64,000 bases of DNA, taken from contig JAIXMN010000028.1 of the NCBI GenBank assembly GCA_025716815.1, forward strand, positions 310,001 through 374,000, read 5' to 3'. The notes beneath the pieces are model-generated. The model saw nothing but the letters and a program-made list of their open reading frames with translations, was not told the origin of the DNA and searched no databases. Numbering within the stretch: position 1 is the stretch's first letter; each line of letters starts with the position of its first letter. Shown here one piece after another: positions 1-64,000 of the stretch. This DNA is from Dichotomocladium elegans (lineage: Eukaryota > Mucoromycota > Mucoromycetes > Mucorales > Lichtheimiaceae). Both the position numbers and the translations under genes were made by a program.

Positions 1-726
1 GATATCATAACAGCTCCCGAGTAAACAGTGCAACCCTTATTTAGTAATTAACGGAGCGTTATAAGATTCTCAAATCTATGGAGAAGTTGTTCCATGATCT
101 ACCCGAGGGGAGCCTGGGTAATCTCTTCAAAACGGTTTAAAACGGCTCACTCTTATGTACTGCATCGAAGATATGCGAGCGACTTCTTTGTTTGTAAGTT
201 TATTAAAATACTACAGGAGCTCTCCTCGTACTTTAATATTCGTTGCTGTACACTACTGAAACGAGGATGTATTACTAATTGCCTCGATGATGCTAATGAA
301 TCCTTCCAAAAGAAATTTCACACTCTGATGTTATTGGCCAGTATATGCTATATCTGTCATCAGAACGTCTTTATTCTTTCACATATGGACATGCATAGCA
401 GAGAGCAGCAAGCTTAGATTACCCCTGCGAGATATATGACAATGTGCGCGAGGTAGTACATAAGTGCATGGCATCCACGCCCATCAAGGACATAGACATG
501 AGCGTCCTCGTTAAGTCACAAAAAATCAGTATCTGTATAGAGAAGGACTTAATCACCTGGTGCAACATCCTTTTTGTAATGTTGCAATGTCAGACCTAAG
601 AGGGACAGACTTTGATCGGTACTAGCGAATGCATCGACGTCTGGGCCTGAGACGATGACTGAGTGGTGTCGGGGATAAAAGAAAATCGAAATAGTTTTTG
701 GACGGATACCGTTGATCTTTCACAAA
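1..726. other. Left edge, no gene assigned
   Basis: No complete gene could be supported here. Two plus-strand open stretches are present: 94-417, and 418-596 in another frame. The second reads as an ordinary soluble protein fragment ending in a stop at 594-596. They could be exons of a gene that starts outside the window or decayed exons of an upstream paralogue, but I found no splice pairing with consistent phase. Confidence 0.3.
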
Positions 727-1543
727 ATGAGCACAGAAAACATGGATATGACCCCGCACATTCAGCCGCAAGACGAGGATTTTGACATTGATCAAACAGC
801 GAAAATGTGGATTCAAGAGCAAGTGGGGAAAGAAGTGGTAATTTCCAGACTGATCAATGGTCTTCTTGGTGATTCTGTGCATTCATAAATTTTTTATGCT
901 TAGAAAAGAGTCCGAGACGCAGGCTCAAGTGTGCTCGCGCTAAAGGTACGAGCGAAAAGTCTTCTCAGAGACGAAAAATAAGGTCTTATAAAAAAGCATT
1001 TCCTTTATTATGTATGCGGGGTGGGGTTTGTATGGTGTAGATTATAAATTGCGGCGTGGTCCCGAATTTTGACAAGAAAACAGCACGGGCAGTGAATCGC
1101 ATTGAGCTAGATACCAATATCGATCTTTCCAATGTTCAGCAGGTATTTGGATGCTTTTATATATTTACATAATATAATGAGGCTATTCTAATTTATACCT
1201 CGGTAGGTCATGGTATCGCCCGCTGTTTCGTATCCCTACAAACCGGATTTCTATTACGTAAACGTATGTCATGATCCTTTTGTAAGCGTAGCCCGAAAGG
1301 ATGTATTGATGACATATTATGATCTAGCTTATTCTGTTCACGGAGAAACCTATTCCTTTTCTCGCCCCATATCTCTATAAAGAGAGCGTGAAAGTCATCC
1401 AGCCAGAAAAGATATTTGATGAGGGACGGAAAAAGGTGCCCAGCAAAGAGGTAGTCCTAAAGAATGATATGCGGGAGTTCTTGTTTATCAACAAACGAGG
1501 CATTCGTGGACGCTTCACTATCCGAGAGTACCACAGTGTATAG
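727..1543 (+). CDS. Four-exon gene of unknown function (about 157 aa)
   Basis: The product is not recognised. The model is 727-868, 1084-1142, 1207-1263 and 1328-1543. The ATG at 727 opens the first exon. All three introns have GT-AG borders, and the phases (1, 0, 0) join without a stop, which is the main reason to believe it. The first intron (215 nt) is long for this window and may hide another exon. The protein begins with an acidic segment and has no predicted membrane helix. The last exon is basic and ends with INKRGIRGRFTIREYHSV. It could be a small nuclear or adaptor protein, but nothing in the sequence proves a role. The next gene on the same strand starts about 1.1 kb downstream. Confidence 0.5.
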
Positions 1544-2677
1544 TTTCATTTTATAATAATATAATAGATTTTAATGTTCAGTGGAAGCATGAATGTTTGA
1601 CATGTCGTTGGTTTGTTGAAGGCACAACGAAGCCCCTTCGTGTGAGTATACCGTTAATTTGGTCTGATCCGATCGGTGAACTACTAACCATTAGGCGCCA
1701 TGGTGGAGCCAGTTGATGTAAAGCTGAAAATAAGTTAAGAAGACAAACAGACAATGCTGTATTTCCTGCTTCGGTCCTTGATCGCTTAATTCACACAGCA
1801 TTTTCCTTGAGATATGAGTGACGACATGACGCAGTTATTGCGCATTACGGTTTATACAAAATAGATGGTCATAAGTCGTGATCTCAGGAGCAAGGCGAGA
1901 TGGTCGGATACCAGCAAACTTTGGGACTTATAAACAAGGCTATCTGGAAGCGACTAGGTGCTTGGATCGTTGCCTTTATGCATGACATAATCCATGGTAT
2001 GGAACAAACGCCGATTTATGACAATAATAATAAAAAAGACAGCGTCAGCAACGCTTATCTTCCCTGCATCTTGCGAATTACTAGGGTATACTTACTGTAT
2101 ATATCTCTAGTAAACAGATGAAGTGATACCTTGGATACATATTACGAAGCTCCGTTGTCATTGAAGCTGTTGTTGCTTCGTAAGTATCTTTAGTGTTACG
2201 TATTTGGTGGTTTATCACCAACGCATTCGAGACTAACGGCATTATACACTTCGCCGGGAATACAGGAACCACATCCTGTTGCTGTCACGATCGTTTCCAT
2301 ACTATGATGTCCATCGATGCACTGAGCGAGTGGACTGTAGGTGCTCTACTAATGCTGAAGGCATTGGTGAACAGCAACGAACTTAGCAAATTTTCTTGCA
2401 AAGGCTATGTATACTATCCAGATAGTATCCTGCGTTGCGGCAAAAGCATTGAAAGGGAATATGTTATTTTCTCCTCGTTGACAGGCATAATCCGTAGGTC
2501 CATGAAATAAAATAGACCACCCGCGTGGGAACGAAGGGAGTTAATGCAAAATTCATAGAAGCTTTATTTTTATGCTAATAAGTGCGCCGGGATACCAAAG
2601 AGAAAGCGTGCACGCGCAAGACTGGATTTGTTTTTTCTTCTCGCTTGTTCCTCTCCACATCTTTTATATGCGAAATA
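1544..2677. other. Intergenic, one unassigned ORF
   Basis: No supported gene. A plus-strand open frame at 2193-2510 (about 105 codons, no early ATG) follows a possible acceptor at 2190-2192 and could be a terminal exon. I found no partner exon upstream. Confidence 0.3.
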
Positions 2678-4608
2678 ATGGAGGGCATTCAAAACTTTGG
2701 CCGACGCCTCGCCCGAGGGCTTGTCTCATGGCGCAATCCTTTGAACCAGATTGATCCTCCCACTTATGAAGAACTCACAACTGGTGAGATGTCAAACCTG
2801 CGCATTCACTTCTATTGCATTTCGCATTCTAATTAACGTTCTTATATTACAATAGCAATAAGCAAGATATCGTCCGAAATTCTCAAGTCGCTTCAGCTAG
2901 ACCTCGAAGTTACTCTTCTAGAGAACCTAATTCTTGAAAAAGAATTTGAAGCCCAAAAGGAAGAGTCTAACATTCAGATTCAGGCCTTGATCGACGAGAA
3001 GGAAGTACGTCACACATTAACTTGATCACCTAAATACAGAGCATGGCTGAATAATGTCATTAAACATATGATCAGGTTGCCGAGGCCTATGCGAGGGCCA
3101 GCTTTCGAAAATTCGCGAAAGCTTGGTCAAAATGGTGTGATGTTAAAACAGAGAACGCTATCGCCACAGTAAGTAGAGAAACAAAATCTCATAATCTGCG
3201 TACTGAAGGCAATCGTGTCTTTGTTGCCCTGCAGCAAAATCTTGAAAATGATATAATCCAAATGAACCAAGAACAGCATGAAATGATCATCGAATTATTT
3301 GAAGTCCAGCGCCGTTCGCGCGAATTGGAAAATGAAATTTCCCTTATCAAATGCAAACAGTTACCGAAGCAACAAGAGCCCGAGATTGAACTTGAGTGTG
3401 GACAAGGATTGGTAAGAATCAAGTATGCCTTCGATGATGCAACGCTCATATATATACATATACATATACATATACATATATATATCAAGAACCCAAGCAT
3501 CGAGGAAGTGCAAGAAGAAGAACGGCTAGAAGTGGAAGAGGAGAATGTGATGGTCGCCGAGACAGAGTTTGGCCGAGACTTTGTCATGGATTTGGATGAG
3601 CAGGATCAGCGTACGTATATCAAGAGGGAGAAATCCTGAATTATTCCCTGACGCTTTTTGATAATGACATAGAACAAGCCGAGGTTATACAACAGCTTGT
3701 AAAGGACAACCTCAAGCTCCAGTCAACTTTATCTGAATATCAACAACGATACTTCTCTCCCGCCTTGCTGGACAATGAAAAGTATCAAAGTGAGCGTGAC
3801 CTCCTCGAAATTAAGCGAATATGCGACGAAAATATCCAACTCAAGGAAGAAAATGACGGATTGAAACGACAGGCACACCAGCGGTACATTTTTTTTGAGT
3901 ATAAGGGAAATCCATTTGCTTATACTACTCTTCTAGGGAAATCGGTTTCGAAAGAGTGAACCCAAGCAGCTCCAGAACTCCCATGAAAATTATAGGTGAA
4001 TTATTGCACGACCGTGAAGGCCGGGATGCAGCTGAAGAATGGGCCAAGGAGCTTGCATTCGAACTCAAGATCAAGGAAACAAATGAATATAATCTAACAA
4101 AGACGGTACGTATCTCCTACGCAGTGTTATTCGAATATTGTCTATCTATGTGCTCACCGTGCTATCCAGATTGATGATCTCAAAAACAAAGTAGCTATGC
4201 TGAAGGAAGCAAAGCATTCCGCAGAAATCAAGAAGGAGGCTCTTGTGCACGACAAAAGAATGGTACAGATGCATTGCGATTTGTTGGACCAACAGTTGAA
4301 AGTAAGCATCGTGGACACGGCACAAAATGGGACCCAAATCACCATTTAACTCCGTTTGTCTGTAATGGGCCATGTCCCAAATGGAGGAGGCGAGCCTTGG
4401 ATCAGATAATAACAATATAAAGTACCCAATGACCAAACGAATCGAAGAGCTTGAAGGACTTCTTAAAAAGTTCCAGGAAGAAGCTGAAAAAGCGAAACAA
4501 GAAGCTGTCACCGGTAAACTATCGTCTGTCAGGGAACAGGAACTAAGACTTAAGGAAAATCCAGCTCTAGGTGAACAACACATCCAACTAAAGCGACCGT
4601 CCCTTTGA
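2678..4608 (+). CDS. Nine-exon coiled-coil protein (about 459 aa), function unknown
   Basis: The exons are 2678-2783, 2856-3004, 3076-3168, 3235-3411, 3490-3610, 3673-3883, 3937-4105, 4170-4301 and 4387-4608. Every junction is GT-AG and the phases are consistent from ATG to TGA, giving 460 codons including the stop. The acceptor of the last exon is the least certain. After a short N-terminal basic segment (about residues 1-35) nearly all of the chain is charged, Leu/Glu/Lys-rich heptad-like sequence, as expected of a long coiled coil or filament-forming scaffold. Examples are runs such as LILEKEFEAQKEESNIQIQA and FEVQRRSRELENEISLIK. There is no signal peptide and no recognised catalytic motif. 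A tether, spindle-pole or septation scaffold is possible, but this is inference from composition alone. Intron 4 contains a TATACA-type microsatellite, is 78 nt long and has no in-frame stop, so its retention would add 26 residues without a frameshift. Confidence 0.65.
3448..3485. repeat. (TATACA)n microsatellite inside an intron
   Basis: Roughly four tandem copies of the hexamer ATACAT, bordered by TA dinucleotides, fill the 3' half of the intron at 3412-3489 of the coiled-coil gene. Length variation here would alter intron size and possibly splicing. Confidence 0.8.
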
Positions 4609-7600
4609 CCGTTCGACGAGAACGGAGAACTTTTACGATTATTGACGTCTGATGGGATAACTGGCAAGAGATGCAGGTATGATAGCGATGAGGACGAGAT
4701 CTACAATAATAGCATTGTACGCATTAAGAATAGGAAAGGAGATTTATTATGAAACTTTGGAATAAAACACGATCTTTAAAAACCATCTTCTTTTGCTGTT
4801 AAACATGTCACAGAGATACAATAGGGAACATAAGCTAAAGGATATGTAGAAAGGAATACATAGGTCATCGGCTCACGTCTGAAAGACTCTAATCCTGCAC
4901 CCTTGGTTTCCATATCCAAGTTCACATCCTTATATACCATGTCTAATACTGAATCGTTTTACGAACCTTCCCAAGCCAATTCATATAAAAAAAAAAACTT
5001 GATAAAGACGAGGATCATCAACTTTACAAACCCTGGATCTGCGTCTCGGAGGATCCAGCGGTTTGGTAGAGACCAAAAAAGTGAGGTGCTGTTAGCACGA
5101 GAATTTTCATCAGCACCGAATCCAAGCTTCTGCGGATGCGTGGTTCAATGGAGGCATAGTACGCCGAGTAGCGAAAGCGACACATCGGTTTTGTGATCGC
5201 CGGCTTCGATAGCTCCATCCCTCCTGATACCACTTCCCAAGAGATTACCGCGCTCCTAAGTAAACACGTTCGTTGCCTTTGAAGTACAGTCACTTGGCTC
5301 TTAAACCTCCCATGTGTTATGTATCTTAGTCGTTTTGCTCAATCTCCCATCCGTACTTCATGGAGAGCAAAGAAAAACGAAGATAGGAGTTGGTCAAGAA
5401 TTAGCTAATTTCAAGGTAACAGTAACAGCAACCATTGACTATCTAAAGAGAGAAAACACGAAAAATGTTATTTCTAGTACGAAGATGAACTGTATCATGT
5501 CATCGAAGAGTGGTAGCCTACAGTGTCTGACCCTATGAACCATGGCCTCGACGAAGGAAGTATATTTTCTTCTGTCTCTTTGTTCCCAGTGTCGAATATA
5601 CCGTTATGTATCTTCAGCAGGAGCTATGGTATTATCGCTATGTGTATCCATGAGCGAATAAATAAAAATGGACATATAAGGAAACTAGGTACAGGCATAG
5701 CTGCGAATTGGTGAAAAGAGTCGTGCTGGAAGGCATAGACCAGAAGGGATTAAGAGCTTTGAGCTGCATTCTTTACTATGAAATCATGGCATCTCAAGGG
5801 GCCATCAATCCTTCTCGTAGCCAAGCTTGATGCAGCCACCACAAGGAAAGCGAGCTCTTTCCATCGCGACATTCTTCATTCTGACTTTCTTGCCGGTTTT
5901 GATCTGTATGCGGTTATGTATTTACTGTAATAGACACCTTAGTCACAGCATTATGTAAATTCGCCTACTTTTTATTTAACCGTCTGAAAGGACTGGAAGC
6001 AGCAATATTGGGACCAATGAGCACATGTTTTTTCACCAATATCTCCAGTATTAATATTAGAAATAACTACTGAGACGGCGAGGATAGTGTCTTTTATCGA
6101 ATGAATCGATAACAGGTACATTTGCCTTCGAGAAGAAATCCTGCAAGAGGGTGGAAATATGGCGCATGAAAGTTAGAATAAATTTAGTATGACGATGTAA
6201 ACAACGTCATATGCGAAAATATTCCCGAGAGTCCTGCGCTTTGACTTACCCATAAGGTGGCTCTATGTATTATCCGCACTAACTGGCACCGAAAATCACT
6301 ACTATCGGCGCTCATGGCCTAGCCCTCTTCATCTCACCCTTCATCCACTGGCTCCGGCGATCTATCCCTTCTTGCTAAATGTCTGACAGCCTCAATAGGT
6401 GCTCACCAAAACCTGTATGGCACCAGACTATCTGCATGAAATCCCATCAGAATATGGAGCCTATCCAAACAGGCTTCTGCATCCTGATTTCACAATCGAT
6501 GTCGAGCGGCGCTGCCGGCCACGCCTGCTATACAGGCTTAGTTTAAGCCTTATAGAATATAAGCAAATGTTGGATAATCATTACTAATTTTGAACTCTTC
6601 CATCTAATAAAACTTCATACTGTAGCAGACCATGGGAGATGACATTGGGGATTCTCGAGTTGTTGGCAGAGCCACGGCCCTTCAAGGCGACTTGAGAAGA
6701 TATTAGAATTCAACATCACGGACTGACTCGTGAAAATCTAGTGTTCGGGGCGAGCCAACCACCCATCATGAGTATAACATTCGAACCAAACTTGTCACGT
6801 ACAATCCTTTTGTCCGTTTGTGTTGAAGTATGCTGAAAGATGGAACTTGGGGGTCGGCATGATGGGCGGTGATATTTAGATAGAATTTCTCGAGGATAGG
6901 TTAAAGTCCCGGTACCCTTCAAGGCCGGGAATGCTCACCAGCAACGCTTCTCTTGCCACGCGTTGCTTCAGGACCTTCATCCTTGAGCTGTTCTAGTAAC
7001 CGAAGGTGCTTTTCGATCTTGCGAACGTTTTGCCGTTGCGGGCTGATGCATCAGAACTTTGATGGGCTCCCAGTCGGTATCTAGAGCTCTCGGCGACGTA
7101 GAGAAGGTCCCTCCTAGTAGGGTCTATGACAACGCACCTACAGGAGGTGACCTTGCGTTCCTGAAATGTCAGCATGCTGAAATGGTTGGACCCTATTTCG
7201 GCTCTCAAGTATTTTGCTCAGTATGATGGCGATTGTCCGTTCAACCTCCTGGAAATGGTAATGCCCATTTATTGATATTGGTTGCGTCGTCGAAATGGAT
7301 CGTGCTACCTTCTTCAGACCGGATAAAATTGGAGTTTAGGCGAATGTCTTCACTCCAGAGAGTCATCTTTTCTGGTGATATTGTGTCATGACCTTTTTAG
7401 GATGCGTGGCAGAAATTTCGTTTTATTAATTTGCAAATGGCAAGGACCGAAGATCGGTGAAGAAGATACATCTTATTGTCCCAAGCGTAAAGCATTGCTG
7501 ATAATGTTTAGCACTGACTGTCCTCAAGGTGTTCGTCCATAAACCTCGTCGATCAGTATTTAGCAATCACCAAAATTGCTATCAGGTGAGTTGTCCCTTA

Positions 7601-8559
7601 CCCAGCACGAGCAATCACATTTCAGAAAAGGGCTTCTCGTGTATGAACTGTTGGGGTCAGAGAGGAGTTCATAACCCAGTTTCCGAGAGAAAATAAACTT
7701 AACTATGCTGTAAACATCCGTTGTTGTCCTCTGGACCGAAGCCATCAAGTCTACCAACGATTGGTGGTAGCGGTAGCTCCAAGCAGGCACCGCGCGTGGA
7801 GGTTTTGACGGCAAACATGACGTCAAGGGAACCTAAAGCTGTGTTGGGCAGGGTTCACACTTCTCCTGGGAAGGTAGATACATTGTTCCTTTTTTTTTGA
7901 GATGAATATGATGCTGTTTTAAGTACCTCTAAAACAAATATAAATTAAAAGCCTTAACCTTCGATTTCTTATATTTCCTGCTTTTTCTTGTTTCCATGAT
8001 TTATGAAAAAGACAAGAGCTCTAAGGATGAAGGAAAAGGCGAATGTTGCACGGGCTGTAGAGAAAACGGCTTGACTGTAATCCCATATTTATATTTCTTC
8101 AAAGAGTTTTTTTTTTAAAAAAAAATCAAAGTCGCAGAAGCACAAAGGCGTAGCATAAGAAAACTTTGCAAACCCACCTCCACAATTATTGTCGCGACCC
8201 TATATCCATCGATACTTCCTCCGATGGACGATACGACGCGCAATGGCATATCATCCACCTGCGTGGCTCTAGGGAAAACAGCTCGTTAGTATCGATATCT
8301 TCAAAAATATAATAGCTGCTTCAGGGATCTGAAAGACGGAAAGCTATAATAATGAAAACCAAATTCTTTGAAATCACCTCAGCCTTAAGATATCAGTGTT
8401 TCATTGGTTTGTGCGATTATTGGGACGCTTTTAAAACATCTGTTTTGCTTTTGTCACTTTTACTCCCGCCTTCGGTACCATAACCAATGAGAAAGAATTA
8501 TTCAATGTTGCTTCTCATCTTAATATGTAATTTAGACTTTTCAAGCTAACCCGACTTTT
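4609..8559. other. Long AT-rich intergenic region, no gene supported
   Basis: Only short, unrelated open frames occur on both strands (for example 6716-6922 and 7560-7826 minus), with no spliceable chain of exons and no recognisable domain. It may be decayed transposon or old intergenic DNA. No repeat matching the rest of the window was noticed in this part. Confidence 0.4.
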
Positions 8560-9180
8560 TCTAAGACCAATATCAGGCATGTCTGTTCGGAGCGCCTAGT
8601 CTAGGCGCGAATGGAACTTTGCATCACTATCCCTGTCTACGAGCCTTTTTTAATGGCAGGTTGCATTCGTTTTCCATTATTCAATGAAACATCGTTTTGG
8701 ATACTTTTTTCACAAATCTCCAAAACAATTGTTCCATAAGTTAGTCACGTATTTTAATATAAACCTTTATGTTCTTCTTTAATAATATGTTGATGATCCG
8801 TCCTTCTTTTTTCTTTAGAATATTTCAGGTCCGTTTTTATGCTGCAATAGTTATTGTTACGCTAAATGGATATCTATCCCTAGTTCTCGTGTAGTAGCTG
8901 ATGGACTGAAAACCTTCTCAACCGACAGTTTGAAAATCTGAAAATGAACTTGGTTCTGCATCAGAATATCTGTATCATTTTGCTTGTGAATATGAGCAGC
9001 AACAATCTTAGAGTTGCCGCTGCACGATTTGCTATTGCAGCTATTTTGAGAAGGGGGCGAACAGAGTGAATAAAATCCACATCCTTGTCAGCAACATAGT
9101 CCATAGACTCAAGGATACCATGCTCATCAACAACGCGATTCTATCCATCTTCGCAAAGAAATCGAATGCTCATCTGGCCT
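8560..9180 (-). pseudogene. Decayed DDE-transposon relic (same family as 17480-18720)
   Basis: Several blocks match the better-preserved relic at 17480-18720 in the same order and orientation. One is the stretch around 9085-9165, which includes TGCTCATCAAC, and matches 18640-18715. Another is 8650-8715, which matches 18150-18215. A third is 8895-8945, which matches 18415-18460. No open frame remains, and point changes and small gaps are frequent, so this is an old copy. Assignment rests on the match to the relic that still encodes part of a DDE transposase. Confidence 0.55.
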
Positions 9181-10866
9181 GTTGGATGTCTATAAAGATT
9201 GGCAGGCGCAGAGAGCTGACGTACTCTTGCAACGGCAATCCTTGCATCTTGAGACTTACTGACTCTGATCGTCAAAATACAGTATATGCGACATTTAATT
9301 TGTTATCGTGCGCAAAAGTTACTGGGCAACCACATGCAATGCTTGACATTAAACCGCGTAAGGCGTTTTGCTTTGTACAGTCTACCTTATTTTAGAACAA
9401 TAACATTACTTTCATGTACCTCATGTAAAAACATAAAACTTGGATGATAAACGCTTGGCGCACCTCCTAGACCTCATGTCCTATTTTGAATTTTGTCATT
9501 CATTATTTCAGCGAAGAGCTCCTTACCAATTAGCTATCTCATCGAAGATATACAGTGACTGGTAATTACTTAGGCATTTAGTACGGTTCCTGCCTCTGGC
9601 GTTACGAGCAATAGTTTTAAATAGCTCAATGTAAAGTGTTCATATGTTACGACAAGATATCTTTTAAGTTCAAAGGTCTCAGAAACACGGACCAGATAAT
9701 ATTGTAAAATGACGTTAAGCATTAGCTCTCAAGGAGTACAAAAATCGTGCATTGTTCATTAAATAGCCGAGTTTTCCTTTTATATTTGTTTGGATTAATG
9801 AGACCTCATATATTAGGTGCGTGAAGAGGCATGGTAGAAGAAACTCCTTAGCAGCGGGTAATAAACCTTGGAAATCCCCTAAGTGCTAAACAATAGATTT
9901 AGTATGTGATGCAAAGCAAGGAGATCTTAAAACCAAACGTCCCAACTTATATTAGGCGGCAAGTTAAAGAAAAATAGCATTAAGGGGTGAGTATGTTGAT
10001 CAGATAAACTTACCTTTTGACCATTTCTTGGTTCAGGATTAGATCACACGCAGCTACATTTTTCGTGCTGTGCTTCTTCACAGATCAAGCTTTAACCTAC
10101 TACCGGAACTAGCGTCCCAAAAAGAGCCGCTTTGCATAACAAATGATTACGGGAAGTACAACCAGAGATGTACAGAAGATGTTCCTCAAGTCGTGTATGA
10201 ATTTGACATAGCATATCGAAAATAAGAAAATGCAGACTAATCAGGTCTGTTGAATAAATAGCAAAGCCCCATAAAGAGCTGTAGAATATACTGCAACGCA
10301 CTTTATCTTCTCCTCAAAGCTCCTGCTAATCCTACAAAATCCTGTAATAACGGGAATCGCTGTAAACTATCCGACATTGGGGGCGCGGAATTGAAGTTGT
10401 GATCCCCAAGAGTGAATAATACAGCGAAGTACAAGCTGCATTCAGCAGTGGTACAATTGAAATTGGTCGATACGCAACAATATATCTGTAGAAAAAGCAA
10501 GTCTATACGAGCATATCGATTTGTCCATTCGCGCAAAGCTCTCATTTAAAGAGAACGCTGATAATCAATGTACATCTCTGTAATTTGGTACATCTCCTAT
10601 TTCATTCCAATTGATCGCCGATGCCACCTGTACACGCACCTTGGTTAAACCTAAAATGCTACCATGGTTATCTCGTTAGGTTTAGCCACTCAGGTTTGAA
10701 GATGAAAAAAGAACGCTCTGCTCCATGTGCCTGAACACCAAAAATGCAACACGTCGCACAATAGACTTCGTCCCAAGCTGCGCGTTATTAAAAATGATCT
10801 CCTTTCTACTTTGCGGTCTTTTCTCTTTTCTCTTTATCTTACTCTTTTTTTTGCGTGAAGGAGCCG
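9181..10866. other. AT-rich region upstream of the Sec7-PH gene
   Basis: No gene supported. The short minus-strand frames at 10092-10301 and 10303-10545 show no family resemblance. The last about 100 bp (10790-10860) is pyrimidine-rich on the plus strand, which would suit a promoter or 5' leader of the following gene. Confidence 0.4.
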
Positions 10867-13800
10867 ATGCACCAATCGCGCATGGCCCCGTCTGCGGAAG
10901 GCGGGAATCATCAACAAAACAGATCGCGTTCGGCAACTCCTACATCCTGGCACCACAATAATTCGTCTTCGGTCATAGACAATTCACGACTGCAATCCTC
11001 TTTGACCTCCACTTCCACATTCCCATCTCGAAACGGTTTTGAACCCAACGTAAATAAACCAGTCATGCTTTCCCCTTCGACCTCGATGCCACCCATTCAG
11101 CAGCAGCAACAGCAGCAATCTTCTGCACCTCAGCCACAACCTTCCAAAACTGAGCTGGGACGCTTTCCCGCTTACGGTCGATCTGAACACAGCGTCCCTC
11201 TACGAGGACAGACATCATCCTCACCAGGTGCACTCATAACGACTAGCAGAGACGATACTTATCCCAAAAAGGTAAATGCGCTCAAATTCTCGTGCAACCA
11301 AAATCAACATTTTATGTCTGTGTAGCCCAATCAGAAGAGTAATATGTCTGGGTTTGGGAAACTCTTGAAGAAACTTGGGAGCAAGGTGAGTAGATTCTTC
11401 GCCAAATTGCAAGAGCCGTACGTACTGACAGTGATGAGGTCGGTAGTCGGCCGACGACGAAGTGTTGGTGGTTCAGAAGCGCAACAGACATAAACCAACC
11501 CCTATCAATCTTGATACGGGACATCCGACGTCCTTACGCAACCCATACAATATACCACTTGCCCCTCCAGCACCCCCGCCACCGGAAATACCCTCCATTG
11601 AGCTTGGCCAACGCACATACCTTCAACCAGAATTACGCAAAGGGTTACAGGAATCAGACAGTCTTCTTTCAACTATTCCTGCCTCGCTACGAACACAACC
11701 ATCTTTTTCATGCCCGAGCAAAAATGGGCCGACTTCACCTCCTCGCACGCCTTCACCTTCAAGCTCTACCATCAGGAGCCATGCGAACCAATGTAATCGA
11801 TCTATACCTTCCGATATTTCTTCCCCATCTCCTTCCACAGGATCGTCAGCACCTAACAAAAAACCATGCTCAACTCCTCCACGTGGTATTCTAAGAAACG
11901 CCAGCGAGAAAAAAATGAAGAGCATGCATGTAGAACCAGCAATCAGCATGTCAAACTGTCCTGCGGAGCATAATATCAATAGCAATTACGATACAAATAA
12001 TAATTTTACAGAGACGAAAGCGTCCCCCCTAACCTCTGAACCCCAAAAGGATCCCGACGACAGAATTGAGAACGGCGATAATGACGTTGACGATGACGAA
12101 TCCTCGAATCAGACACAGCGCTTTTCGAGCTGGTCTTACGCTTCCACCGGGAAATCATCTGGGACATATTCTCTCTATAGTACCTTTGGTCCTGAATCCC
12201 AGCCTCCCAGCGATAGCGTGCTGGAACTAGAAGGCGGCGAGGATGGGAAGCATGAGAGTGAGCAATCAGAAAATAATCAACAGACTGCCCGACGCGACCA
12301 AATGCAGGATACATCAATGATTAATCTCGCCCAAATTGTAGCCAATAATTTACGATGCAAAAGCCCTGCCCGCGTGATTACACCTGAACCTGAAGCGGAG
12401 GACGAGGGCGAAGACGAGGGCGAGGACGACGATGACGACGATGACGACTCGGATAGTGACAACGATATTTTTGTGGATGCAACGGGATTGTCACAGGAAG
12501 ATATTGAACGTGAGAAGGCTGCCGGCAAACGTTTATCTAAACGGCTTTCCAAGCGATTGAGCGGGAATCATTTTGGCAGTGCCGGTGGATTGTTAATGAG
12601 CATCAACTCTCCACCACCTTTGCCCGCGTTACCGCCGAAATCTAGTTCTCTGTTTCCTCAATCCCCTCCTCGCGTTCCTGACGTTATACCTTGCTCAGCT
12701 GGTATAGCTGATATGAAGGAATCTAAATCTGAGAACAACTCCTTACCGAACCCTGTGCCGTCCAAAGCAGAGGAAACTGTACTAGCAACATCGGGATCCC
12801 AGACAAGCGACACCTTAAAAGAGCCAGAAGCTGCTGCTATAAAAAGTTCAGAAGACACTGCATATTCCTCCATTTCGGCAGCCACCACAGCTCAGACCAT
12901 GCGCAAAGACGATCCTGCTGAAAAGGTCGACATCAGCACGGCTCTATCTCCACCGCCGCGACGACCTCTCAGTCAGCGCCGCAAGCGATCTTTCTATGAT
13001 CAATCAGGTTCTAATCAAACTGAAGCTGAGCTACCTGAGATACGCTTCGACGACTCTCTACCGCGTGACGGCGAGGCGCGTTTCGCAGCGCAAAAGTTAT
13101 GGGAAGGAGACGAATCGTTTGTCCCAAAAAGTCGTGCTGCAGAGTGGTTAGGTCAAGGGTAAGCCATTGCAATCAGATCCACTCTACTCTTTCCAATGAT
13201 CTGATGTAGTGTGCTCTTAGCAAGCCACTCAACTCGAAAGCACTAGGATATTATATGGAGAACTTTGAGTTTTCGGGAATGCGAATTGATACCGCCTTCA
13301 GAAAATTGTGCAGCAAACTCTATTTTAAAGCCGAAGCACAGCAAATCGATCGGATTCTCGAAGTGTTCGGAGAAAGGTTTTGGGCATTGAATCCGCGATG
13401 TATATTCGGCAGCAAAGGCAAGTCAATTTTATATTTGAGTACTAGAGCTAGCTGCTCACTCACGTATCGAAGATATCGTATATGCTGTCGTATATTCATT
13501 ATTGCTACTTAATACGGACCTGCACGTCGCTCAGGGGAACCATGCACGCATGACTCGACAAGCATTTGTACGTAATACTATGCTGACGATCCAGGAACAA
13601 GTGAGAGCAATGCCCGCAGAAAAGAAGCGTGCGGGTCATCTTTTCACAAAAGCTTGGGAAGCAGACATGGAAACTTGCTTAAAGGTGAACAAATCATGCC
13701 ACAGGTGGGACACGAATTATTCACACTATAGTTATCTAGGATCTGTACACTTCTGTAAAGCATAACCAAATCCTACAACCGCTTGATCAGCAACATCAAC

Positions 13801-15258
13801 AACTCACAGTCAACCCCGTCGGCAGTGGCGGTGGATTAGAAAAGCGAAACAGCATGCTCGGTAGCAAACGAGTGGCAGAATTCCGACGCGGCGTAAATAC
13901 AATGATCCGCAAGACAGGACGAGAGAGCGCAATATACCCAGAAGAAACTGTGCCACGCATTGGTATGAACCCTGATCGCACTTCGCCCATTGGATCACCA
14001 CGCCGCGACTCTTTCTCGTCTTCCACATCTGGGCAGTCCTCTAGTGCTCTTCGCAGTGCCAGTAGTAGTCATGCTTTATCGCCTAATCACCACCAACCCA
14101 TGGTCAGTTTTATGGGATCTCATGGATCTGACCTGTTTACAAGTCGTGCTCCGTATATCAAAGAAGGTTTGGTGGTGCGGAAACATTTGCTAGAAAACGC
14201 GAACCAAAAGGCAAAACATCGTGAATGGAAGGACTGCTTCTTGGTTGTAGGACACGGCGAGCTCAAGATGTACTCAATGCAAGGATGTGCGGGAGAGGAG
14301 CGCCGGAGCCTCTTACGTATGAGTAGTGTCAATACATTTGCGTCACTAGCAGATACTTTGAATAAGTCAGCTTCAAGCACCGTGAATTCGGCGATCGGCG
14401 CTCGTTGGGCAGTGAGTCTTTATTTATGTAATGGTAATTTACGAATCTAACCGACACCACTATTAGTCTACTATGCCATTATTAGGGACGATCACTCTTA
14501 ATCATTCACTGTCCAATATCCTTCCTCCGCCAGGCTATAACAGGCAGCGACCGCATGTCTGTGCCATCCAGCAATCAAATGGAGGAGTATTTCTTTTTCA
14601 AACGGCGTCCCAGGAAGAAGTTGCCGAGTGGGTCGAGACATGTAATTACTGGGCAGCACGTCAGAGCAAAGAACCTTTACCAGGGGGTGTTAGCAATATG
14701 GAGTATGGTTGGAGCTCGTGCCTGGACGACGTGATCTTGGATTTGGATGCCATCGATAACTCTGGGCGGTATTTTGGTGACCCAGATGCAGTGACAGTAT
14801 ACGAATGGCGACCTCCAGTTCCGCCTTCTGTATCTAGTATTTTAAACGAGCAAGATCAATTGGACGCTCTCCAGAAGCACTTAAATGCCCTCAGTGTAGA
14901 GATCAATGAACATCGTGAGTTAAAGCGCAAGATTCTGATTAAGGTAGTATTCCCCATCGGAAGGAAAAGAGATGTCTGTTTATTTATTAATTCCTCGACA
15001 ATCCAACAGTTCCCCAGCAAAAGCCTAAACCACTCAAAAGTCCTGAGTAACTGGGAAGCCAAATCAAATTATTTACTGCATGAGATCATCAAATACCAGA
15101 ACTATTGTGATATCCTCGAACGGAGTATAAAGCGCCGACAGCAGGCTGAGGCACGGAATGTTCCTGACGCTCAGTCGTCTACATTGGACTATGAAGAAGC
15201 TAAGCTCGACTTGTTCTCTGAGATTGGAAAGGAACTTGAGCACTTGGCCGTAAAATAA
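10867..15258 (+). CDS. Sec7-PH domain ARF guanine-nucleotide exchange factor (about 1327 aa)
   Basis: The exons are 10867-11271, 11326-11385, 11447-13158, 13221-13417, 13473-13684, 13740-14411, 14467-14943 and 15010-15258, with all phases consistent. Residues 1-690 are disordered: Ser/Pro/Gln-rich, a poly-Gln run near residue 78, and an acidic run at nt 12397-12466. The Sec7 domain spans about 690-885. It has the catalytic glutamate in KAEAQQIDR (E764) and the conserved NTDLH (805-809), which catalyse GDP release from ARF GTPases. A PH domain lies at about 998-1140, ending in EWVETCNYWAA, and should bind phosphoinositides. A short coiled coil follows. The layout matches fungal Sec7-PH exchange factors acting on Golgi, endosomal or plasma membranes. 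The intron at 13418-13472 is GC-AG. The 66-nt intron at 14944-15009 is open in frame, so retention is possible. The exact ARF partner cannot be read from sequence. Confidence 0.9.
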
Positions 15259-17479
15259 AAACGCTAGAGAACGAGCGCACCTACAGACATGAGCGAATCT
15301 CTTTAATGTGAATATTTAACCTTGAAACTTAGATCTGAATGTACGGCACATTGGTGAACCTGCTTCATATTTTCCATTTTTTTCAAGGACTTAACTGCAT
15401 TTTGAAATTGTTAATTCCTATGTGTTCTCTGCCTAACTTGTATCATACGGTGAGCGATCTATTTAGTTATTTTCTCACAAAGACGGGAAAGACCATGTCG
15501 TCGATGAGTCGGATGGTTTTTGATCCTATGGGTCATATTGCTGATGCAAGAGGGTATTTTCTTCAACACATTTGTTTGCATACAGAATCTGCGTATTGCA
15601 CATACCCTAAAACTAGCGCATGGCGTCTGGCTACTCCGATGTCTCCATAAAAGGCTATCATATAATAGATAATTTATATTCGCTTCTTCATACTTCAAAT
15701 TTCATAAGGGAGGGAAATTATGAAGCATATAAACTAAAATAAAATGTCGACTGCATAAAGAAAGCCGTTAGTCAACAGAAAATATCAGCCCTCTTCTTCC
15801 TCTTCAACTTACCCCGGAGGTAGCCAGGTGTACCATTACGGTAACAAGGGCAGAACAGGGAGGAAAGGAAGGGCACGGAGCTGTTAAGCGTTGACGGTGG
15901 ATGCGACGGCTGAAGGGTGGGAGGAAGGAGCGAGGAGGGACGACGGCGGCGACCCAACGACAACACCAGCGGCAGAAGCATCGGGGGAATCAGACGAGCA
16001 AAAGCATCTCGACAAAGCCATGGTGGGAGACCTGCGCTTATGCAGCCATACCAAGGTCCCACTCAAATTACTTATCCTGTCCTCTCGAGGCACCTGAGTT
16101 AGGCTGATGTCATTATCTACAGAGGATCTGGAATAATAGAAGATTGCAGAATGGAGCAAGTCGGTATGATATGATTGTATACAGCTCTAGGCACAAGAGA
16201 TGAGGAGGATGGATGGATTTGGTAAAGAAAATCAGTTGCCCCAAGTCCCATTATTTATAATAAAATCGAGGCCCCGTTGATCCAGAAACAATCGCATGCA
16301 GATACATTAAAGAGCATTAAAGAGCACATACAGACGCATGAAGGAATGCACCCAACCACAATATCACCACTGACACCGAATACCAAGTATTGACATGCAG
16401 GTCAATAGCGCCCGACCAACATCTATCATGCGACTTTGATTGCCAACCAACACCCTCAACAGGATTCCTAATAAATTCGATAGCCTTACCAAACAACCCT
16501 ATCCCCGAAACCAAGCGTACTTGACGTATTATAACCAACTTTGTCGATTAGAAATCATACACATATCCTTAACCATTCAAGCTAGTATATATATTTCATT
16601 AGTTAACAATACAATAAATATTAGTTCCAAGTTAATCCCATGTTACGACGTCCTATTCTTTATCAGGTACAATTTTATTTTACAGTCTATACGATACTTT
16701 TAAGTGCTCAGTATCGAAAATCCATGATGTAATTAATAATTGGTGTCTTCCCTGGTACCAATTTTGCCCTTCTCTTGCCTTAAGGTATGCACCTCGAAGT
16801 CATCTTTTGCTATTTGATAGTAAGAGGTTATTGTGCCTTCATAATGACAGCAGGCGTTTCTACTGCTCCGTTTTCACTACCTAGTTCTCCTTGCACCACC
16901 GTTACATTAATATCATCAAGCTGGTTTTAGGAGACTTTCATCCTACCAGCCCAAACGCCACGTCAGAACCTCTCAAAGGTATCCTTCCGCCATTGTAAAA
17001 GCAAGCCTCTTCGAACTCGGAAAAGGATTTCCAGAAATCACCCATCCCTTTTCCTGTACAAGAGTTGCCTTTGAAACAATATCCGCTTACCATTCGACTC
17101 CGCTTTCCGATATTGATTAGGGCACTCTTTCGTCCACCATCAGCTCCTGCACTCATGCCTCTTTGCGTCTTCAGATATCATGACTGTCTTGTACATACCA
17201 TCGACTCTTATTAGTATCCATTGGTACGCCCACAACCACTTAATCAGCCTTCGTCATCCATCAATACCATTGCACATACTCGTAATATTCACCACCGAGA
17301 GCTAACTAACTAAACTCATTATGACACATGCTTTTAAATTGTTCACGTCTTTAGTAGATACCATACAGAGATATCGGAGTGATAGGATTGTAAATCAACG
17401 TCGCATACTTTACTTACTTTTGCTGTGTACCTGGAAAGGGCCATCACAGTTGTTGTCTGTTACGACAGTTGGATAGACA
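15259..17479. other. 3' flank and intergenic DNA; GC-rich patch at 15780-16110
   Basis: No gene is supported. The patch at 15780-16110 is clearly richer in G+C than its surroundings. It is open on both strands over 60-96 codons (for example 15891-16097 plus and 15772-16062 minus). Neither translation resembles a known domain and no splice partners were found, so it is left unassigned. The remainder is AT-rich with nothing recognisable. Confidence 0.35.
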
Positions 17480-18720
17480 TCTGTAAGAATGAGAAACAAA
17501 ACCTTCGAATCACTCAGAGTTAAGCTATTGGATGCTTCACTGGTTTCGTAATCAACATCTCGCTTTTCAAGGACCTCTTGCGTCTTACTTTTCTCTTGAC
17601 AACTGACCAAAACTGTTCAATCGGATTGAGTTCAGGAGAGTATAGTGGAAGATAAGCACATTGATACCCTCGAGACTCGATGTATTTAGGGATGTCCTCA
17701 GCCTTATGGATACGTGCATTATCCATTACCAAATAATGGCCATTCATATGTTCATACTTATCCATCTCGTCCATTTTAGCCTTAAGGAAGCTGAGATTAT
17801 GTCAGTTACAGTTCCTCTGCTCGCAACTTCAGATTGACCTGCTCTCTTCTTATCTTGGTTGGTGGCTCCGGGAGACTCAAGCTCTATTTAATGATGCCTG
17901 ATGCCGAGATTGCTCCGAAGATTGTCTTTGCTCTCGTCTTTGGTATTGTAACCACGCGGGAGTCCCTTTCTTGGACCACATCATGCTGCGTTTCATATTA
18001 ATATAGAATCAAGACTCATCAAGGAAGACGCAGTTTTTTTCTAAAAAGTGGATGTCGGTCCTGTCCCATTTGCGTACCCAGTCAAGACGCTCTTGGAACT
18101 TCGCAGCACTATTCCTACTACAGGCTGAAACCGAACCCTTATCAGTGACAAGTTGCATTTATTTTTCATAAATCGATGGAGCATCGTTTTAGATATTTTG
18201 AGACCCTCAATTCTTTGGAGCAATTGCTCCAACAGCTGCACTAGGACAATGTATGGATTCTCATCAATGCATTCTAAAATAATACTTTTATGCTCTTCAG
18301 TGGGAATACGCGAACGAACCTCTGCTTCTACGTCTCTTAAAAAGCAATACTCTCAGGGTCCTTTTCGTACTATAATGCCCATCGCTGGGGCTGAACCAAC
18401 ATGGATTCCTAGTAGCTGATGCACTCGTGACCTTCTCAAGCATCAGCTTGAAAAATCTGACCTTGTCTTGGTCAGGGTATGCTGTGCAACTGCGTTTGAT
18501 CCCCGCTTCTTTCATCTAAATGTCTGTAACCTTTTCCCTCGGGAATGTCTGCCGTAGTAAGCTCATAGTCATCTTTGCAAGGTATTCTACGCAGATATTC
18601 AGTGCAAAACAAACGGATTGGAGAGAGTACATTTCTTCGTCAGCAACATAGTCCATAGGTTCAGGACAGCCATGCTCATCAACGACATGACCTTGACCAT
18701 CTTCTTAAAAAGAATAGATT
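17480..18720 (-). mobile_element. Tc1/IS630-like DDE transposon relic
   Basis: The minus-strand frame at 17520-17774 carries the C-terminal catalytic block of a DDE_3-type transposase: VMDNARIHK (second Asp), then a YLPLYSPELNPIEQFW segment with the terminal acidic residue. Upstream pieces at 18041-18241 and 18297-18515 are in other frames. They look like the N-terminal DNA-binding part, including MLHRFMKNK, which is repeated in the relic at 53190-53650. Several frameshifts and stops break the reading frame, so no active enzyme is made. Terminal inverted repeats were not located. A second relic (8560-9180) has the same orientation and a third (53190-53650) the opposite one. Confidence 0.8.
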
Positions 18721-18849
18721 TCTCATATCATAATGTAAAAATGTATAAAAGAGAAAGCGTCAAAAAGACGAATTTTTATAGAGATGGGTCTGCCACGCTT
18801 TTCCTGTGCGACGTCTGTCGGTGTGTGTATGTGACATTGATTTTGTCAT

Positions 18850-19226
18850 TATGGAATAAGGGGTTTCAAAAAGAGACAGAATATGATTCTGTGAGATTCG
18901 AGGAAGAATTGTCTTTATTAAGAAGTGCCAACAACGGTCCTATTTATAAGAAATGCTTATCCAAACAGTCACTCCGGAAGATGGATGTGGATAACCATCT
19001 GGGCGATCTCCCGGGGCGGTGAACCAGTTAAAGGGTTGGTAAAGAATCTTATCATTTACGTTTGTGATTGTAACTGGGCCCTGAGACAGGTCCGGGACAT
19101 GAATTGTGAATCTATATAGCGCGAGAGTAATTATGATAACGGCGCTCAAGGAGTGAAACAAAGTGTTGATGTCCCGTGTAGGCCATGGACACTCCCTGTT
19201 AGATAAAAGTAATCGTGGATACGACA
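18850..19226 (-). repeat. Solo LTR, TSD GTCAT
   Basis: A 377-bp repeat bounded by GTCAT at 18845-18849 and 19227-19231. In minus-strand sense it starts TGTCGTATCC and ends ATTCCATA. It contains TATAAATAG followed about 40 bp later by AATAAAG, the order expected for an LTR promoter and polyadenylation signal. It is a diverged copy of 37592-37971. No internal retrotransposon sequence adjoins it, so it is a solo LTR left by recombination. Confidence 0.85.
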
Positions 19227-19231
19227 GTCAT

Positions 19232-20107
19232 CAAGCGTAATCTGTGCAAACGCGATTTATTGTAATCCTGCGACCTCAGGACTGGCAGGGTACGGCGTTG
19301 ATTTTGGAAAATGGTGTATGTTCTTTATAGTTGTGTTTTTTGATAGACATTGCCCCCTTCCATTGGATCTAACGGCGGTGGATTTAATATTTATTTCACA
19401 ACTAGTCACATTCTCTGGTATCCATCGGGTGACAGCAGAGATGATATCGGAAGATAGCACAGGTGTGAAAGAATGGAGGGTAATGATGAGAATAGCAACT
19501 TGAAATGATTCTTCACTGACCATATCGATCGTAATAATATAAACAATAGTCGCTATGCGCTTTCATCTGTAATTTCCCTATCGTAGAGATCGATAAGATG
19601 GGTAGTAACTGAACGGATCAAACAGCTGGCTGATTTCGCTTCCCGAATGCAATTCTCAGACTCCTTCTTTTGACACAATACATTGCGATAGATACACGAC
19701 CCCAAGAATACGAGTGAATGATGGAGTGAAAAGCATAAGTCATCAAATCTTTGACTAGTCCGCCAGATCTATCCCGGCCCATTAAGTTCATTCTTCTTCT
19801 TCAGTAATGAAGACCTTGTCTCAAAAATTTGGTTTGATTGCGTTTGGTTTTCATCGCATTTCGCAGCCCTCATCCATCTACTGCACAGACGTTGTACATA
19901 ATTTATACTGTTATAAACGTAGAGAGTCCATGTACAATAAACGGCACCTGAATTCACGCTCGCTTAGTTTAAGCTGTCTCGAATTTACCTTATAATTACA
20001 TTTAATGGGATGAAGACGAATAAACAAACCATCGCGATAAAAAATGACAGAAAAGAGGCATTGAAGGATAAATTAAAGGGCAACGCTGATTGGTCGAGTA
20101 ATATGTG
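19232..20107. other. AT-rich spacer, nothing recognised
   Basis: Only shadow-sized frames on both strands and no repeat matched within the window. Confidence 0.4.
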
Positions 20108-20111
20108 CTAC

Positions 20112-20488
20112 TGTCGTCCTTTTGGCGGATATATCCGTAGCCAGTGGTGACGTGCTTGGGACGATTATAATATAAGACAGACCTCGGGGAGGATGATGAT
20201 CTTTATTGTTTACCAGGGGAGGGGATATTTATATGTTCTATAACTATTGTGATAATGCTGATTACAAGACAAAAGGCTACGTGGCATGATGAGGAACGAA
20301 TACGTGTTCGACGGAAGTTAGACTACGTTTGAGGTTTACGTGGGCTGACGAGAAGCGACTACGTGTTCGAACGATGGTCATGGTATGACAAGACTAAAAA
20401 GGGAAACTCCGCCAAATCAGGTCTGCAATAGATGTCGCGGTAAAAGAAGCGTCACAGCATAGCGGTCAGGAAGCGTTGTATGACGACA
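20112..20488 (-). repeat. 3' LTR of the rearranged Gypsy element
   Basis: In minus-strand sense it runs from TGTCGTCATAC to a CA end, so the termini form the short inverted repeat TGTCGTC/GACGACA. The downstream end of the integrase frame (from 20466) reads into it. Confidence 0.9.
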
Positions 20489-20990
20489 ATACCCCCTCTC
20501 CAAAGTGTTGGTCGTCCTCGAACAACAAGGATAATTGGGCGGCTGCGTGGAGGTGGCGACGTTCAGCTGCGCGAGCGGCAGTAGGATCATACCAGGGGTC
20601 GGAGGAGACAGAAGAGTTAACATGGATCGGTCGGAGGCGGTCAGTATGAACCCACGAGGTGTAAACTTGGCCGTTCATGTCTTTTATCTTGTATATGTTG
20701 GTGTCGTGATTGCAGGCAGTAACGATGAATGGGCCTTTCCAGTTATACTCTAGACTGAGCTTGTTCTCATGCCGCATCAAAACATGGTCGCCAACATTAA
20801 ATTTTTGCGGGGTAATCAGGGAATCCCAGCGGGCTTTGTCCTTAGCAGCGTTATCGTTGAGACGGCGCGTGGCCAGTTGGCGGGCTTCTTGTAGTTGTCG
20901 AACTTCGGGAACCCGATGTGTCGGCAATTCTGTTTGTTTGTACACAGGTCTGCCAAAAATTGTCGAGAACGATAGGGAAAATGGCGTGAA
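20466..20990 (-). pseudogene. Integrase C-terminal fragment
   Basis: The minus-strand frame retains a GRPVY motif, then KFNVGDHVLMRHENKL and a GPFIVTA...DRLRPIHV module. These are typical of the C-terminal region of Ty3/Gypsy integrases that follows the catalytic core. The HHCC zinc finger and DDE core are absent because the sequence upstream is replaced by the unrelated ORF. The open frame runs further upstream to 21005 in the track frame but loses similarity there. It ends inside the 3' LTR. Confidence 0.75.
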
Positions 20991-21171
20991 CAGCGTTGTG
21001 AGCAATGTATTCCCATTTTACGCCTAGGTCTTCATTTTTCTTCAAGCAGCGATTCCATAAGTCCGTGTAACGAGTCTCCATGTCTTCTACGTAATGGTGC
21101 CCTCTAACTCTGAACATATACGCAACGCAGCATACAATGTTCGAGAAGTTTCTGCGGAGGTATGTCAATAT

Positions 21172-21708
21172 CTATTGGTTGAGGTGCTGGTTGATCACTC
21201 CAAGGCCATGAACTAGGTTGTCTTGTTGCAATCCGTTGTCGTAATAAACACATTCATTGTACTTCACATGGAAATTTGCTGTGTTGAATCGAGGGGAAAC
21301 CAATCCGTTTTTGACACAGAGAAAGCGAATGTAAGCAATCTTGCACACCTGGATATCCGGAATATTTGGATTTGCTGCCTTCGCGTAAAGATAATTCACA
21401 GTTAGGAACTTTTTGACTTGTGCATGTGTCACTTGAATTACGTCTCCGGGTTGCTCTGCTGTGGGCATTTCTCTGGGAACGTAAATGACACGGTGGGCTT
21501 CGATTGACTCGACTTCTCCAACTTCACCGGTCATAAAGCACTCTCCGTTAACGTTATCATCTTGGAGCCAGTCTGCGGCACGGTCAAAGATTCCTAAGTC
21601 TGTCATTTGCACATCATCTTGCATGGAAGCGCCTACGCCTTCAACATTCTGCCCTTGCTGACTCGCTGCGCGGGAGCTTCTTCTTCTGTTGGAGGGTTCT
21701 TCGCTCAT
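21172..21708 (-). CDS. Non-retroviral ORF (178 aa) carried inside the LTR element
   Basis: The function is not recognised. It has an ATG start and a Ser/Arg/Gln-rich N-terminus (about 30 residues). An acidic segment and then a mixed alpha/beta-like region (KKFLTVNYLYAKAANPNI, IAYIRFLCVKNG) follow. It sits exactly where protease, reverse transcriptase and the integrase core should be, in the same orientation as gag. About 100 bp of AT-rich, leader-like DNA precede its ATG. A further coding-like stretch continues after its stop in another frame (21168 down to about 20990), including YVEDMETRYTDLWNRCLKKN, suggesting the insert was longer and is now frameshifted. It could be a captured host gene or part of a nested element. 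Confidence 0.5.
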   Translation of the reverse strand: MSEEPSNRRRSSRAASQQGQNVEGVGASMQDDVQMTDLGIFDRAADWLQDDNVNGECFMTGEVGEVESIEAHRVIYVPREMPTAEQPGDVIQVTHAQVKKFLTVNYLYAKAANPNIPDIQVCKIAYIRFLCVKNGLVSPRFNTANFHVKYNECVYYDNGLQQDNLVHGLGVINQHLNQ

Positions 21709-21732
21709 AGTATTGGTTTGGTTATTTGGATT

Positions 21733-22575
21733 TTACTGGCAATTGAGAAGCAACAATTGGTGTAAAAGCTGTCTGTCAAATGGCACGAAAAAGAAAAGAA
21801 AAACTTTGATGGGAAAGCCTTGGGACATTTGTTGCGCGCTTTCAAATGCTAGCGCCAGCCTTATGGCATCCGCAGATGTAGCGGGGAACTGGGTAGCAAC
21901 GTGGAGTCTGACGTGTGGTTGCAGATTGCGGACGAAACGATCCAGTGCCTCGTCGTCGGTCATGTTTTGCAGCGAAGCACAGACGGACTGGAATTGTGCT
22001 ACGTAGGTCGCCACCGTACCCGATTGTTGTAAAGCTGCGAGTCTATCCCTTGCTAATTGCGGTGCATTTGGGGGACTATACGCCGTCAGAATTCGTTTCT
22101 TGAAATCGCTCCACTCTGTGATGTCCCCCGTACGTTCTTGTTGTCGAAACCACACCTCCGCTTCTCCTCGCAGCAACGTAGCAGCATAATCGACCCACTG
22201 GTACTCCTCGAGTTTTGCCATCTCGAGATAACGTTCCACTGATCGCACCCAACTTTGCGCGGCATCTAACGAGCGGTCGCCATTGTACGTGTCTGGTTCA
22301 CGTATGCGGGCGCGAAAGCTGGGGGTCTTAGTGTCCGGTTTGTCCAAAAGCTTTTGCAACAATTGGACCAAAAGTATATTCGGGTCCTGTAGCCGTTCTG
22401 GTTCTTGGTTTCCTTGTCCGGGCAAATGTGTGGCCATTGTCCTTGTTTGTTCCTCGAAGGTAAGTTCGTGTGTTGTCGTGGTTTCGTCGTCCGAGTCCAA
22501 AAGGTGGTCTTGAATCTTGCGATATGTTCGAAAATTGGCAGTATCAGGCTGTTTTGATTGTCGGTTATTCATCAA
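21733..22575 (-). pseudogene. Gag-like ORF of the rearranged element
   Basis: The minus-strand ORF begins 18 nt inside the 5' LTR. Its middle section (AQSWVRSVERYLEMAKL, WFRQQERTGDITEWSDFKKR, AQFQSVCASLQNMTDDEALD) is the retrotransposon gag fold seen in Ty3/Gypsy elements. The last about 25 codons (from about 21815) are low-complexity and unlike gag, so the frame probably runs off the retroviral sequence at the junction with the foreign insert. No zinc knuckle remains. Confidence 0.8.
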
Positions 22576-22593
22576 GATACATCAGCTACCAGT

Positions 22594-22970
22594 TGTCGTC
22601 CTTTTGGCGGATATATCCGTAGCCAGTGGTGACGTGCTTGGGACGATTATAATATAAGACAGACCTCGGGGAGGATGATGATCTTTATTGTTTACCAGGG
22701 GAGGGGATATTTATATGTTCTCTAACTATTGTGATAATGCTGATTACAAGACAAAAGGCTACGTGGCATGATGAGGAATGAATACGTGTTCGACGGAAGT
22801 TAGACTACGTTTGAGGTTTACGTGGGCTGACGAGAAGCGACTACATGTTCGAACGATGGTCATGGTATGACAAGACTAAAAAGGGAAACTCCGTCAAATC
22901 AGGTCTGCAATAGATGTCGCGGTAAAAGAAGCGTCACAGCATAGCGGTCAGGAAGCGTTGTATGACGACA
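22594..22970 (-). repeat. 5' LTR of the rearranged Gypsy element
   Basis: Direct repeat of 20112-20488 with the same length and about four substitutions by eye. It is followed by the CTAC target duplication. Confidence 0.9.
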
Positions 22971-23345
22971 CTACGACAAATCCTGTCGCAGCAAATAGTC
23001 GGAGGTCACAGGCACACTTCTTGATGCGCAGCACTCCTTTTGCCGCAGCTATCATCATAACTAAATGCTGCGGTGCGCAGCCGCTTAGCGTAATAGACAA
23101 TAGTATAAATAGAGCACCATCACTATCATTAAAAGAAAGAACATCTTTTCTACTCTGTATACTGCCTGTGTGGCTATTTTACTTCGTGGTCCCCGCTCTG
23201 CCTAATATATTCTTAGTGGCGATCCTATCCTTTGTGGTTCTCTTCGTGGACGTCGTTGTAATGTTTTGGGAGCTGGATTGAGACAGGACAAGAAGGGTGT
23301 TAGGTGCTTTCCAACAAGACAAGACAAGACAGGACAAGACCAATA

Positions 23346-23385
23346 GGACAGGACAGGACAGGACAGGACAGGACAGGACAGGACA
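23346..23385. repeat. (GGACA)8 microsatellite
   Basis: Eight perfect GGACA units, preceded by imperfect AAGAC/GGACA units from about 23316. A related TCTTG/TGTCC-rich stretch in reverse sense lies at 35785-35835. Confidence 0.9.
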
Positions 23386-23914
23386 GGACCGAAGCACAGA
23401 GGCCAAGAGAAGAGTTGAACCAGAAGGAATCGTATGGAAACGAAGAAACAAGATAACTGATTGCTCTTTACTAATGATAATGCTATGGCTATATATATAA
23501 TACGTGTGTATAAGATTATGGTGAGAAAAGTACTGATAACAACAATTACGAAAGAAAGGGGATTTGGATGGCTAGCTATGGACTTCGCTGACGATCGATA
23601 TAGGAGATGTTGAGTTTGGTCGTTACAGTCGTCAACCTTCCTTCGTGGTATCCAAAAAGATGTCGTCGCACAATATTCACATGTTCGATGAAGCATCCCT
23701 GCTGCGGCAACAAGATGTCCTTGACGTAATGCGCAGCAACTTACGCATTATACACTTTTACTACGCCATCACCGCAGCTTGTCATTGTAATCACCTTCAT
23801 CATCATCATATCCGCAGCAATACTCTCGCACAGTTTTACCATTAGAAAATAGTATAAATATAACCCAACCTCCTTATCTAATAAACATATCTACTCTCTC
23901 GTTTCTCATTGTCA

Positions 23915-24020
23915 CCTTTGTGGTCTCATCCTCTTCGTGGTTCTCCTTCGTGGTAATACTCTCTTCGTGGTTATACACTCTCCGTGGTTACACTCTCTCC
24001 GTGGTTACTCTTTGTGGTCG
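23915..24020. repeat. CTTCGTGGT-type minisatellite
   Basis: About seven imperfect copies of a TCTTCGTGGTT / TCTCCGTGGTT unit spaced 12-17 bp apart. Related single units also appear at 23180-23250. Confidence 0.75.
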
Positions 24021-24069
24021 TCTTTCTACCGAATTCAAGCAAAAGATAAAGACGACAATCCACACCAGC

Positions 24070-24077
24070 AAAAAAAA
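24070..24077 (-). terminator. Pol III terminator of tRNA-Thr
   Basis: Eight A on the plus strand, i.e. eight T on the coding strand, 50 nt downstream of the tRNA-Thr 3' end. Shorter T runs are not present nearer the gene. Confidence 0.6.
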
Positions 24078-24126
24078 CGAACCAACGCCCGATATCTGTT
24101 ATCAGATCGGACGTCAGGATTATACT

Positions 24127-24198
24127 GCCCACTACTGGAATCGAACCAGTGACCTTCTGCTTACTAGGCAGACGCTCTGCCAACTGAGCCAAGTGGGC
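24127..24198 (-). tRNA. tRNA-Thr(AGT)
   Basis: This 72-nt, intron-less cloverleaf lies on the minus strand. The acceptor GCCCACT pairs with AGTGGGC. The D arm is GCTC/GAGC. The anticodon arm TCTGC/GCAGA has loop CTAGTAA (anticodon AGT). The T arm ACTGG/CCAGT has loop TTCGATT. All stems pair fully, so it should be functional. Its 5' end touches the 5' end of a LINE (24199). The first 16 nt of the gene are duplicated at 29497-29512 on the far side of that LINE. Confidence 0.95.
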
Positions 24199-24246
24199 GA
24201 GACCTTGTCGAGCATCGCGCACGGCGAATACGAGCCCTTTATATAC
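24199..24246 (-). promoter_or_regulatory. LINE 5' terminal block acting as tRNA-Thr upstream flank
   Basis: This 48-bp block matches the corresponding 48 bp next to tRNA-Asn (49914-49961) at about 44 positions with no gap, although the two LINEs are diverged. In tRNA orientation it opens with GTATATAAAG, placing TATATA about 41-48 bp before mature tRNA nucleotide 1, and ends GACAAGGTCTC. A TATA element upstream of tRNA genes is used by Pol III in fission yeast and plants. That it drives this tRNA is inference. Confidence 0.6.
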
Positions 24247-24328
24247 TTTTTTTGCAAAAAATTTCACTACCCCTATTGGCTCGGAAATATATCCCCCCGA
24301 AATTACCGAAACTTCTGAAAACACCCCT

Positions 24329-25804
24329 TTGCACCAAGGAGCACACGTAGATCACCTCGAGGCAATCGAACCATCCTCCTCGAAGCGGAAAAACTCGTGC
24401 TACGTACCTAGAGCCTCAAAGATTCCTGTCCAAAAAAAGACACGTGCTAGTAGTGAAGACCCCCCTACTATGCCAAGAATGCAAGTAAGCAACGTGCGCA
24501 ATACCCCTCGCACTACGACCGCAGCAACCACCCCGCGCCGTACCGGCCACCGCTCACGGGAAGTGTCGCCTGTCCGTCGCCCAGCAGCCTCTAGTGCCAC
24601 CGATCGCCGAACCCGATCGCCAGGCATCGGCGAAATTAACCAACTCGCAATTGGCAAACCGACGATCGACCTGGTTCAATCGGAAAGGGAAGACTTCAAG
24701 TCTACTGACACCCAGAGCGACTCCTTCGCTACGATCCCTTCGCAACTAAATGACACCGAAGTCCTACCTTTGCGTCTACCTGAATGGGCACTCGCATTTG
24801 AACACCGTCTCAGTGCTCAGGATCAAGAGATTGCGAAGCAAAAAGCAATTGTTGCGGAGTTGGCCAGTCTCCTAACACGAAATAAGGAGCTGGAGGCGGA
24901 ATTGGCAGCTGCTAAATTGCAGATCGCCGAGCTGCAGGGGAAATTGGCCCCAGCCGTTTGCTCCACAAAGAGCAACCCTCCCCCCAACGAGCTAATGGAG
25001 CTCGATCCTCGAGGAACAATGGCGTCCAAGTACGCACATACAGGGCCCGTCGTCACGATTGCCCGACCCGTCCCACCAGCCACACCTTCCTTTGCCAGCG
25101 TTGTCCGCAAAGGTGTGCTTAAACCCGAACAGCCGAAAAAGCACAAGACCGCGCAGCCTCGTAAACCGACCCAGGCTTTGCCGGTTAAACCTACCACAGA
25201 AACCATTGAATGGGCCAAACGTGGCTTCTCTGCACCTGCTCAAGAAACCGGGTACAATTTCGTGTACCTGAGAAGCAATCGCCGGTCAAAACATAGCGAG
25301 GTGCGACGCCGCCTACGCCTCCTTGGTGTGGCACAGGCCAGAATCATCGACATTCAATTCCCCAGTAAAGGGGTTATTGGGCTACTTGTCCATCGCTCAT
25401 TCACTGAGGAACTCACCGCAACACTGGCAGGTCATAAGCTGGAACTTTTGACTGACTATGACCCTACTGCCGCTGATTCCCTGAACGATCCCACCCTCGC
25501 CTCCCTCCCAGCAACAGAAAAAGCAGCACAGGCTACAGCAGTATATCAGAAACGAATGCTACGGACTTGCCTGGCATTCCCACAGGCACCGCTCGGCCTT
25601 GCAATCTTACGTTACTTCAACAGCGTCGAAGGATCGCACCATGTTAGTGACGAGAACCTGGCAATATTCCTGCGCAGAAAACCTGCACCCACCCCAACAA
25701 GGCGCACCCGCCTCGGTGATGATGACGAGCTTTTTGCCACGCAAAATAGCATGGCAATCGACGACGAGCAGCTGCCCCAAGACGCAGATAAACACCAGCA
25801 ATAA
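24329..25804 (+). CDS. LINE-Thr ORF1 protein (nucleic-acid-binding chaperone type)
   Basis: The open frame of about 491 codons has no ATG in its first part; the first ATG is near 24470. The N-terminal stretch from 24329 is nevertheless homologous to the start of the LINE-B ORF1 (VPRASKIP versus VPRATKIP). The authentic start has therefore probably been lost, or initiation is non-ATG. A basic Ser/Thr/Arg-rich region comes first. A coiled coil (about residues 165-215, LTRNKELEAELAAAKLQIAE) follows, and then a region conserved with LINE-B ORF1 (KHSEVRRRLRLLGVAQARII, AVYQKRMLRTCL). The ORF ends TAATG, its stop overlapping the ORF2 start by one base. This suggests coupled translation. Confidence 0.75.
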   Translation: MHQGAHVDHLEAIEPSSSKRKNSCYVPRASKIPVQKKTRASSEDPPTMPRMQVSNVRNTPRTTTAATTPRRTGHRSREVSPVRRPAASSATDRRTRSPGIGEINQLAIGKPTIDLVQSEREDFKSTDTQSDSFATIPSQLNDTEVLPLRLPEWALAFEHRLSAQDQEIAKQKAIVAELASLLTRNKELEAELAAAKLQIAELQGKLAPAVCSTKSNPPPNELMELDPRGTMASKYAHTGPVVTIARPVPPATPSFASVVRKGVLKPEQPKKHKTAQPRKPTQALPVKPTTETIEWAKRGFSAPAQETGYNFVYLRSNRRSKHSEVRRRLRLLGVAQARIIDIQFPSKGVIGLLVHRSFTEELTATLAGHKLELLTDYDPTAADSLNDPTLASLPATEKAAQATAVYQKRMLRTCLAFPQAPLGLAILRYFNSVEGSHHVSDENLAIFLRRKPAPTPTRRTRLGDDDELFATQNSMAIDDEQLPQDADKHQQ

Positions 25805-28800
25805 TGCCGAATACCAACTCCACTATCCGCCTGGCAATGTTCAATGCCTCTGGCATTGATCGCTCGCCAGATGAACTTATTCGTCTGTGCGAGAATAATA
25901 ATATTGATATAATCTTACTTACAGAAACATATTTACTTGAAGGCCAACGGCTCCATACTCACTGGCAACAGCATCACAACTTTGCGCAGATCCATGGCAA
26001 CGCACGTAGGGGTTTTGGCGGGCTAACACTCCTCGTGCGACCTGGACTGCCCTATCACATCCACCCGCACCTCCCTCATAGCAATCGCTTTGTACTCTCG
26101 TTCTCGATGGGCGCTTACACATTCCATGGAGTTTACTTCCCGCCACGCACCATGCCCCTCCCCACTTTTCATCGCATACTCCGTTCCCTCCCAATAGATG
26201 ATCACACTTTTGTGTTTGGCGATTTCAACACACGTCTCGGCAACCGTACTGGTGACACCCGTGAAAACGAACGCGCCTACAGCTTCACGCAGTGGCTCAA
26301 TGAGCATAACTTAGTGAACTGGAATGAACGTCTCACATATGGCCAATGTACTTTTCGCAAGGGCGAACACGCCAGCATCATAGACTACTTCGTATCCTCC
26401 GCAACCGCCGTAGGCAGCCCAGCTCTCAAGATATGGGACGAGCTATCTCTTAACTCTGACCATCATCTTTGCCGGCTACGATTCACACCTCTCACCCGAC
26501 TAATCGAATCACCGGCTGATAACGCGGAACGTCAGCATTGGAAGCTACAACGCCTAGAGGAGCCAGAGGTCCGGGACCGTTATGTGTCCGAGTTTTCTCG
26601 CATGGCTGAGCCCATTGAGCAAGCCATCATCGATGCCAACAGTTGCGCTACACCCGACGAACAACGACTCGAGCAGATCAGCAGCATGCTCGAATCAAGC
26701 ATTTACACTGCACTCGACCACAGTGTCACAAGGGGTTGCCTACGACCAAAGCATTGGAAGTGGTTCTGGACACCCGGGTTACAAATGGTCGCGGACACGC
26801 GGCAGGCCATCTATCGGCAGTGGCGATTTGCTACCCCCGGTACTTTAGAACGCGCCGCCCTGTGGGCAGAATATCAGGAAGCCCGGGACAGACTTCAAAG
26901 CGCCATTCGCAGCGAACGCAATCGCCAATGGCGACAATACTGTGCGCGTATGTCCATCGCCTCAGTATCTGAAGCAAACGCAATCATCAAGCGGATAAAG
27001 AGAAACAAGAAGCCCACCCACTTTTTCTCTCGGCCGCAAGGCCCCGCACAAGCCGCCGAAGAAATGGTCTCGCACCTTTTGACAGTTTTTGGAGGTGAGC
27101 AACGAGCGCTATGGTGTCTGCCTCTTGCCCCTCGGCTCCCACCGGTTCCGTGGCTATTCACTAAAGAAGAAATAGCAAAGATCATCAAGACACTCGCACC
27201 ACGCAAAGCTCCTGGGCCTGACCACATCACCGGAGCAATGCTCAAACCAATTGCAACACCGCTCGCACAGATCCTCTCCTCCTTTTTGAGGCTTTGTTGG
27301 CGGTGGTCCTGGACACCTAGTTCATGGCGTAGTGCGCAGGCAGTGCCGATCTTCAAGAAAGGGGACCCCTCAGACGCAGCCAACTACCGACCTATCTGTC
27401 TAACTAGTACATTCCGCAAGATACTCGAACGCTGTCTGCTGCCGACGCTACTGAATGAAATACCAGCCCTCGACATTGCACAAGGCGGATTTCGGGCAAA
27501 TCGAGGAGCCCTTGATCAGGCGTTCAATCTGCACATGCTTTTGCGCCAGTACCATCGACATTACGAGGAGAAGCCGGTGATTGCGTTCCTGGATATCAAA
27601 GCAGCATACGACTCCGTCGACCGGGCTGTCATCTGGGAAGCTCTCACTGGCAGAGTAATGCCCGGTTTACTCCCTCTGCTACAGAACATGTTTGATTGCG
27701 TTCTGATCTCAGTCATACTCAAAGGCAACCAGTCCAGATGGATACGTCCAAGGCGCGGTATACTTCAAGGGTCGATTCTGAGTCCAATCCTCTACGCGAT
27801 CTTCATCGACCAACTTCCAAAGGCGCTAAGAGTTGTCAGCCGCCGCCCACTCCTCCTACGGACCATTCCGGTAGCCCACCTTACCGAGTCGGATGTCAAC
27901 ATAACTGCTCAGACACAAATAGAAACAGAGATTCAGGCAGTAAACTCTCTCCTGTATGCTGACGACATCGCCATCTTTGGTTCACCAGAGGATGTCATGG
28001 ATATGCTCGGAACAGCTGAAAGATATGCAAACCAATTCGGTTTCCAATGGCACCCAGCCAAGTGTGTGGTGCTTAATGCACCCACGAACAACACCACAAC
28101 GTTCTTTGAGCTTGCTAATCAGCGCATTCCCACCGATACTACGTTCACATACCTCGGTATTCCTTTCTCTGGGGACGGAATAGACGTGAACAGATTGATC
28201 AAGCACTCTGCCAAAAAGAGCAAAAATGCCATGCAGCTTCTTCGGAAAGTAGGCGCACATCAGTATGGTTTTGGCATGGGACCCGCTCTCCGCATATACC
28301 GCACTTTTGTTCGGCCTGTTCTCGAGTACGGTCTTGCTATCGCACCACTTAATGCAGAACAAACGAGACTCATCGAAGATGCACAAACCTCATGCGTCCG
28401 AATGGCGACAAACGTCATAAGCCGGCGACCAATCCCCACCATCATCCAGAAACACCTTGCCGATCTTCCGTCAATGGCATTGCGGGCAGCAATCCTTGCA
28501 TTTAAGTTCGTACACCGCGCACATTGGCAGCCGCAAACAACCCTCCTACGCGCAGTGATCCGTTCGTTCTTACAGACCGCTCATGATGGAGAAACTGACC
28601 CGCACTGGCGCACCATCACGTCTGGCGCAGCATTGTGGCGGGACTACACCGACCTTGCTGCTGACCCCCCGCATCCACGCGATCCTATAGCCGAACTCAT
28701 TATTGAAACCCACCGCGATCTTGAACTCGAGACCCGCCGAGAGAAGTTCCCCGCTGTGGCCCGTGCCCGTCCAACCCGCATGTGGGATCCAATCCTATAC

Positions 28801-29175
28801 CTACCAGCAACAACCCGACAGCGGCATCGGTTAGTCAAGTGGAGAGCGCACTGGTTACCGTCGTTCCCGCCTAAAGACTGCCGATGTGGTTTCCGCAAGG
28901 CAAAGCGAAACCATTACCTTGAGTGTCCTCTGATTGATGGCATGATACAGCAGCTAGAACAGAGCCTCGGTAACCGCATAGAATCCAAGGACCCAGAAAC
29001 ACACTTGTTGGATTTTATATTCAACATGTTGCCCCGCTCAGATGGAGGTATCACTCGTGATCATTGGCGTACGACCTGGCCTACGCTCCTCAACACACTT
29101 AGGGATATTGACATCCTTAGTCATCCGGAGTCGACGTTCGAGGCGGAAGAACCGGCCCGGATATCAAGAGACTAA
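25804..29175 (+). CDS. LINE-Thr ORF2: APE endonuclease-reverse transcriptase (1123 aa)
   Basis: An intact ORF. An apurinic-endonuclease-like nuclease domain occupies about residues 1-235 (LTETYL, FVFGDFNTRLGN, LNSDHHL). The reverse transcriptase lies at about 430-760, with RKAPGPDHITGAML, FLDIKAAYDSVDR (about 594-606), RRGILQGSILSP and the catalytic YADD at 718-721. A C-terminal cysteine/histidine motif, CRCGFRKAKRNHYLECPL, is the usual LINE zinc knuckle. The nuclease nicks target DNA and the RT primes on the nick. Here the target appears to be the tRNA A box. All expected catalytic motifs are visible, so this copy may be active apart from the doubtful ORF1 start. Confidence 0.92.
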   Translation: MPNTNSTIRLAMFNASGIDRSPDELIRLCENNNIDIILLTETYLLEGQRLHTHWQQHHNFAQIHGNARRGFGGLTLLVRPGLPYHIHPHLPHSNRFVLSFSMGAYTFHGVYFPPRTMPLPTFHRILRSLPIDDHTFVFGDFNTRLGNRTGDTRENERAYSFTQWLNEHNLVNWNERLTYGQCTFRKGEHASIIDYFVSSATAVGSPALKIWDELSLNSDHHLCRLRFTPLTRLIESPADNAERQHWKLQRLEEPEVRDRYVSEFSRMAEPIEQAIIDANSCATPDEQRLEQISSMLESSIYTALDHSVTRGCLRPKHWKWFWTPGLQMVADTRQAIYRQWRFATPGTLERAALWAEYQEARDRLQSAIRSERNRQWRQYCARMSIASVSEANAIIKRIKRNKKPTHFFSRPQGPAQAAEEMVSHLLTVFGGEQRALWCLPLAPRLPPVPWLFTKEEIAKIIKTLAPRKAPGPDHITGAMLKPIATPLAQILSSFLRLCWRWSWTPSSWRSAQAVPIFKKGDPSDAANYRPICLTSTFRKILERCLLPTLLNEIPALDIAQGGFRANRGALDQAFNLHMLLRQYHRHYEEKPVIAFLDIKAAYDSVDRAVIWEALTGRVMPGLLPLLQNMFDCVLISVILKGNQSRWIRPRRGILQGSILSPILYAIFIDQLPKALRVVSRRPLLLRTIPVAHLTESDVNITAQTQIETEIQAVNSLLYADDIAIFGSPEDVMDMLGTAERYANQFGFQWHPAKCVVLNAPTNNTTTFFELANQRIPTDTTFTYLGIPFSGDGIDVNRLIKHSAKKSKNAMQLLRKVGAHQYGFGMGPALRIYRTFVRPVLEYGLAIAPLNAEQTRLIEDAQTSCVRMATNVISRRPIPTIIQKHLADLPSMALRAAILAFKFVHRAHWQPQTTLLRAVIRSFLQTAHDGETDPHWRTITSGAALWRDYTDLAADPPHPRDPIAELIIETHRDLELETRREKFPAVARARPTRMWDPILYLPATTRQRHRLVKWRAHWLPSFPPKDCRCGFRKAKRNHYLECPLIDGMIQQLEQSLGNRIESKDPETHLLDFIFNMLPRSDGGITRDHWRTTWPTLLNTLRDIDILSHPESTFEAEEPARISRD

Positions 29176-29496
29176 GATGTACACCTTCCTTTCCCACCCA
29201 CCAGCCACGACCACATTCGCCAATATATATTTATCATTATTTCTTTCTTTTCCCGTGTAGGTTAGAGCCATATATCTTATCCTGATTATTTATACGTACT
29301 CCGTTGCTGTACCACACATTCATATCTTCAGTTGTTCCCTCCTACGCTCGGCTTTTTTCCCCATTGGGGTTTTTGTCGAGGCCAGTTCCTCCTCCCTCCT
29401 TTGTACCTCCCCACATTAGGAATTCATATTGGACAGGCACATGGCTGTAGCCGCTCGCCCCAGGATGTCCTCTTAAATAAAAAACAAACATTTTCG

Positions 29497-29512
29497 ACTG
29501 AGCCAAGTGGGC
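29497..29512 (-). repeat. 16-nt duplicated tRNA-Thr 5' stub
   Basis: An exact copy of tRNA-Thr nucleotides 1-16 (reverse strand), left at the LINE 3' junction. The DNA beyond it (from 29513) does not contain the 48-bp block, so the original tRNA upstream flank lies here. Confidence 0.9.
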
Positions 29513-29919
29513 TTTGATGTTTTTATGAGGAGTATTGAATATGGTCTGGCCGACCACTTTCCGTTTTGCAATTAATTGTATGCTCGCAATGGACGCGTCT
29601 CTTCGACCTTCATCACGTGACCCTTTTTGGCGGTCAGACCAAATTATTCTCCTTTCTGACTTCCTTTCCTTTTCGGACATGTCCAGCTATTTTGCTAAAT
29701 CATTAGCATCACTTTTGTCATGACCCAAAATGGGATTATTCGAGAGCGTTCGCCCCTTACCCTGGGTACCCCTTTCACGAATGCATTTATTGTCCTGGTT
29801 GCATTAATTTTGGTCGATTGCATTTATTACTCCGTCTACATTTATTAATTCTTCAAGTCATTGCAACGAACCTCAATATATCCCATACGCCTCTCCCATA
29901 AGATCTAGTATAAATACCC
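29513..29919. other. Original upstream flank of tRNA-Thr; no gene
   Basis: About 400 bp without a supported gene, between the LINE 3' junction and the left LTR of the complete Gypsy element. TACCC at 29915-29919 is the Gypsy target duplication. Confidence 0.5.
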
Positions 29920-30290
29920 TGAGATGGATGGATTAGAGAGAATGAAAAAAGACAACTATAAAAGTATCTTTGAGGTTGATGTTTATTCCTGAAAATAAAA
30001 TAACTCTCTTTTATAATAATTCTATTAGAACGGCGATGTAAGTGCTTAATCCTGTTAGGACGTATCGGATGAGAGCATTCTCTTTTCATTGTCCTCTTCA
30101 AGACCAGTGATGGATCCTGGGTAGAGGAAGTACCTTTGATAGGTGCGATTGTCCTGTCACGCAAGCGGATATGAAAATATCGGTCCCTGAACATCAATGT
30201 GTTAAATTCATCATTGTCTTAGTTTCAGGATATCGGCGATAGTGATGTGAAACCGGCTAAGTTCTCTAACACGGATCAATGTTCACCACA
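29920..30290 (-). repeat. 3' LTR of the complete Gypsy element
   Basis: A 371-bp LTR. In minus-strand sense it starts TGTGGTGAAC and ends CCATCTCA. It looks identical to 35216-35586. Confidence 0.95.
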
Positions 30291-30303
30291 TTACCCCCTT
30301 CCA
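30291..30303 (-). promoter_or_regulatory. Polypurine tract
   Basis: In minus-strand sense GGAAGGGGGTAA directly precedes the 3' LTR, the standard position for the plus-strand DNA primer. Confidence 0.8.
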
Positions 30304-30318
30304 GGTTGAACATAACGC

Positions 30319-33300
30319 TTAATGGAGGTGTGCCGTTTGATTGCGCTTGCTACGTCTTAGGATATAGCCATTGCGTTCTGTGGTGTCATTACCTGAATGT
30401 CTACGCTTTCGCTGTGGAGCTTGTTGAGTCATGTTTTTTGGTGTGGGTGTTGTACCCTTTACCTTCTTTGGTGTTGGTGTAGTACCTGTTACCTTTGAAT
30501 GAGCCTGTGGGCCTAGGCTCCGTATCCTGTCCCAGTATTTTGCGATTGGCTCTGGACTATTGAAGGACGCATGCGGTTCCCATGTATCGTCTTCTGGTCC
30601 ATAGCCTTCCCATCGAACCCGATATAGGTACCTTCCGGGTGACAACTCTTTATGGTCTACAATCGCTTGGACTGTATAGTATTTACCATTCTTTTCATAT
30701 ACCTCTTCGATGCTGATCAGTTCATCTTGAGATACAAGTTTGAGTTGCGAGGGTGCAAAATTTCTGGTTGCGAGGAGTCCCTGTTCGTCTCTGAGGACAT
30801 AGGAACCACCTTTGGTTTCCCTGACGACAGTGTATGGTCCTTCATATCGAGGATCCGTTTTTCTACTGCGTACTTCATCTTTGACCATGACCGTGCTACC
30901 AGGAGGATATTTAATGATCCTGTATTTGGTATCATGTTTACCTTTCTTAACATCTGATAGAGCTTTTGCCCGTTCTGCTATGGCCGGAAAGATGGTGTCA
31001 GACATTTTGTCAATGCGGTCCATCAGCTCCTTTTCTGTTAAGGGCCGTGGTATCTCGTCATTGCTATAATCTCTGAAGCCATTCATTGTGCGGTTGAACA
31101 TTAGGGCGAATGGTGTGGAACCATGTCTACTGGCGACTTTGTTGTTGATGGCGAGCTGTGTACTTTTGACGTACAAGTCCCAATCATGTCGTGCGCCATT
31201 GAGGCTCTTGCGTATGACGTTGACCGATGTTTGTACATATCGTTCTGCCAAGCCATTTGCGCGTGGATGATAAGGTGTTGTTAACCGATGGTCAAAACCG
31301 GTGGACTGGCTAAGTTGCTTCATCAAATGATTGACAAATTCTGTGCCGTTATCCGATTGTAGATAGCGTGGAAAACCGTAATCGCAAAAGGTGTTTATGA
31401 CTGCTTGTACTACTGTGTCTGAAGACTTGTCAGGAAGTGCATGTAGTACACAAAAGCGTGTGCAAACATCGACCATAACTAAGAGATAGTTGTGCCCTCG
31501 TGCGCTTGTTCCAAAGCCGCTGGCAAGGTCGATTGCCCAGTGATCACCAGGGTAGAAGGCGTGAATAGGGCGCATAGGATGATACCCTGTTTTCGTCACG
31601 TTGAAGCGTTGGCATTGTGGACATTGTTTAACGTGTTCAGCCGCTTGCTTGTACATGTTGGGCCATCTGAGCCCGTCATTCTGAAGAGACTTCGTCATTG
31701 CTTCAGCGCCGAAGTGTCCAAACGCATGAGCTTGTGCTAGCAGCTGTGGTCGTTCTTCTTCAGGAGGAATAAAATGTACTGATGTGTCAATATCGTCTTC
31801 CTTAGTTACGTCCGTGGTGGTGTGTGTTGACATAGTTTTGTTTACGATTAAATTGGTCGTGTTACTTTGCGTAGCATTACCCCCTTCCAGCTCTTTGTCC
31901 GTGGGAAAAAGGCGAGAAAGTTGGTCGGGAAGGATGTTGTCTAATCCTGGCAAGTGTACTACGTCAAAAGTGTATTCAAGAATGGTGTCTAACCAGTTGT
32001 TCATCATGGCATTAGTAACCTTTTGGGTGTGAAGATATACCAACGCTTTGTGATCGGTGTAAAGTGTGAACTTTTGTCCCCAAAGGAATTTGTGGAATTT
32101 TGTGAGTGCATAAACAACAGCGAGCAACTCACGCTTTGTTGTAGAGTAATTTCGCTCTGATTTTGAGAGAGCTCTAGCCATGAAAGCGATATGCCGTGTT
32201 TCTTTATCAATGACTTGGTAAAGGACAGCGCCAATACCGACGTTGGATGCGTCAGTAGCAACCTGAAAAGGGTGTCGTAAATCAGGGTAGCGAAGGATGG
32301 GTGCATCCAGCAAAACCTGTTTTAAGCGGTTGAAAGTCGCTTGCTCATGACTGGTCCATTTGTTACCCAGGTCCCCTGCATAACGCAGACAGTCCAGGGG
32401 TGCAGTGAGGTCTGCACACTTGGGTATGGACTCACGGAAATAATTAATCACTCCGAGAAATCGTTGGATGTCTTTACCCGTGCGAGGTGTAGGCCACTCC
32501 TGTATATTGCTGACTTTGCGAGGGTCTAGCCCGATGCCTTGTTCAGACACGCAGAAGCCTAGGAGGTAAACGCAGCGTTGTGCGAAATGGCACTTATCCG
32601 GATTCAGAATGAGGTTTACGTCGGTGAGCTTTTTAATTGCTGTAGCGACGTGCTGAGCGTGTTCATCCAGTCCCTTAGAGAAGATAATGATATCGTCCAC
32701 GAATGTGGTGACAAAAGGGAGATCATGGAAAATGATGTTCATGGTACGCTGAAAAATAGAGGATATGGGCTTGAGTCCAAAGGGACAGCCTCGGAATTGA
32801 TATTGTATATGACCATGCGGCTTAAATGCGGTCTTTTGTCTGTGTGGCTCATAAATTTCAAAGCGGTGAAATGCGCTTTTTAGGTCAAGAGTTGTAAAAA
32901 CTGTAGAGCCTTGCAGCATATGAAAAATGTCCTTGATTAATGGAAGCGGATGACGATCCGGTTGGACCAACAGTTTGTTGATGTGTCGAGGATCAAGGCA
33001 TGGCCGTTTATCAGTGTAATTACCAAAGAGATCCTTTTTTGGTGCTAGCGTAAGTGGACTGTTCCACATTGTGTTGACAGGTGCAGGTTCTATGGTGCCA
33101 TCTTCCAACCATGTTTGTATCTGCTTATCAATGATTTCCTTATATGCTAGTGCCAAAGGATATTGTGCACGGTGAGATACTACACCTTCTGGCGTGTCGA
33201 TGCGGACGACTGATTCCGGTACCGTACAGAAAGACTTCTTTGGGATTTGTTTGTTATCCTCAATGGTTGGTTGTACAACGGAGAAGAAATTTTTACGTTC

Positions 33301-35196
33301 CGTGTTTGTACCATAAGGAGAATTATTGGGTTCAGGCGTGTCGTTCACCTTTTCTTCCTTGTTCTTTGGTTGCGTGTTCCATGAGAGAACCAAACCAGTG
33401 AAACCAACTCCCATTTTGCGTGCTAAATCAAGACCAATTGTCACGGGTGCGTCACCTTCAAGTTCCAAGATGTAAAAATCATGTTTGAAATGCTTGCCAT
33501 TGTAGGTTATCGCGACGTCGGTCACCAAGCCAAGTAAGTCGGCTGTTTTATCTCGTTGAGCCAGAGAGACAGAGATATTGTGCACTGCTTTTTTATTAAA
33601 TATGATACTGCGTTCTGATTCTAGCTTTTCGATGAAAAATGGTGTGATAAACGATCTACTAGCACCTGTGTCAAAGAGGCCCAGTGTTTGTTCATTCTGT
33701 ACCATGATAGGAATCAGCAGTGAGTCATCATCGCTTGGGATGTGTGATATATGTGTTGAACGCAGAGTGTACTTACTCGTTATGTCCAATTCTTCCAAAC
33801 GGACAGGAAGGATCTCCTGAAGTATAGCTTCATCACGTTCCGACAGCTTCGATGCTGTGTTATCCATGGACTTCGGCCCAACCTTGACGCGTATGGATTT
33901 GTTTGTAATGGGTGTCTTACCCTTTCTTTTTGCCTCGAAATACTCCTGGCAGGTATGTCCCTTGGTGTAAGGTACCTTTCTGCAGTAGCGGCAAAGGTTG
34001 TTGGAGATATGTTCATACTGCGCAGTGTATGTACCGCGTCTGCCTTGTTGCAGCTGTTGTTGTACCAGCTGTTTTTGCTGTCGGAGGATGTGGCAGTCGG
34101 CCTTGGAGTGACTACCTTTCGGGTGGACTGGGCAGTCGCCGTACTTGTGCTGGCTCTGTGTTTTCGGCACCAAGCGCCGCTTCTTGTTGCTACCCTCGCG
34201 CATTTGGTACACTTCGTCAGGCCCGTCCTGTTCATCTGTTCCTTCGATGTATTCACCAAGAGTGGAGACTACTAATTGCGCCATTTCCATAATATCTGCT
34301 GGTAACATCGTTCCATAGCGTTGTGCCATGACAGGGTGAATCTTGTCCCGGATGTGTCGAGGAAAGGATGACACAAAGTCGAAGGTTAAGTCGGGTCCTT
34401 GTTGACGGCTGGCCTCTGTCGCCAATGCGATCCACTGTTCTGTGTACAGTCGCACTGACTGGCCGTTACGATACCTCTTGGAATACAGCTCGTGTCGTTT
34501 GATATATGCGTGGTAAGGATTACCATATTCCTTGTGTACCACCTTACAAGCTTGCTCCCAGGTGTAGTGCTTGTCCGCCAGTTCGCGGCGGAACCACATG
34601 GTTTGCCCTTGATCAAGACACAACCAGAAGAGTCGTTCCCAATGCTCATCTAACGACAGGCCGTGGCTCCTCAGCTGCGCCTCGAATGCCTCCGTGAACG
34701 CACGCACTGACTCGTGCACCGGTTTGCTGGTGTTGCGTACTGGACCGCCACGGAACTGCAAGGCTGGAAGCTCCTTTGGTACCAAGGTCTGTTGGCCATG
34801 CGCTATTCTTGCTCCGCGGGGTTGTAGGGCATCTCTTGTGTTCTGGTACATTTTTAGGTCGTCTAGCGCCTGCTTATGTTCCTGGCGAAGGCGGTCCCTT
34901 TCCTCTTCCGGTTCGCCTATGGAGGACATGTACTGTTCATACACCTGCTGTAGACGATTACGGAGAATTGCTTCCGTGTTGGCAGGCGTGAGTATGCGCT
35001 CCTTCGTATACGTTTCGAGTGTTAAAACTCGTTGTTTCGGTGCCTCCTCGTTGTCTTGCATCGGCGTGTCCTCATCCTGGCACTCGGGAATGGGTTCCTT
35101 ATGCACGTTCGCCTCGTGCGGGTTCGCCTCATGGTTGCGTTCGACATTGGTAACTGGGGTGATGTCAGACATGGTGGGATCAGGTAGGAAAAACAA
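30319..35196 (-). CDS. Gag-Pol polyprotein with chromodomain (1625 aa)
   Basis: The domains run in this order. The capsid region is at about residues 150-320 and a Cys/His knuckle ([15 protein letters not shown]) at 402-416. The protease has DTGA at 509-512. The reverse transcriptase spans about 690-900, with catalytic FVDD at 832-835. RNase H (TDAS near 981, TDHK near 1047) spans about 970-1095. Integrase has its HHCC finger at about 1157-1195, then catalytic D1223, D1282 and E1318. The chromodomain ([20 protein letters not shown]) lies at about 1496-1555. A basic tail follows. No stop or frameshift interrupts it and all catalytic residues are present. The ATG at codon 9 (preceded by CCACC) is a better initiation context than the first ATG. 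Gag and Pol share one frame, so their ratio must be set after translation, as in Tf1-type elements. Confidence 0.96.
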   Translation of the reverse strand: [1625 protein letters not shown]

Positions 35197-35202
35197 AGGT
35201 TT

Positions 35203-35211
35203 TCAAAGATA
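35203..35211 (-). promoter_or_regulatory. Candidate self-priming primer-binding site
   Basis: On the minus strand TATCTTTGA lies 4 nt inside the 5' LTR and is complementary to TCAAAGATA within the LTR (35261-35269). The LTR copy lies about 40 nt downstream of a TATAAAA box. No tRNA-type TGG primer site is present. Tf1/sushi elements prime with the 5' end of their own mRNA. The match here is 9 nt by eye. Confidence 0.55.
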
Positions 35212-35215
35212 AAAA

Positions 35216-35586
35216 TGAGATGGATGGATTAGAGAGAATGAAAAAAGACAACTATAAAAGTATCTTTGAGGTTGATGTTTATTCCTGAAAATAAAATAAC
35301 TCTCTTTTATAATAATTCTATTAGAACGGCGATGTAAGTGCTTAATCCTGTTAGGACGTATCGGATGAGAGCATTCTCTTTTCATTGTCCTCTTCAAGAC
35401 CAGTGATGGATCCTGGGTAGAGGAAGTACCTTTGATAGGTGCGATTGTCCTGTCACGCAAGCGGATATGAAAATATCGGTCCCTGAACATCAATGTGTTA
35501 AATTCATCATTGTCTTAGTTTCAGGATATCGGCGATAGTGATGTGAAACCGGCTAAGTTCTCTAACACGGATCAATGTTCACCACA
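35216..35586 (-). repeat. 5' LTR of the complete Gypsy element
   Basis: A 371-bp direct repeat of 29920-30290. It contains TATAAAAGAG (promoter) and AATAAA in minus-strand sense. It is followed by the TACCC target duplication. Confidence 0.95.
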
Positions 35587-35591
35587 TACCC

Positions 35592-36087
35592 TCGTATTTG
35601 TTATAATAAAATATCATCAGATTATCCTTCGTCATATATCATCCCTGGTCATCAGTTCTCTGTCTATCCGGTCTATCGATTCATACCTATCCTTTGTCCT
35701 GCCTCTTGGGCTCTGCCTTGTTCCTGGTAGCTATCCGAATTGGTGCATGCTGTGTGATTGGGAGTACCTAACACCCACCCCCCGTAGTGTAGTTCTTGTC
35801 TTGTCCTCCATCTCTTGTCCTGTCTTGTCTTGATTCTTTTCTGTCAGGCACAATTCTGGTTAGTAGTATAGTATTGTTCTCTAGAGTAGTTCCTGATCTT
35901 TCCCTCTACTCCATTGCCAGCACTATCACTGCCAACCCATTCTCGGTCTGTGCCTGCCTTCTGTTCTCCTGTCTTGTTCCTGCGCTACACTTTCTTGTCT
36001 GTCTGCCCTGTATCCGCGACAACTTTATGCTCACACTATCTATCATTCCGCACATTATTTTAGCCCTTCATTTATCATCACGTTTAG
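35592..36087. other. Pyrimidine-rich repeat debris
   Basis: No gene supported. The TCTTGTCC-type runs at 35785-35835 resemble the reverse complement of the GGACA repeat region at 23316-23390. Confidence 0.4.
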
Positions 36088-36455
36088 TGGACAGGATTTT
36101 CAAGAAAAAGTTTGCCACCAATTTTAGTTGTTGGTATAGACCATCTAGGTTTTTCGTCGTTTTTGCTTCAAATTCGAATTCAAATTTTAATATTTCGTTG
36201 CTATCTTTTTGTCAAAACTTAAAGACAATAGTAGAAGAAAGTTTCCGTCAACGCCATAGGTAAGTCTTCCTTAGCTTCTTTTTAGACCAGAATAGTTTTG
36301 GAAGGCTAAACGTTTGTGTTTGATTCAAATTTCAAAGAAAGAAGAGAAACGAAATACTGAAACTTGAATTCGAATTTGAAGTAAAAACGACGAAAAACCT
36401 AGACAGTCTATACCAACAACTAAGCTTTGTGGCAAACTTCTTCTCGAAGATCCTG
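36088..36455. repeat. Long imperfect inverted repeat (about 130-bp arms)
   Basis: The arm at about 36088-36218 is the reverse complement of about 36325-36455 with scattered differences. The longest shared stretches centre on TTTTTCGTCGTTTTT and TTAGTTGTTGGTATAGAC. The spacer is about 105 bp. A transcript through it would fold into a long hairpin. It could be a foldback/MITE element or an inverted duplication. Confidence 0.85.
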
Positions 36456-36516
36456 TATTTCTTTGGAATCTTGTTCTCCGTTAGCGTTTTTCCCTTTAGT
36501 CTATTTTTTATATGCC

Positions 36517-36881
36517 TGTCGTAGTCCTCGTGTTCATGACACTGCACTTTCACAGTCAGTAGTGAGCGGAACTGCTATTCATACAACAATTCCCGCAAGT
36601 ACGTCTTGATGCCCTGACTTCTTCCATCTCACATCTATCCAATCGGTGATTTCCTCTTAATGAAGACGGAGGGAACAATCGCCCTGAATAATAACTACAG
36701 ATGGAGAGTAGCGGAGAAGCGGTGTCAACTGCTAACACTTGTTCCGTCAAAGCTAACCTGGTCCATCCCAACGCATATAAAAAGAGAGTTGTTTTTATTC
36801 AATAAAGAGCATCCCGTCTCAAAGACTCGATTTTGACCCTTTGGTTTTCTACCCGCTACTAACTCTCAACACAACAACACA
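36517..36881 (+). repeat. Solo LTR, TSD ATGCC
   Basis: A 365-bp repeat from TGTCGTAGTCC to CAACACA, flanked by ATGCC at 36512-36516 and 36882-36886. It carries TATAAAAAGAGAG followed by AATAAAGAG. It belongs to the same family, in opposite orientation, as 38469-38767 and 38833-39135. Confidence 0.85.
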
Positions 36882-36886
36882 ATGCC

Positions 36887-37586
36887 CTCTATGCCAATCT
36901 TTCATTATTCAATTTACTTAGCAGAGATCAATCTTCTTATTCTAGAAACAACGAGTATTTAGACCACTACAGTGGAACGAATAACATCATCAATTGTCTT
37001 TCTTTTGGTCATTTCTATTTTATTTGTTGATATTCATATCATCCATCTTCAGAACCCATGGTGATTTCTTCTGTATTGAGACAGAGAAGTCAGCCTTTAT
37101 TTCGTTTGATTATACAACCTTTGAAGATTTCTTTTTTTGGGTGTATTGATTTTTGGAGTCGGTCGGCATAGTCAAAGAACCCGATTTTGCGAGCGAATAG
37201 TTTCTGTTGTGCTATCCTCTTGCCTGTTGTATCCACATTTTATATTCTTTTACTCTTATGTTACCTTATTTCGGATTACCTTTTGGTAGACCATCTCCGG
37301 AGGTTTTTTCCCTTACATACTGTACCGACGTGTCAATTCAAAACAAAAAGTGACGATATATGTTACAAATACAAAATGTTAAAGCACATGAAATCTCGCA
37401 TAATTGCCATGAGAATATGTCTCTATATATAAAATGAGAACGAGCACGCACTCATAGCACAAAATCGTGAAGCAGCAGAAGATATTCTACAGCAGATCTT
37501 ACTGATAGATATCAGTGCTTCACTATATCTACTTCATCTTGGGTGCCTAATTTAAGAAGAATGGTATGTTCATATCTGATTCCTGA
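36887..37586. other. AT-rich spacer, no gene seen
   Basis: Only one short frame (37187-37432) of low complexity. No repeat matched. Confidence 0.4.
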
Positions 37587-37591
37587 CTTGC

Positions 37592-37971
37592 CGTCATATC
37601 CACGACTATTATTCTTACCTGACAGCAGTATCCCTGGTTTACAAGGGACATCAACACTTTGTTTCACTCTTTGAGTGTTGTTATCATAATTACTCTCGCG
37701 CTATACGGATTCATAATCCATATCCCGGGCCTGTCTCAGGACGCAGTTACAGCCAGAAGGGTAAATGATGAACTTCTTTATCAACCTTTTAACTGGTCCA
37801 CCGTCCCGGGAGACCGCCTAGATGGTTATCCACACCCAGCATCCAGAGTAACCGTTTTGATAAGCACTTATAAATAGGCCCATTGTTGGCACTTAATAAA
37901 TACAATCCTTTTTCGAGTCTGACATAATCATATTCTGTCTCTTTTATTCTTTAAAACCCCTTGATTCCATA
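37592..37971 (+). repeat. Solo LTR, TSD CTTGC
   Basis: A 380-bp diverged copy of 18850-19226 in opposite orientation, flanked by CTTGC at 37587-37591 and 37972-37976. It ends ATTCCATA like the other copy. The initial T of TG has become C. A TATAAATAG box and AATAAATAC follow in order. Confidence 0.85.
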
Positions 37972-37976
37972 CTTGC

Positions 37977-38468
37977 GGCGATTCCAGCATGGAAGTTGAG
38001 TCGCCGACCTATATAGTTAAATTCTGCGTTGATTGCTGTCGATGACACCGATGTCTTTTCAGAGACGAAACTTTCAGGCTATTCGTCTCCAAAGCGACAG
38101 TTTTTCCTCAGGGGACATGTGTTTTAATTAGCAAATTATTTAACTATCAAATCGGCCATAGAACTACTATGCAGTTCATGATTTTCTTTTAACAAATTAT
38201 GGACCATCTCCCTTGAGAAGTTGAAGTCAATGCCAGCTTGCAGTGCATGAAGAAATTTATAGTATGCTCCGTTCGATGTGACCAACGAAGGTTACCACAA
38301 CGCAAGCCCGTCGACACCAAGTGGGGCACCACTTCTGAGATGTGTGCATCAGTCAAACATGCTGACATATCCGTTGTCCTTCTTTTCACCGTTATTTCTT
38401 CCGCCAGATCAACTCGTGGAAACACCGCGTCTAGACCTCATCTATTCTTTACGATGTTTACGACAGAA
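37977..38468. other. Spacer, no gene seen
   Basis: Open frames here are short and overlap on both strands. Nothing recognisable. Confidence 0.4.
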
Positions 38469-38767
38469 TGTGGTGGTCAGAGAGTTAGTCACAGGCGTTA
38501 AAACCATTAAGGCCAAGACGGAGTCTTTGAGACGGGATCCCTTTATTCAATAAAAGCAACTCTCCTTTTATATGTTTCGGACCAGGGTGGTAGTGGTAAT
38601 ACAAGCGGCAGTCATCGAGCATTGTCCCCCAACCATTACCAGTTAGCGGGCTTCGTAACGTTGGAATGGGAGGACAGTCAAGGCGTGCTGTAGAAGAGGT
38701 GGGTAAGCTGATAACCCTGCTCAGTACTGTCGGTAGAAGCGCAGTGTTATGAACAGTAGCTATGACA
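38469..38767 (-). repeat. Solo LTR without matching TSD
   Basis: A 299-bp copy (TGTGGTGG to CTATGACA) closely similar to 38833-39135. The flanking 5-mers CAGAA and CATTT differ, so the left flank was probably lost by recombination or deletion. Beyond its right end the sequence is the truncated 5' end of a LINE. Confidence 0.8.
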
Positions 38768-39176
38768 CATTTGTTGGGGCGCAAATTTCGATGGATAGGA
38801 GAAAGAGTTTTACCGAAAAAACTATTAAAGACTGTGGTGGTTAGAGAGTTAGTTGCAGGTGTTTAAACCGTAGGGGCTAAAATCGAGTCTTTGAGACGGG
38901 ATCCTCTTTATTGAATAAAAACAACTCTCTTTTTATATGATTTCGGACCAGGGTGGTAGTGGTGATACAAGCGGTAGTCATCGAGCATGGTCCTCCAATC
39001 ATTACCAGTTAGCGGGCTTCGTAACGTTGGAATGGGAGGACAGTCGAGACGTGCTGTAGAAGAGGTGGATAAGTCGATAACCCTGCTCAGTACTGTCTGT
39101 AGAAGCGCAGTGTTATGAACAGTAGGGCTATGACAAAGACCACAAATTCGTCGCGCGCGATGTTCGACAAGGTCTC
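38768..39176 (-). mobile_element. Terminal fragment of an older LINE (LINE-0), split by a solo LTR
   Basis: The pieces 38768-38832 and 39141-39176 together match the 5'-terminal about 100 bp of LINE-A and LINE-B (from TTGTTGGGGCG to GACAAGGTCTC). The coding part is missing, cut off at the solo LTR to its left. The TATATAAAG motif has decayed to CTATTAAAG. The fragment abuts a 17-nt tRNA-Asn stub, so it marks an earlier insertion at the same tRNA gene. Confidence 0.8.
38833..39135 (-). repeat. Solo LTR, TSD AAGAC
   Basis: A 303-bp LTR flanked by AAGAC at 38828-38832 and 39136-39140. Removing it joins the two halves of the LINE-0 terminus exactly as in LINE-A/B, which confirms the insertion. 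Confidence 0.92.
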
Positions 39177-39193
39177 GCTTCTATGGCGCAATT
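39177..39193 (+). pseudogene. tRNA-Asn stub (nt 1-17)
   Basis: GCTTCTATGGCGCAATT is identical to the first 17 nt of the complete tRNA-Asn at 49962. It is cut off by the 3' end of LINE-A. Confidence 0.9.
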
Positions 39194-39354
39194 GAAAAGT
39201 TATTTATTGGTTTTGGAGCATGGTTGTGGCCGGCGCCTGTGGGCATGTGGTCACTCCGTGACAGTACAGAAGGATTTCATATAAAATTAAGGTTACAATG
39301 CCGATCAGAATGGTGCATTAAAAAACCTCCCAAAATAGGAAAAGTCAACCACCT

Positions 39355-39749
39355 TGTGGTGTTTTAGTTGTTTTTTAAGTTGGACAGTTAGAATACGATG
39401 AGACTCGTGGATGTCTTTTATTCGAATGAAATCGGACTAAGATCCTCCATCGCTACACATTTATCTACTATTTATATGATTTATGGCAGAGGTCCTAATT
39501 AGGTCAACTGGCTACTCCGTCTTACACGGATACTCGGAGATGGTAGCACTATTACAGATAAGGTGCTTGTGTGTGTATCGATGACCTCTATCATACGTTA
39601 TATGTCCTTGTTCCTTTCAGACCATCCTCACGTCGGTAAAACCTCATAAAAACCCAGTGGGAGAAAAATAGAGGGAAAAAGACTGTGGAAATGGATCTGG
39701 TTATAACGCGGCGTCATGGATCCTTCAATCCGTAATCACCTATGCGACA
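39355..39749 (-). repeat. Solo LTR nested in LINE-A, TSD CACCT
   Basis: A 395-bp LTR (TGTGGTG to ATGCGACA) flanked by CACCT at 39350-39354 and 39750-39754. The uninterrupted sequence is seen in LINE-B at about 44940-44950. It belongs to the same family as 51874-52274. Confidence 0.92.
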
Positions 39750-39858
39750 CACCTGCCAAAAAAAAAAGAATATAGACCCAAAATGGGAGAAAATGAAAAT
39801 GAGAAAAAAGAGCATGTGATGCTAATACCAGACACCAAGAGAAAGGCCTCAGGTGGAG

Positions 39859-42800
39859 TTAGTCAGCCAGCTCGACGCGGGCAGCTTCAAGTGCCGCTTG
39901 AACAGCTTCAGCCATGGGAGCAGAGGGATCATCGTCGTCGTCTTCGAAATCATCAGCATCGGGGTGGCTAAGAAAGTCGACGCGGCGCAGATAGTGCAGC
40001 AAGGCTGGCCAGGCGAGCTGCCAGCGCCCGCTCTGGAGCTTGTCTGCTGATCGTGGCAGGCTGTTGATGATGTGGTCAACGGGGTGGAGCGCATTTGAGA
40101 CCGGTACAAAGCCAAAGGCGCGTTTGAGGGCCAATGCGGCCTGCTCCACCAGAGGACACTCCGTGTAGTGCGTACGCGTGGCAGCCTCAGCCCCGCAGCG
40201 GCAGTTCTTGAGCGGGAAGGAGGGAAGCCAATGGAGACGCCAGTTCACCAGGCGATGCCGATCACGTGAGGTGGCGGGGAGAAACAGCACCGGGTCAATC
40301 TGGCGCGTAGGTCGTAGGCGGGCGACAGCTGGTTTCTGGGCGCGACGCTTCTCCAGCTCAAGATCGCGGTGGTGTAGCACTGCTTCACGGACTGGATATT
40401 GAGGTGGCTCATCTGACAAAACGAGGCCACGCCAGGTGGTCCAAAGAGGGTTGGCACGCGAGATTTTACGCCACGGCTCATCGGTCCGCTGGTGTTGCAG
40501 GAAGGACAAAATGACCGCACGCAGCATTGTCGGAGTCGGTAATGCATTGCCGCGCGTCACAAACTTGACCTGCAGGATTCGCATTCGCAATGTCATTGAC
40601 GGGAGATCGGCCATCACCATTGGCACAATCGTTGGCAATCGGCGGGCAGTCGGCTGGTTCATTGCAAGCTTGACGCAGCTTTCTTGCGCCTTTTGGAGGA
40701 GGGCGAGCTGGTCGTATGTTAAGGGGGCTATGGCAAGGCCATACTCGAGAATGGGGCGAACAAAGGTACGATACGTACGCAGTGCTGCCCACAGACCGAG
40801 ACCATAACGATGCACCCCCATATGTCGGAACGTAGCCATCACACCTGTGGCCTTGCTAATGCGGTCTTGTACCAGTTGGTCGCGGTCAATGCCTTCTTTG
40901 CTGAAAGGGATGCCAAGGTATTTGAATGCTTGCACCACTGGAAGAGGCCGCGAGTACAACGTAAAAATGTCACTAGCTGGAGCATTCAGTACTGCGCATT
41001 TTTCAGGGTTCCACCGGTATCCTAGCTGGCGCGAGTGTCGCTCTGCCATGCCCAGCATGTGGCACATGTCCTCAGCAGTACCAAAGAGGGCAACGTCGTC
41101 GGCGTAGAGCAGTGCGTTGACTGGCATGATGTGGTTGTCGATCCGAGGTGGGGGCCGGCCGCCACCAGGGCTTCGATAGTAGCGGAGACGGTTGCTTGCT
41201 TCTTCAGAAACCCCCTCGAGGCTTGTTGTGCGAAGGAGGAGGGGCCGGCGCAGGTGTGCATTAACTCGGAGGGCCGTCGGGAGCGTGTCGATGAAAATGG
41301 CGTAGAGCAGAGGGCTAAGGATCGAGCCTTGCAGGACGCCTTTTGCGGGCCGGATGAAGTGCGATTGGTAGTTTTTCAGGATGACAGCCAGCTGAACATC
41401 CTCAAACAAATGACGACAGAGCCGAAAGGAAGCAGGTGGGAGGTGCCCACGCAGGTGTTCCCAGATGACCTGGCGATCCACAGAGTCATACGCCGCTTTG
41501 ATGTCGAGGAACGCAACCACTGGCCATTCACCATGCTCCTGCTGAAATCGACGCATGAGAATGTACAGCGAGAAGGCTTGGTCCAAGGCACCGCGGTTCT
41601 CCCTAAAGCCACCTTGTGCCATATCCAATGCAGGTATGTGATCGAGCAAGTGCGGCAGCAGGCATCGCTCGAGTATCTTGCGAAAGAGGCTGGTGAGACT
41701 GATCGGACGATAGTTACTCGGCTGTGAGGGATCTCCTTTCTTGTAGATGGGGACTACTTGGGCGGTCCGCCATCCAGGAGGGGTCCACGACCAGCGCCAG
41801 CACAGGGTAAACAACGCCTCCAGGAGTTTGGACAGAGGGATGGCGATGGGCTTGAGCATTGCCCCAGTGATGTGATCGCTTCCGGGGGCTTTCCGCGACG
41901 GCATTTGCTTGATGATAGCACGAATGTCCGAGGCATTAAAGGGCGATATGCCAAGCAGGGATGGGTCGATGGCTGCAGGAGGGGTGGAGTCTACCAAACG
42001 ATTTCCGCCAAAAACTTGCTCGAGATGAGTTGCCATGCTGGAGGCAGCGTGCAGTGGACCATCAGGATGGGAGAGGGTGGTGGGGGCAGTACGGCTGCGG
42101 CGCATGCGCTTGAGGACGGCATTGACCTCGCCTTGTGTTCGCTGTTCCATGGCTTTGCAAAATTGCTTCCACTGTTGGCGGCGTGTCAATCTTAGTTCCC
42201 TTCCGAAGGCTTTCTTCGCGGCCTGGAACCGATTCCACAGCATGGAGCGATTGACTAGGTCACCAGGGGCGTTTCGCCAGCGGCGGTATTCTTCTTCACG
42301 TCGATCTGCGAGACGCTGGAGCTCGTCATTCCAGAACCATTTCCAGTGACGAGGTCGCATCTTTTCACGCGTGACGCTCGCATCCAAGGCGGACTGGATG
42401 CTGGCGGTGATCCGGTCACCGAAATCCTCTATTAGGTGACGATGGCAGATATGAAACTCGTCGGTCAGATGTGAGAGAATCTCGTCAAGCAGAGGATCTG
42501 TTGCGATGGTGAACTTGTCGATGAAAAGAGCCATGATATCCGGGTCGTTGAGTCGTTGTAGCCGCCAATGTTGCCGGGGCGCTGTAGGTTCTGGTAGTGT
42601 TGTTAGAGGCGTGACTGTCCAGAACGAGAAGACACACAGGTGGTGGTCTGAGTTGAGAGAGACATCGCTGCAGATCACCAGGGACGGATCTCTTACAGCT
42701 AACCGGTTTGAGATGAACAGGTCGATGATGCTCGTGCCCAGGGCAGATGCAAATGTGGGCTGGCCATAGGTGAGTGAACCATTCCAGATATGCAAGCCAT

Positions 42801-43280
42801 GCTGTATCACCCAGTCGCGAAGAGTAGGACCGCGGTCGTTCTGGTCGTGGTCACCGAGTGAGCGGAGCCGAGTGTTGAGATCACCAAGGACGATGGTGCG
42901 GTCGTCGATGGTGAGGCTGTCGAGAAGGTCACGGATTGTAAGAAGGTCGAGGATGGCGGTAAGTAGAGGGAGTGCACTGTATAAGGCCCCATGGTGAAGG
43001 TGAGGATATAGGGCGAGGTGATGGCATGTGAGTGGATATGGAAAGGCAAGTCAGGGCGGGCCAAGAGTGAGACACCGCCAAAACCGCGTGTGCCATTGCG
43101 CGGCCTGCGCGCATAGTTGTGGGTTTGCGTCCAATGTGTGTTGAGTCGACCTTGCATAAGGTATGTTTCTGTGAGAATTAAAATGTCGACATTCATGTTG
43201 GTGCAATGTCGAACCACCTCGTCAGGCGACCGGTTGATGCCAGCCGCGTTTAATAGACCGATGCAAAGTCGATCTATCAT
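39859..43280 (-). pseudogene. LINE-A ORF2 (APE-RT), one frameshift
   Basis: This matches LINE-B ORF2 over its whole length. The start and most of the endonuclease lie at 43280-42807. One base is missing near 42955 (GGTCGAGGATGG against AGATCGAGTGATGG in LINE-B), shifting the frame before the nuclease motifs are complete. The larger downstream frame (42810-39859) keeps RKAPGSDHITGAML, FLDIKAAYDSVDR, LLYADDVALFG and the terminal CRCGAEAATRTHYTECPL knuckle. Otherwise no stop interrupts it. The lesion is a single base, so the copy is young or the base is a sequencing error. Confidence 0.88.
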
Positions 43281-44614
43281 TGACTGTCGTGCATTTCGTC
43301 GTCGTCCACATCTCGGCTAATGCCGAGAATCTTTTCAGCTTCTTCCACAGATGGGATTGGCCGCGGGGCAGGTCGTACTGGGCGTTGACGGACCGCCTGG
43401 AATTGCGTTAGTACGGTAGCATCCAAATGGTGCGGGTCGTCCACGTCGGTATTCACAAAATGTTGCAAGATCGAGAAACCCAGATGTGCCTTGGGCATTC
43501 GAAGACAGGCTCGAAGCATCCGTTGTTGATAGAGCTCGCGGGCTTTTGCGACACGTTCCTCTGCTGTAAATCCGGCATACGCCGGCTGAATGATGGTGTT
43601 GGCTGCGATGGGATCAAAATCGATGGTGGTGATCTTGGCCTCTGCGAGTTTCGCCTTAAGTTCGCACACAAATGATGCGTGTACCAGCAAACTGGTAACA
43701 CCGCGAACTGGGAAGTGTACATCAATGATGCGCCCTTGAGGGACACCCAGAATTGAGAGTGCCCGTCGGATCTCACTGTGTTGTGTGCGGCGTGGTGATG
43801 CAAAGGACAGCATAGCATAACCTCGGTTCTCCGGAGATGCTGCGGCTGCAAAGCAGCGGGTTGCCCAGGTGAGCATGCCTTCAGTAGGTTGATCGGTGCG
43901 CTGCCGACGGCGCTGGGCGCGAGAGGGGGGTGTGTTTTTCCGTGCTACTGAGGCCCATGTGAGCTGGCTAGCAGTGGATGTTGCGTTCACTGGACGATGG
44001 CGTGAGTCCATGGTGGAAGATCCCGGCACTGCGACTGCATCCATGAATCGTACAACGGCTGGTGTGCCTTCAGGCTGGTTGCTCTCGACCTGCATCGGAT
44101 TTTCTTCCGTCTGTTGTAGTGAGTTACGTAAGGTACTCAGCTCCTTCCGCAGTGCTGCAGTAGATGCCCTTTCCTGGGCGAGGTCTGCCTTGAGCTGGTC
44201 CCGTTCAGCAAGTAGCTCCTGGAGTTGGTTCATCATCGTGTCATGTGCGGATAATAGCTTCGCCTGCTCGGAGAGCTGATGTTGCACACTCTGTACCCAA
44301 TTAAATAAATTAATGGAGTGTGGGAGTTCTACCATGGCTTCCGCCTGGTTTTCGTTCTTGTGCACTTCCTCCATCAAGTTCGCAAATGTCTGCTTGGTTC
44401 GCTCTGCCGACTGCGAAGTTGGCAGACTGTTGCTGATCGGTGTGGCTGATGTTGACTCTATCTCGGAATAATAGCGTCCTGGCGCATTGGTGAAGGTTGC
44501 ATCATTCGCTTTTTCACCGGCTGTGGTGGGCCTGGGATCTTTGTTGCACGTGGCACAAGTGAATGCCTACGCTTTGCACGTGTGTTGGGAGCCGTGGTGC
44601 TGCTGTCAGGCACG
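43277..44614 (-). pseudogene. LINE-A ORF1, one frameshift
   Basis: It is identical in layout to the intact LINE-B ORF1, but one G is missing near 44468 (GGAATAATAG against GGAAGTAATAG). The open frame is therefore cut to 43277-44377, from an internal Met, with the N-terminal part in another frame. Its stop overlaps the ORF2 start by four bases (ATGA). Confidence 0.85.
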
Positions 44615-44767
44615 TTAGAAGTGTCGGTGGTGGTTGCGGGAGTCGTAATGGAGTTTGTAATGGTGGCAGTTGTTGGGGCGAAAATTTCGACGGGCCGGAG
44701 AAAGTGTTTTACCGAAAAAGTATATAAAGACCTCGAATTCGCCGCGCGCGATGCTCGACAAGGTCTC

Positions 44768-44784
44768 GCTTCTATGGCGCAATT
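44768..44784 (+). pseudogene. tRNA-Asn stub (nt 1-17)
   Basis: A second identical 17-nt stub, between the 5' end of LINE-A and the 3' end of LINE-B. It is preceded by the intact 48-bp LINE terminus (44720-44767). Confidence 0.9.
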
Positions 44785-45054
44785 GAAAAGTTATTTATTG
44801 GTTTTGGAGCATGGTTGTGGCCGGCGCCTATGGGCATGTGGCCGCTCCGTGACAGTACAAAAGGATGTCGGATAAAAATTAAAGTTACAATGCCGATCAG
44901 AATGGTGCATTAAAAAACCCCCAAAAGAGGAAAAAGTCAACCACCTGTCAAAAAAAAAAAAAGAATATAGACCAAAAATGGGAGAAAATGAAAATGAGAA
45001 AAAAAGAGCATGTGATGCTAATACCAGACACCAAGAGAAAGGCCTCAGGTGGAG

Positions 45055-48000
45055 TTAGTCAGCCAGCTCGACGCGGGCAGCTTCAAGTGCCGCTTGAACA
45101 GCTTCAGCCATGGGAGCAGAGGGATCGTCGTCGTCTTCGAAATCATCAGCATCGGGGTGGCTAAGAAAGTCGACGCGGCGCAGATAGTGCAACAAGGCTG
45201 GCCAGGCGAGCTGCCAGCGCCCGCTCTGGAGCTTGTCTGCTGATCGTGGCAGGCTGTTGATGATGTGGTCAACGGGGTGGAGCGCATTTGAGACCGGTAC
45301 AAAGCCAAAGGCGCGTTTGAGGGCCAATGCGGCCTGCTCCACCAGAGGACACTCCGTGTAGTGCGTACGCGTGGCAGCCTCAGCCCCGCAGCGGCAGTTC
45401 TTGAGCGGGAAGGAGGGAAGCCAATGGAGACGCCAGTTCACCAGGCGATGCCGATCACGTGAGGTGGCGGGGAGAAACAGCACCGGGTCAATCTGGCGCG
45501 TAGGTCGTAGGCGGGCGACAGCTGGTTTCTGGGCGCGACGCTTCTCCAGCTCAAGATCGCGGTGGTGTAGCACTGCTTCACGGACTGGATATTGAGGTGG
45601 CTCATCTGACAAAACGAGGCCACGCCAGGTGGTCCAAAGAGGGTTGGCACGCGAGATTTTACGCCACGGCTCATCGGTCCGCTGGTGTTGCAGGAAGGAC
45701 AAAATGACCGCACGCAGCATTGTCGGAGTCGGTAATGCATTGCCGCGCGTCACAAACTTGACCTGCAGGATTCGCATTCGCAATGTCATTGACGGGAGAT
45801 CGGCCATCACCATTGGCACAATCGTTGGCAATCGGCGGGCAGTCGGCTGGTTCATTGCAAGCTTGACGCAGCTTTCTTGCGCCTTTTGGAGGAGGGCGAG
45901 CTGGTCGTATGTTAAGGGGGCTATGGCAAGGCCATACTCGAGAATGGGGCGAACAAAGGTACGATACGTACGCAGTGCTGCCCACAGACCGAGACCATAA
46001 CGATGCACCCCCATATGTCGGAACGTAGCCATCGCACCTGTGGCCTTGCTAATGCGGTCTTGTACCAGTTGGTCGCGGTCAATGCCTTCTTTGCTGAAAG
46101 GGATGCCAAGGTATTTGAATGCTTGCACCACTGGAAGAGGCCGCGAGTACAACGTAAAAATGTCACTAGCTGGAGCATTCAGTACTGCGCATTTTTCAGG
46201 GTTCCACCGGTATCCTAGCTGGCGCGAGTGTCGCTCTGCCATGCCCAGCATGTGGCACATGTCCTCAGCAGTACCAAAGAGGGCAACGTCGTCGGCGTAG
46301 AGCAGTGCGTTGACTGGCATGATGTGGTTGTCGATCCGAGGTGGGGGCCGGCCGCCACCAGGGCTTCGATAGTAGCGGAGACGGTTGCTTGCTTCTTCAG
46401 AAACCCCCTCGAGGCTTGTTGTGCGAAGGAGGAGGGGCCGGCGCAGGTGTGCATTAACTCGGAGGGCCGTCGGGAGCGTGTCGATGAAAATGGCGTAGAG
46501 CAGAGGGCTAAGGATCGAGCCTTGCAGGACGCCTTTTGCGGGCCGGATGAAGTGCGATTGGTAGTTTTTCAGGATGACAGCCAGCTGAACATCCTCAAAC
46601 AAATGACGACAGAGCCGAAAAGAAGCAGGTGGGAGGTGCCCACGCAGGTGTTCCCAGATGACCTGGCGATCCACAGAGTCATACGCCGCTTTGATGTCGA
46701 GGAACGCAACCACTGGCCATTCACCATGCTCCTGCTGAAATCGACGCATGAGAATGTACAGCGAGAAGGCTTGGTCCAAGGCACCGCGGTTCTCCCTAAA
46801 GCCACCTTGTGCCATATCCAATGCAGGTATGTGATCGAGCAAGTGCGGCAGCAGGCATCGCTCGAGTATCTTGCGAAAGAGGCTGGTGAGACTGATTGGA
46901 CGATAGTTACTCGGCTGTGAGGGATCTCCTTTCTTGTAGATGGGGACTACTTGGGCGGTCCGCCATCCAGGAGGGGTCCACGACCAGCGCCAGCACAGGG
47001 TAAACAACGCCTCCAGGAGTTTGGACAGAGGGATGGCGATGGGCTTGAGCATTGCCCCAGTGATGTGATCGCTTCCGGGGGCTTTCCGCGACGGCATTTG
47101 CTTGATGATAGCACGAATGTCCGAGGCATTAAAGGGCGATATGCCAAGCAGGGATGGGTCGATGGCTGCAGGAGGGGTGGAGTCTACCAAACGATTTCCG
47201 CCAAAAACTTGCTCGAGATGAGTTGCCATGCTGGAGGCAGCGTGCAGTGGACCATCAGGATGGGAGAGGGTGGTGGGGGCAGTACGGCTGCGGCGCATGC
47301 GCTTGAGGATGGCATTGACCTCCCCTTGTGTTCGCCGTTCCATGGCTTTGCAAAATTGCTTCCACTGTTGGCGGCGTGTCAATCTTAGTTCCCTTCCAAA
47401 GGCTTTCTTCGCGGCCTGGAACCGATTCCACAGCATGGAGCGATTGACTAGGTCACCAGGGGCGTTTCGCCAGCGGCGGTATTCTTCTTCACGTCGGTCT
47501 GCGAGACGCTGGAGCTCGTCATTCCAGAACCATTTCCAGTGACGAGGTCGCATCTTTCCACGCGTGACGCTCGCATCCAAGGCGGACTGGATGCTGGTGG
47601 TGATCCGGTCACCGAAATCCTCTATTAGGTGACGATGGCAGATATGAAACTCGTCGGTCAGATGTGAGAGAATCTCGTCAAGCAGAGGATCTGTTGCGAT
47701 GGTGAACTTGTCGATGAAAAGAGCCATGATATCCGGGTCGTTGAGTCGTTGTAGCCGCCAATGTTGCCGGGGCGCTGTAGGTTCTGGTAGTGTTGTTAGA
47801 GGCGTGACTGTCAGAACGAGAAGACACACAGGTGGTGGTCTGAGTTGAGAGAGACATCGCTGCAGATCACCAGGGACGGATCTCTTACAGCTAACCGGTT
47901 TGAGATGAACAGGTCGATGATGCTCGTGCCCAGGGCAGATGCAAATGTGGGCTGGCCATAGGTGAGTGAACCATTCCAGATATGCAAGCCATGCTGTATC

Positions 48001-48473
48001 ACCCAGTCGCGAAGAGTAGGACCGCGGTCGTTCTGGTCGTGGTCACCGAGTGAGCGGAGCCGAGTGTTGAGATCACCAAGGACGATGGTGCGGTCGTCGA
48101 TGGTGAGGCTGTTGAGAAGGTCACGGATTGTAAGAAGATCGAGTGATGGCGGTAAGTAGAGGGAGTGCACTGTATAAGGCCCCATGGTGAAGGAGAGGAT
48201 ATAGGGCGAGGTGATGGCATGTGGGTGGATATGGAAAGGCAAGTCAGGGCGGGCCAAGAGTGAGACACCGCCAAAACCGCGAGTGCCATTGCGCGGCCTG
48301 CGCGCATAGTTGTGGGTTTGCGTCCAATGTGTGTTGAGTCGACCTTGCATAAGGTATGTTTCTGTGAGAATTAAAATGTCGACATTCATGTTGGTGCAAT
48401 GTCGAACCACCTCGTCAGGCGACCGGTTGATGCCAGCCGCGTTTAATAGACCGATGCAAAGTCGATCTATCAT
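45055..48473 (-). pseudogene. LINE-B ORF2 (APE-RT), one frameshift
   Basis: The N-terminal endonuclease frame covers 48473-47811 (LTETYLM, VLGDLNTRLRS, LNSDHHLCVFSF). One C is missing near 47815 (GACTGTCAGAA against GACTGTCCAGAA in LINE-A), immediately after the nuclease domain. The remaining 924 codons (47829-45055) carry the complete reverse transcriptase (FLDIKAAYDSVDR, YADD) and the zinc knuckle. The lesion is at a different place from that in LINE-A, so neither copy encodes an uninterrupted protein, although each retains what the other has lost. Confidence 0.88.
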
Positions 48474-49807
48474 TGACTGTCGTGCATTTCGTCGTCGTCC
48501 ACATCTCGGCTAATGCCGAGAATCTTTTCAGCTTCTTCCACAGATGGGATTGGCCGCGGGGCAGGTCGTACTGGGCGTTGACGGACCGCCTGGAATTGCG
48601 TTAGTACGGTAGCATCCAAATGGTGCGGGTCGTCCACGTCGGTATTCACAAAATGTTGCAAGATCGAGAAACCTAGATGTGCCTTGGGCATTCGAAGACA
48701 GGCTCGAAGCATCCGTTGTTGATAGAGCTCGCGGGCTTTTGCGACACGTTCCTCTGCTGTAAATCCGGCATACGCCGGCTGAATGATGGTGTTGGCTGCG
48801 ATGGGATCAAAATCGATGGTGGTGATCTTGGCCTCTGCGAGTTTCGCCTTAAGTTCGCACACAAATGATGCGTGTACCAGCAAACTGGTAACACCGCGAA
48901 CTGGGAAGTGTACATCAATGATGCGCCCTTGAGGGACACCCAGAATTGAGAGTGCCCGTCGGATCTCACTGTGTTGTGTGCGGCGTGGTGATGCAAAGGA
49001 CAGCATAGCATAACCTCGGTTCTCCGGAGATGCTGCGGCTGCAAAGCAGCGGGTTGCCCAGGTGAGCATGCCTTCAGTAGGTTGATCGGTGCGCTGCCGA
49101 CGGCGCTGGGCGCGAGAGGGGGGTGTGTTTTTCCGTGCTACTGAGGCCCATGTGAGCTGGCTAGCAGTGGATGTTGCGTTCACTGGACGATGGCGTGAGT
49201 CCATGGTGGAAGATCCCGGCACTGCGACTGCATCCATGAATCGTACAACGGCTGGTGTGCCTTCAGGCTGGTTGCTCTCGACCTGCATCGGATTTTCTTC
49301 CGTCTGTTGTAGTGAGTTACGTAAGGTACTCAACTCCTTCCGCAGTGCTGCAGTAGATGCCCTTTCCTGGGCGAGGTCTGCCTTGAGCTGGTCCCGTTCA
49401 GCAAGTAGCTCCTGGAGTTGGTTCATCATCGTGTCATGTGCGGATAATAGCTTCGCCTGCTCGGAGAGCTGATGTTGCACACTCTGTACCCAATTAAATA
49501 AATTAATGGAGTGTGGGAGTTCTACCATGGCTTCCGCCTGGTTTTCGTTCTTGTGCACTTCCTCCATCAAGTTCGCAAATGTCTGCTTGGTTCGCTCTGC
49601 CGACTGCGAAGTTGGCAGACTGTTGCTGATCGGTGTGGCTGATGTTGACTCTATCTCGGAAGTAATAGCGTCCTGGCGCATTGGTGAAGGTTGCATCATT
49701 CGCTTTTTCACCGGCTGTGGTGGGCCTGGGATCTTTGTTGCACGTGGCACAAGTGAATGCCTACGCTTTGCACGTGTGTTGGGAGCCGTGGTGCTGCTGT
49801 CAGGCAC
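48470..49807 (-). CDS. LINE-B ORF1 protein (445 aa)
   Basis: Intact, with an ATG start. The basic N-terminus (KRRHSLVPRATKIPGPP) is followed by a coiled coil around residues 120-170 (LQELLAERDQLKADLAQERA). A C-terminal region shared with LINE-Thr ORF1 includes QHSEIRRALSILGVPQGRII and ELYQQRMLRACLRMP. L1-type ORF1 proteins trimerise through the coiled coil and bind the element RNA. The same role is inferred here. The stop overlaps the ORF2 start by four bases (ATGA), a stop-restart arrangement that favours coupled translation. Confidence 0.85.
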   Translation of the reverse strand: MPDSSTTAPNTRAKRRHSLVPRATKIPGPPQPVKKRMMQPSPMRQDAITSEIESTSATPISNSLPTSQSAERTKQTFANLMEEVHKNENQAEAMVELPHSINLFNWVQSVQHQLSEQAKLLSAHDTMMNQLQELLAERDQLKADLAQERASTAALRKELSTLRNSLQQTEENPMQVESNQPEGTPAVVRFMDAVAVPGSSTMDSRHRPVNATSTASQLTWASVARKNTPPSRAQRRRQRTDQPTEGMLTWATRCFAAAASPENRGYAMLSFASPRRTQHSEIRRALSILGVPQGRIIDVHFPVRGVTSLLVHASFVCELKAKLAEAKITTIDFDPIAANTIIQPAYAGFTAEERVAKARELYQQRMLRACLRMPKAHLGFSILQHFVNTDVDDPHHLDATVLTQFQAVRQRPVRPAPRPIPSVEEAEKILGISRDVDDDEMHDSQ

Positions 49808-49913
49808 GTTAGAAGTGTCGGTGGTGGTTGCGGGAGTCGTAATGGAGTTTGTAATGGTGGCAGTTGTTGGGGCGAAAATTTCGACGGGCCGGAGAAAGTG
49901 TTTTACCGAAAAA

Positions 49914-49961
49914 GTATATAAAGACCTCGAATTCGCCGCGCGCGATGCTCGACAAGGTCTC
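49914..49961 (+). promoter_or_regulatory. LINE 5' terminal block acting as tRNA-Asn upstream flank
   Basis: In tRNA orientation it begins GTATATAAAG and ends GACAAGGTCTC, directly touching the tRNA. About 44 of 48 positions match the block beside tRNA-Thr (24199-24246), and the spacing to the tRNA is the same. A promoter role for Pol III is inference from the TATA position. Confidence 0.6.
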
Positions 49962-50034
49962 GCTTCTATGGCGCAATTGGCTAGCGCGTCTGACTGTTAA
50001 TCAGGAGGTTGGTGGTTCGAGCCCACCTAGGAGC
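49962..50034 (+). tRNA. tRNA-Asn(GTT)
   Basis: This 73-nt intron-less cloverleaf has acceptor GCTTCTA/TAGGAGC with one G-T pair. The D arm is GCGC/GCGC. The anticodon arm TCTGA/TCAGG has loop CTGTTAA (anticodon GTT). The T arm is GGTGG/CCACC with loop TTCGAGC. It appears functional. Its 5' neighbour is the LINE-B 5' end. Three copies of its first 17 nt are found in this array: this gene and two stubs. Confidence 0.95.
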
Positions 50035-50067
50035 GATTGTAAAATTGAAAGAACAATTTGAGTTACC

Positions 50068-50074
50068 TTTTTTT
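50068..50074 (+). terminator. Pol III terminator of tRNA-Asn
   Basis: Seven T, beginning 34 nt downstream of the tRNA 3' end. Confidence 0.75.
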
Positions 50075-50243
50075 ACTGAATTTCAGTAGATCACGTGACT
50101 CTTGTTTGTTTTGGCGGAGGGGGAGGGAGACAGGTATGTGATGACCTTTTTATTATCGCAATAGCATGGGTATTTATAGTAGACATCATTAGTGAACAGA
50201 ATAAACATAGAGAATTAATAGATGTGGAGTAGAAGTAAATGCA

Positions 50244-50277
<34 letters not shown>

Positions 50278-50839
50278 CATTGCATGTTAGAAGTGAACGC
50301 TCTCGCATAATCCGCTTTTTATTTGTCATGACAACATTATACTTCCAATGAAGCTATGTAGTTAATTGTGCTGTGTGATCGGAAGTCTCGATCGTGATAC
50401 TCATCGTTTTTTTTTATTTTCTTGTGCATGATGTAAGAGTTGGATTGGACAAGGTAAGATAGAAGTACAGATGCCAAGAGGTGAACCAGAAGGAATCGTA
50501 TGGAAACGAAGAAACAAGACAACTAATTATTATTTATTATCAATATTACTAATGTTAGACATATGAGTGCATAAAACTATGTCGCGGAAAGGACTGATGG
50601 CAATAATTACGATATGAACTTCATTGGCGATCGATATAGGAGGTAAACTGCAAGCCCGATCAAGGACCATTACACATGAATTGTGGTACCAATCAGACCG
50701 ACCTGCTGTCAGGACCCAAAGAGGGTATTATTTGAAAACATCTATCCCAGACTAAGGTTTATCCGCCAAAAATAATCGTCGTTTTGTCATTTTTCTTTTC
50801 AGTTCCCCACAGGCAAATACAACGAAGAATAGAGTTTTG
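50075..50839. other. Repeat-derived spacer with a 30-A tract
   Basis: No gene supported. A perfect run of 30 A lies at 50247-50276. The stretch at about 50470-50660 matches about 23395-23640 in the same orientation, including GAACCAGAAGGAATCGTATG and a GATCGATATAGGAG block. It is therefore a dispersed repeat, probably LTR-type, without clear borders. Confidence 0.55.
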
Positions 50840-51076
50840 CAGCGGATGGCGTAACAGACAATAGTAAGTCGTGAGACTCGAAGGTAGTGAACTTTATCAG
50901 AGAAAAGAACAAAGATTCATAATACGAGTGTACGTCTGTATAAACCTAACTGCTAGCGGAGTGGTCCTCACTACTAAAATTATTCTACTTTTGATATCGC
51001 GACGCAAATCACTCAGGACACGACACGCTTGCTACTGACTGTGAAAGTGCAGTGTCATGAACAGTAGGCTGCGACA
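50840..51076 (-). repeat. Partial solo LTR
   Basis: The right end (CTGACTGTGAAAGTGCAGTG, then CATGAACAGTAGGCTGCGACA ending at 51076) is the reverse complement of the start of the solo LTR at 36517. It also resembles the ends of 38469-38767 and 38833-39135. The left border and target duplication were not found. Confidence 0.6.
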
Positions 51077-51868
51077 TAGAAGGAGCATAAGATGACCTTT
51101 TATTCTATGAAATGATCCATTATTTATAATTGTGAGATGAGGCTAAGTATAATATGATCAAGGACATTCAATATGTTGCTGCGATCTTTTGTCCTGTTTT
51201 TGGATAAGGACAGTTGGTGTCTTTGTTTTTGTTTGAAGCACAAAGTGTGAGTAGGGCATTACCGTGATCATAAGGGAATTTGAAGGTGGATGATGCCTTA
51301 TAGCGATATAATTTGTCCTTCATTATACCGTTTTTAATATATGATATAGTATTGTCATTCATATATATAACGATGCATTTAAAGAAGTGACATGTTGTAC
51401 TTAGGGTGGAAGTGATGATGTATATATTATTATTTGCCTGTCATGATATCAAGAGAAGAATCCCACGGATTACACCTGGGAACAAGATCAAAATGAAAAT
51501 TGATTGCTGAGTCAAATAGGTTGCTAATATGGCTGCAACGCGTTATTCATCGTTTCCCAAAATTGAAGCTACAGTATGTCCTAGCAGTTCTGAAGTTGCA
51601 AGATCACAAAAATAGAAGTCTGATTTTGCCCAGAAATTTTTATGCATGATGACAAAACAAATGTCGCATGAAAAAGCCTGGTTAATAAATCTCTCTATAA
51701 ATGTTAGTTAGCTTTTTGCGCTCTCTTTATACCTATTTTACAATCTGGAATGTGCAACCTATTTTTTTTACGATGGGCAAAGACATTGCTTTGACGAACA
51801 TGTCTGCCCTGAACCTATGACTATGTCACTGGTGGGGAAATGTACTCTCTTCAATCCTTTTGTTCTCA
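51077..51868. other. AT-rich spacer, no gene seen
   Basis: Only a short minus-strand frame (51168-51362) with no recognisable motif. Confidence 0.4.
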
Positions 51869-51873
51869 CACAG

Positions 51874-52274
51874 TGTCGCATAGGTGATTACGAATTGAAT
51901 GATCCATGACACCACATTATAGCTAGATTTATTTCCACGATTTTTTCCCTTCTATTTCTCTCCCACTAGGTTTTATGAGGTTTTACCAACGTGAGGATGG
52001 TCTGAAATGAACAAGGACACATAGTCTATGATATTGGTCATCTACACACACACACACGAGCACCTTATCTGTGGTAGTGCTACTATCTCCAAGTACTCGC
52101 GTCAAGACGGAGTATCCAGTTGACATAAGTAGTACCTCTTCCATAAATTGTATAAATAGTAGATAAATGTGTAGCGATGGGTATCTTAATTCCGTTTCAT
52201 TTGAATAAAAGACATCCATGATCTCATCGTATTTTACTGTCCAGCCTAAAAAAAAAAAAAACTAAAACACCACA
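51874..52274 (+). repeat. Solo LTR, TSD CACAG
   Basis: A 401-bp LTR from TGTCGCATAGG to AACACCACA, flanked by CACAG at 51869-51873 and 52275-52279. It has TGTATAAATAG followed by AATAAAAG. It is a diverged copy of the LTR nested in LINE-A (39355-39749), in opposite orientation. An internal CA microsatellite (about 52046-52057) is present. Confidence 0.9.
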
Positions 52275-52279
52275 CACAG

Positions 52280-53189
52280 AATATCTGCGTAGTCTATCTG
52301 GGTGTGGTAGTATAGCTACAGAACATAACGTCGCCCGGTACTAAACGAAGCTGTATTTAGATAGAGATATACATATTGTATTGTATCCCGAAATGTACCT
52401 TCAATCATACCTAAATCCATTTAAATACAGAGTTATACTAAGGTAGCAGATCAAGAGAACTTACTTTCATACATATCTCGTTTGCCTGATTCCTCAAGCT
52501 AGTACTGCAACAATACAAACGCTGTTGATCGAGCACTTTCGAAGAGCGGCTGATATACAACGTGGAGGAAGCGCGAACACGACGAGAAAAACGATGGTTA
52601 TAATAATACAACGTGGGGATGCCCGACGTCACAGGGCATCCTTGTTTATATAGTAAACAGTAGCGCGGTAATAACAGTGGTATATACATAGGATCGTCGT
52701 ACAAAGGAAGTGAGTGTGGTAAATAATATCGTCGCCGGAGATGCGGTCTTAATCGTAATCGTTACCCTTGTACTAACTTGGCCGTCGGTTGATAGTTGTT
52801 CGTTCAGTCCATCGGACTTCCCGAACCTGAACTGAAGAGGGTCCCGCCCACCCACCTCAACCGGCTCTGCTTTTCAATGATCAAGGAACTTAGCTATACA
52901 AGCTCACGCTACTTGTAAAAAAAAATTTCATAATTCTTAGAAATTTTCGGCAATAAAGAGAGAAAGATGATCACAGCACTCTTCAGTTCAGGTTCGGGAA
53001 GCCCGATGGATTCCCTCCAATTGTCTGGAGCTTTAGCGATAGACAATGACCCGTCTCTGTAGCTACTGTTACAAGTACAATACTTTAGTGCAAGTAATAG
53101 TCGATACTTATGGGTGTCCTTGCGGCGACCCACGCTATTACACTTGCAATGGTAACCTTAACCTTGTTGTCACGCACATCTTCAAATGA
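52280..53189. other. Spacer with a short inverted repeat
   Basis: No gene supported. Two 31-bp arms, 52809-52839 and 52979-53009, are inverted copies with one visible mismatch (shared core CTTCAGTTCAGGTTCGGGAA), separated by 139 bp. Confidence 0.6.
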
Positions 53190-53650
53190 ATGGAGATAGA
53201 AAAGCAGACTTTAAGTGCGGTTATACAATGTACACCGATAAAGATAATATCAGATTTTTCAAACTGATGTTTGAGAAGGTCTTGAGCGCATCAGCTGCTG
53301 CGAAGCAGCTAGGAACCTGTGTCCAGTCAGCTGAGTGATGGCCATCGCAGCACGAAAAGGGGCATAGACAGCATTTTTAAGAAACGCAGGCCCAGTTGGT
53401 CGTTCAAGTGTTTTAAACGATGAACATAAGGGCGCTATTTTACAATGGGTTGATGGGAATCCACCCATCATCGTAGAGTAACGGATGGAGCAATTAATCC
53501 AGAGATTTGAGGGTCTTGAAGCATCGAAAACAACACTCCATCGATTTATGAAAAATGAATGCAACTTATTAAAAAAGGCGCGGTTTCAGCCTGTAGAGGG
53601 GCATAGAGATGCAAAGATCAAAGAGCAACTCTACTGAGTGCGCCGATGGT
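53190..53650 (+). pseudogene. DDE-transposon N-terminal relic
   Basis: The plus-strand sequence encodes, with several stops and frameshifts, the same N-terminal part as the relic at 17480-18720. It includes DNIRFFKLMFEKVLSASAA and, after breaks, HRFMKNECNL. The minus-strand frame that covers it is an antisense shadow. The catalytic half was not found downstream, so the copy is truncated near 53650. Confidence 0.75.
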
Positions 53651-54661
53651 ACATGATCAACGTCTGCTCTAGAAAAAATTGTGTAAGCTTCATGTCTTCC
53701 CCGTGCACCTTCAAAGTTAGTTCCTTTCTTCGTATGCGGGTCCGGCCTGGTTGTTGTCAACACATACCTGGCCATTAGTGCATGCTGAAGAAATTGTAAG
53801 TTTTTGTTGACGACTGAATCCTTTTTGCCTATTGACATATTAACTTTATCCAATTCATGGGTTATTACCTTCGCACCCTGTAGTAAACTTATTTTGGAAG
53901 ACAATACGCCCTTCGGAGATCCCGCTGTCATTTTCATGCTGTCTGCCGTTTTGACTTGTCGTGTAACCCGGAAATATGTTACCTGCACAAAGGTTATCGC
54001 TTAATAACATGCTTAAATAACATAATGGCGAAGGAATAATGGTCTGGACGGCAAAGACAAAGCCGAATCACCCACCTATTAACTGATCCAGATGCGTCTT
54101 TGAATTCCCAACGATATTATTCGGAATATATTCGAGGATGATATCCGCAGAACAATGGTTTGCAAAATTGCTTGATTTGGTCAAAAGGTAACACTAACTC
54201 CGCACGTTCGCGGCTGTGAGCCGCAGATTAAAAGTGGATCTTCCGATAAGCTTTTAATACCGGACGGTGCGAAACAAAAACGAGTACACAAGCATCCACG
54301 AGCTAGAAAGAAAAGCCTGTTGCTCCATGGTTTTCTCTCGATCATCAAACAAAGGAGCAATATTTAAAAAATTCTTCTTATGCTGTAGCTCCTTTGGAGC
54401 ACTGAGCAGCGCCTCTTTTACCGTGTCAACGCTACTGTGCCCCATGACCTTGTCTGGTCAGTTTCTTTTTTTGGGAAAGCTCGAGGAAAATCAAGCTCGC
54501 GAGTATGATATTCGGTGGGGAACGCGATGATGGTTTAGATAAGGGATTCCTAAAGTCTTTTGACTGTTGGTTACATGCTTACCGTCCGCTTCTCTTTCGC
54601 TTCTCTTCCATATTTCTTACACGCTTTTACCTTATATTCTTACTTGAGTGCTCCATTACGC
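53651..54661. other. Spacer upstream of the CM1 gene
   Basis: A minus-strand frame from 53988 (to about 53650) and another at 54445-54254 read like short protein fragments. They have no recognised domain and no partners. The promoter of the CM1 gene probably lies in the last few hundred bases. Confidence 0.35.
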
Positions 54662-56497
54662 ATGACCCAGAATCAGTGCAATGTTGACCTTGGCTGGCGT
54701 GGCCCATTCCCGCCATTGCATTCACCTGTTCCGCAGCAACACCAAGACGACAGGCGGTCTCCTATGTCAGGCGCGCTAACTCCAAGGACTGGTTTCAAAG
54801 TGTGTGACCATGGTTCGCTTTTTAGCAACTATTCAAGTCTCTCCGATCGGGTAAGCCCATTGAGCTTTCATTCCGATCACAATGTCAAAACACCTACCCA
54901 TGGGCATTCGCAATGGGGGCTTAAAGAGCAGGAGAAGGTAATCTGTCTTTCAACACACCATGTGTCTTCCCGAGTTTCATTTGACTTACCATTGCTCCAT
55001 TTGGGTATTCTTCGCGAAGGTGCTTGATCGACTCGCAAAAGAAAACCTTAACTTTAAATTCAAGATGTACGATTTGCAGCGGCGACTGCAGGAGCAGTCT
55101 TCCGATCATGTCCATGCCGCTCTCGAAGAGGTGATTTACTTTCTATTGCTGGTTTTTTTTTTTTGCCACCGATGTTCTAACGCCACCGATTAAAACTACA
55201 TTAGAATGCCAAACTCAAGAAAAGCATACAATCGTTGACGTTGGAGCTTAAAAAATACAAAAAGATGATTCTCAAGATGGATTTTACCATTGAACTCCTC
55301 CAGAAGCCCAACAAGCAGCAGCAAAATCCGTCTGTCTGTACGCGCCATCATGGCATGTCTCCTCAGGAGAGATCCGATTATTCAGAGGCACTTTCAAAGG
55401 CAAAGCATTATGAATCAGAGAATGAACGCCTTCGCGAAGTCATCAGAGGGTTGTCATGCGAAAACTCTCAGCAGCGACCTGCTAGGACCAGAAAGGGTTC
55501 AAGTGTCTGGAGCATCACGTCGGCACCCTTGGCGGACAGGAAAAATGGAGATCGCATCAGCTCGCCCGAGCCAAGACAATTGATCAAGAACAAGGATACG
55601 GCGGCTCCTCACCTTGAAGGAGAAAGATACTTGAATGACTATGCCAACATGGTTGGTTGTGGTAGCAACAACAGCGAGCACGATAGTTTTACTCAAGCGC
55701 GGCCCGCAACTTTTACTGGAAGTGAACCCAAGGTATACAATATGAATGTACGAGCACGACTGATAACTTAGCACGCCTTTTTTTACTTTACAGAACCCGA
55801 CGCAGGAGCAAGAACATAATTCGGCCGGAAGGGGAGGTAAAGCTGAAATGCCCGGCTGCAAGACAGATGGCATGGAGCAGATGCTATGGAACATCCAACA
55901 TGCGCTTGAAAATCAGACAAATGAGTATCAAACCCTATCGCAAAAAATTGAGATATTGCAGGATCAACAACAAGTTGCTACAGAGGATTCCAGTCTGCTT
56001 AAAGTAATTGCCGATATGCATGAAGACAAAAAAGAAATGGAAGTCCTCGTCCGAAAATTGGATAGTGAGCTAGATCACACCAAGCAATGGCACCAGAAGG
56101 AAGTAGAGGAGCTGAAATATGAACTAGAGAAAAAAGAGAACTATCTCGTGGATATCGAAAAGCAAGTTTATGAGGTATTCTCTTCTTCTCATCACAAAAT
56201 TCTTTCCCGCGTCTAACACTCTTTTTTTGTTTGCAGATGCTGGTTCGAGCCAAAGAATTTGAATCAAAAGAAAAAGGTATCAACAATATACTGAGAAAAC
56301 TCGATACCCAGAAAAAGATGCTCTCAGAAAAAGATCAGAAGATCGCATATTACAAGGAACAGCTCGCGAAAATGGCGGAACGAGAATCTGAACTTACCTC
56401 GATTGTTGTCGTCGTCGACGACGAAAAGCTAACGATGTTTGAAAACAAAATGAGGCGCCATAGGAAGCATAGGGCTATGAAGTACGACAAGTGTTAG
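54662..56497 (+). CDS. CM1-motif (Centrosomin N-terminal type) gamma-tubulin complex recruiter (518 aa)
   Basis: The exons are 54662-54937, 55020-55130, 55205-55732, 55794-56174 and 56237-56497. All four introns are phase 0 with GT-AG borders. The start is the first ATG in the frame of the conserved exon; an upstream exon cannot be excluded. Residues about 88-130 read LKEQEKVLDRLAKENLNFKF and then KMYDLQRRLQEQ. This is the CM1 motif of the Cnn/Mto1/Pcp1/Spc110 family that docks and activates gamma-tubulin complexes at microtubule-organising centres. Coiled coils follow (about 130-200, 205-235, 320-500), interrupted by a disordered Ser/Thr-rich stretch. At 518 aa it is shorter than Pcp1- or Mto1-type proteins and lacks an obvious C-terminal PACT-like domain, so its anchoring site (spindle pole or interphase MTOC) is open. 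Confidence 0.8.
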
Positions 56498-58931
56498 AGT
56501 ATCATTTTTTTTCTTTCTCCTCTAAAATGCAGGTGGAACATTGTACATTTTTCTTCATGATTAAATATAATTTTTTCTGGTCAAGACATTCTTTGTCACG
56601 TATCTAGAAAATCTCGCCTCTACCGAGGAATTGCACGAAAACATTAAAGGGTGTCTGCACCACAACCATTAAGCGAGCTTCGTCAGTCAGTTGCTCTGCC
56701 TATTACTTGACCGCTGTGTTTATTCTTACTCATGCTTATTAACGGTTCCCCCCCAGTTGCCAGTCGCTATACATTATATACTGATAGACCGTTTCCCGGC
56801 GATGTCTTCAAAACACGACATCTATTAGAACTCTGTCCAATAAAACTGTCCTGCCTCGCCTAGGTTTTCTAGCCTTCCCCTAGCTCCTGCCTTGGGGGTG
56901 TTCTGATATGGCAAATCCAGAAACTTGCAAGATGGCTGGTTGGCTGGCGAAATATCAGTGATTAGTTTACCTGTGCCATTGCGCCTGACCCAAACCCAAC
57001 GGTAAATCGAGAGTTGACCTGTATTCCAGAAGAATGTGTTTGATGAGCGGGTTTTCGCACAGAGATGGCGAGTACGCGCCAGTACGCTCATCGCAGACAG
57101 AGTATTCCTTTATTATTGTGTTCAAAGGTCTTGGAACGTAAAAGCCAGAAAGCGGATCAACAATACCCACTTGGATGTATTTCTGAATCACACTATTCGA
57201 CTCGTGTGTCCCAGATGCATGTCATTGTTTGAATAAAAGGAATAACTTGGAACTCGTGCTGATCAGGAGCATTCGCGTTTGTAAGTGCAAGAAACGAAGC
57301 ATGTGAACGACGTTCGTTCCCTATAATTTGCTTCCTACAATAATTTGAAAGATTTAAGAAGGGGGCGGATGATGGCTGGATGGTTGTCCACGATAGCAGC
57401 AGATAGGGGACTATGTCTCTTTAGAAAGTACAAATTTCAATCTCATGTGTCCGAGACATACTGAGTAACAGCCAATCCATAAGAGCCTAAGAACTTTGTA
57501 TCGGTTCAAACATGAGCGCCTCAGTCAAATAATTCTGAAAAACAAGATTGCGATACCGAGCAATGCATGTACTTTGGTATCTTCGCATGGGCAACACCAT
57601 ACGTGTCATTTTGATCTAAGAAGAGGACAGAGCAGAGTGTATTATAATGCGACAATAGAACGGGTTTGACGAAATAAGCTCGAACAATTGCATCAAAACA
57701 AAAGTTATCGATATGCAGTGTCTCTATGATATGCAGACAGGAAGAAGTGTCGAGACGCGAAATCAGTTCTTTGCATTGCTGAAGCATCTACCTGAAGGCC
57801 AATTCAAAGAGTCTTATCGCCACCCGACAGCGGATTGGCTTTATAAATGCACCCGATAAGGTCATTGCATCATTTGGAGAATGGCGATCTTTGTTGACGT
57901 TGCACTGACCCACTGAGGACGGCCCAAAAGATGCCAAGAACTCTAGAGGGGTTTATCTTACATTCGAGCGAGCGCGTAAAGAAAAAGCAACAGGGAACAT
58001 TGAAGAAAGTTTGGTCCTTGAGGACATCTGAAAGCGTTAAAGGAAGCAAGCAATGTTCATCGCGGCGAAAAAAAGGGGGGGGAGGACAACATGGCAGATG
58101 ATAGAACAAACAAGAGGAGGTAAATGTCGATACTTTTTGGCTAAATTCTTATACCTATAATAAGGTGCCAATCCGGGATGTGTTTCGCGAGTCAATTATC
58201 ATCAAACGGAAAGAAGGATGGATTATTTACGACCGAATTTGACATAACAATGCAAGGCCCAAACAGATATCCTTGGAGATGTCATTGTTCGTGTAGAAGA
58301 AGTTGTGGATACCGCGAACAACCGTTGCATGTATGAAAAGGCGAAGAGGATACATTTCTAGAAGGCAAGACGGACATGCTCAAGCTGGCCTAGTGAATAA
58401 CCAATACTTTATTATTGCGTTCCTTGATGTTTATGACATGCTAGATCTTGCAGGAATCGATCCAGCGGTTGCCCTGTAACGAGATGTGTGGATATACGCG
58501 CAATATTGGCTCAATGCGACGCTTGACGTACAAAATTTCATAAACTGGCGAAAACGAAACAAGACTTCACCCTCTTCTCGACAGCATACCGTTGGACGAC
58601 TCTAAGTTTCTAACGTCTGGTAAAATGTATTAAAGGTAACCGTCGTGCGCGTCGTGATTCTCCATAGTACGCTTGGTGTGAGGCGAGCACCAAGTTAAGG
58701 TGTAGGGCATCGGGTCAATATTCAAGACGATCATATATCTTTATGATGTATGCATAAATTTGCTCTGTACATTTCATGATTCGCACAACAATGTGTACTT
58801 CAACACAGCCATCAAGACAAGTAGCTGCCTAATCAGTGACTGTGATACTGTGTCTCGCCAAATGCCCAAAGGAGCGCCTATGAAGACATGAACTAGTTTA
58901 TTTAATAGGGAACTCCGAGCACCTTTAGCAC
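56498..58931. other. Intergenic, no gene supported
   Basis: Minus-strand frames at 56967-57191 and 57521-57787 have gene-like composition but no recognised motif and no consistent splice chain. The rest is AT-rich. Confidence 0.35.
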
Positions 58932-60620
58932 CTAAACGCGCTGTTGTAAGTCGAGAGCAGTAGCGAGAATAGAGATGCCCTTGATCAGCTTTTCCTCATC
59001 AATCGTAAAAGTCATTCGGAAGAATCCAGCCTGGCGGATATGAAATATATGCCCTGGACTGATGTAGGCACCCAACTCAAGCATTGCTCTCCATATTTGT
59101 TTTTCGTCCTCGGCAGAAAGCTGGGATTTACTTTCCGATTGGCGCGCAATCCTCTCGCGTACATCCAGAATCAAGAATATACCGGCTTCAATAGGCAAGT
59201 AAGGTATATTGTATTGAGTCAAAATGTTGCATGTTTTCGTGTAAGCCTTCGCAAGCCGTTGCCGATTCAGCGTAACAAAACTTGAAACCATAGATTAAAA
59301 GATTTCCAACAGTGGATTCTTATTTTAGATCTGTTTACCTGTCGATCCATGTTTCGTCGGACAAAAAGTTACAGAGGAGCCGATCATTGGTCGATGGGAT
59401 ATAGCTAAATATCCTGTTGTTTCCACAGTGGTATAAAACAGTCAGAATGTCTCGCAAACGGGTTGTGAGTCGGTTGCTTTTTTGTCTACTTGCATAGTGG
59501 CTTTGAGCACTTCGTGCAGTTCTGCATTCGCCTGGTCGATGATAAACCCAATGCGAAGCCCGTTTATGCAAAAGTCTTTGGACATCCCGTAGATCACGTG
59601 GACGAAGGAGGGGTCGATAAGGTCCTTGAGGTTCTCTAAGCTCAGGACCGAGACAAAGGAATTAGGCTTGCTTGGATCCAGAATGTCATTAAACGTCGAC
59701 AGCGCATAGATTTCATCGGAAATGAAGTGAAGGTGGTACTTCCTAGCAAATTGGAGAAGCTTCTCAATGTTCTCACGGGTCAAGCAGCTAGAGTAATGAT
59801 GAGTTGCTGTGGCCAAGGACCATTCCTTTTTCCCTGTTTACCGTCCGAGGGGATTATGCGGGTTGGTCAGCATGAGCGCCTTTATTTTCTTTCCCTGGGC
59901 AGTTGCCTGAGCCATGGCTTCGTCGAGGGTTGCCGGATCCACGTCAAGGGAGAAGTCGTCCGCGGCATTAAGATAAAGCGGCACGATATCGACACCTGTA
60001 TTCAAGCACACATCTGTGTCAAAATTACCATAATACGGAGCGATCACGAACATGCTGTCGCCTGGGTCCGTTACAGCCATCGTTAGAAAATATACTGCAG
60101 CGCCAGCGCCTGTCGTAGCAAACACATGCTCCTTGTCTATAGGAACCACCGCACCAAAGTGACGTGTCACAAGCGATCCCACAAGTGATCGCAACTTCTT
60201 CGAGCCATAGGGCGTGCCGTATGCCAGATCCTTTTTTTTGTTTGTGCGTGTGCGAGGCCGTTGCCCACTTTGTTAGCAGGAGACCACTCTTTCAAATGTA
60301 TGGACTTCATACCGAATCTTGAAAACCAAGGCACGCCGGGATCTGAAATGATCTCAAGTTTATCAGCAGCGTATTCGGGCATCAAATGCTGGGCACCACC
60401 GCAAACGTTACAGCTGGGCAAACCATGTTTCTTTTACCTTCTCCCGCAGCTCAGGTAGCATGAGGTCGTTCTGGGCAATACCGAGATTCACGCAAGGATT
60501 GATGGGGTCGAAAATGCAATCCCAGGCCCCATTGAGCGTGTCGCGCATGGGGTTCGGGACAGCCATGCTGGCTACAGCACGAGACGAAATTTTGCTTGCG
60601 GTTGTAGACTCATTAGCCAT
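58932..60620 (-). CDS. PLP-dependent class I/II aminotransferase (about 447-469 aa)
   Basis: The exons, in gene order, are 60438-60620, 60388 down to 60269 or 60335, 59842-60230, 59494-59787, 59339-59413 and 58932-59280. Motifs in order are NLGIAQNDLM, LAYGTPYGSKKLR, the cofactor-site region NPHNPLGR, FISDEIYA, the PLP-lysine motif GMSKDFCINGLRIGF (Lys at 59577-59579) and the substrate-carboxylate region GFFRMTF. This order matches fungal ACC-synthase-like/aspartate aminotransferase-fold enzymes that transfer amino groups between amino and keto acids. The substrate cannot be told. The donor of exon 2 is ambiguous: a 38-nt intron gives 469 aa, a 104-nt intron gives 447 aa. The intron at 59414-59493 is best read as GC-AG (GCAAGT donor), the only option that keeps frame. 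No targeting signal is evident, so it is probably cytosolic. Confidence 0.85.
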
Positions 60621-62989
60621 CGTTGGGAATGTAAGTAACAGCGAAAAAAAGAAAGCTTTCCAGGTTGCATAACCGAACCCGATGTAATGTGTCGATGAAC
60701 TCCGAATGCGCATGATCACAAAAATAGAGTGGTAGTCCCCCCGCCCTTTTCTCATGGACATGGATGTTGCATACACCATTTTCTGAAATAAAGTCGTGCC
60801 CTAGCACACATATGCTATACATAGAATGCTCTTTGCTATCCCATGCTATCCAATTACATCACCATTGCCGTTCTTTGCGTGCAAGCAAAGTCTCGCCGGC
60901 ATCCTATTTTGCTTCCTGATGTTTTAAATCAGAAAATGATGCTCACTGTGGAGAACAAATTTAGCGCAGGGCATTTGAAATCAAACGAAACCAGCGGACG
61001 ACGATCGATATTAGCGTAAGACATGGATAAAACTTATGGCTATGTGTCGTGTTTTTTTTTCCCGGAAAGTTTGGAGCCACGTTGAAGATGGCAAAGGACG
61101 TGACAGAGGACAGAGCTAGCAACGCTCGAAGAAAGACTCACAGCCTACTTCAACTTGGCAGTCGTACCAGCCGAAAACGGCATGTTCAAAACCATGAGGT
61201 ATATCTTGCTGGGGCTTTTGCGTCCAGAATGCTGCCGTCCAAACAATTTGGTATCAAACCATGAGAGCATTTTTTACTTCGACTGCATTGTTCCGATTTT
61301 CAAGTACTGCCAGGAGCATAGTGGTTTGAGTGGGACGTGCTGATTGTATGATGAATGTACCATGCTGACCCGTTGTGTAGGACAGAGAAAAAAAAATAAC
61401 GATTGGTTCCCAAGCTGTGTTTGCCAAACGCCCATGAATTAGCCTTACGCCGAAGTTTTGTTAACGGCATTGGATAACGCTACGGTGGTTGGACTCAGGG
61501 ACGACGAGCGCGTAATCGTTGAGGCGTCATCTGACCCATTATCAGAGCATGCTTGAAGCTGTTAAAAATGCTGATCTGTACTACGCGCCTGAAAGCCTAT
61601 CAATTTCCAAACGGCAGTTTCAGAACCATGACGGGCTACAAAGGGGTGCCGACGCGGTGTTCAGTGTTCAAAATTCTAGCTCACCCCCAAGTCAGTCATG
61701 CAGCAGCTTTTGAAACATTCTCCAGGGTGTTCTCGCCTGCTCCAAAATGTTCAAAAGGCGCCACTTGTTGGAACAGACAGCTATATATATACTGATTTGC
61801 ATCAGGAGCTTTCTGGTGACCGAGGAAGACACCGCCCATCATGCTATTGAGAATCTTTCTTTCTGTGTTCCGAACGAGTTGTAAATTTTTTCAAATATCA
61901 TATAGACTTCTATGAATTTCGGTCAAAGAATGCATTCATCTGGTTGTCCTGATGGGCTCTTTATTGTAGGGCATTGCAAACTCTTGGGAAAGGGAGACTA
62001 CATAACTTAGCAGGAATGCTAGAAAGTGTGGACTGGACAGAGTTCGACGCGGTCAGACATCGCCTAATATGAGAGGTTATCAAACATCCGTGCTCAATGA
62101 ACTCACCTGTTGGTCATAAGACCATATTCTCGGGGAAATGCTGGTGCCTAGGTGAACTCAAGGAAAAAGAAAACAATGGGTGGGTGGATCCACTGGAATG
62201 ATAAGTACGACAGCCAAGATATGTATCAACTTTGCAACATATACATCTTCCGTGTTATTTTTTTTAAAGGAACGGCTCAGTTCTGATGACTTAGCAGACA
62301 CTCCGTTTTACCCTAGCGACAAGCTGAAGCTCAGCTCTCTTGGGAAGTTTGATGCCACCGCTGGAGGTGCCACAAAGCCCGAATCTGGTAGTGATCAAAG
62401 AAATGCTACGACAATTTTGTACAATTTATGCGATTTTATCTATTTGGGAATAAACTATAAGGTGATACAGCAGTGATAACATACTCCTATAGCTGAAGAA
62501 GAAATGATGGGAACTGCCGGATGTGATACTCGCATCTGGGAGCTTCTGTTTAGAAGGGTGAAACGTATGGATGAGAAAAGAAGATAGAGGAAAGTGTTGA
62601 AGCATATAGACGGCTTTTGAAAGTTGATTCAAAGTGCCTAGATGATGTTGAAGCCATGTTGATCATCAAGGTTACATAGGGAATTCTGGAACCGAAACCA
62701 TCATCTCTTTTGTTTCAATCTATCAGCATCCCTCCTTGAGGTCACACCTAATGATATCACAATAGTGTTGACAGTCTTACATAATCAACTGACACAATGA
62801 GGGGTAGACTGACCAGGCTTCTGGTAACTGGACACGTGTGTAAAACTTTTATGCTTATATTTACAGAAAGAAGGGTGAGGGCTGATAATAATGTACAGGC
62901 GGGTGAAGAGATCCGTAGTTTTTTCTTTTCTCTCTTTTTTTTTTTCCACAAGCAATCTAGCCGCCGATGTTGTTGAGTATCTACTATAG
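60621..62989. other. Intergenic, no gene supported
   Basis: Short plus-strand frames at 61049-61264 and 61553-61795 share a vague similarity (NG-F-TM segments near 61185 and 61620) and may be decayed fragments of one duplicated sequence. No exon chain or domain could be built. Confidence 0.35.
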
Positions 62990-63943
62990 TTATTTTTGAA
63001 TCATACGGTATTTTGCGACAATCTTGTTAAGAGCAAGAGCAAGCGTCCGCCAAGGAAAGACCTTGAGATCTTTTTCGATATTCCGGGGCTTCGGGTGTGG
63101 GAAGTTCATAATCAGCTTAAAGAAGTCAGAGCTGTCCGGGCGCGATTTCGAGACTGTGAGCGGCCGGAAACCTTCCAGATTCCGCCTGACCCTGTTCTTT
63201 TCCTCGACCGTGAACTGCATATGCATGACGACCTCAAGGAGATGAATCAAGTCGACGGAGGTAATAAAATAATCATTGCGTTCTGGCCAGTAGATGCATG
63301 ACACAATTGTAAACCCTTCGATAGAATTGACTTGACCGCGATGCGCTTCTTGGGCTACAGGTTGGAAGCCGCAGCGGATTAGATGGTCGTCTTCGTCACG
63401 CCAGAATTGGACTAGACGACGACGTTGGTTCCATTCCTCAGTTGTCCAGCCGTCGCACATAGCATCCAGATCGCCCTCGATCCGGAGTGTGACACGGTTG
63501 TTGTCCATAAGCGGAGAGGTCGCCAGGGTATCATACGTAGAAGTGGCATCGGCGAGGGGTGGTGGAGGAGCGGATGGGAAGAAGTCAAAACCCATTGTCA
63601 TGGATGGTGGAGCGGCTTCATAACGTTGTATCTCTGGCTGCGGCATCCTGTTAGGCATCTGGTTTTGCTGTTGCAATGCTTGTTGGGTTGTCGGATACAT
63701 CGAAGACTTGTTGTAATCCGGGATTGCAGCCTGCGATTCATAGGGAGAAGTGCTGAAGCTTCTATAGTACGAGTCCTGTTGCTGCTGCTGCTGTTGTTGT
63801 TGCTGATTCGTTGGCAGTGGCTCAGTGTACATAGTAGGGCTGTAGTAAGATAGGCCGACAGTAGAATCCGGCTGCGGTGGCAACTGTTGATAGTACAAGC
63901 GCTGATCATAATATGGTTGTTGCTGCTGTTGTTGATGTTCCAT
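62990..63943 (-). CDS. Gln-rich protein with Medusa-like/DUF7082-type C-terminal domain (317 aa)
   Basis: A single-exon ORF from the ATG at 63943. Residues 1-140 are disordered, rich in Gln, Pro, Tyr and Ser, with two poly-Gln runs. The second is encoded by mixed CAG/CAA codons at 63777-63806. Residues about 148-317 form a conserved-looking globular region with VTLRIEGDLDAMCDGWTTEE, WNQRRRLVQFWR and FRPLTVSKSRPDSSDFFKLI. From memory this resembles the C-terminal domain of fungal Medusa-type developmental regulators, which act in the nucleus on sporulation or morphogenesis. No search could be run. The composition suits a transcriptional co-regulator. The short UTR to the window edge prevents promoter assessment. 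Confidence 0.7.
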   Translation of the reverse strand: MEHQQQQQQPYYDQRLYYQQLPPQPDSTVGLSYYSPTMYTEPLPTNQQQQQQQQQQDSYYRSFSTSPYESQAAIPDYNKSSMYPTTQQALQQQNQMPNRMPQPEIQRYEAAPPSMTMGFDFFPSAPPPPLADATSTYDTLATSPLMDNNRVTLRIEGDLDAMCDGWTTEEWNQRRRLVQFWRDEDDHLIRCGFQPVAQEAHRGQVNSIEGFTIVSCIYWPERNDYFITSVDLIHLLEVVMHMQFTVEEKNRVRRNLEGFRPLTVSKSRPDSSDFFKLIMNFPHPKPRNIEKDLKVFPWRTLALALNKIVAKYRMIQK

Positions 63944-64000
63944 ATCTGTCTCTTTGGAGGTGTCAGTAGGGGAGGGTAGGGCAATGGCAGTGAGACGAAA

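Follow-up and report, generated by a model that had tools for sequence, protein, structure and literature searches.

Dichotomocladium elegans very probably carries a group of APE-type LINEs (long insertions with a reverse transcriptase, RT) that insert site-specifically in the A box of tRNA genes, rebuild the gene on insertion and form stacks. The junctions, the target duplication, the range of targets, their sorting by A box and the independence of the copies can be read directly from the genome. The window analysed (the whole stretch of 64,000 nucleotides from contig JAIXMN010000028.1) holds two LINE/tRNA units: an array at a tRNA-Asn gene and a single insertion at a tRNA-Thr gene.

On the plus strand, the array at 38768–50035 runs from a LINE-0 5′ remnant through a tRNA stub, LINE-A, another stub and LINE-B to an intact tRNA-Asn gene; the 3′ ends of the LINEs meet stubs and their 5′ ends meet nucleotide (nt) 1 of the tRNA. 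Its parts are:

38768–38832, minus strand: LINE-0 5′ UTR remnant, first part (84.8% identity to the LINE-B 5′ end over 66 columns)
38833–39135, unstranded: solo LTR inside the LINE-0 5′ end (303 bp, with 5-bp duplications AAGAC)
39136–39176, minus strand: 5′ terminus of LINE-0, abutting tRNA nt 1 (matches the LINE-B 5′ end at 90.5% across 42 bp)
39177–39190, plus strand: tRNA-Asn stub, nt 1–14 (first taken as 17 nt)
39191–44767, minus strand: full-length LINE-A with an additional solo LTR; its ORF2 frame is in two pieces
39355–39749, unstranded: solo LTR in the LINE-A 3′ UTR (5-bp duplication CACCT)
44768–44781, plus strand: tRNA-Asn stub, nt 1–14
44782–49961, minus strand: LINE-B, 5,180 bp
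45055–47829, minus strand: LINE-B ORF2, RT part (924 aa, RVT_1)
47811–48473, minus strand: LINE-B ORF2, APE endonuclease part (220 aa; PF14529, PF03372), in an open frame separate from the RT part
48470–49807, minus strand: LINE-B ORF1 (445 aa), without a Pfam family above cut-off
49915–49922, plus strand: TATATAAA within the LINE-B 5′ end, at −47 to −40 relative to tRNA nt 1
49953–49955, plus strand: CAA in the LINE-derived leader, at −9, inside the native-leader CAA range
49962–50035, plus strand: intact regenerated tRNA-Asn(GTT)

This tandem order had been proposed in the original prediction and is borne out by the coordinates and by exact matches of the 17-mer GCTTCTATGGCGCAATT at 39177, 44768 and 49962 (shuffle mean 0.15 with up to three mismatches); the common orientation proposed with it was likewise found, with LINE-0, LINE-A and LINE-B all on the minus strand. 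The stubs had been read as 17 nt long and the identical 17-mer stands, but the duplicated target is tRNA nt 1–14, because in other copies base 15 is supplied by the LINE: beside family A at tRNA-Ile, family B at tRNA-Asn and family D at tRNA-Lys, it is the letter of the LINE and not that of the tRNA. This limit is invisible in the array because tRNA-Asn and the LINE end have the same next letters. The solo LTR at 38833–39135 shares 89.8% identity across 303 columns with a second one at 38469–38767, and the solo LTR at 39355–39749 accounts for 400 bp left unaligned between LINE-A and LINE-B (boundaries at 38833–39135 and 39355–39749 were set by eye). In an Rfam scan of 38000–50400, nothing but tRNA reached the cut-off.

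The second unit comprises:

24126–24198, minus strand: intact tRNA-Thr(AGT)
24199–29498, plus strand: LINE-D, with ORF1 (24329–25804) and ORF2 (25804–29175) both open
29499–29512, minus strand: tRNA-Thr stub, nt 1–14, with unrelated flank beyond

LINE-D is identical to copies at tRNA-Phe and tRNA-Lys across the 4,528 bp compared, and in the same comparison the copy at Thr-CGT shows two to three mismatches from the Phe and Thr copies.

A 21-nt LINE 5′-terminal motif, carried by the LINE-0 terminus with one mismatch, occurs at 59 sites in the genome, whereas the reversed pattern gave a single match. The genome-wide tabulation of LINE ends called for in the original prediction placed 55 of these 59 termini against tRNA sequence, the opposite of a LINE lying mostly outside tRNA genes; the 55 comprise 29 intact genes and 26 stubs from 11 gene types and begin exactly at nt 1 in 49 cases, although sites within one stack are not independent, so these counts overstate events per tRNA gene. 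Four motif sites lie away from tRNA, one (C36) without a LINE leader and three ending short of a tRNA; on C85, a tRNA-Ile stands ~1.6 kb beyond the LINE terminus, so another element may lie between. Two termini that have lost their last bases, and were missed by the 21-mer, continue into other sequence (C55:19485 and C13:35884), making five in all that end short of any tRNA. The 59 tRNA matches in the genome stem from 63 candidates scored among 1,319. All four tRNA-Asn genes recovered by pattern matching carry a LINE. Comparison of 59 leaders with 19 test loci, the 5′-terminal motif aside, yielded no 5′-truncated LINE copies beside intact tRNA genes; leader matches outside the motif (C84, C77 twice, C58) lie in flanks or LTR-like sequence by our reading of their coordinates.

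At the other end of the element, a tRNA stub stands at the 3′ joint in 33 of 49 distinct ORF2 copies (from 59 matches; at least this many exist, as 49 were scored of 206 ORF2 candidates), five of the 33 being degenerate or partial; a further six, belonging to two related groups, occupy fixed non-tRNA sites, and in ten the joint is unreadable. Of 22 copies compared at both ends, 17 show the same nt 1–14 on either side, or 18 if C45 is taken one base further along. In the remaining four, the tRNA at one end is unlike that at the other (Met/Asn, Tyr/Ile, Asp/Glu and two Glu types), which needs recombination or something else. At C41, C44-D and C79, the flank directly before the stub is without the LINE motif. 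The three features first suggested for the array, namely that the LINEs enter within the A box, that the gene is regenerated and that the stack extends from its tRNA end, hold here and beyond the locus. A tRNA gene carried along by the LINE as a passenger would also place a gene or stub beyond 55 of 59 termini, yet this reading is contradicted, and has next to no probability, since identical LINEs adjoin tRNAs of different isotype, and the opposite end bears a stub matching the local tRNA in the 18 copies just named.

The A boxes sort by family: TRGCTCA in 20 of 20 for D, TRGT(CT/CC/AT)A in 19 of 19 for C and TRGCGCA in 14 of 16 for A/B. While tRNA-Asn, the target originally named, is that of the array, the evidence supports tRNA genes of a given A-box subtype, across 11 gene types, as the general target and not tRNA-Asn as such. 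Three distant LINE groups, at Gln (C46), Ser (C34) and Val (C2), each abut an intact gene of their own tRNA, and a LINE on C101 adjoins a cut-off tRNA-Val; on C1, ~670 bp of other sequence separates a tRNA-Gln (outside the 59) from the end of the LINE match, and the LINE on C38 has no tRNA on its 5′ side within the sequence examined. No LINE relatives were detected by tblastn in viral_contigs, where two exact 20-mer matches share the same flanks over 150 bases and have no tRNA at those loci.

Targeting could instead be guided by Pol III factors (TFIIIC bound to the A box, or TFIIIB) and not by a reading of A-box DNA, much as Dictyostelium TRE5-A is reported to be targeted via host DNA-binding proteins (PMC3706591). 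Every site of families A–D is a tRNA gene, that is, a Pol III gene, and LTR-like leaders that stop ~10 bp upstream of the tRNA, as Ty3 does, are common, occurring in 16 of the 59 tRNA matches by our own sorting; however, the LINE position is fixed, with 49 of 55 at offset 0, sorting by letters nt 8–14 (complete in families C and D) is unexplained by a common factor alone, and relatives occupy fixed non-tRNA sites. We consider guidance by a Pol III factor rather unlikely and favour a putative direct reading of the A box by the endonuclease.

Over 5,013 bp, LINE-A and LINE-B share 99.48% identity, and a further 180-bp 3′ piece stands at 93.3%. This closeness, together with the unlike tRNAs that suggest recombination occurs at some copies, might point to unequal crossing-over as the origin of the stack, through tandem duplication of one LINE with its stub. 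But LINE-B differs from the C35 copy by 0.25% and from the C68 copy by 0.35%, against 0.54% from LINE-A, which itself stands equally near C35 (0.52%) and LINE-B; since LINE-B is nearer to those copies than to its neighbour, separate insertions built the stack. LINE-0 has moreover diverged by 10–15%, and stacks on C13 (1.06–1.07 Mb), C55 and C68 mix different families, so that crossing-over is disfavoured and retains only a slim probability. An assembly artefact, which the closeness of some units to contig ends (C13 and C112, for example) might suggest, appears extremely improbable: 28 mismatches and a solo LTR separate LINE-A from LINE-B, and single insertions as well as stacks occur on many contigs. 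At the level of sequence, the array order appears supported by its mutually differing copies and by the stacks on other contigs.

RT with endonuclease, the ORF1/ORF2 layout and the flanking target duplication mark these elements as non-LTR retrotransposons. In LINE-B and LINE-D, Pfam recovered RVT_1, Exo_endo_phos_2 and Exo_endo_phos, with the AP-like endonuclease N-terminal to the RT, and left the upstream ORF (ORF1) of both without a family above cut-off; the closest solved structures for the LINE protein are those of LINE-1 ORF2p. No RLE family appeared in these scans (a weak test for RLE), the APE domain being present instead, nor did any RNase H family at E ≤ 0.1 (LINE-B) or E ≤ 0.001 (LINE-D). 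RNase H is missing in some members of the Tad1/I-group clades.

We infer the following order of nicking. A nick made by the endonuclease of the element, most likely in the sense strand of the tRNA gene and directly after A14, would free an end that primes copying of the LINE RNA into DNA; the last bases of this RNA appear to mimic tRNA positions 15–18. A cut of the second strand at nt 1 would duplicate nt 1–14, and the LINE 5′ end would be sealed to nt 1 of the rebuilt, complete tRNA gene. As rebuilding restores the whole target, another LINE of a suitable family could then enter at the same place, with growth on the tRNA side and 14-nt stubs left behind.

The leader of the rebuilt gene is LINE-derived. 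For comparison, 23 native leaders were taken from the 59 tRNA matches after setting aside five from C12 and C16 (presumed mitochondrial), 15 with LINE leaders and 16 with LTR-like leaders, using sorting rules of our own; one of the 23, C57:332789, closely follows another tRNA. CAA falls between −14 and −5 in 16 of the 23 (shuffle mean 4.1), and the LINE CAA at −9 fits this range. Of the same 23, 14 carry TATA between −37 and −22 (shuffle mean 3.9) and three between −50 and −38 (shuffle mean 3.2), whereas the LINE leader has TATA at −47 in groups A/B, C and D and lacks it in some copies; mimicry of native TATA by the LINE leader was accordingly rejected, as −47 does not match the native positions. 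To account for the conserved block, an HDV-like ribozyme at the 5′ end of the LINE was also considered and, in a small test, was not supported: with a 7-pair P1, pair 5–37 is kept in one of 10 distinct rows and pair 4–38 in four, and these rows hold no two-sided compensating changes in P1 or in a predicted hairpin at 7–29. The antisense leader of the LINE may restore the tRNA promoter, and LINE-bordered tRNA genes would then be expressed.

Insertion of R1 or R2 breaks the rRNA gene unit, and neither these nor other site-specific LINEs are known to stack on a rebuilt target. The NeSL-related lineage bears a restriction-like endonuclease, whereas the present LINEs bear an APE. NeSL-1_TV (tRNA-Pro), LIN15_SM (tRNA-Arg) and LIN25_SM (tRNA-Glu), all NeSL-related, resemble the present LINEs in being tRNA-gene-specific non-LTR retrotransposons but have one tRNA named per element, in place of several isotypes per family (PMC4640811); R1/R2 and other site-specific LINEs share the fixed site in a multicopy RNA gene (PMC3706591). 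Dewa is non-LTR and tRNA-linked but lies in a tRNA-Leu spacer, not in the gene (PMC3706591), and the tRNA-directed non-LTR elements TRE5/TRE3 of Dictyostelium and NLTR-A insert outside the gene (40–54 bp upstream for TRE5, 2–6 bp upstream for NLTR-A; PMC5911963, PMC5006619), whereas the present LINEs have their 5′ end at nt 1 and their 3′ end after nt 14. Ty3-like elements, also tRNA-linked, are LTR elements with an integrase and sit upstream (PMC5911963, PMC4600332). Dada DNA transposons, described from five fish lineages and Perkinsus families, occupy nt 8–13 (the A box) of various tRNA genes (PMC3706591, PMC8869645), but by DDE transposase and with a 6–7 bp duplication, as against RT, APE and a gene-rebuilding 14-nt duplication from nt 1. 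Among the literature matches listed (preprints and most subscription papers lying outside them), there was no APE-type LINE inside tRNA genes and no LINE inside tRNA genes in Mucoromycota. The arrangement had been put forward as undescribed in fungi; since LINEs specific for tRNA genes have been published from another lineage (PMC4640811), novelty is limited to the present form, and the APE-type, A-box-sorted, gene-rebuilding, stacking fungal group is, as far as searched, a new variant.

These elements indicate that a LINE can exploit essential genes without destroying them, the duplicated target keeping the gene alive and open to the next insertion. As a motif shared by many tRNA genes serves one family and other motifs serve its sisters, APE target choice could be resolved letter by letter, and a many-copy genomic site at which insertion preserves the gene is also relevant to gene delivery. 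Whether the promoter of an essential tRNA can come from a transposon likewise becomes open to testing: it is quite possible, if still tentative, that a fungal LINE clade has divided up the tRNA genes, each family taking certain A-box subtypes, and carries an antisense replacement Pol III leader, creating self-renewing docking sites, and that in this genome the nuclear tRNA-Asn supply may all run from LINE leaders.

The three-LINE stack in one tRNA-Asn gene described in the original prediction is real, and the phenomenon is larger than was stated there. The window holds two LINE units at tRNA genes:

24126–24198: tRNA-Thr
24199–29498: LINE-D, a separate copy at tRNA-Thr, ORF1 and ORF2 both open
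29499–29512: tRNA-Thr stub (5′ piece of the tRNA gene at the LINE 3′ end), adjoining unrelated flank
39177: tRNA-Asn 17-mer GCTTCTATGGCGCAATT, first of three exact copies
44768: the same 17-mer, second copy
49962: the same 17-mer, third copy, the only one continuing into a whole tRNA-Asn(GTT)

LINE-A and LINE-B lie on the minus strand between copies of the 17-mer; they share 99.48% identity across 5,013 bp, plus a 180-bp piece at 93.3%. LINE-B encodes an APE endonuclease and a reverse transcriptase in addition to ORF1. The LINE-A 3′ UTR contains a 395-bp solo LTR flanked by CACCT (read from the printed sequence), while LINE-0, a 5′ end alone, is 85–90% identical to LINE-B and is interrupted by another solo LTR. 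LINE-D, absent from the original prediction, is a single insertion in tRNA-Thr(AGT). Between the two units lies a chromodomain Ty3/gypsy polyprotein (30319–35196), open over 1,625 aa.

Read in the tRNA sense, the LINE 5′ terminus ends in CGCGATGCTCGACAAGGTCTC. In the assembly (39.4 Mb, 122 contigs), where the window spans C44:310001–374000, this 21-mer query, which detects whole termini only, was found at ≤3 mismatches in 59 places, against one for the reversed control. These termini are followed by an intact tRNA gene (29), by a tRNA stub and then another LINE's 3′ end (26) or by neither (4), so that the genome-wide tabulation places 55 of 59 at a tRNA gene or stub, as the original prediction implied; sites belonging to the same stack have their tRNA gene in common and are not independent. 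The offset from tRNA nt 1 is 0 in 49 of the 55 junctions, with a shift of 1 in four, 7 in one and −2 in one, and the sites cover Asn, Met, Ile, Lys, Phe, Tyr, Thr-AGT, Thr-CGT, Glu-CTC, Glu-TTC and Asp. One exception (C36) is without the LINE leader (the 5′ end in tRNA sense) and the other three end at CTCGACAA/TGACAC; in C85, a tRNA-Ile gene preceded by ACAAGGTCTC lies about 1.6 kb further, so another element probably intervenes. A longer query matched at 40 places; of these, C55:19485 and C13:35884 miss the final bases and run into other sequence.

The ORF2 search yielded 206 candidates, of which 49 were scored to give 59 matches; ten of these are second pieces of a copy already counted, leaving by manual count at least 49 copies. 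Scoring of 3′ junctions by eye from printed sequences identified a tRNA stub in 23 of the 30 best copies, two of them degenerate (C68:1839372, C55:200198); the ORF2 match ends at residue 897–924 of 924 in those 23 and at 574–888 in the remaining seven. The remaining 19 copies include one with an Asn stub (C13:105331); the other 18 comprise nine with a tRNA stub (three degenerate or partial: C71, C91, C101), six at a fixed non-tRNA site (C31 twice, C68, C34:204650, C43, C31:742194) and three with no clear joint (C106, C59, C55:212342). The 49 copies thus divide into 33 with a tRNA stub, six at other sites and ten unreadable. Sequence without the LINE motif immediately precedes the stub in C41 (Phe), LINE-D (Thr) and C79 (Thr). 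Fixed non-tRNA targets of related LINEs include GGAGGCACATGG (C31:497031–504804) and GGGATACACAGCAG (C68:173227–175806, C43:87141–89720, C31:739614–742193); Rfam returned nothing at its cut-off on the stretches fetched beside such LINEs.

The target duplication is tRNA nt 1–14. The original prediction took the stub as the 17-mer, which does recur in three exact copies, but the duplication itself is shorter. The joint sequence is GCTCGCTTAGCTCA/ATTGAAAAG for family A in tRNA-Ile, a gene with G15; it is GCTTCTATGGCGCA/GTCAAAAC for family B in tRNA-Asn and GCTCA/GTCGAAAATG for family D in tRNA-Lys, two genes with A15. Base 15 onwards therefore comes from the LINE, whose end imitates tRNA nt 15–18 to a varying extent, and the joint falls after A14, within the A box. 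Nt 1–14 match at both ends in 17 of 22 copies as computed (copies with both ends in hand), and in C45 also if read one base along. Four copies carry unlike tRNAs at their ends: Met/Asn (C13:99540–104768), Tyr/Ile (C95:11743–17057), two Glu types (C58:5492–10736) and Asp/Glu (C21:3746–9025). They have the look of recombinants between two tRNA/LINE loci, and ectopic recombination between LINEs could explain them.

One recent family, D, uses several tRNA isotypes, because its copies at tRNA-Phe, tRNA-Thr(AGT) and tRNA-Lys show no difference in a comparison of 4,528 bp out of about 5,300. There are 2–3 mismatches between the Thr(CGT) copy and the Phe and Thr copies, and 8–9 between a second Thr(AGT) copy and the others; C60 and C63 are not comparable (5,428 bp at 95.1%), as the alignment enters older adjoining LINEs. 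With families assigned by leader type using patterns chosen for this analysis, and the four sites without an adjacent tRNA omitted, target nt 8–14 are TRGCTCA at 20/20 family-D sites, TGGTCTA, TGGTCCA or TAGTATA at 19/19 family-C sites, and TRGCGCA (14) or TAGCTCA (2) at 16 A/B sites. More distant groups abut intact genes for tRNA-Gln (C46), tRNA-Ser (C34) and tRNA-Val (C2), with stubs ending at A14; C1 has other sequence between the LINE and its tRNA-Gln, C101 adjoins a cut-off tRNA-Val, and C38 showed no tRNA within the stretch fetched.

The stacks are successive insertions. LINE-B, with a mismatch of 0.54% to LINE-A, is closer to the copies on C35 (0.25%) and C68 (0.35%), while those on C55 and C13 are more distant from it (1.2%). 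Duplication of a single LINE cannot yield the mixed-family stacks on C13 (1.06–1.07 Mb), C55 and C68. The most diverged remnant in the window lies farthest from the tRNA, as tRNA-side growth predicts, in keeping with the array growth at one end originally proposed. LINE/tRNA units also lie within about 1.2 kb of a contig end on C13, C112, C95, C79, C74 and C81, reflecting either assembly breaks or subtelomeric position.

A tRNA-Asn pattern (anticodon plus T-arm, ≤3 mismatches) matches four genes, all with a LINE at nt 1; ARAGORN adds two tRNA-Asn(GTT) of different sequence on C12, a 12.7-kb contig taken as mitochondrial. If the assembly is complete, LINE-bordered genes must therefore make the cytoplasmic tRNA-Asn. 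A LINE leader precedes five of the nine tRNA-Ile(AAT) genes; another three are preceded, at a distance of about 11 bp, by an LTR-like end with apparent last LINE bases (acaagatctcc, acaaggtctct and gacaaggtctc), and one has neither. CAA occurs at −14 to −5 in 16/23 native leaders (shuffle mean 4.1) and at −9 in the LINE leader; LTR-like elements ending at this CAA are an indirect hint, on the model of Ty3 and Tj1 (PMC5911963, PMC4600332), that Pol III may start there. A TATA stands at −37 to −22 in 14/23 native leaders (shuffle mean 3.9); the LINE TATA, at −47, falls outside this range and does not fit the native pattern. Conservation of the final ~45 bp of the LINE 5′ end extends across families with proteins of about 50% identity, with no sign of a conserved RNA helix there. 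In the Gln, Ser and Val groups the 5′ end differs and lacks the terminal motif, which limits the leader idea to families A–D. Several LTR-like families end about 9–13 bp upstream of different tRNA genes in a Ty3-like pattern (C24:636644, C2:352582, C13:30309, C79:571470 and others), and some LTR-like sequences appear to lie within LINE-derived leader.

The protein database held 22 ORF2 relatives, those named being from Lichtheimia (52–57%), Circinella minor (43–44%) and Rhizopus delemar (37%). For a host gene (DUF7082), the best named relative among the top 120 of 1,201 matches is in Circinella umbellata, followed closely by Fennellomyces and other Mucoromycota; the host is probably a Mucorales fungus. 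In a midpoint-rooted ORF2 tree with long branches, families A–D group with relatives from Lichtheimia and Circinella and with unnamed ones (92/97), and the Val group joins both non-tRNA groups (96/99). Non-LTR elements specific for tRNA genes are known close to the NeSL lineage (PMC4640811), Dewa occupies a tRNA-Leu spacer (PMC3706591), Dada DNA transposons target nt 8–13 (PMC8869645) and TRE elements insert outside the tRNA gene (PMC5911963, PMC5006619). Among the papers listed in the literature searches, none described an APE-type LINE inside tRNA genes, or any LINE inside tRNA genes in Mucoromycota. Site-specific LINEs are known; the tie to the tRNA A box, with rebuilding of the gene and stacking, appears to be a new form.
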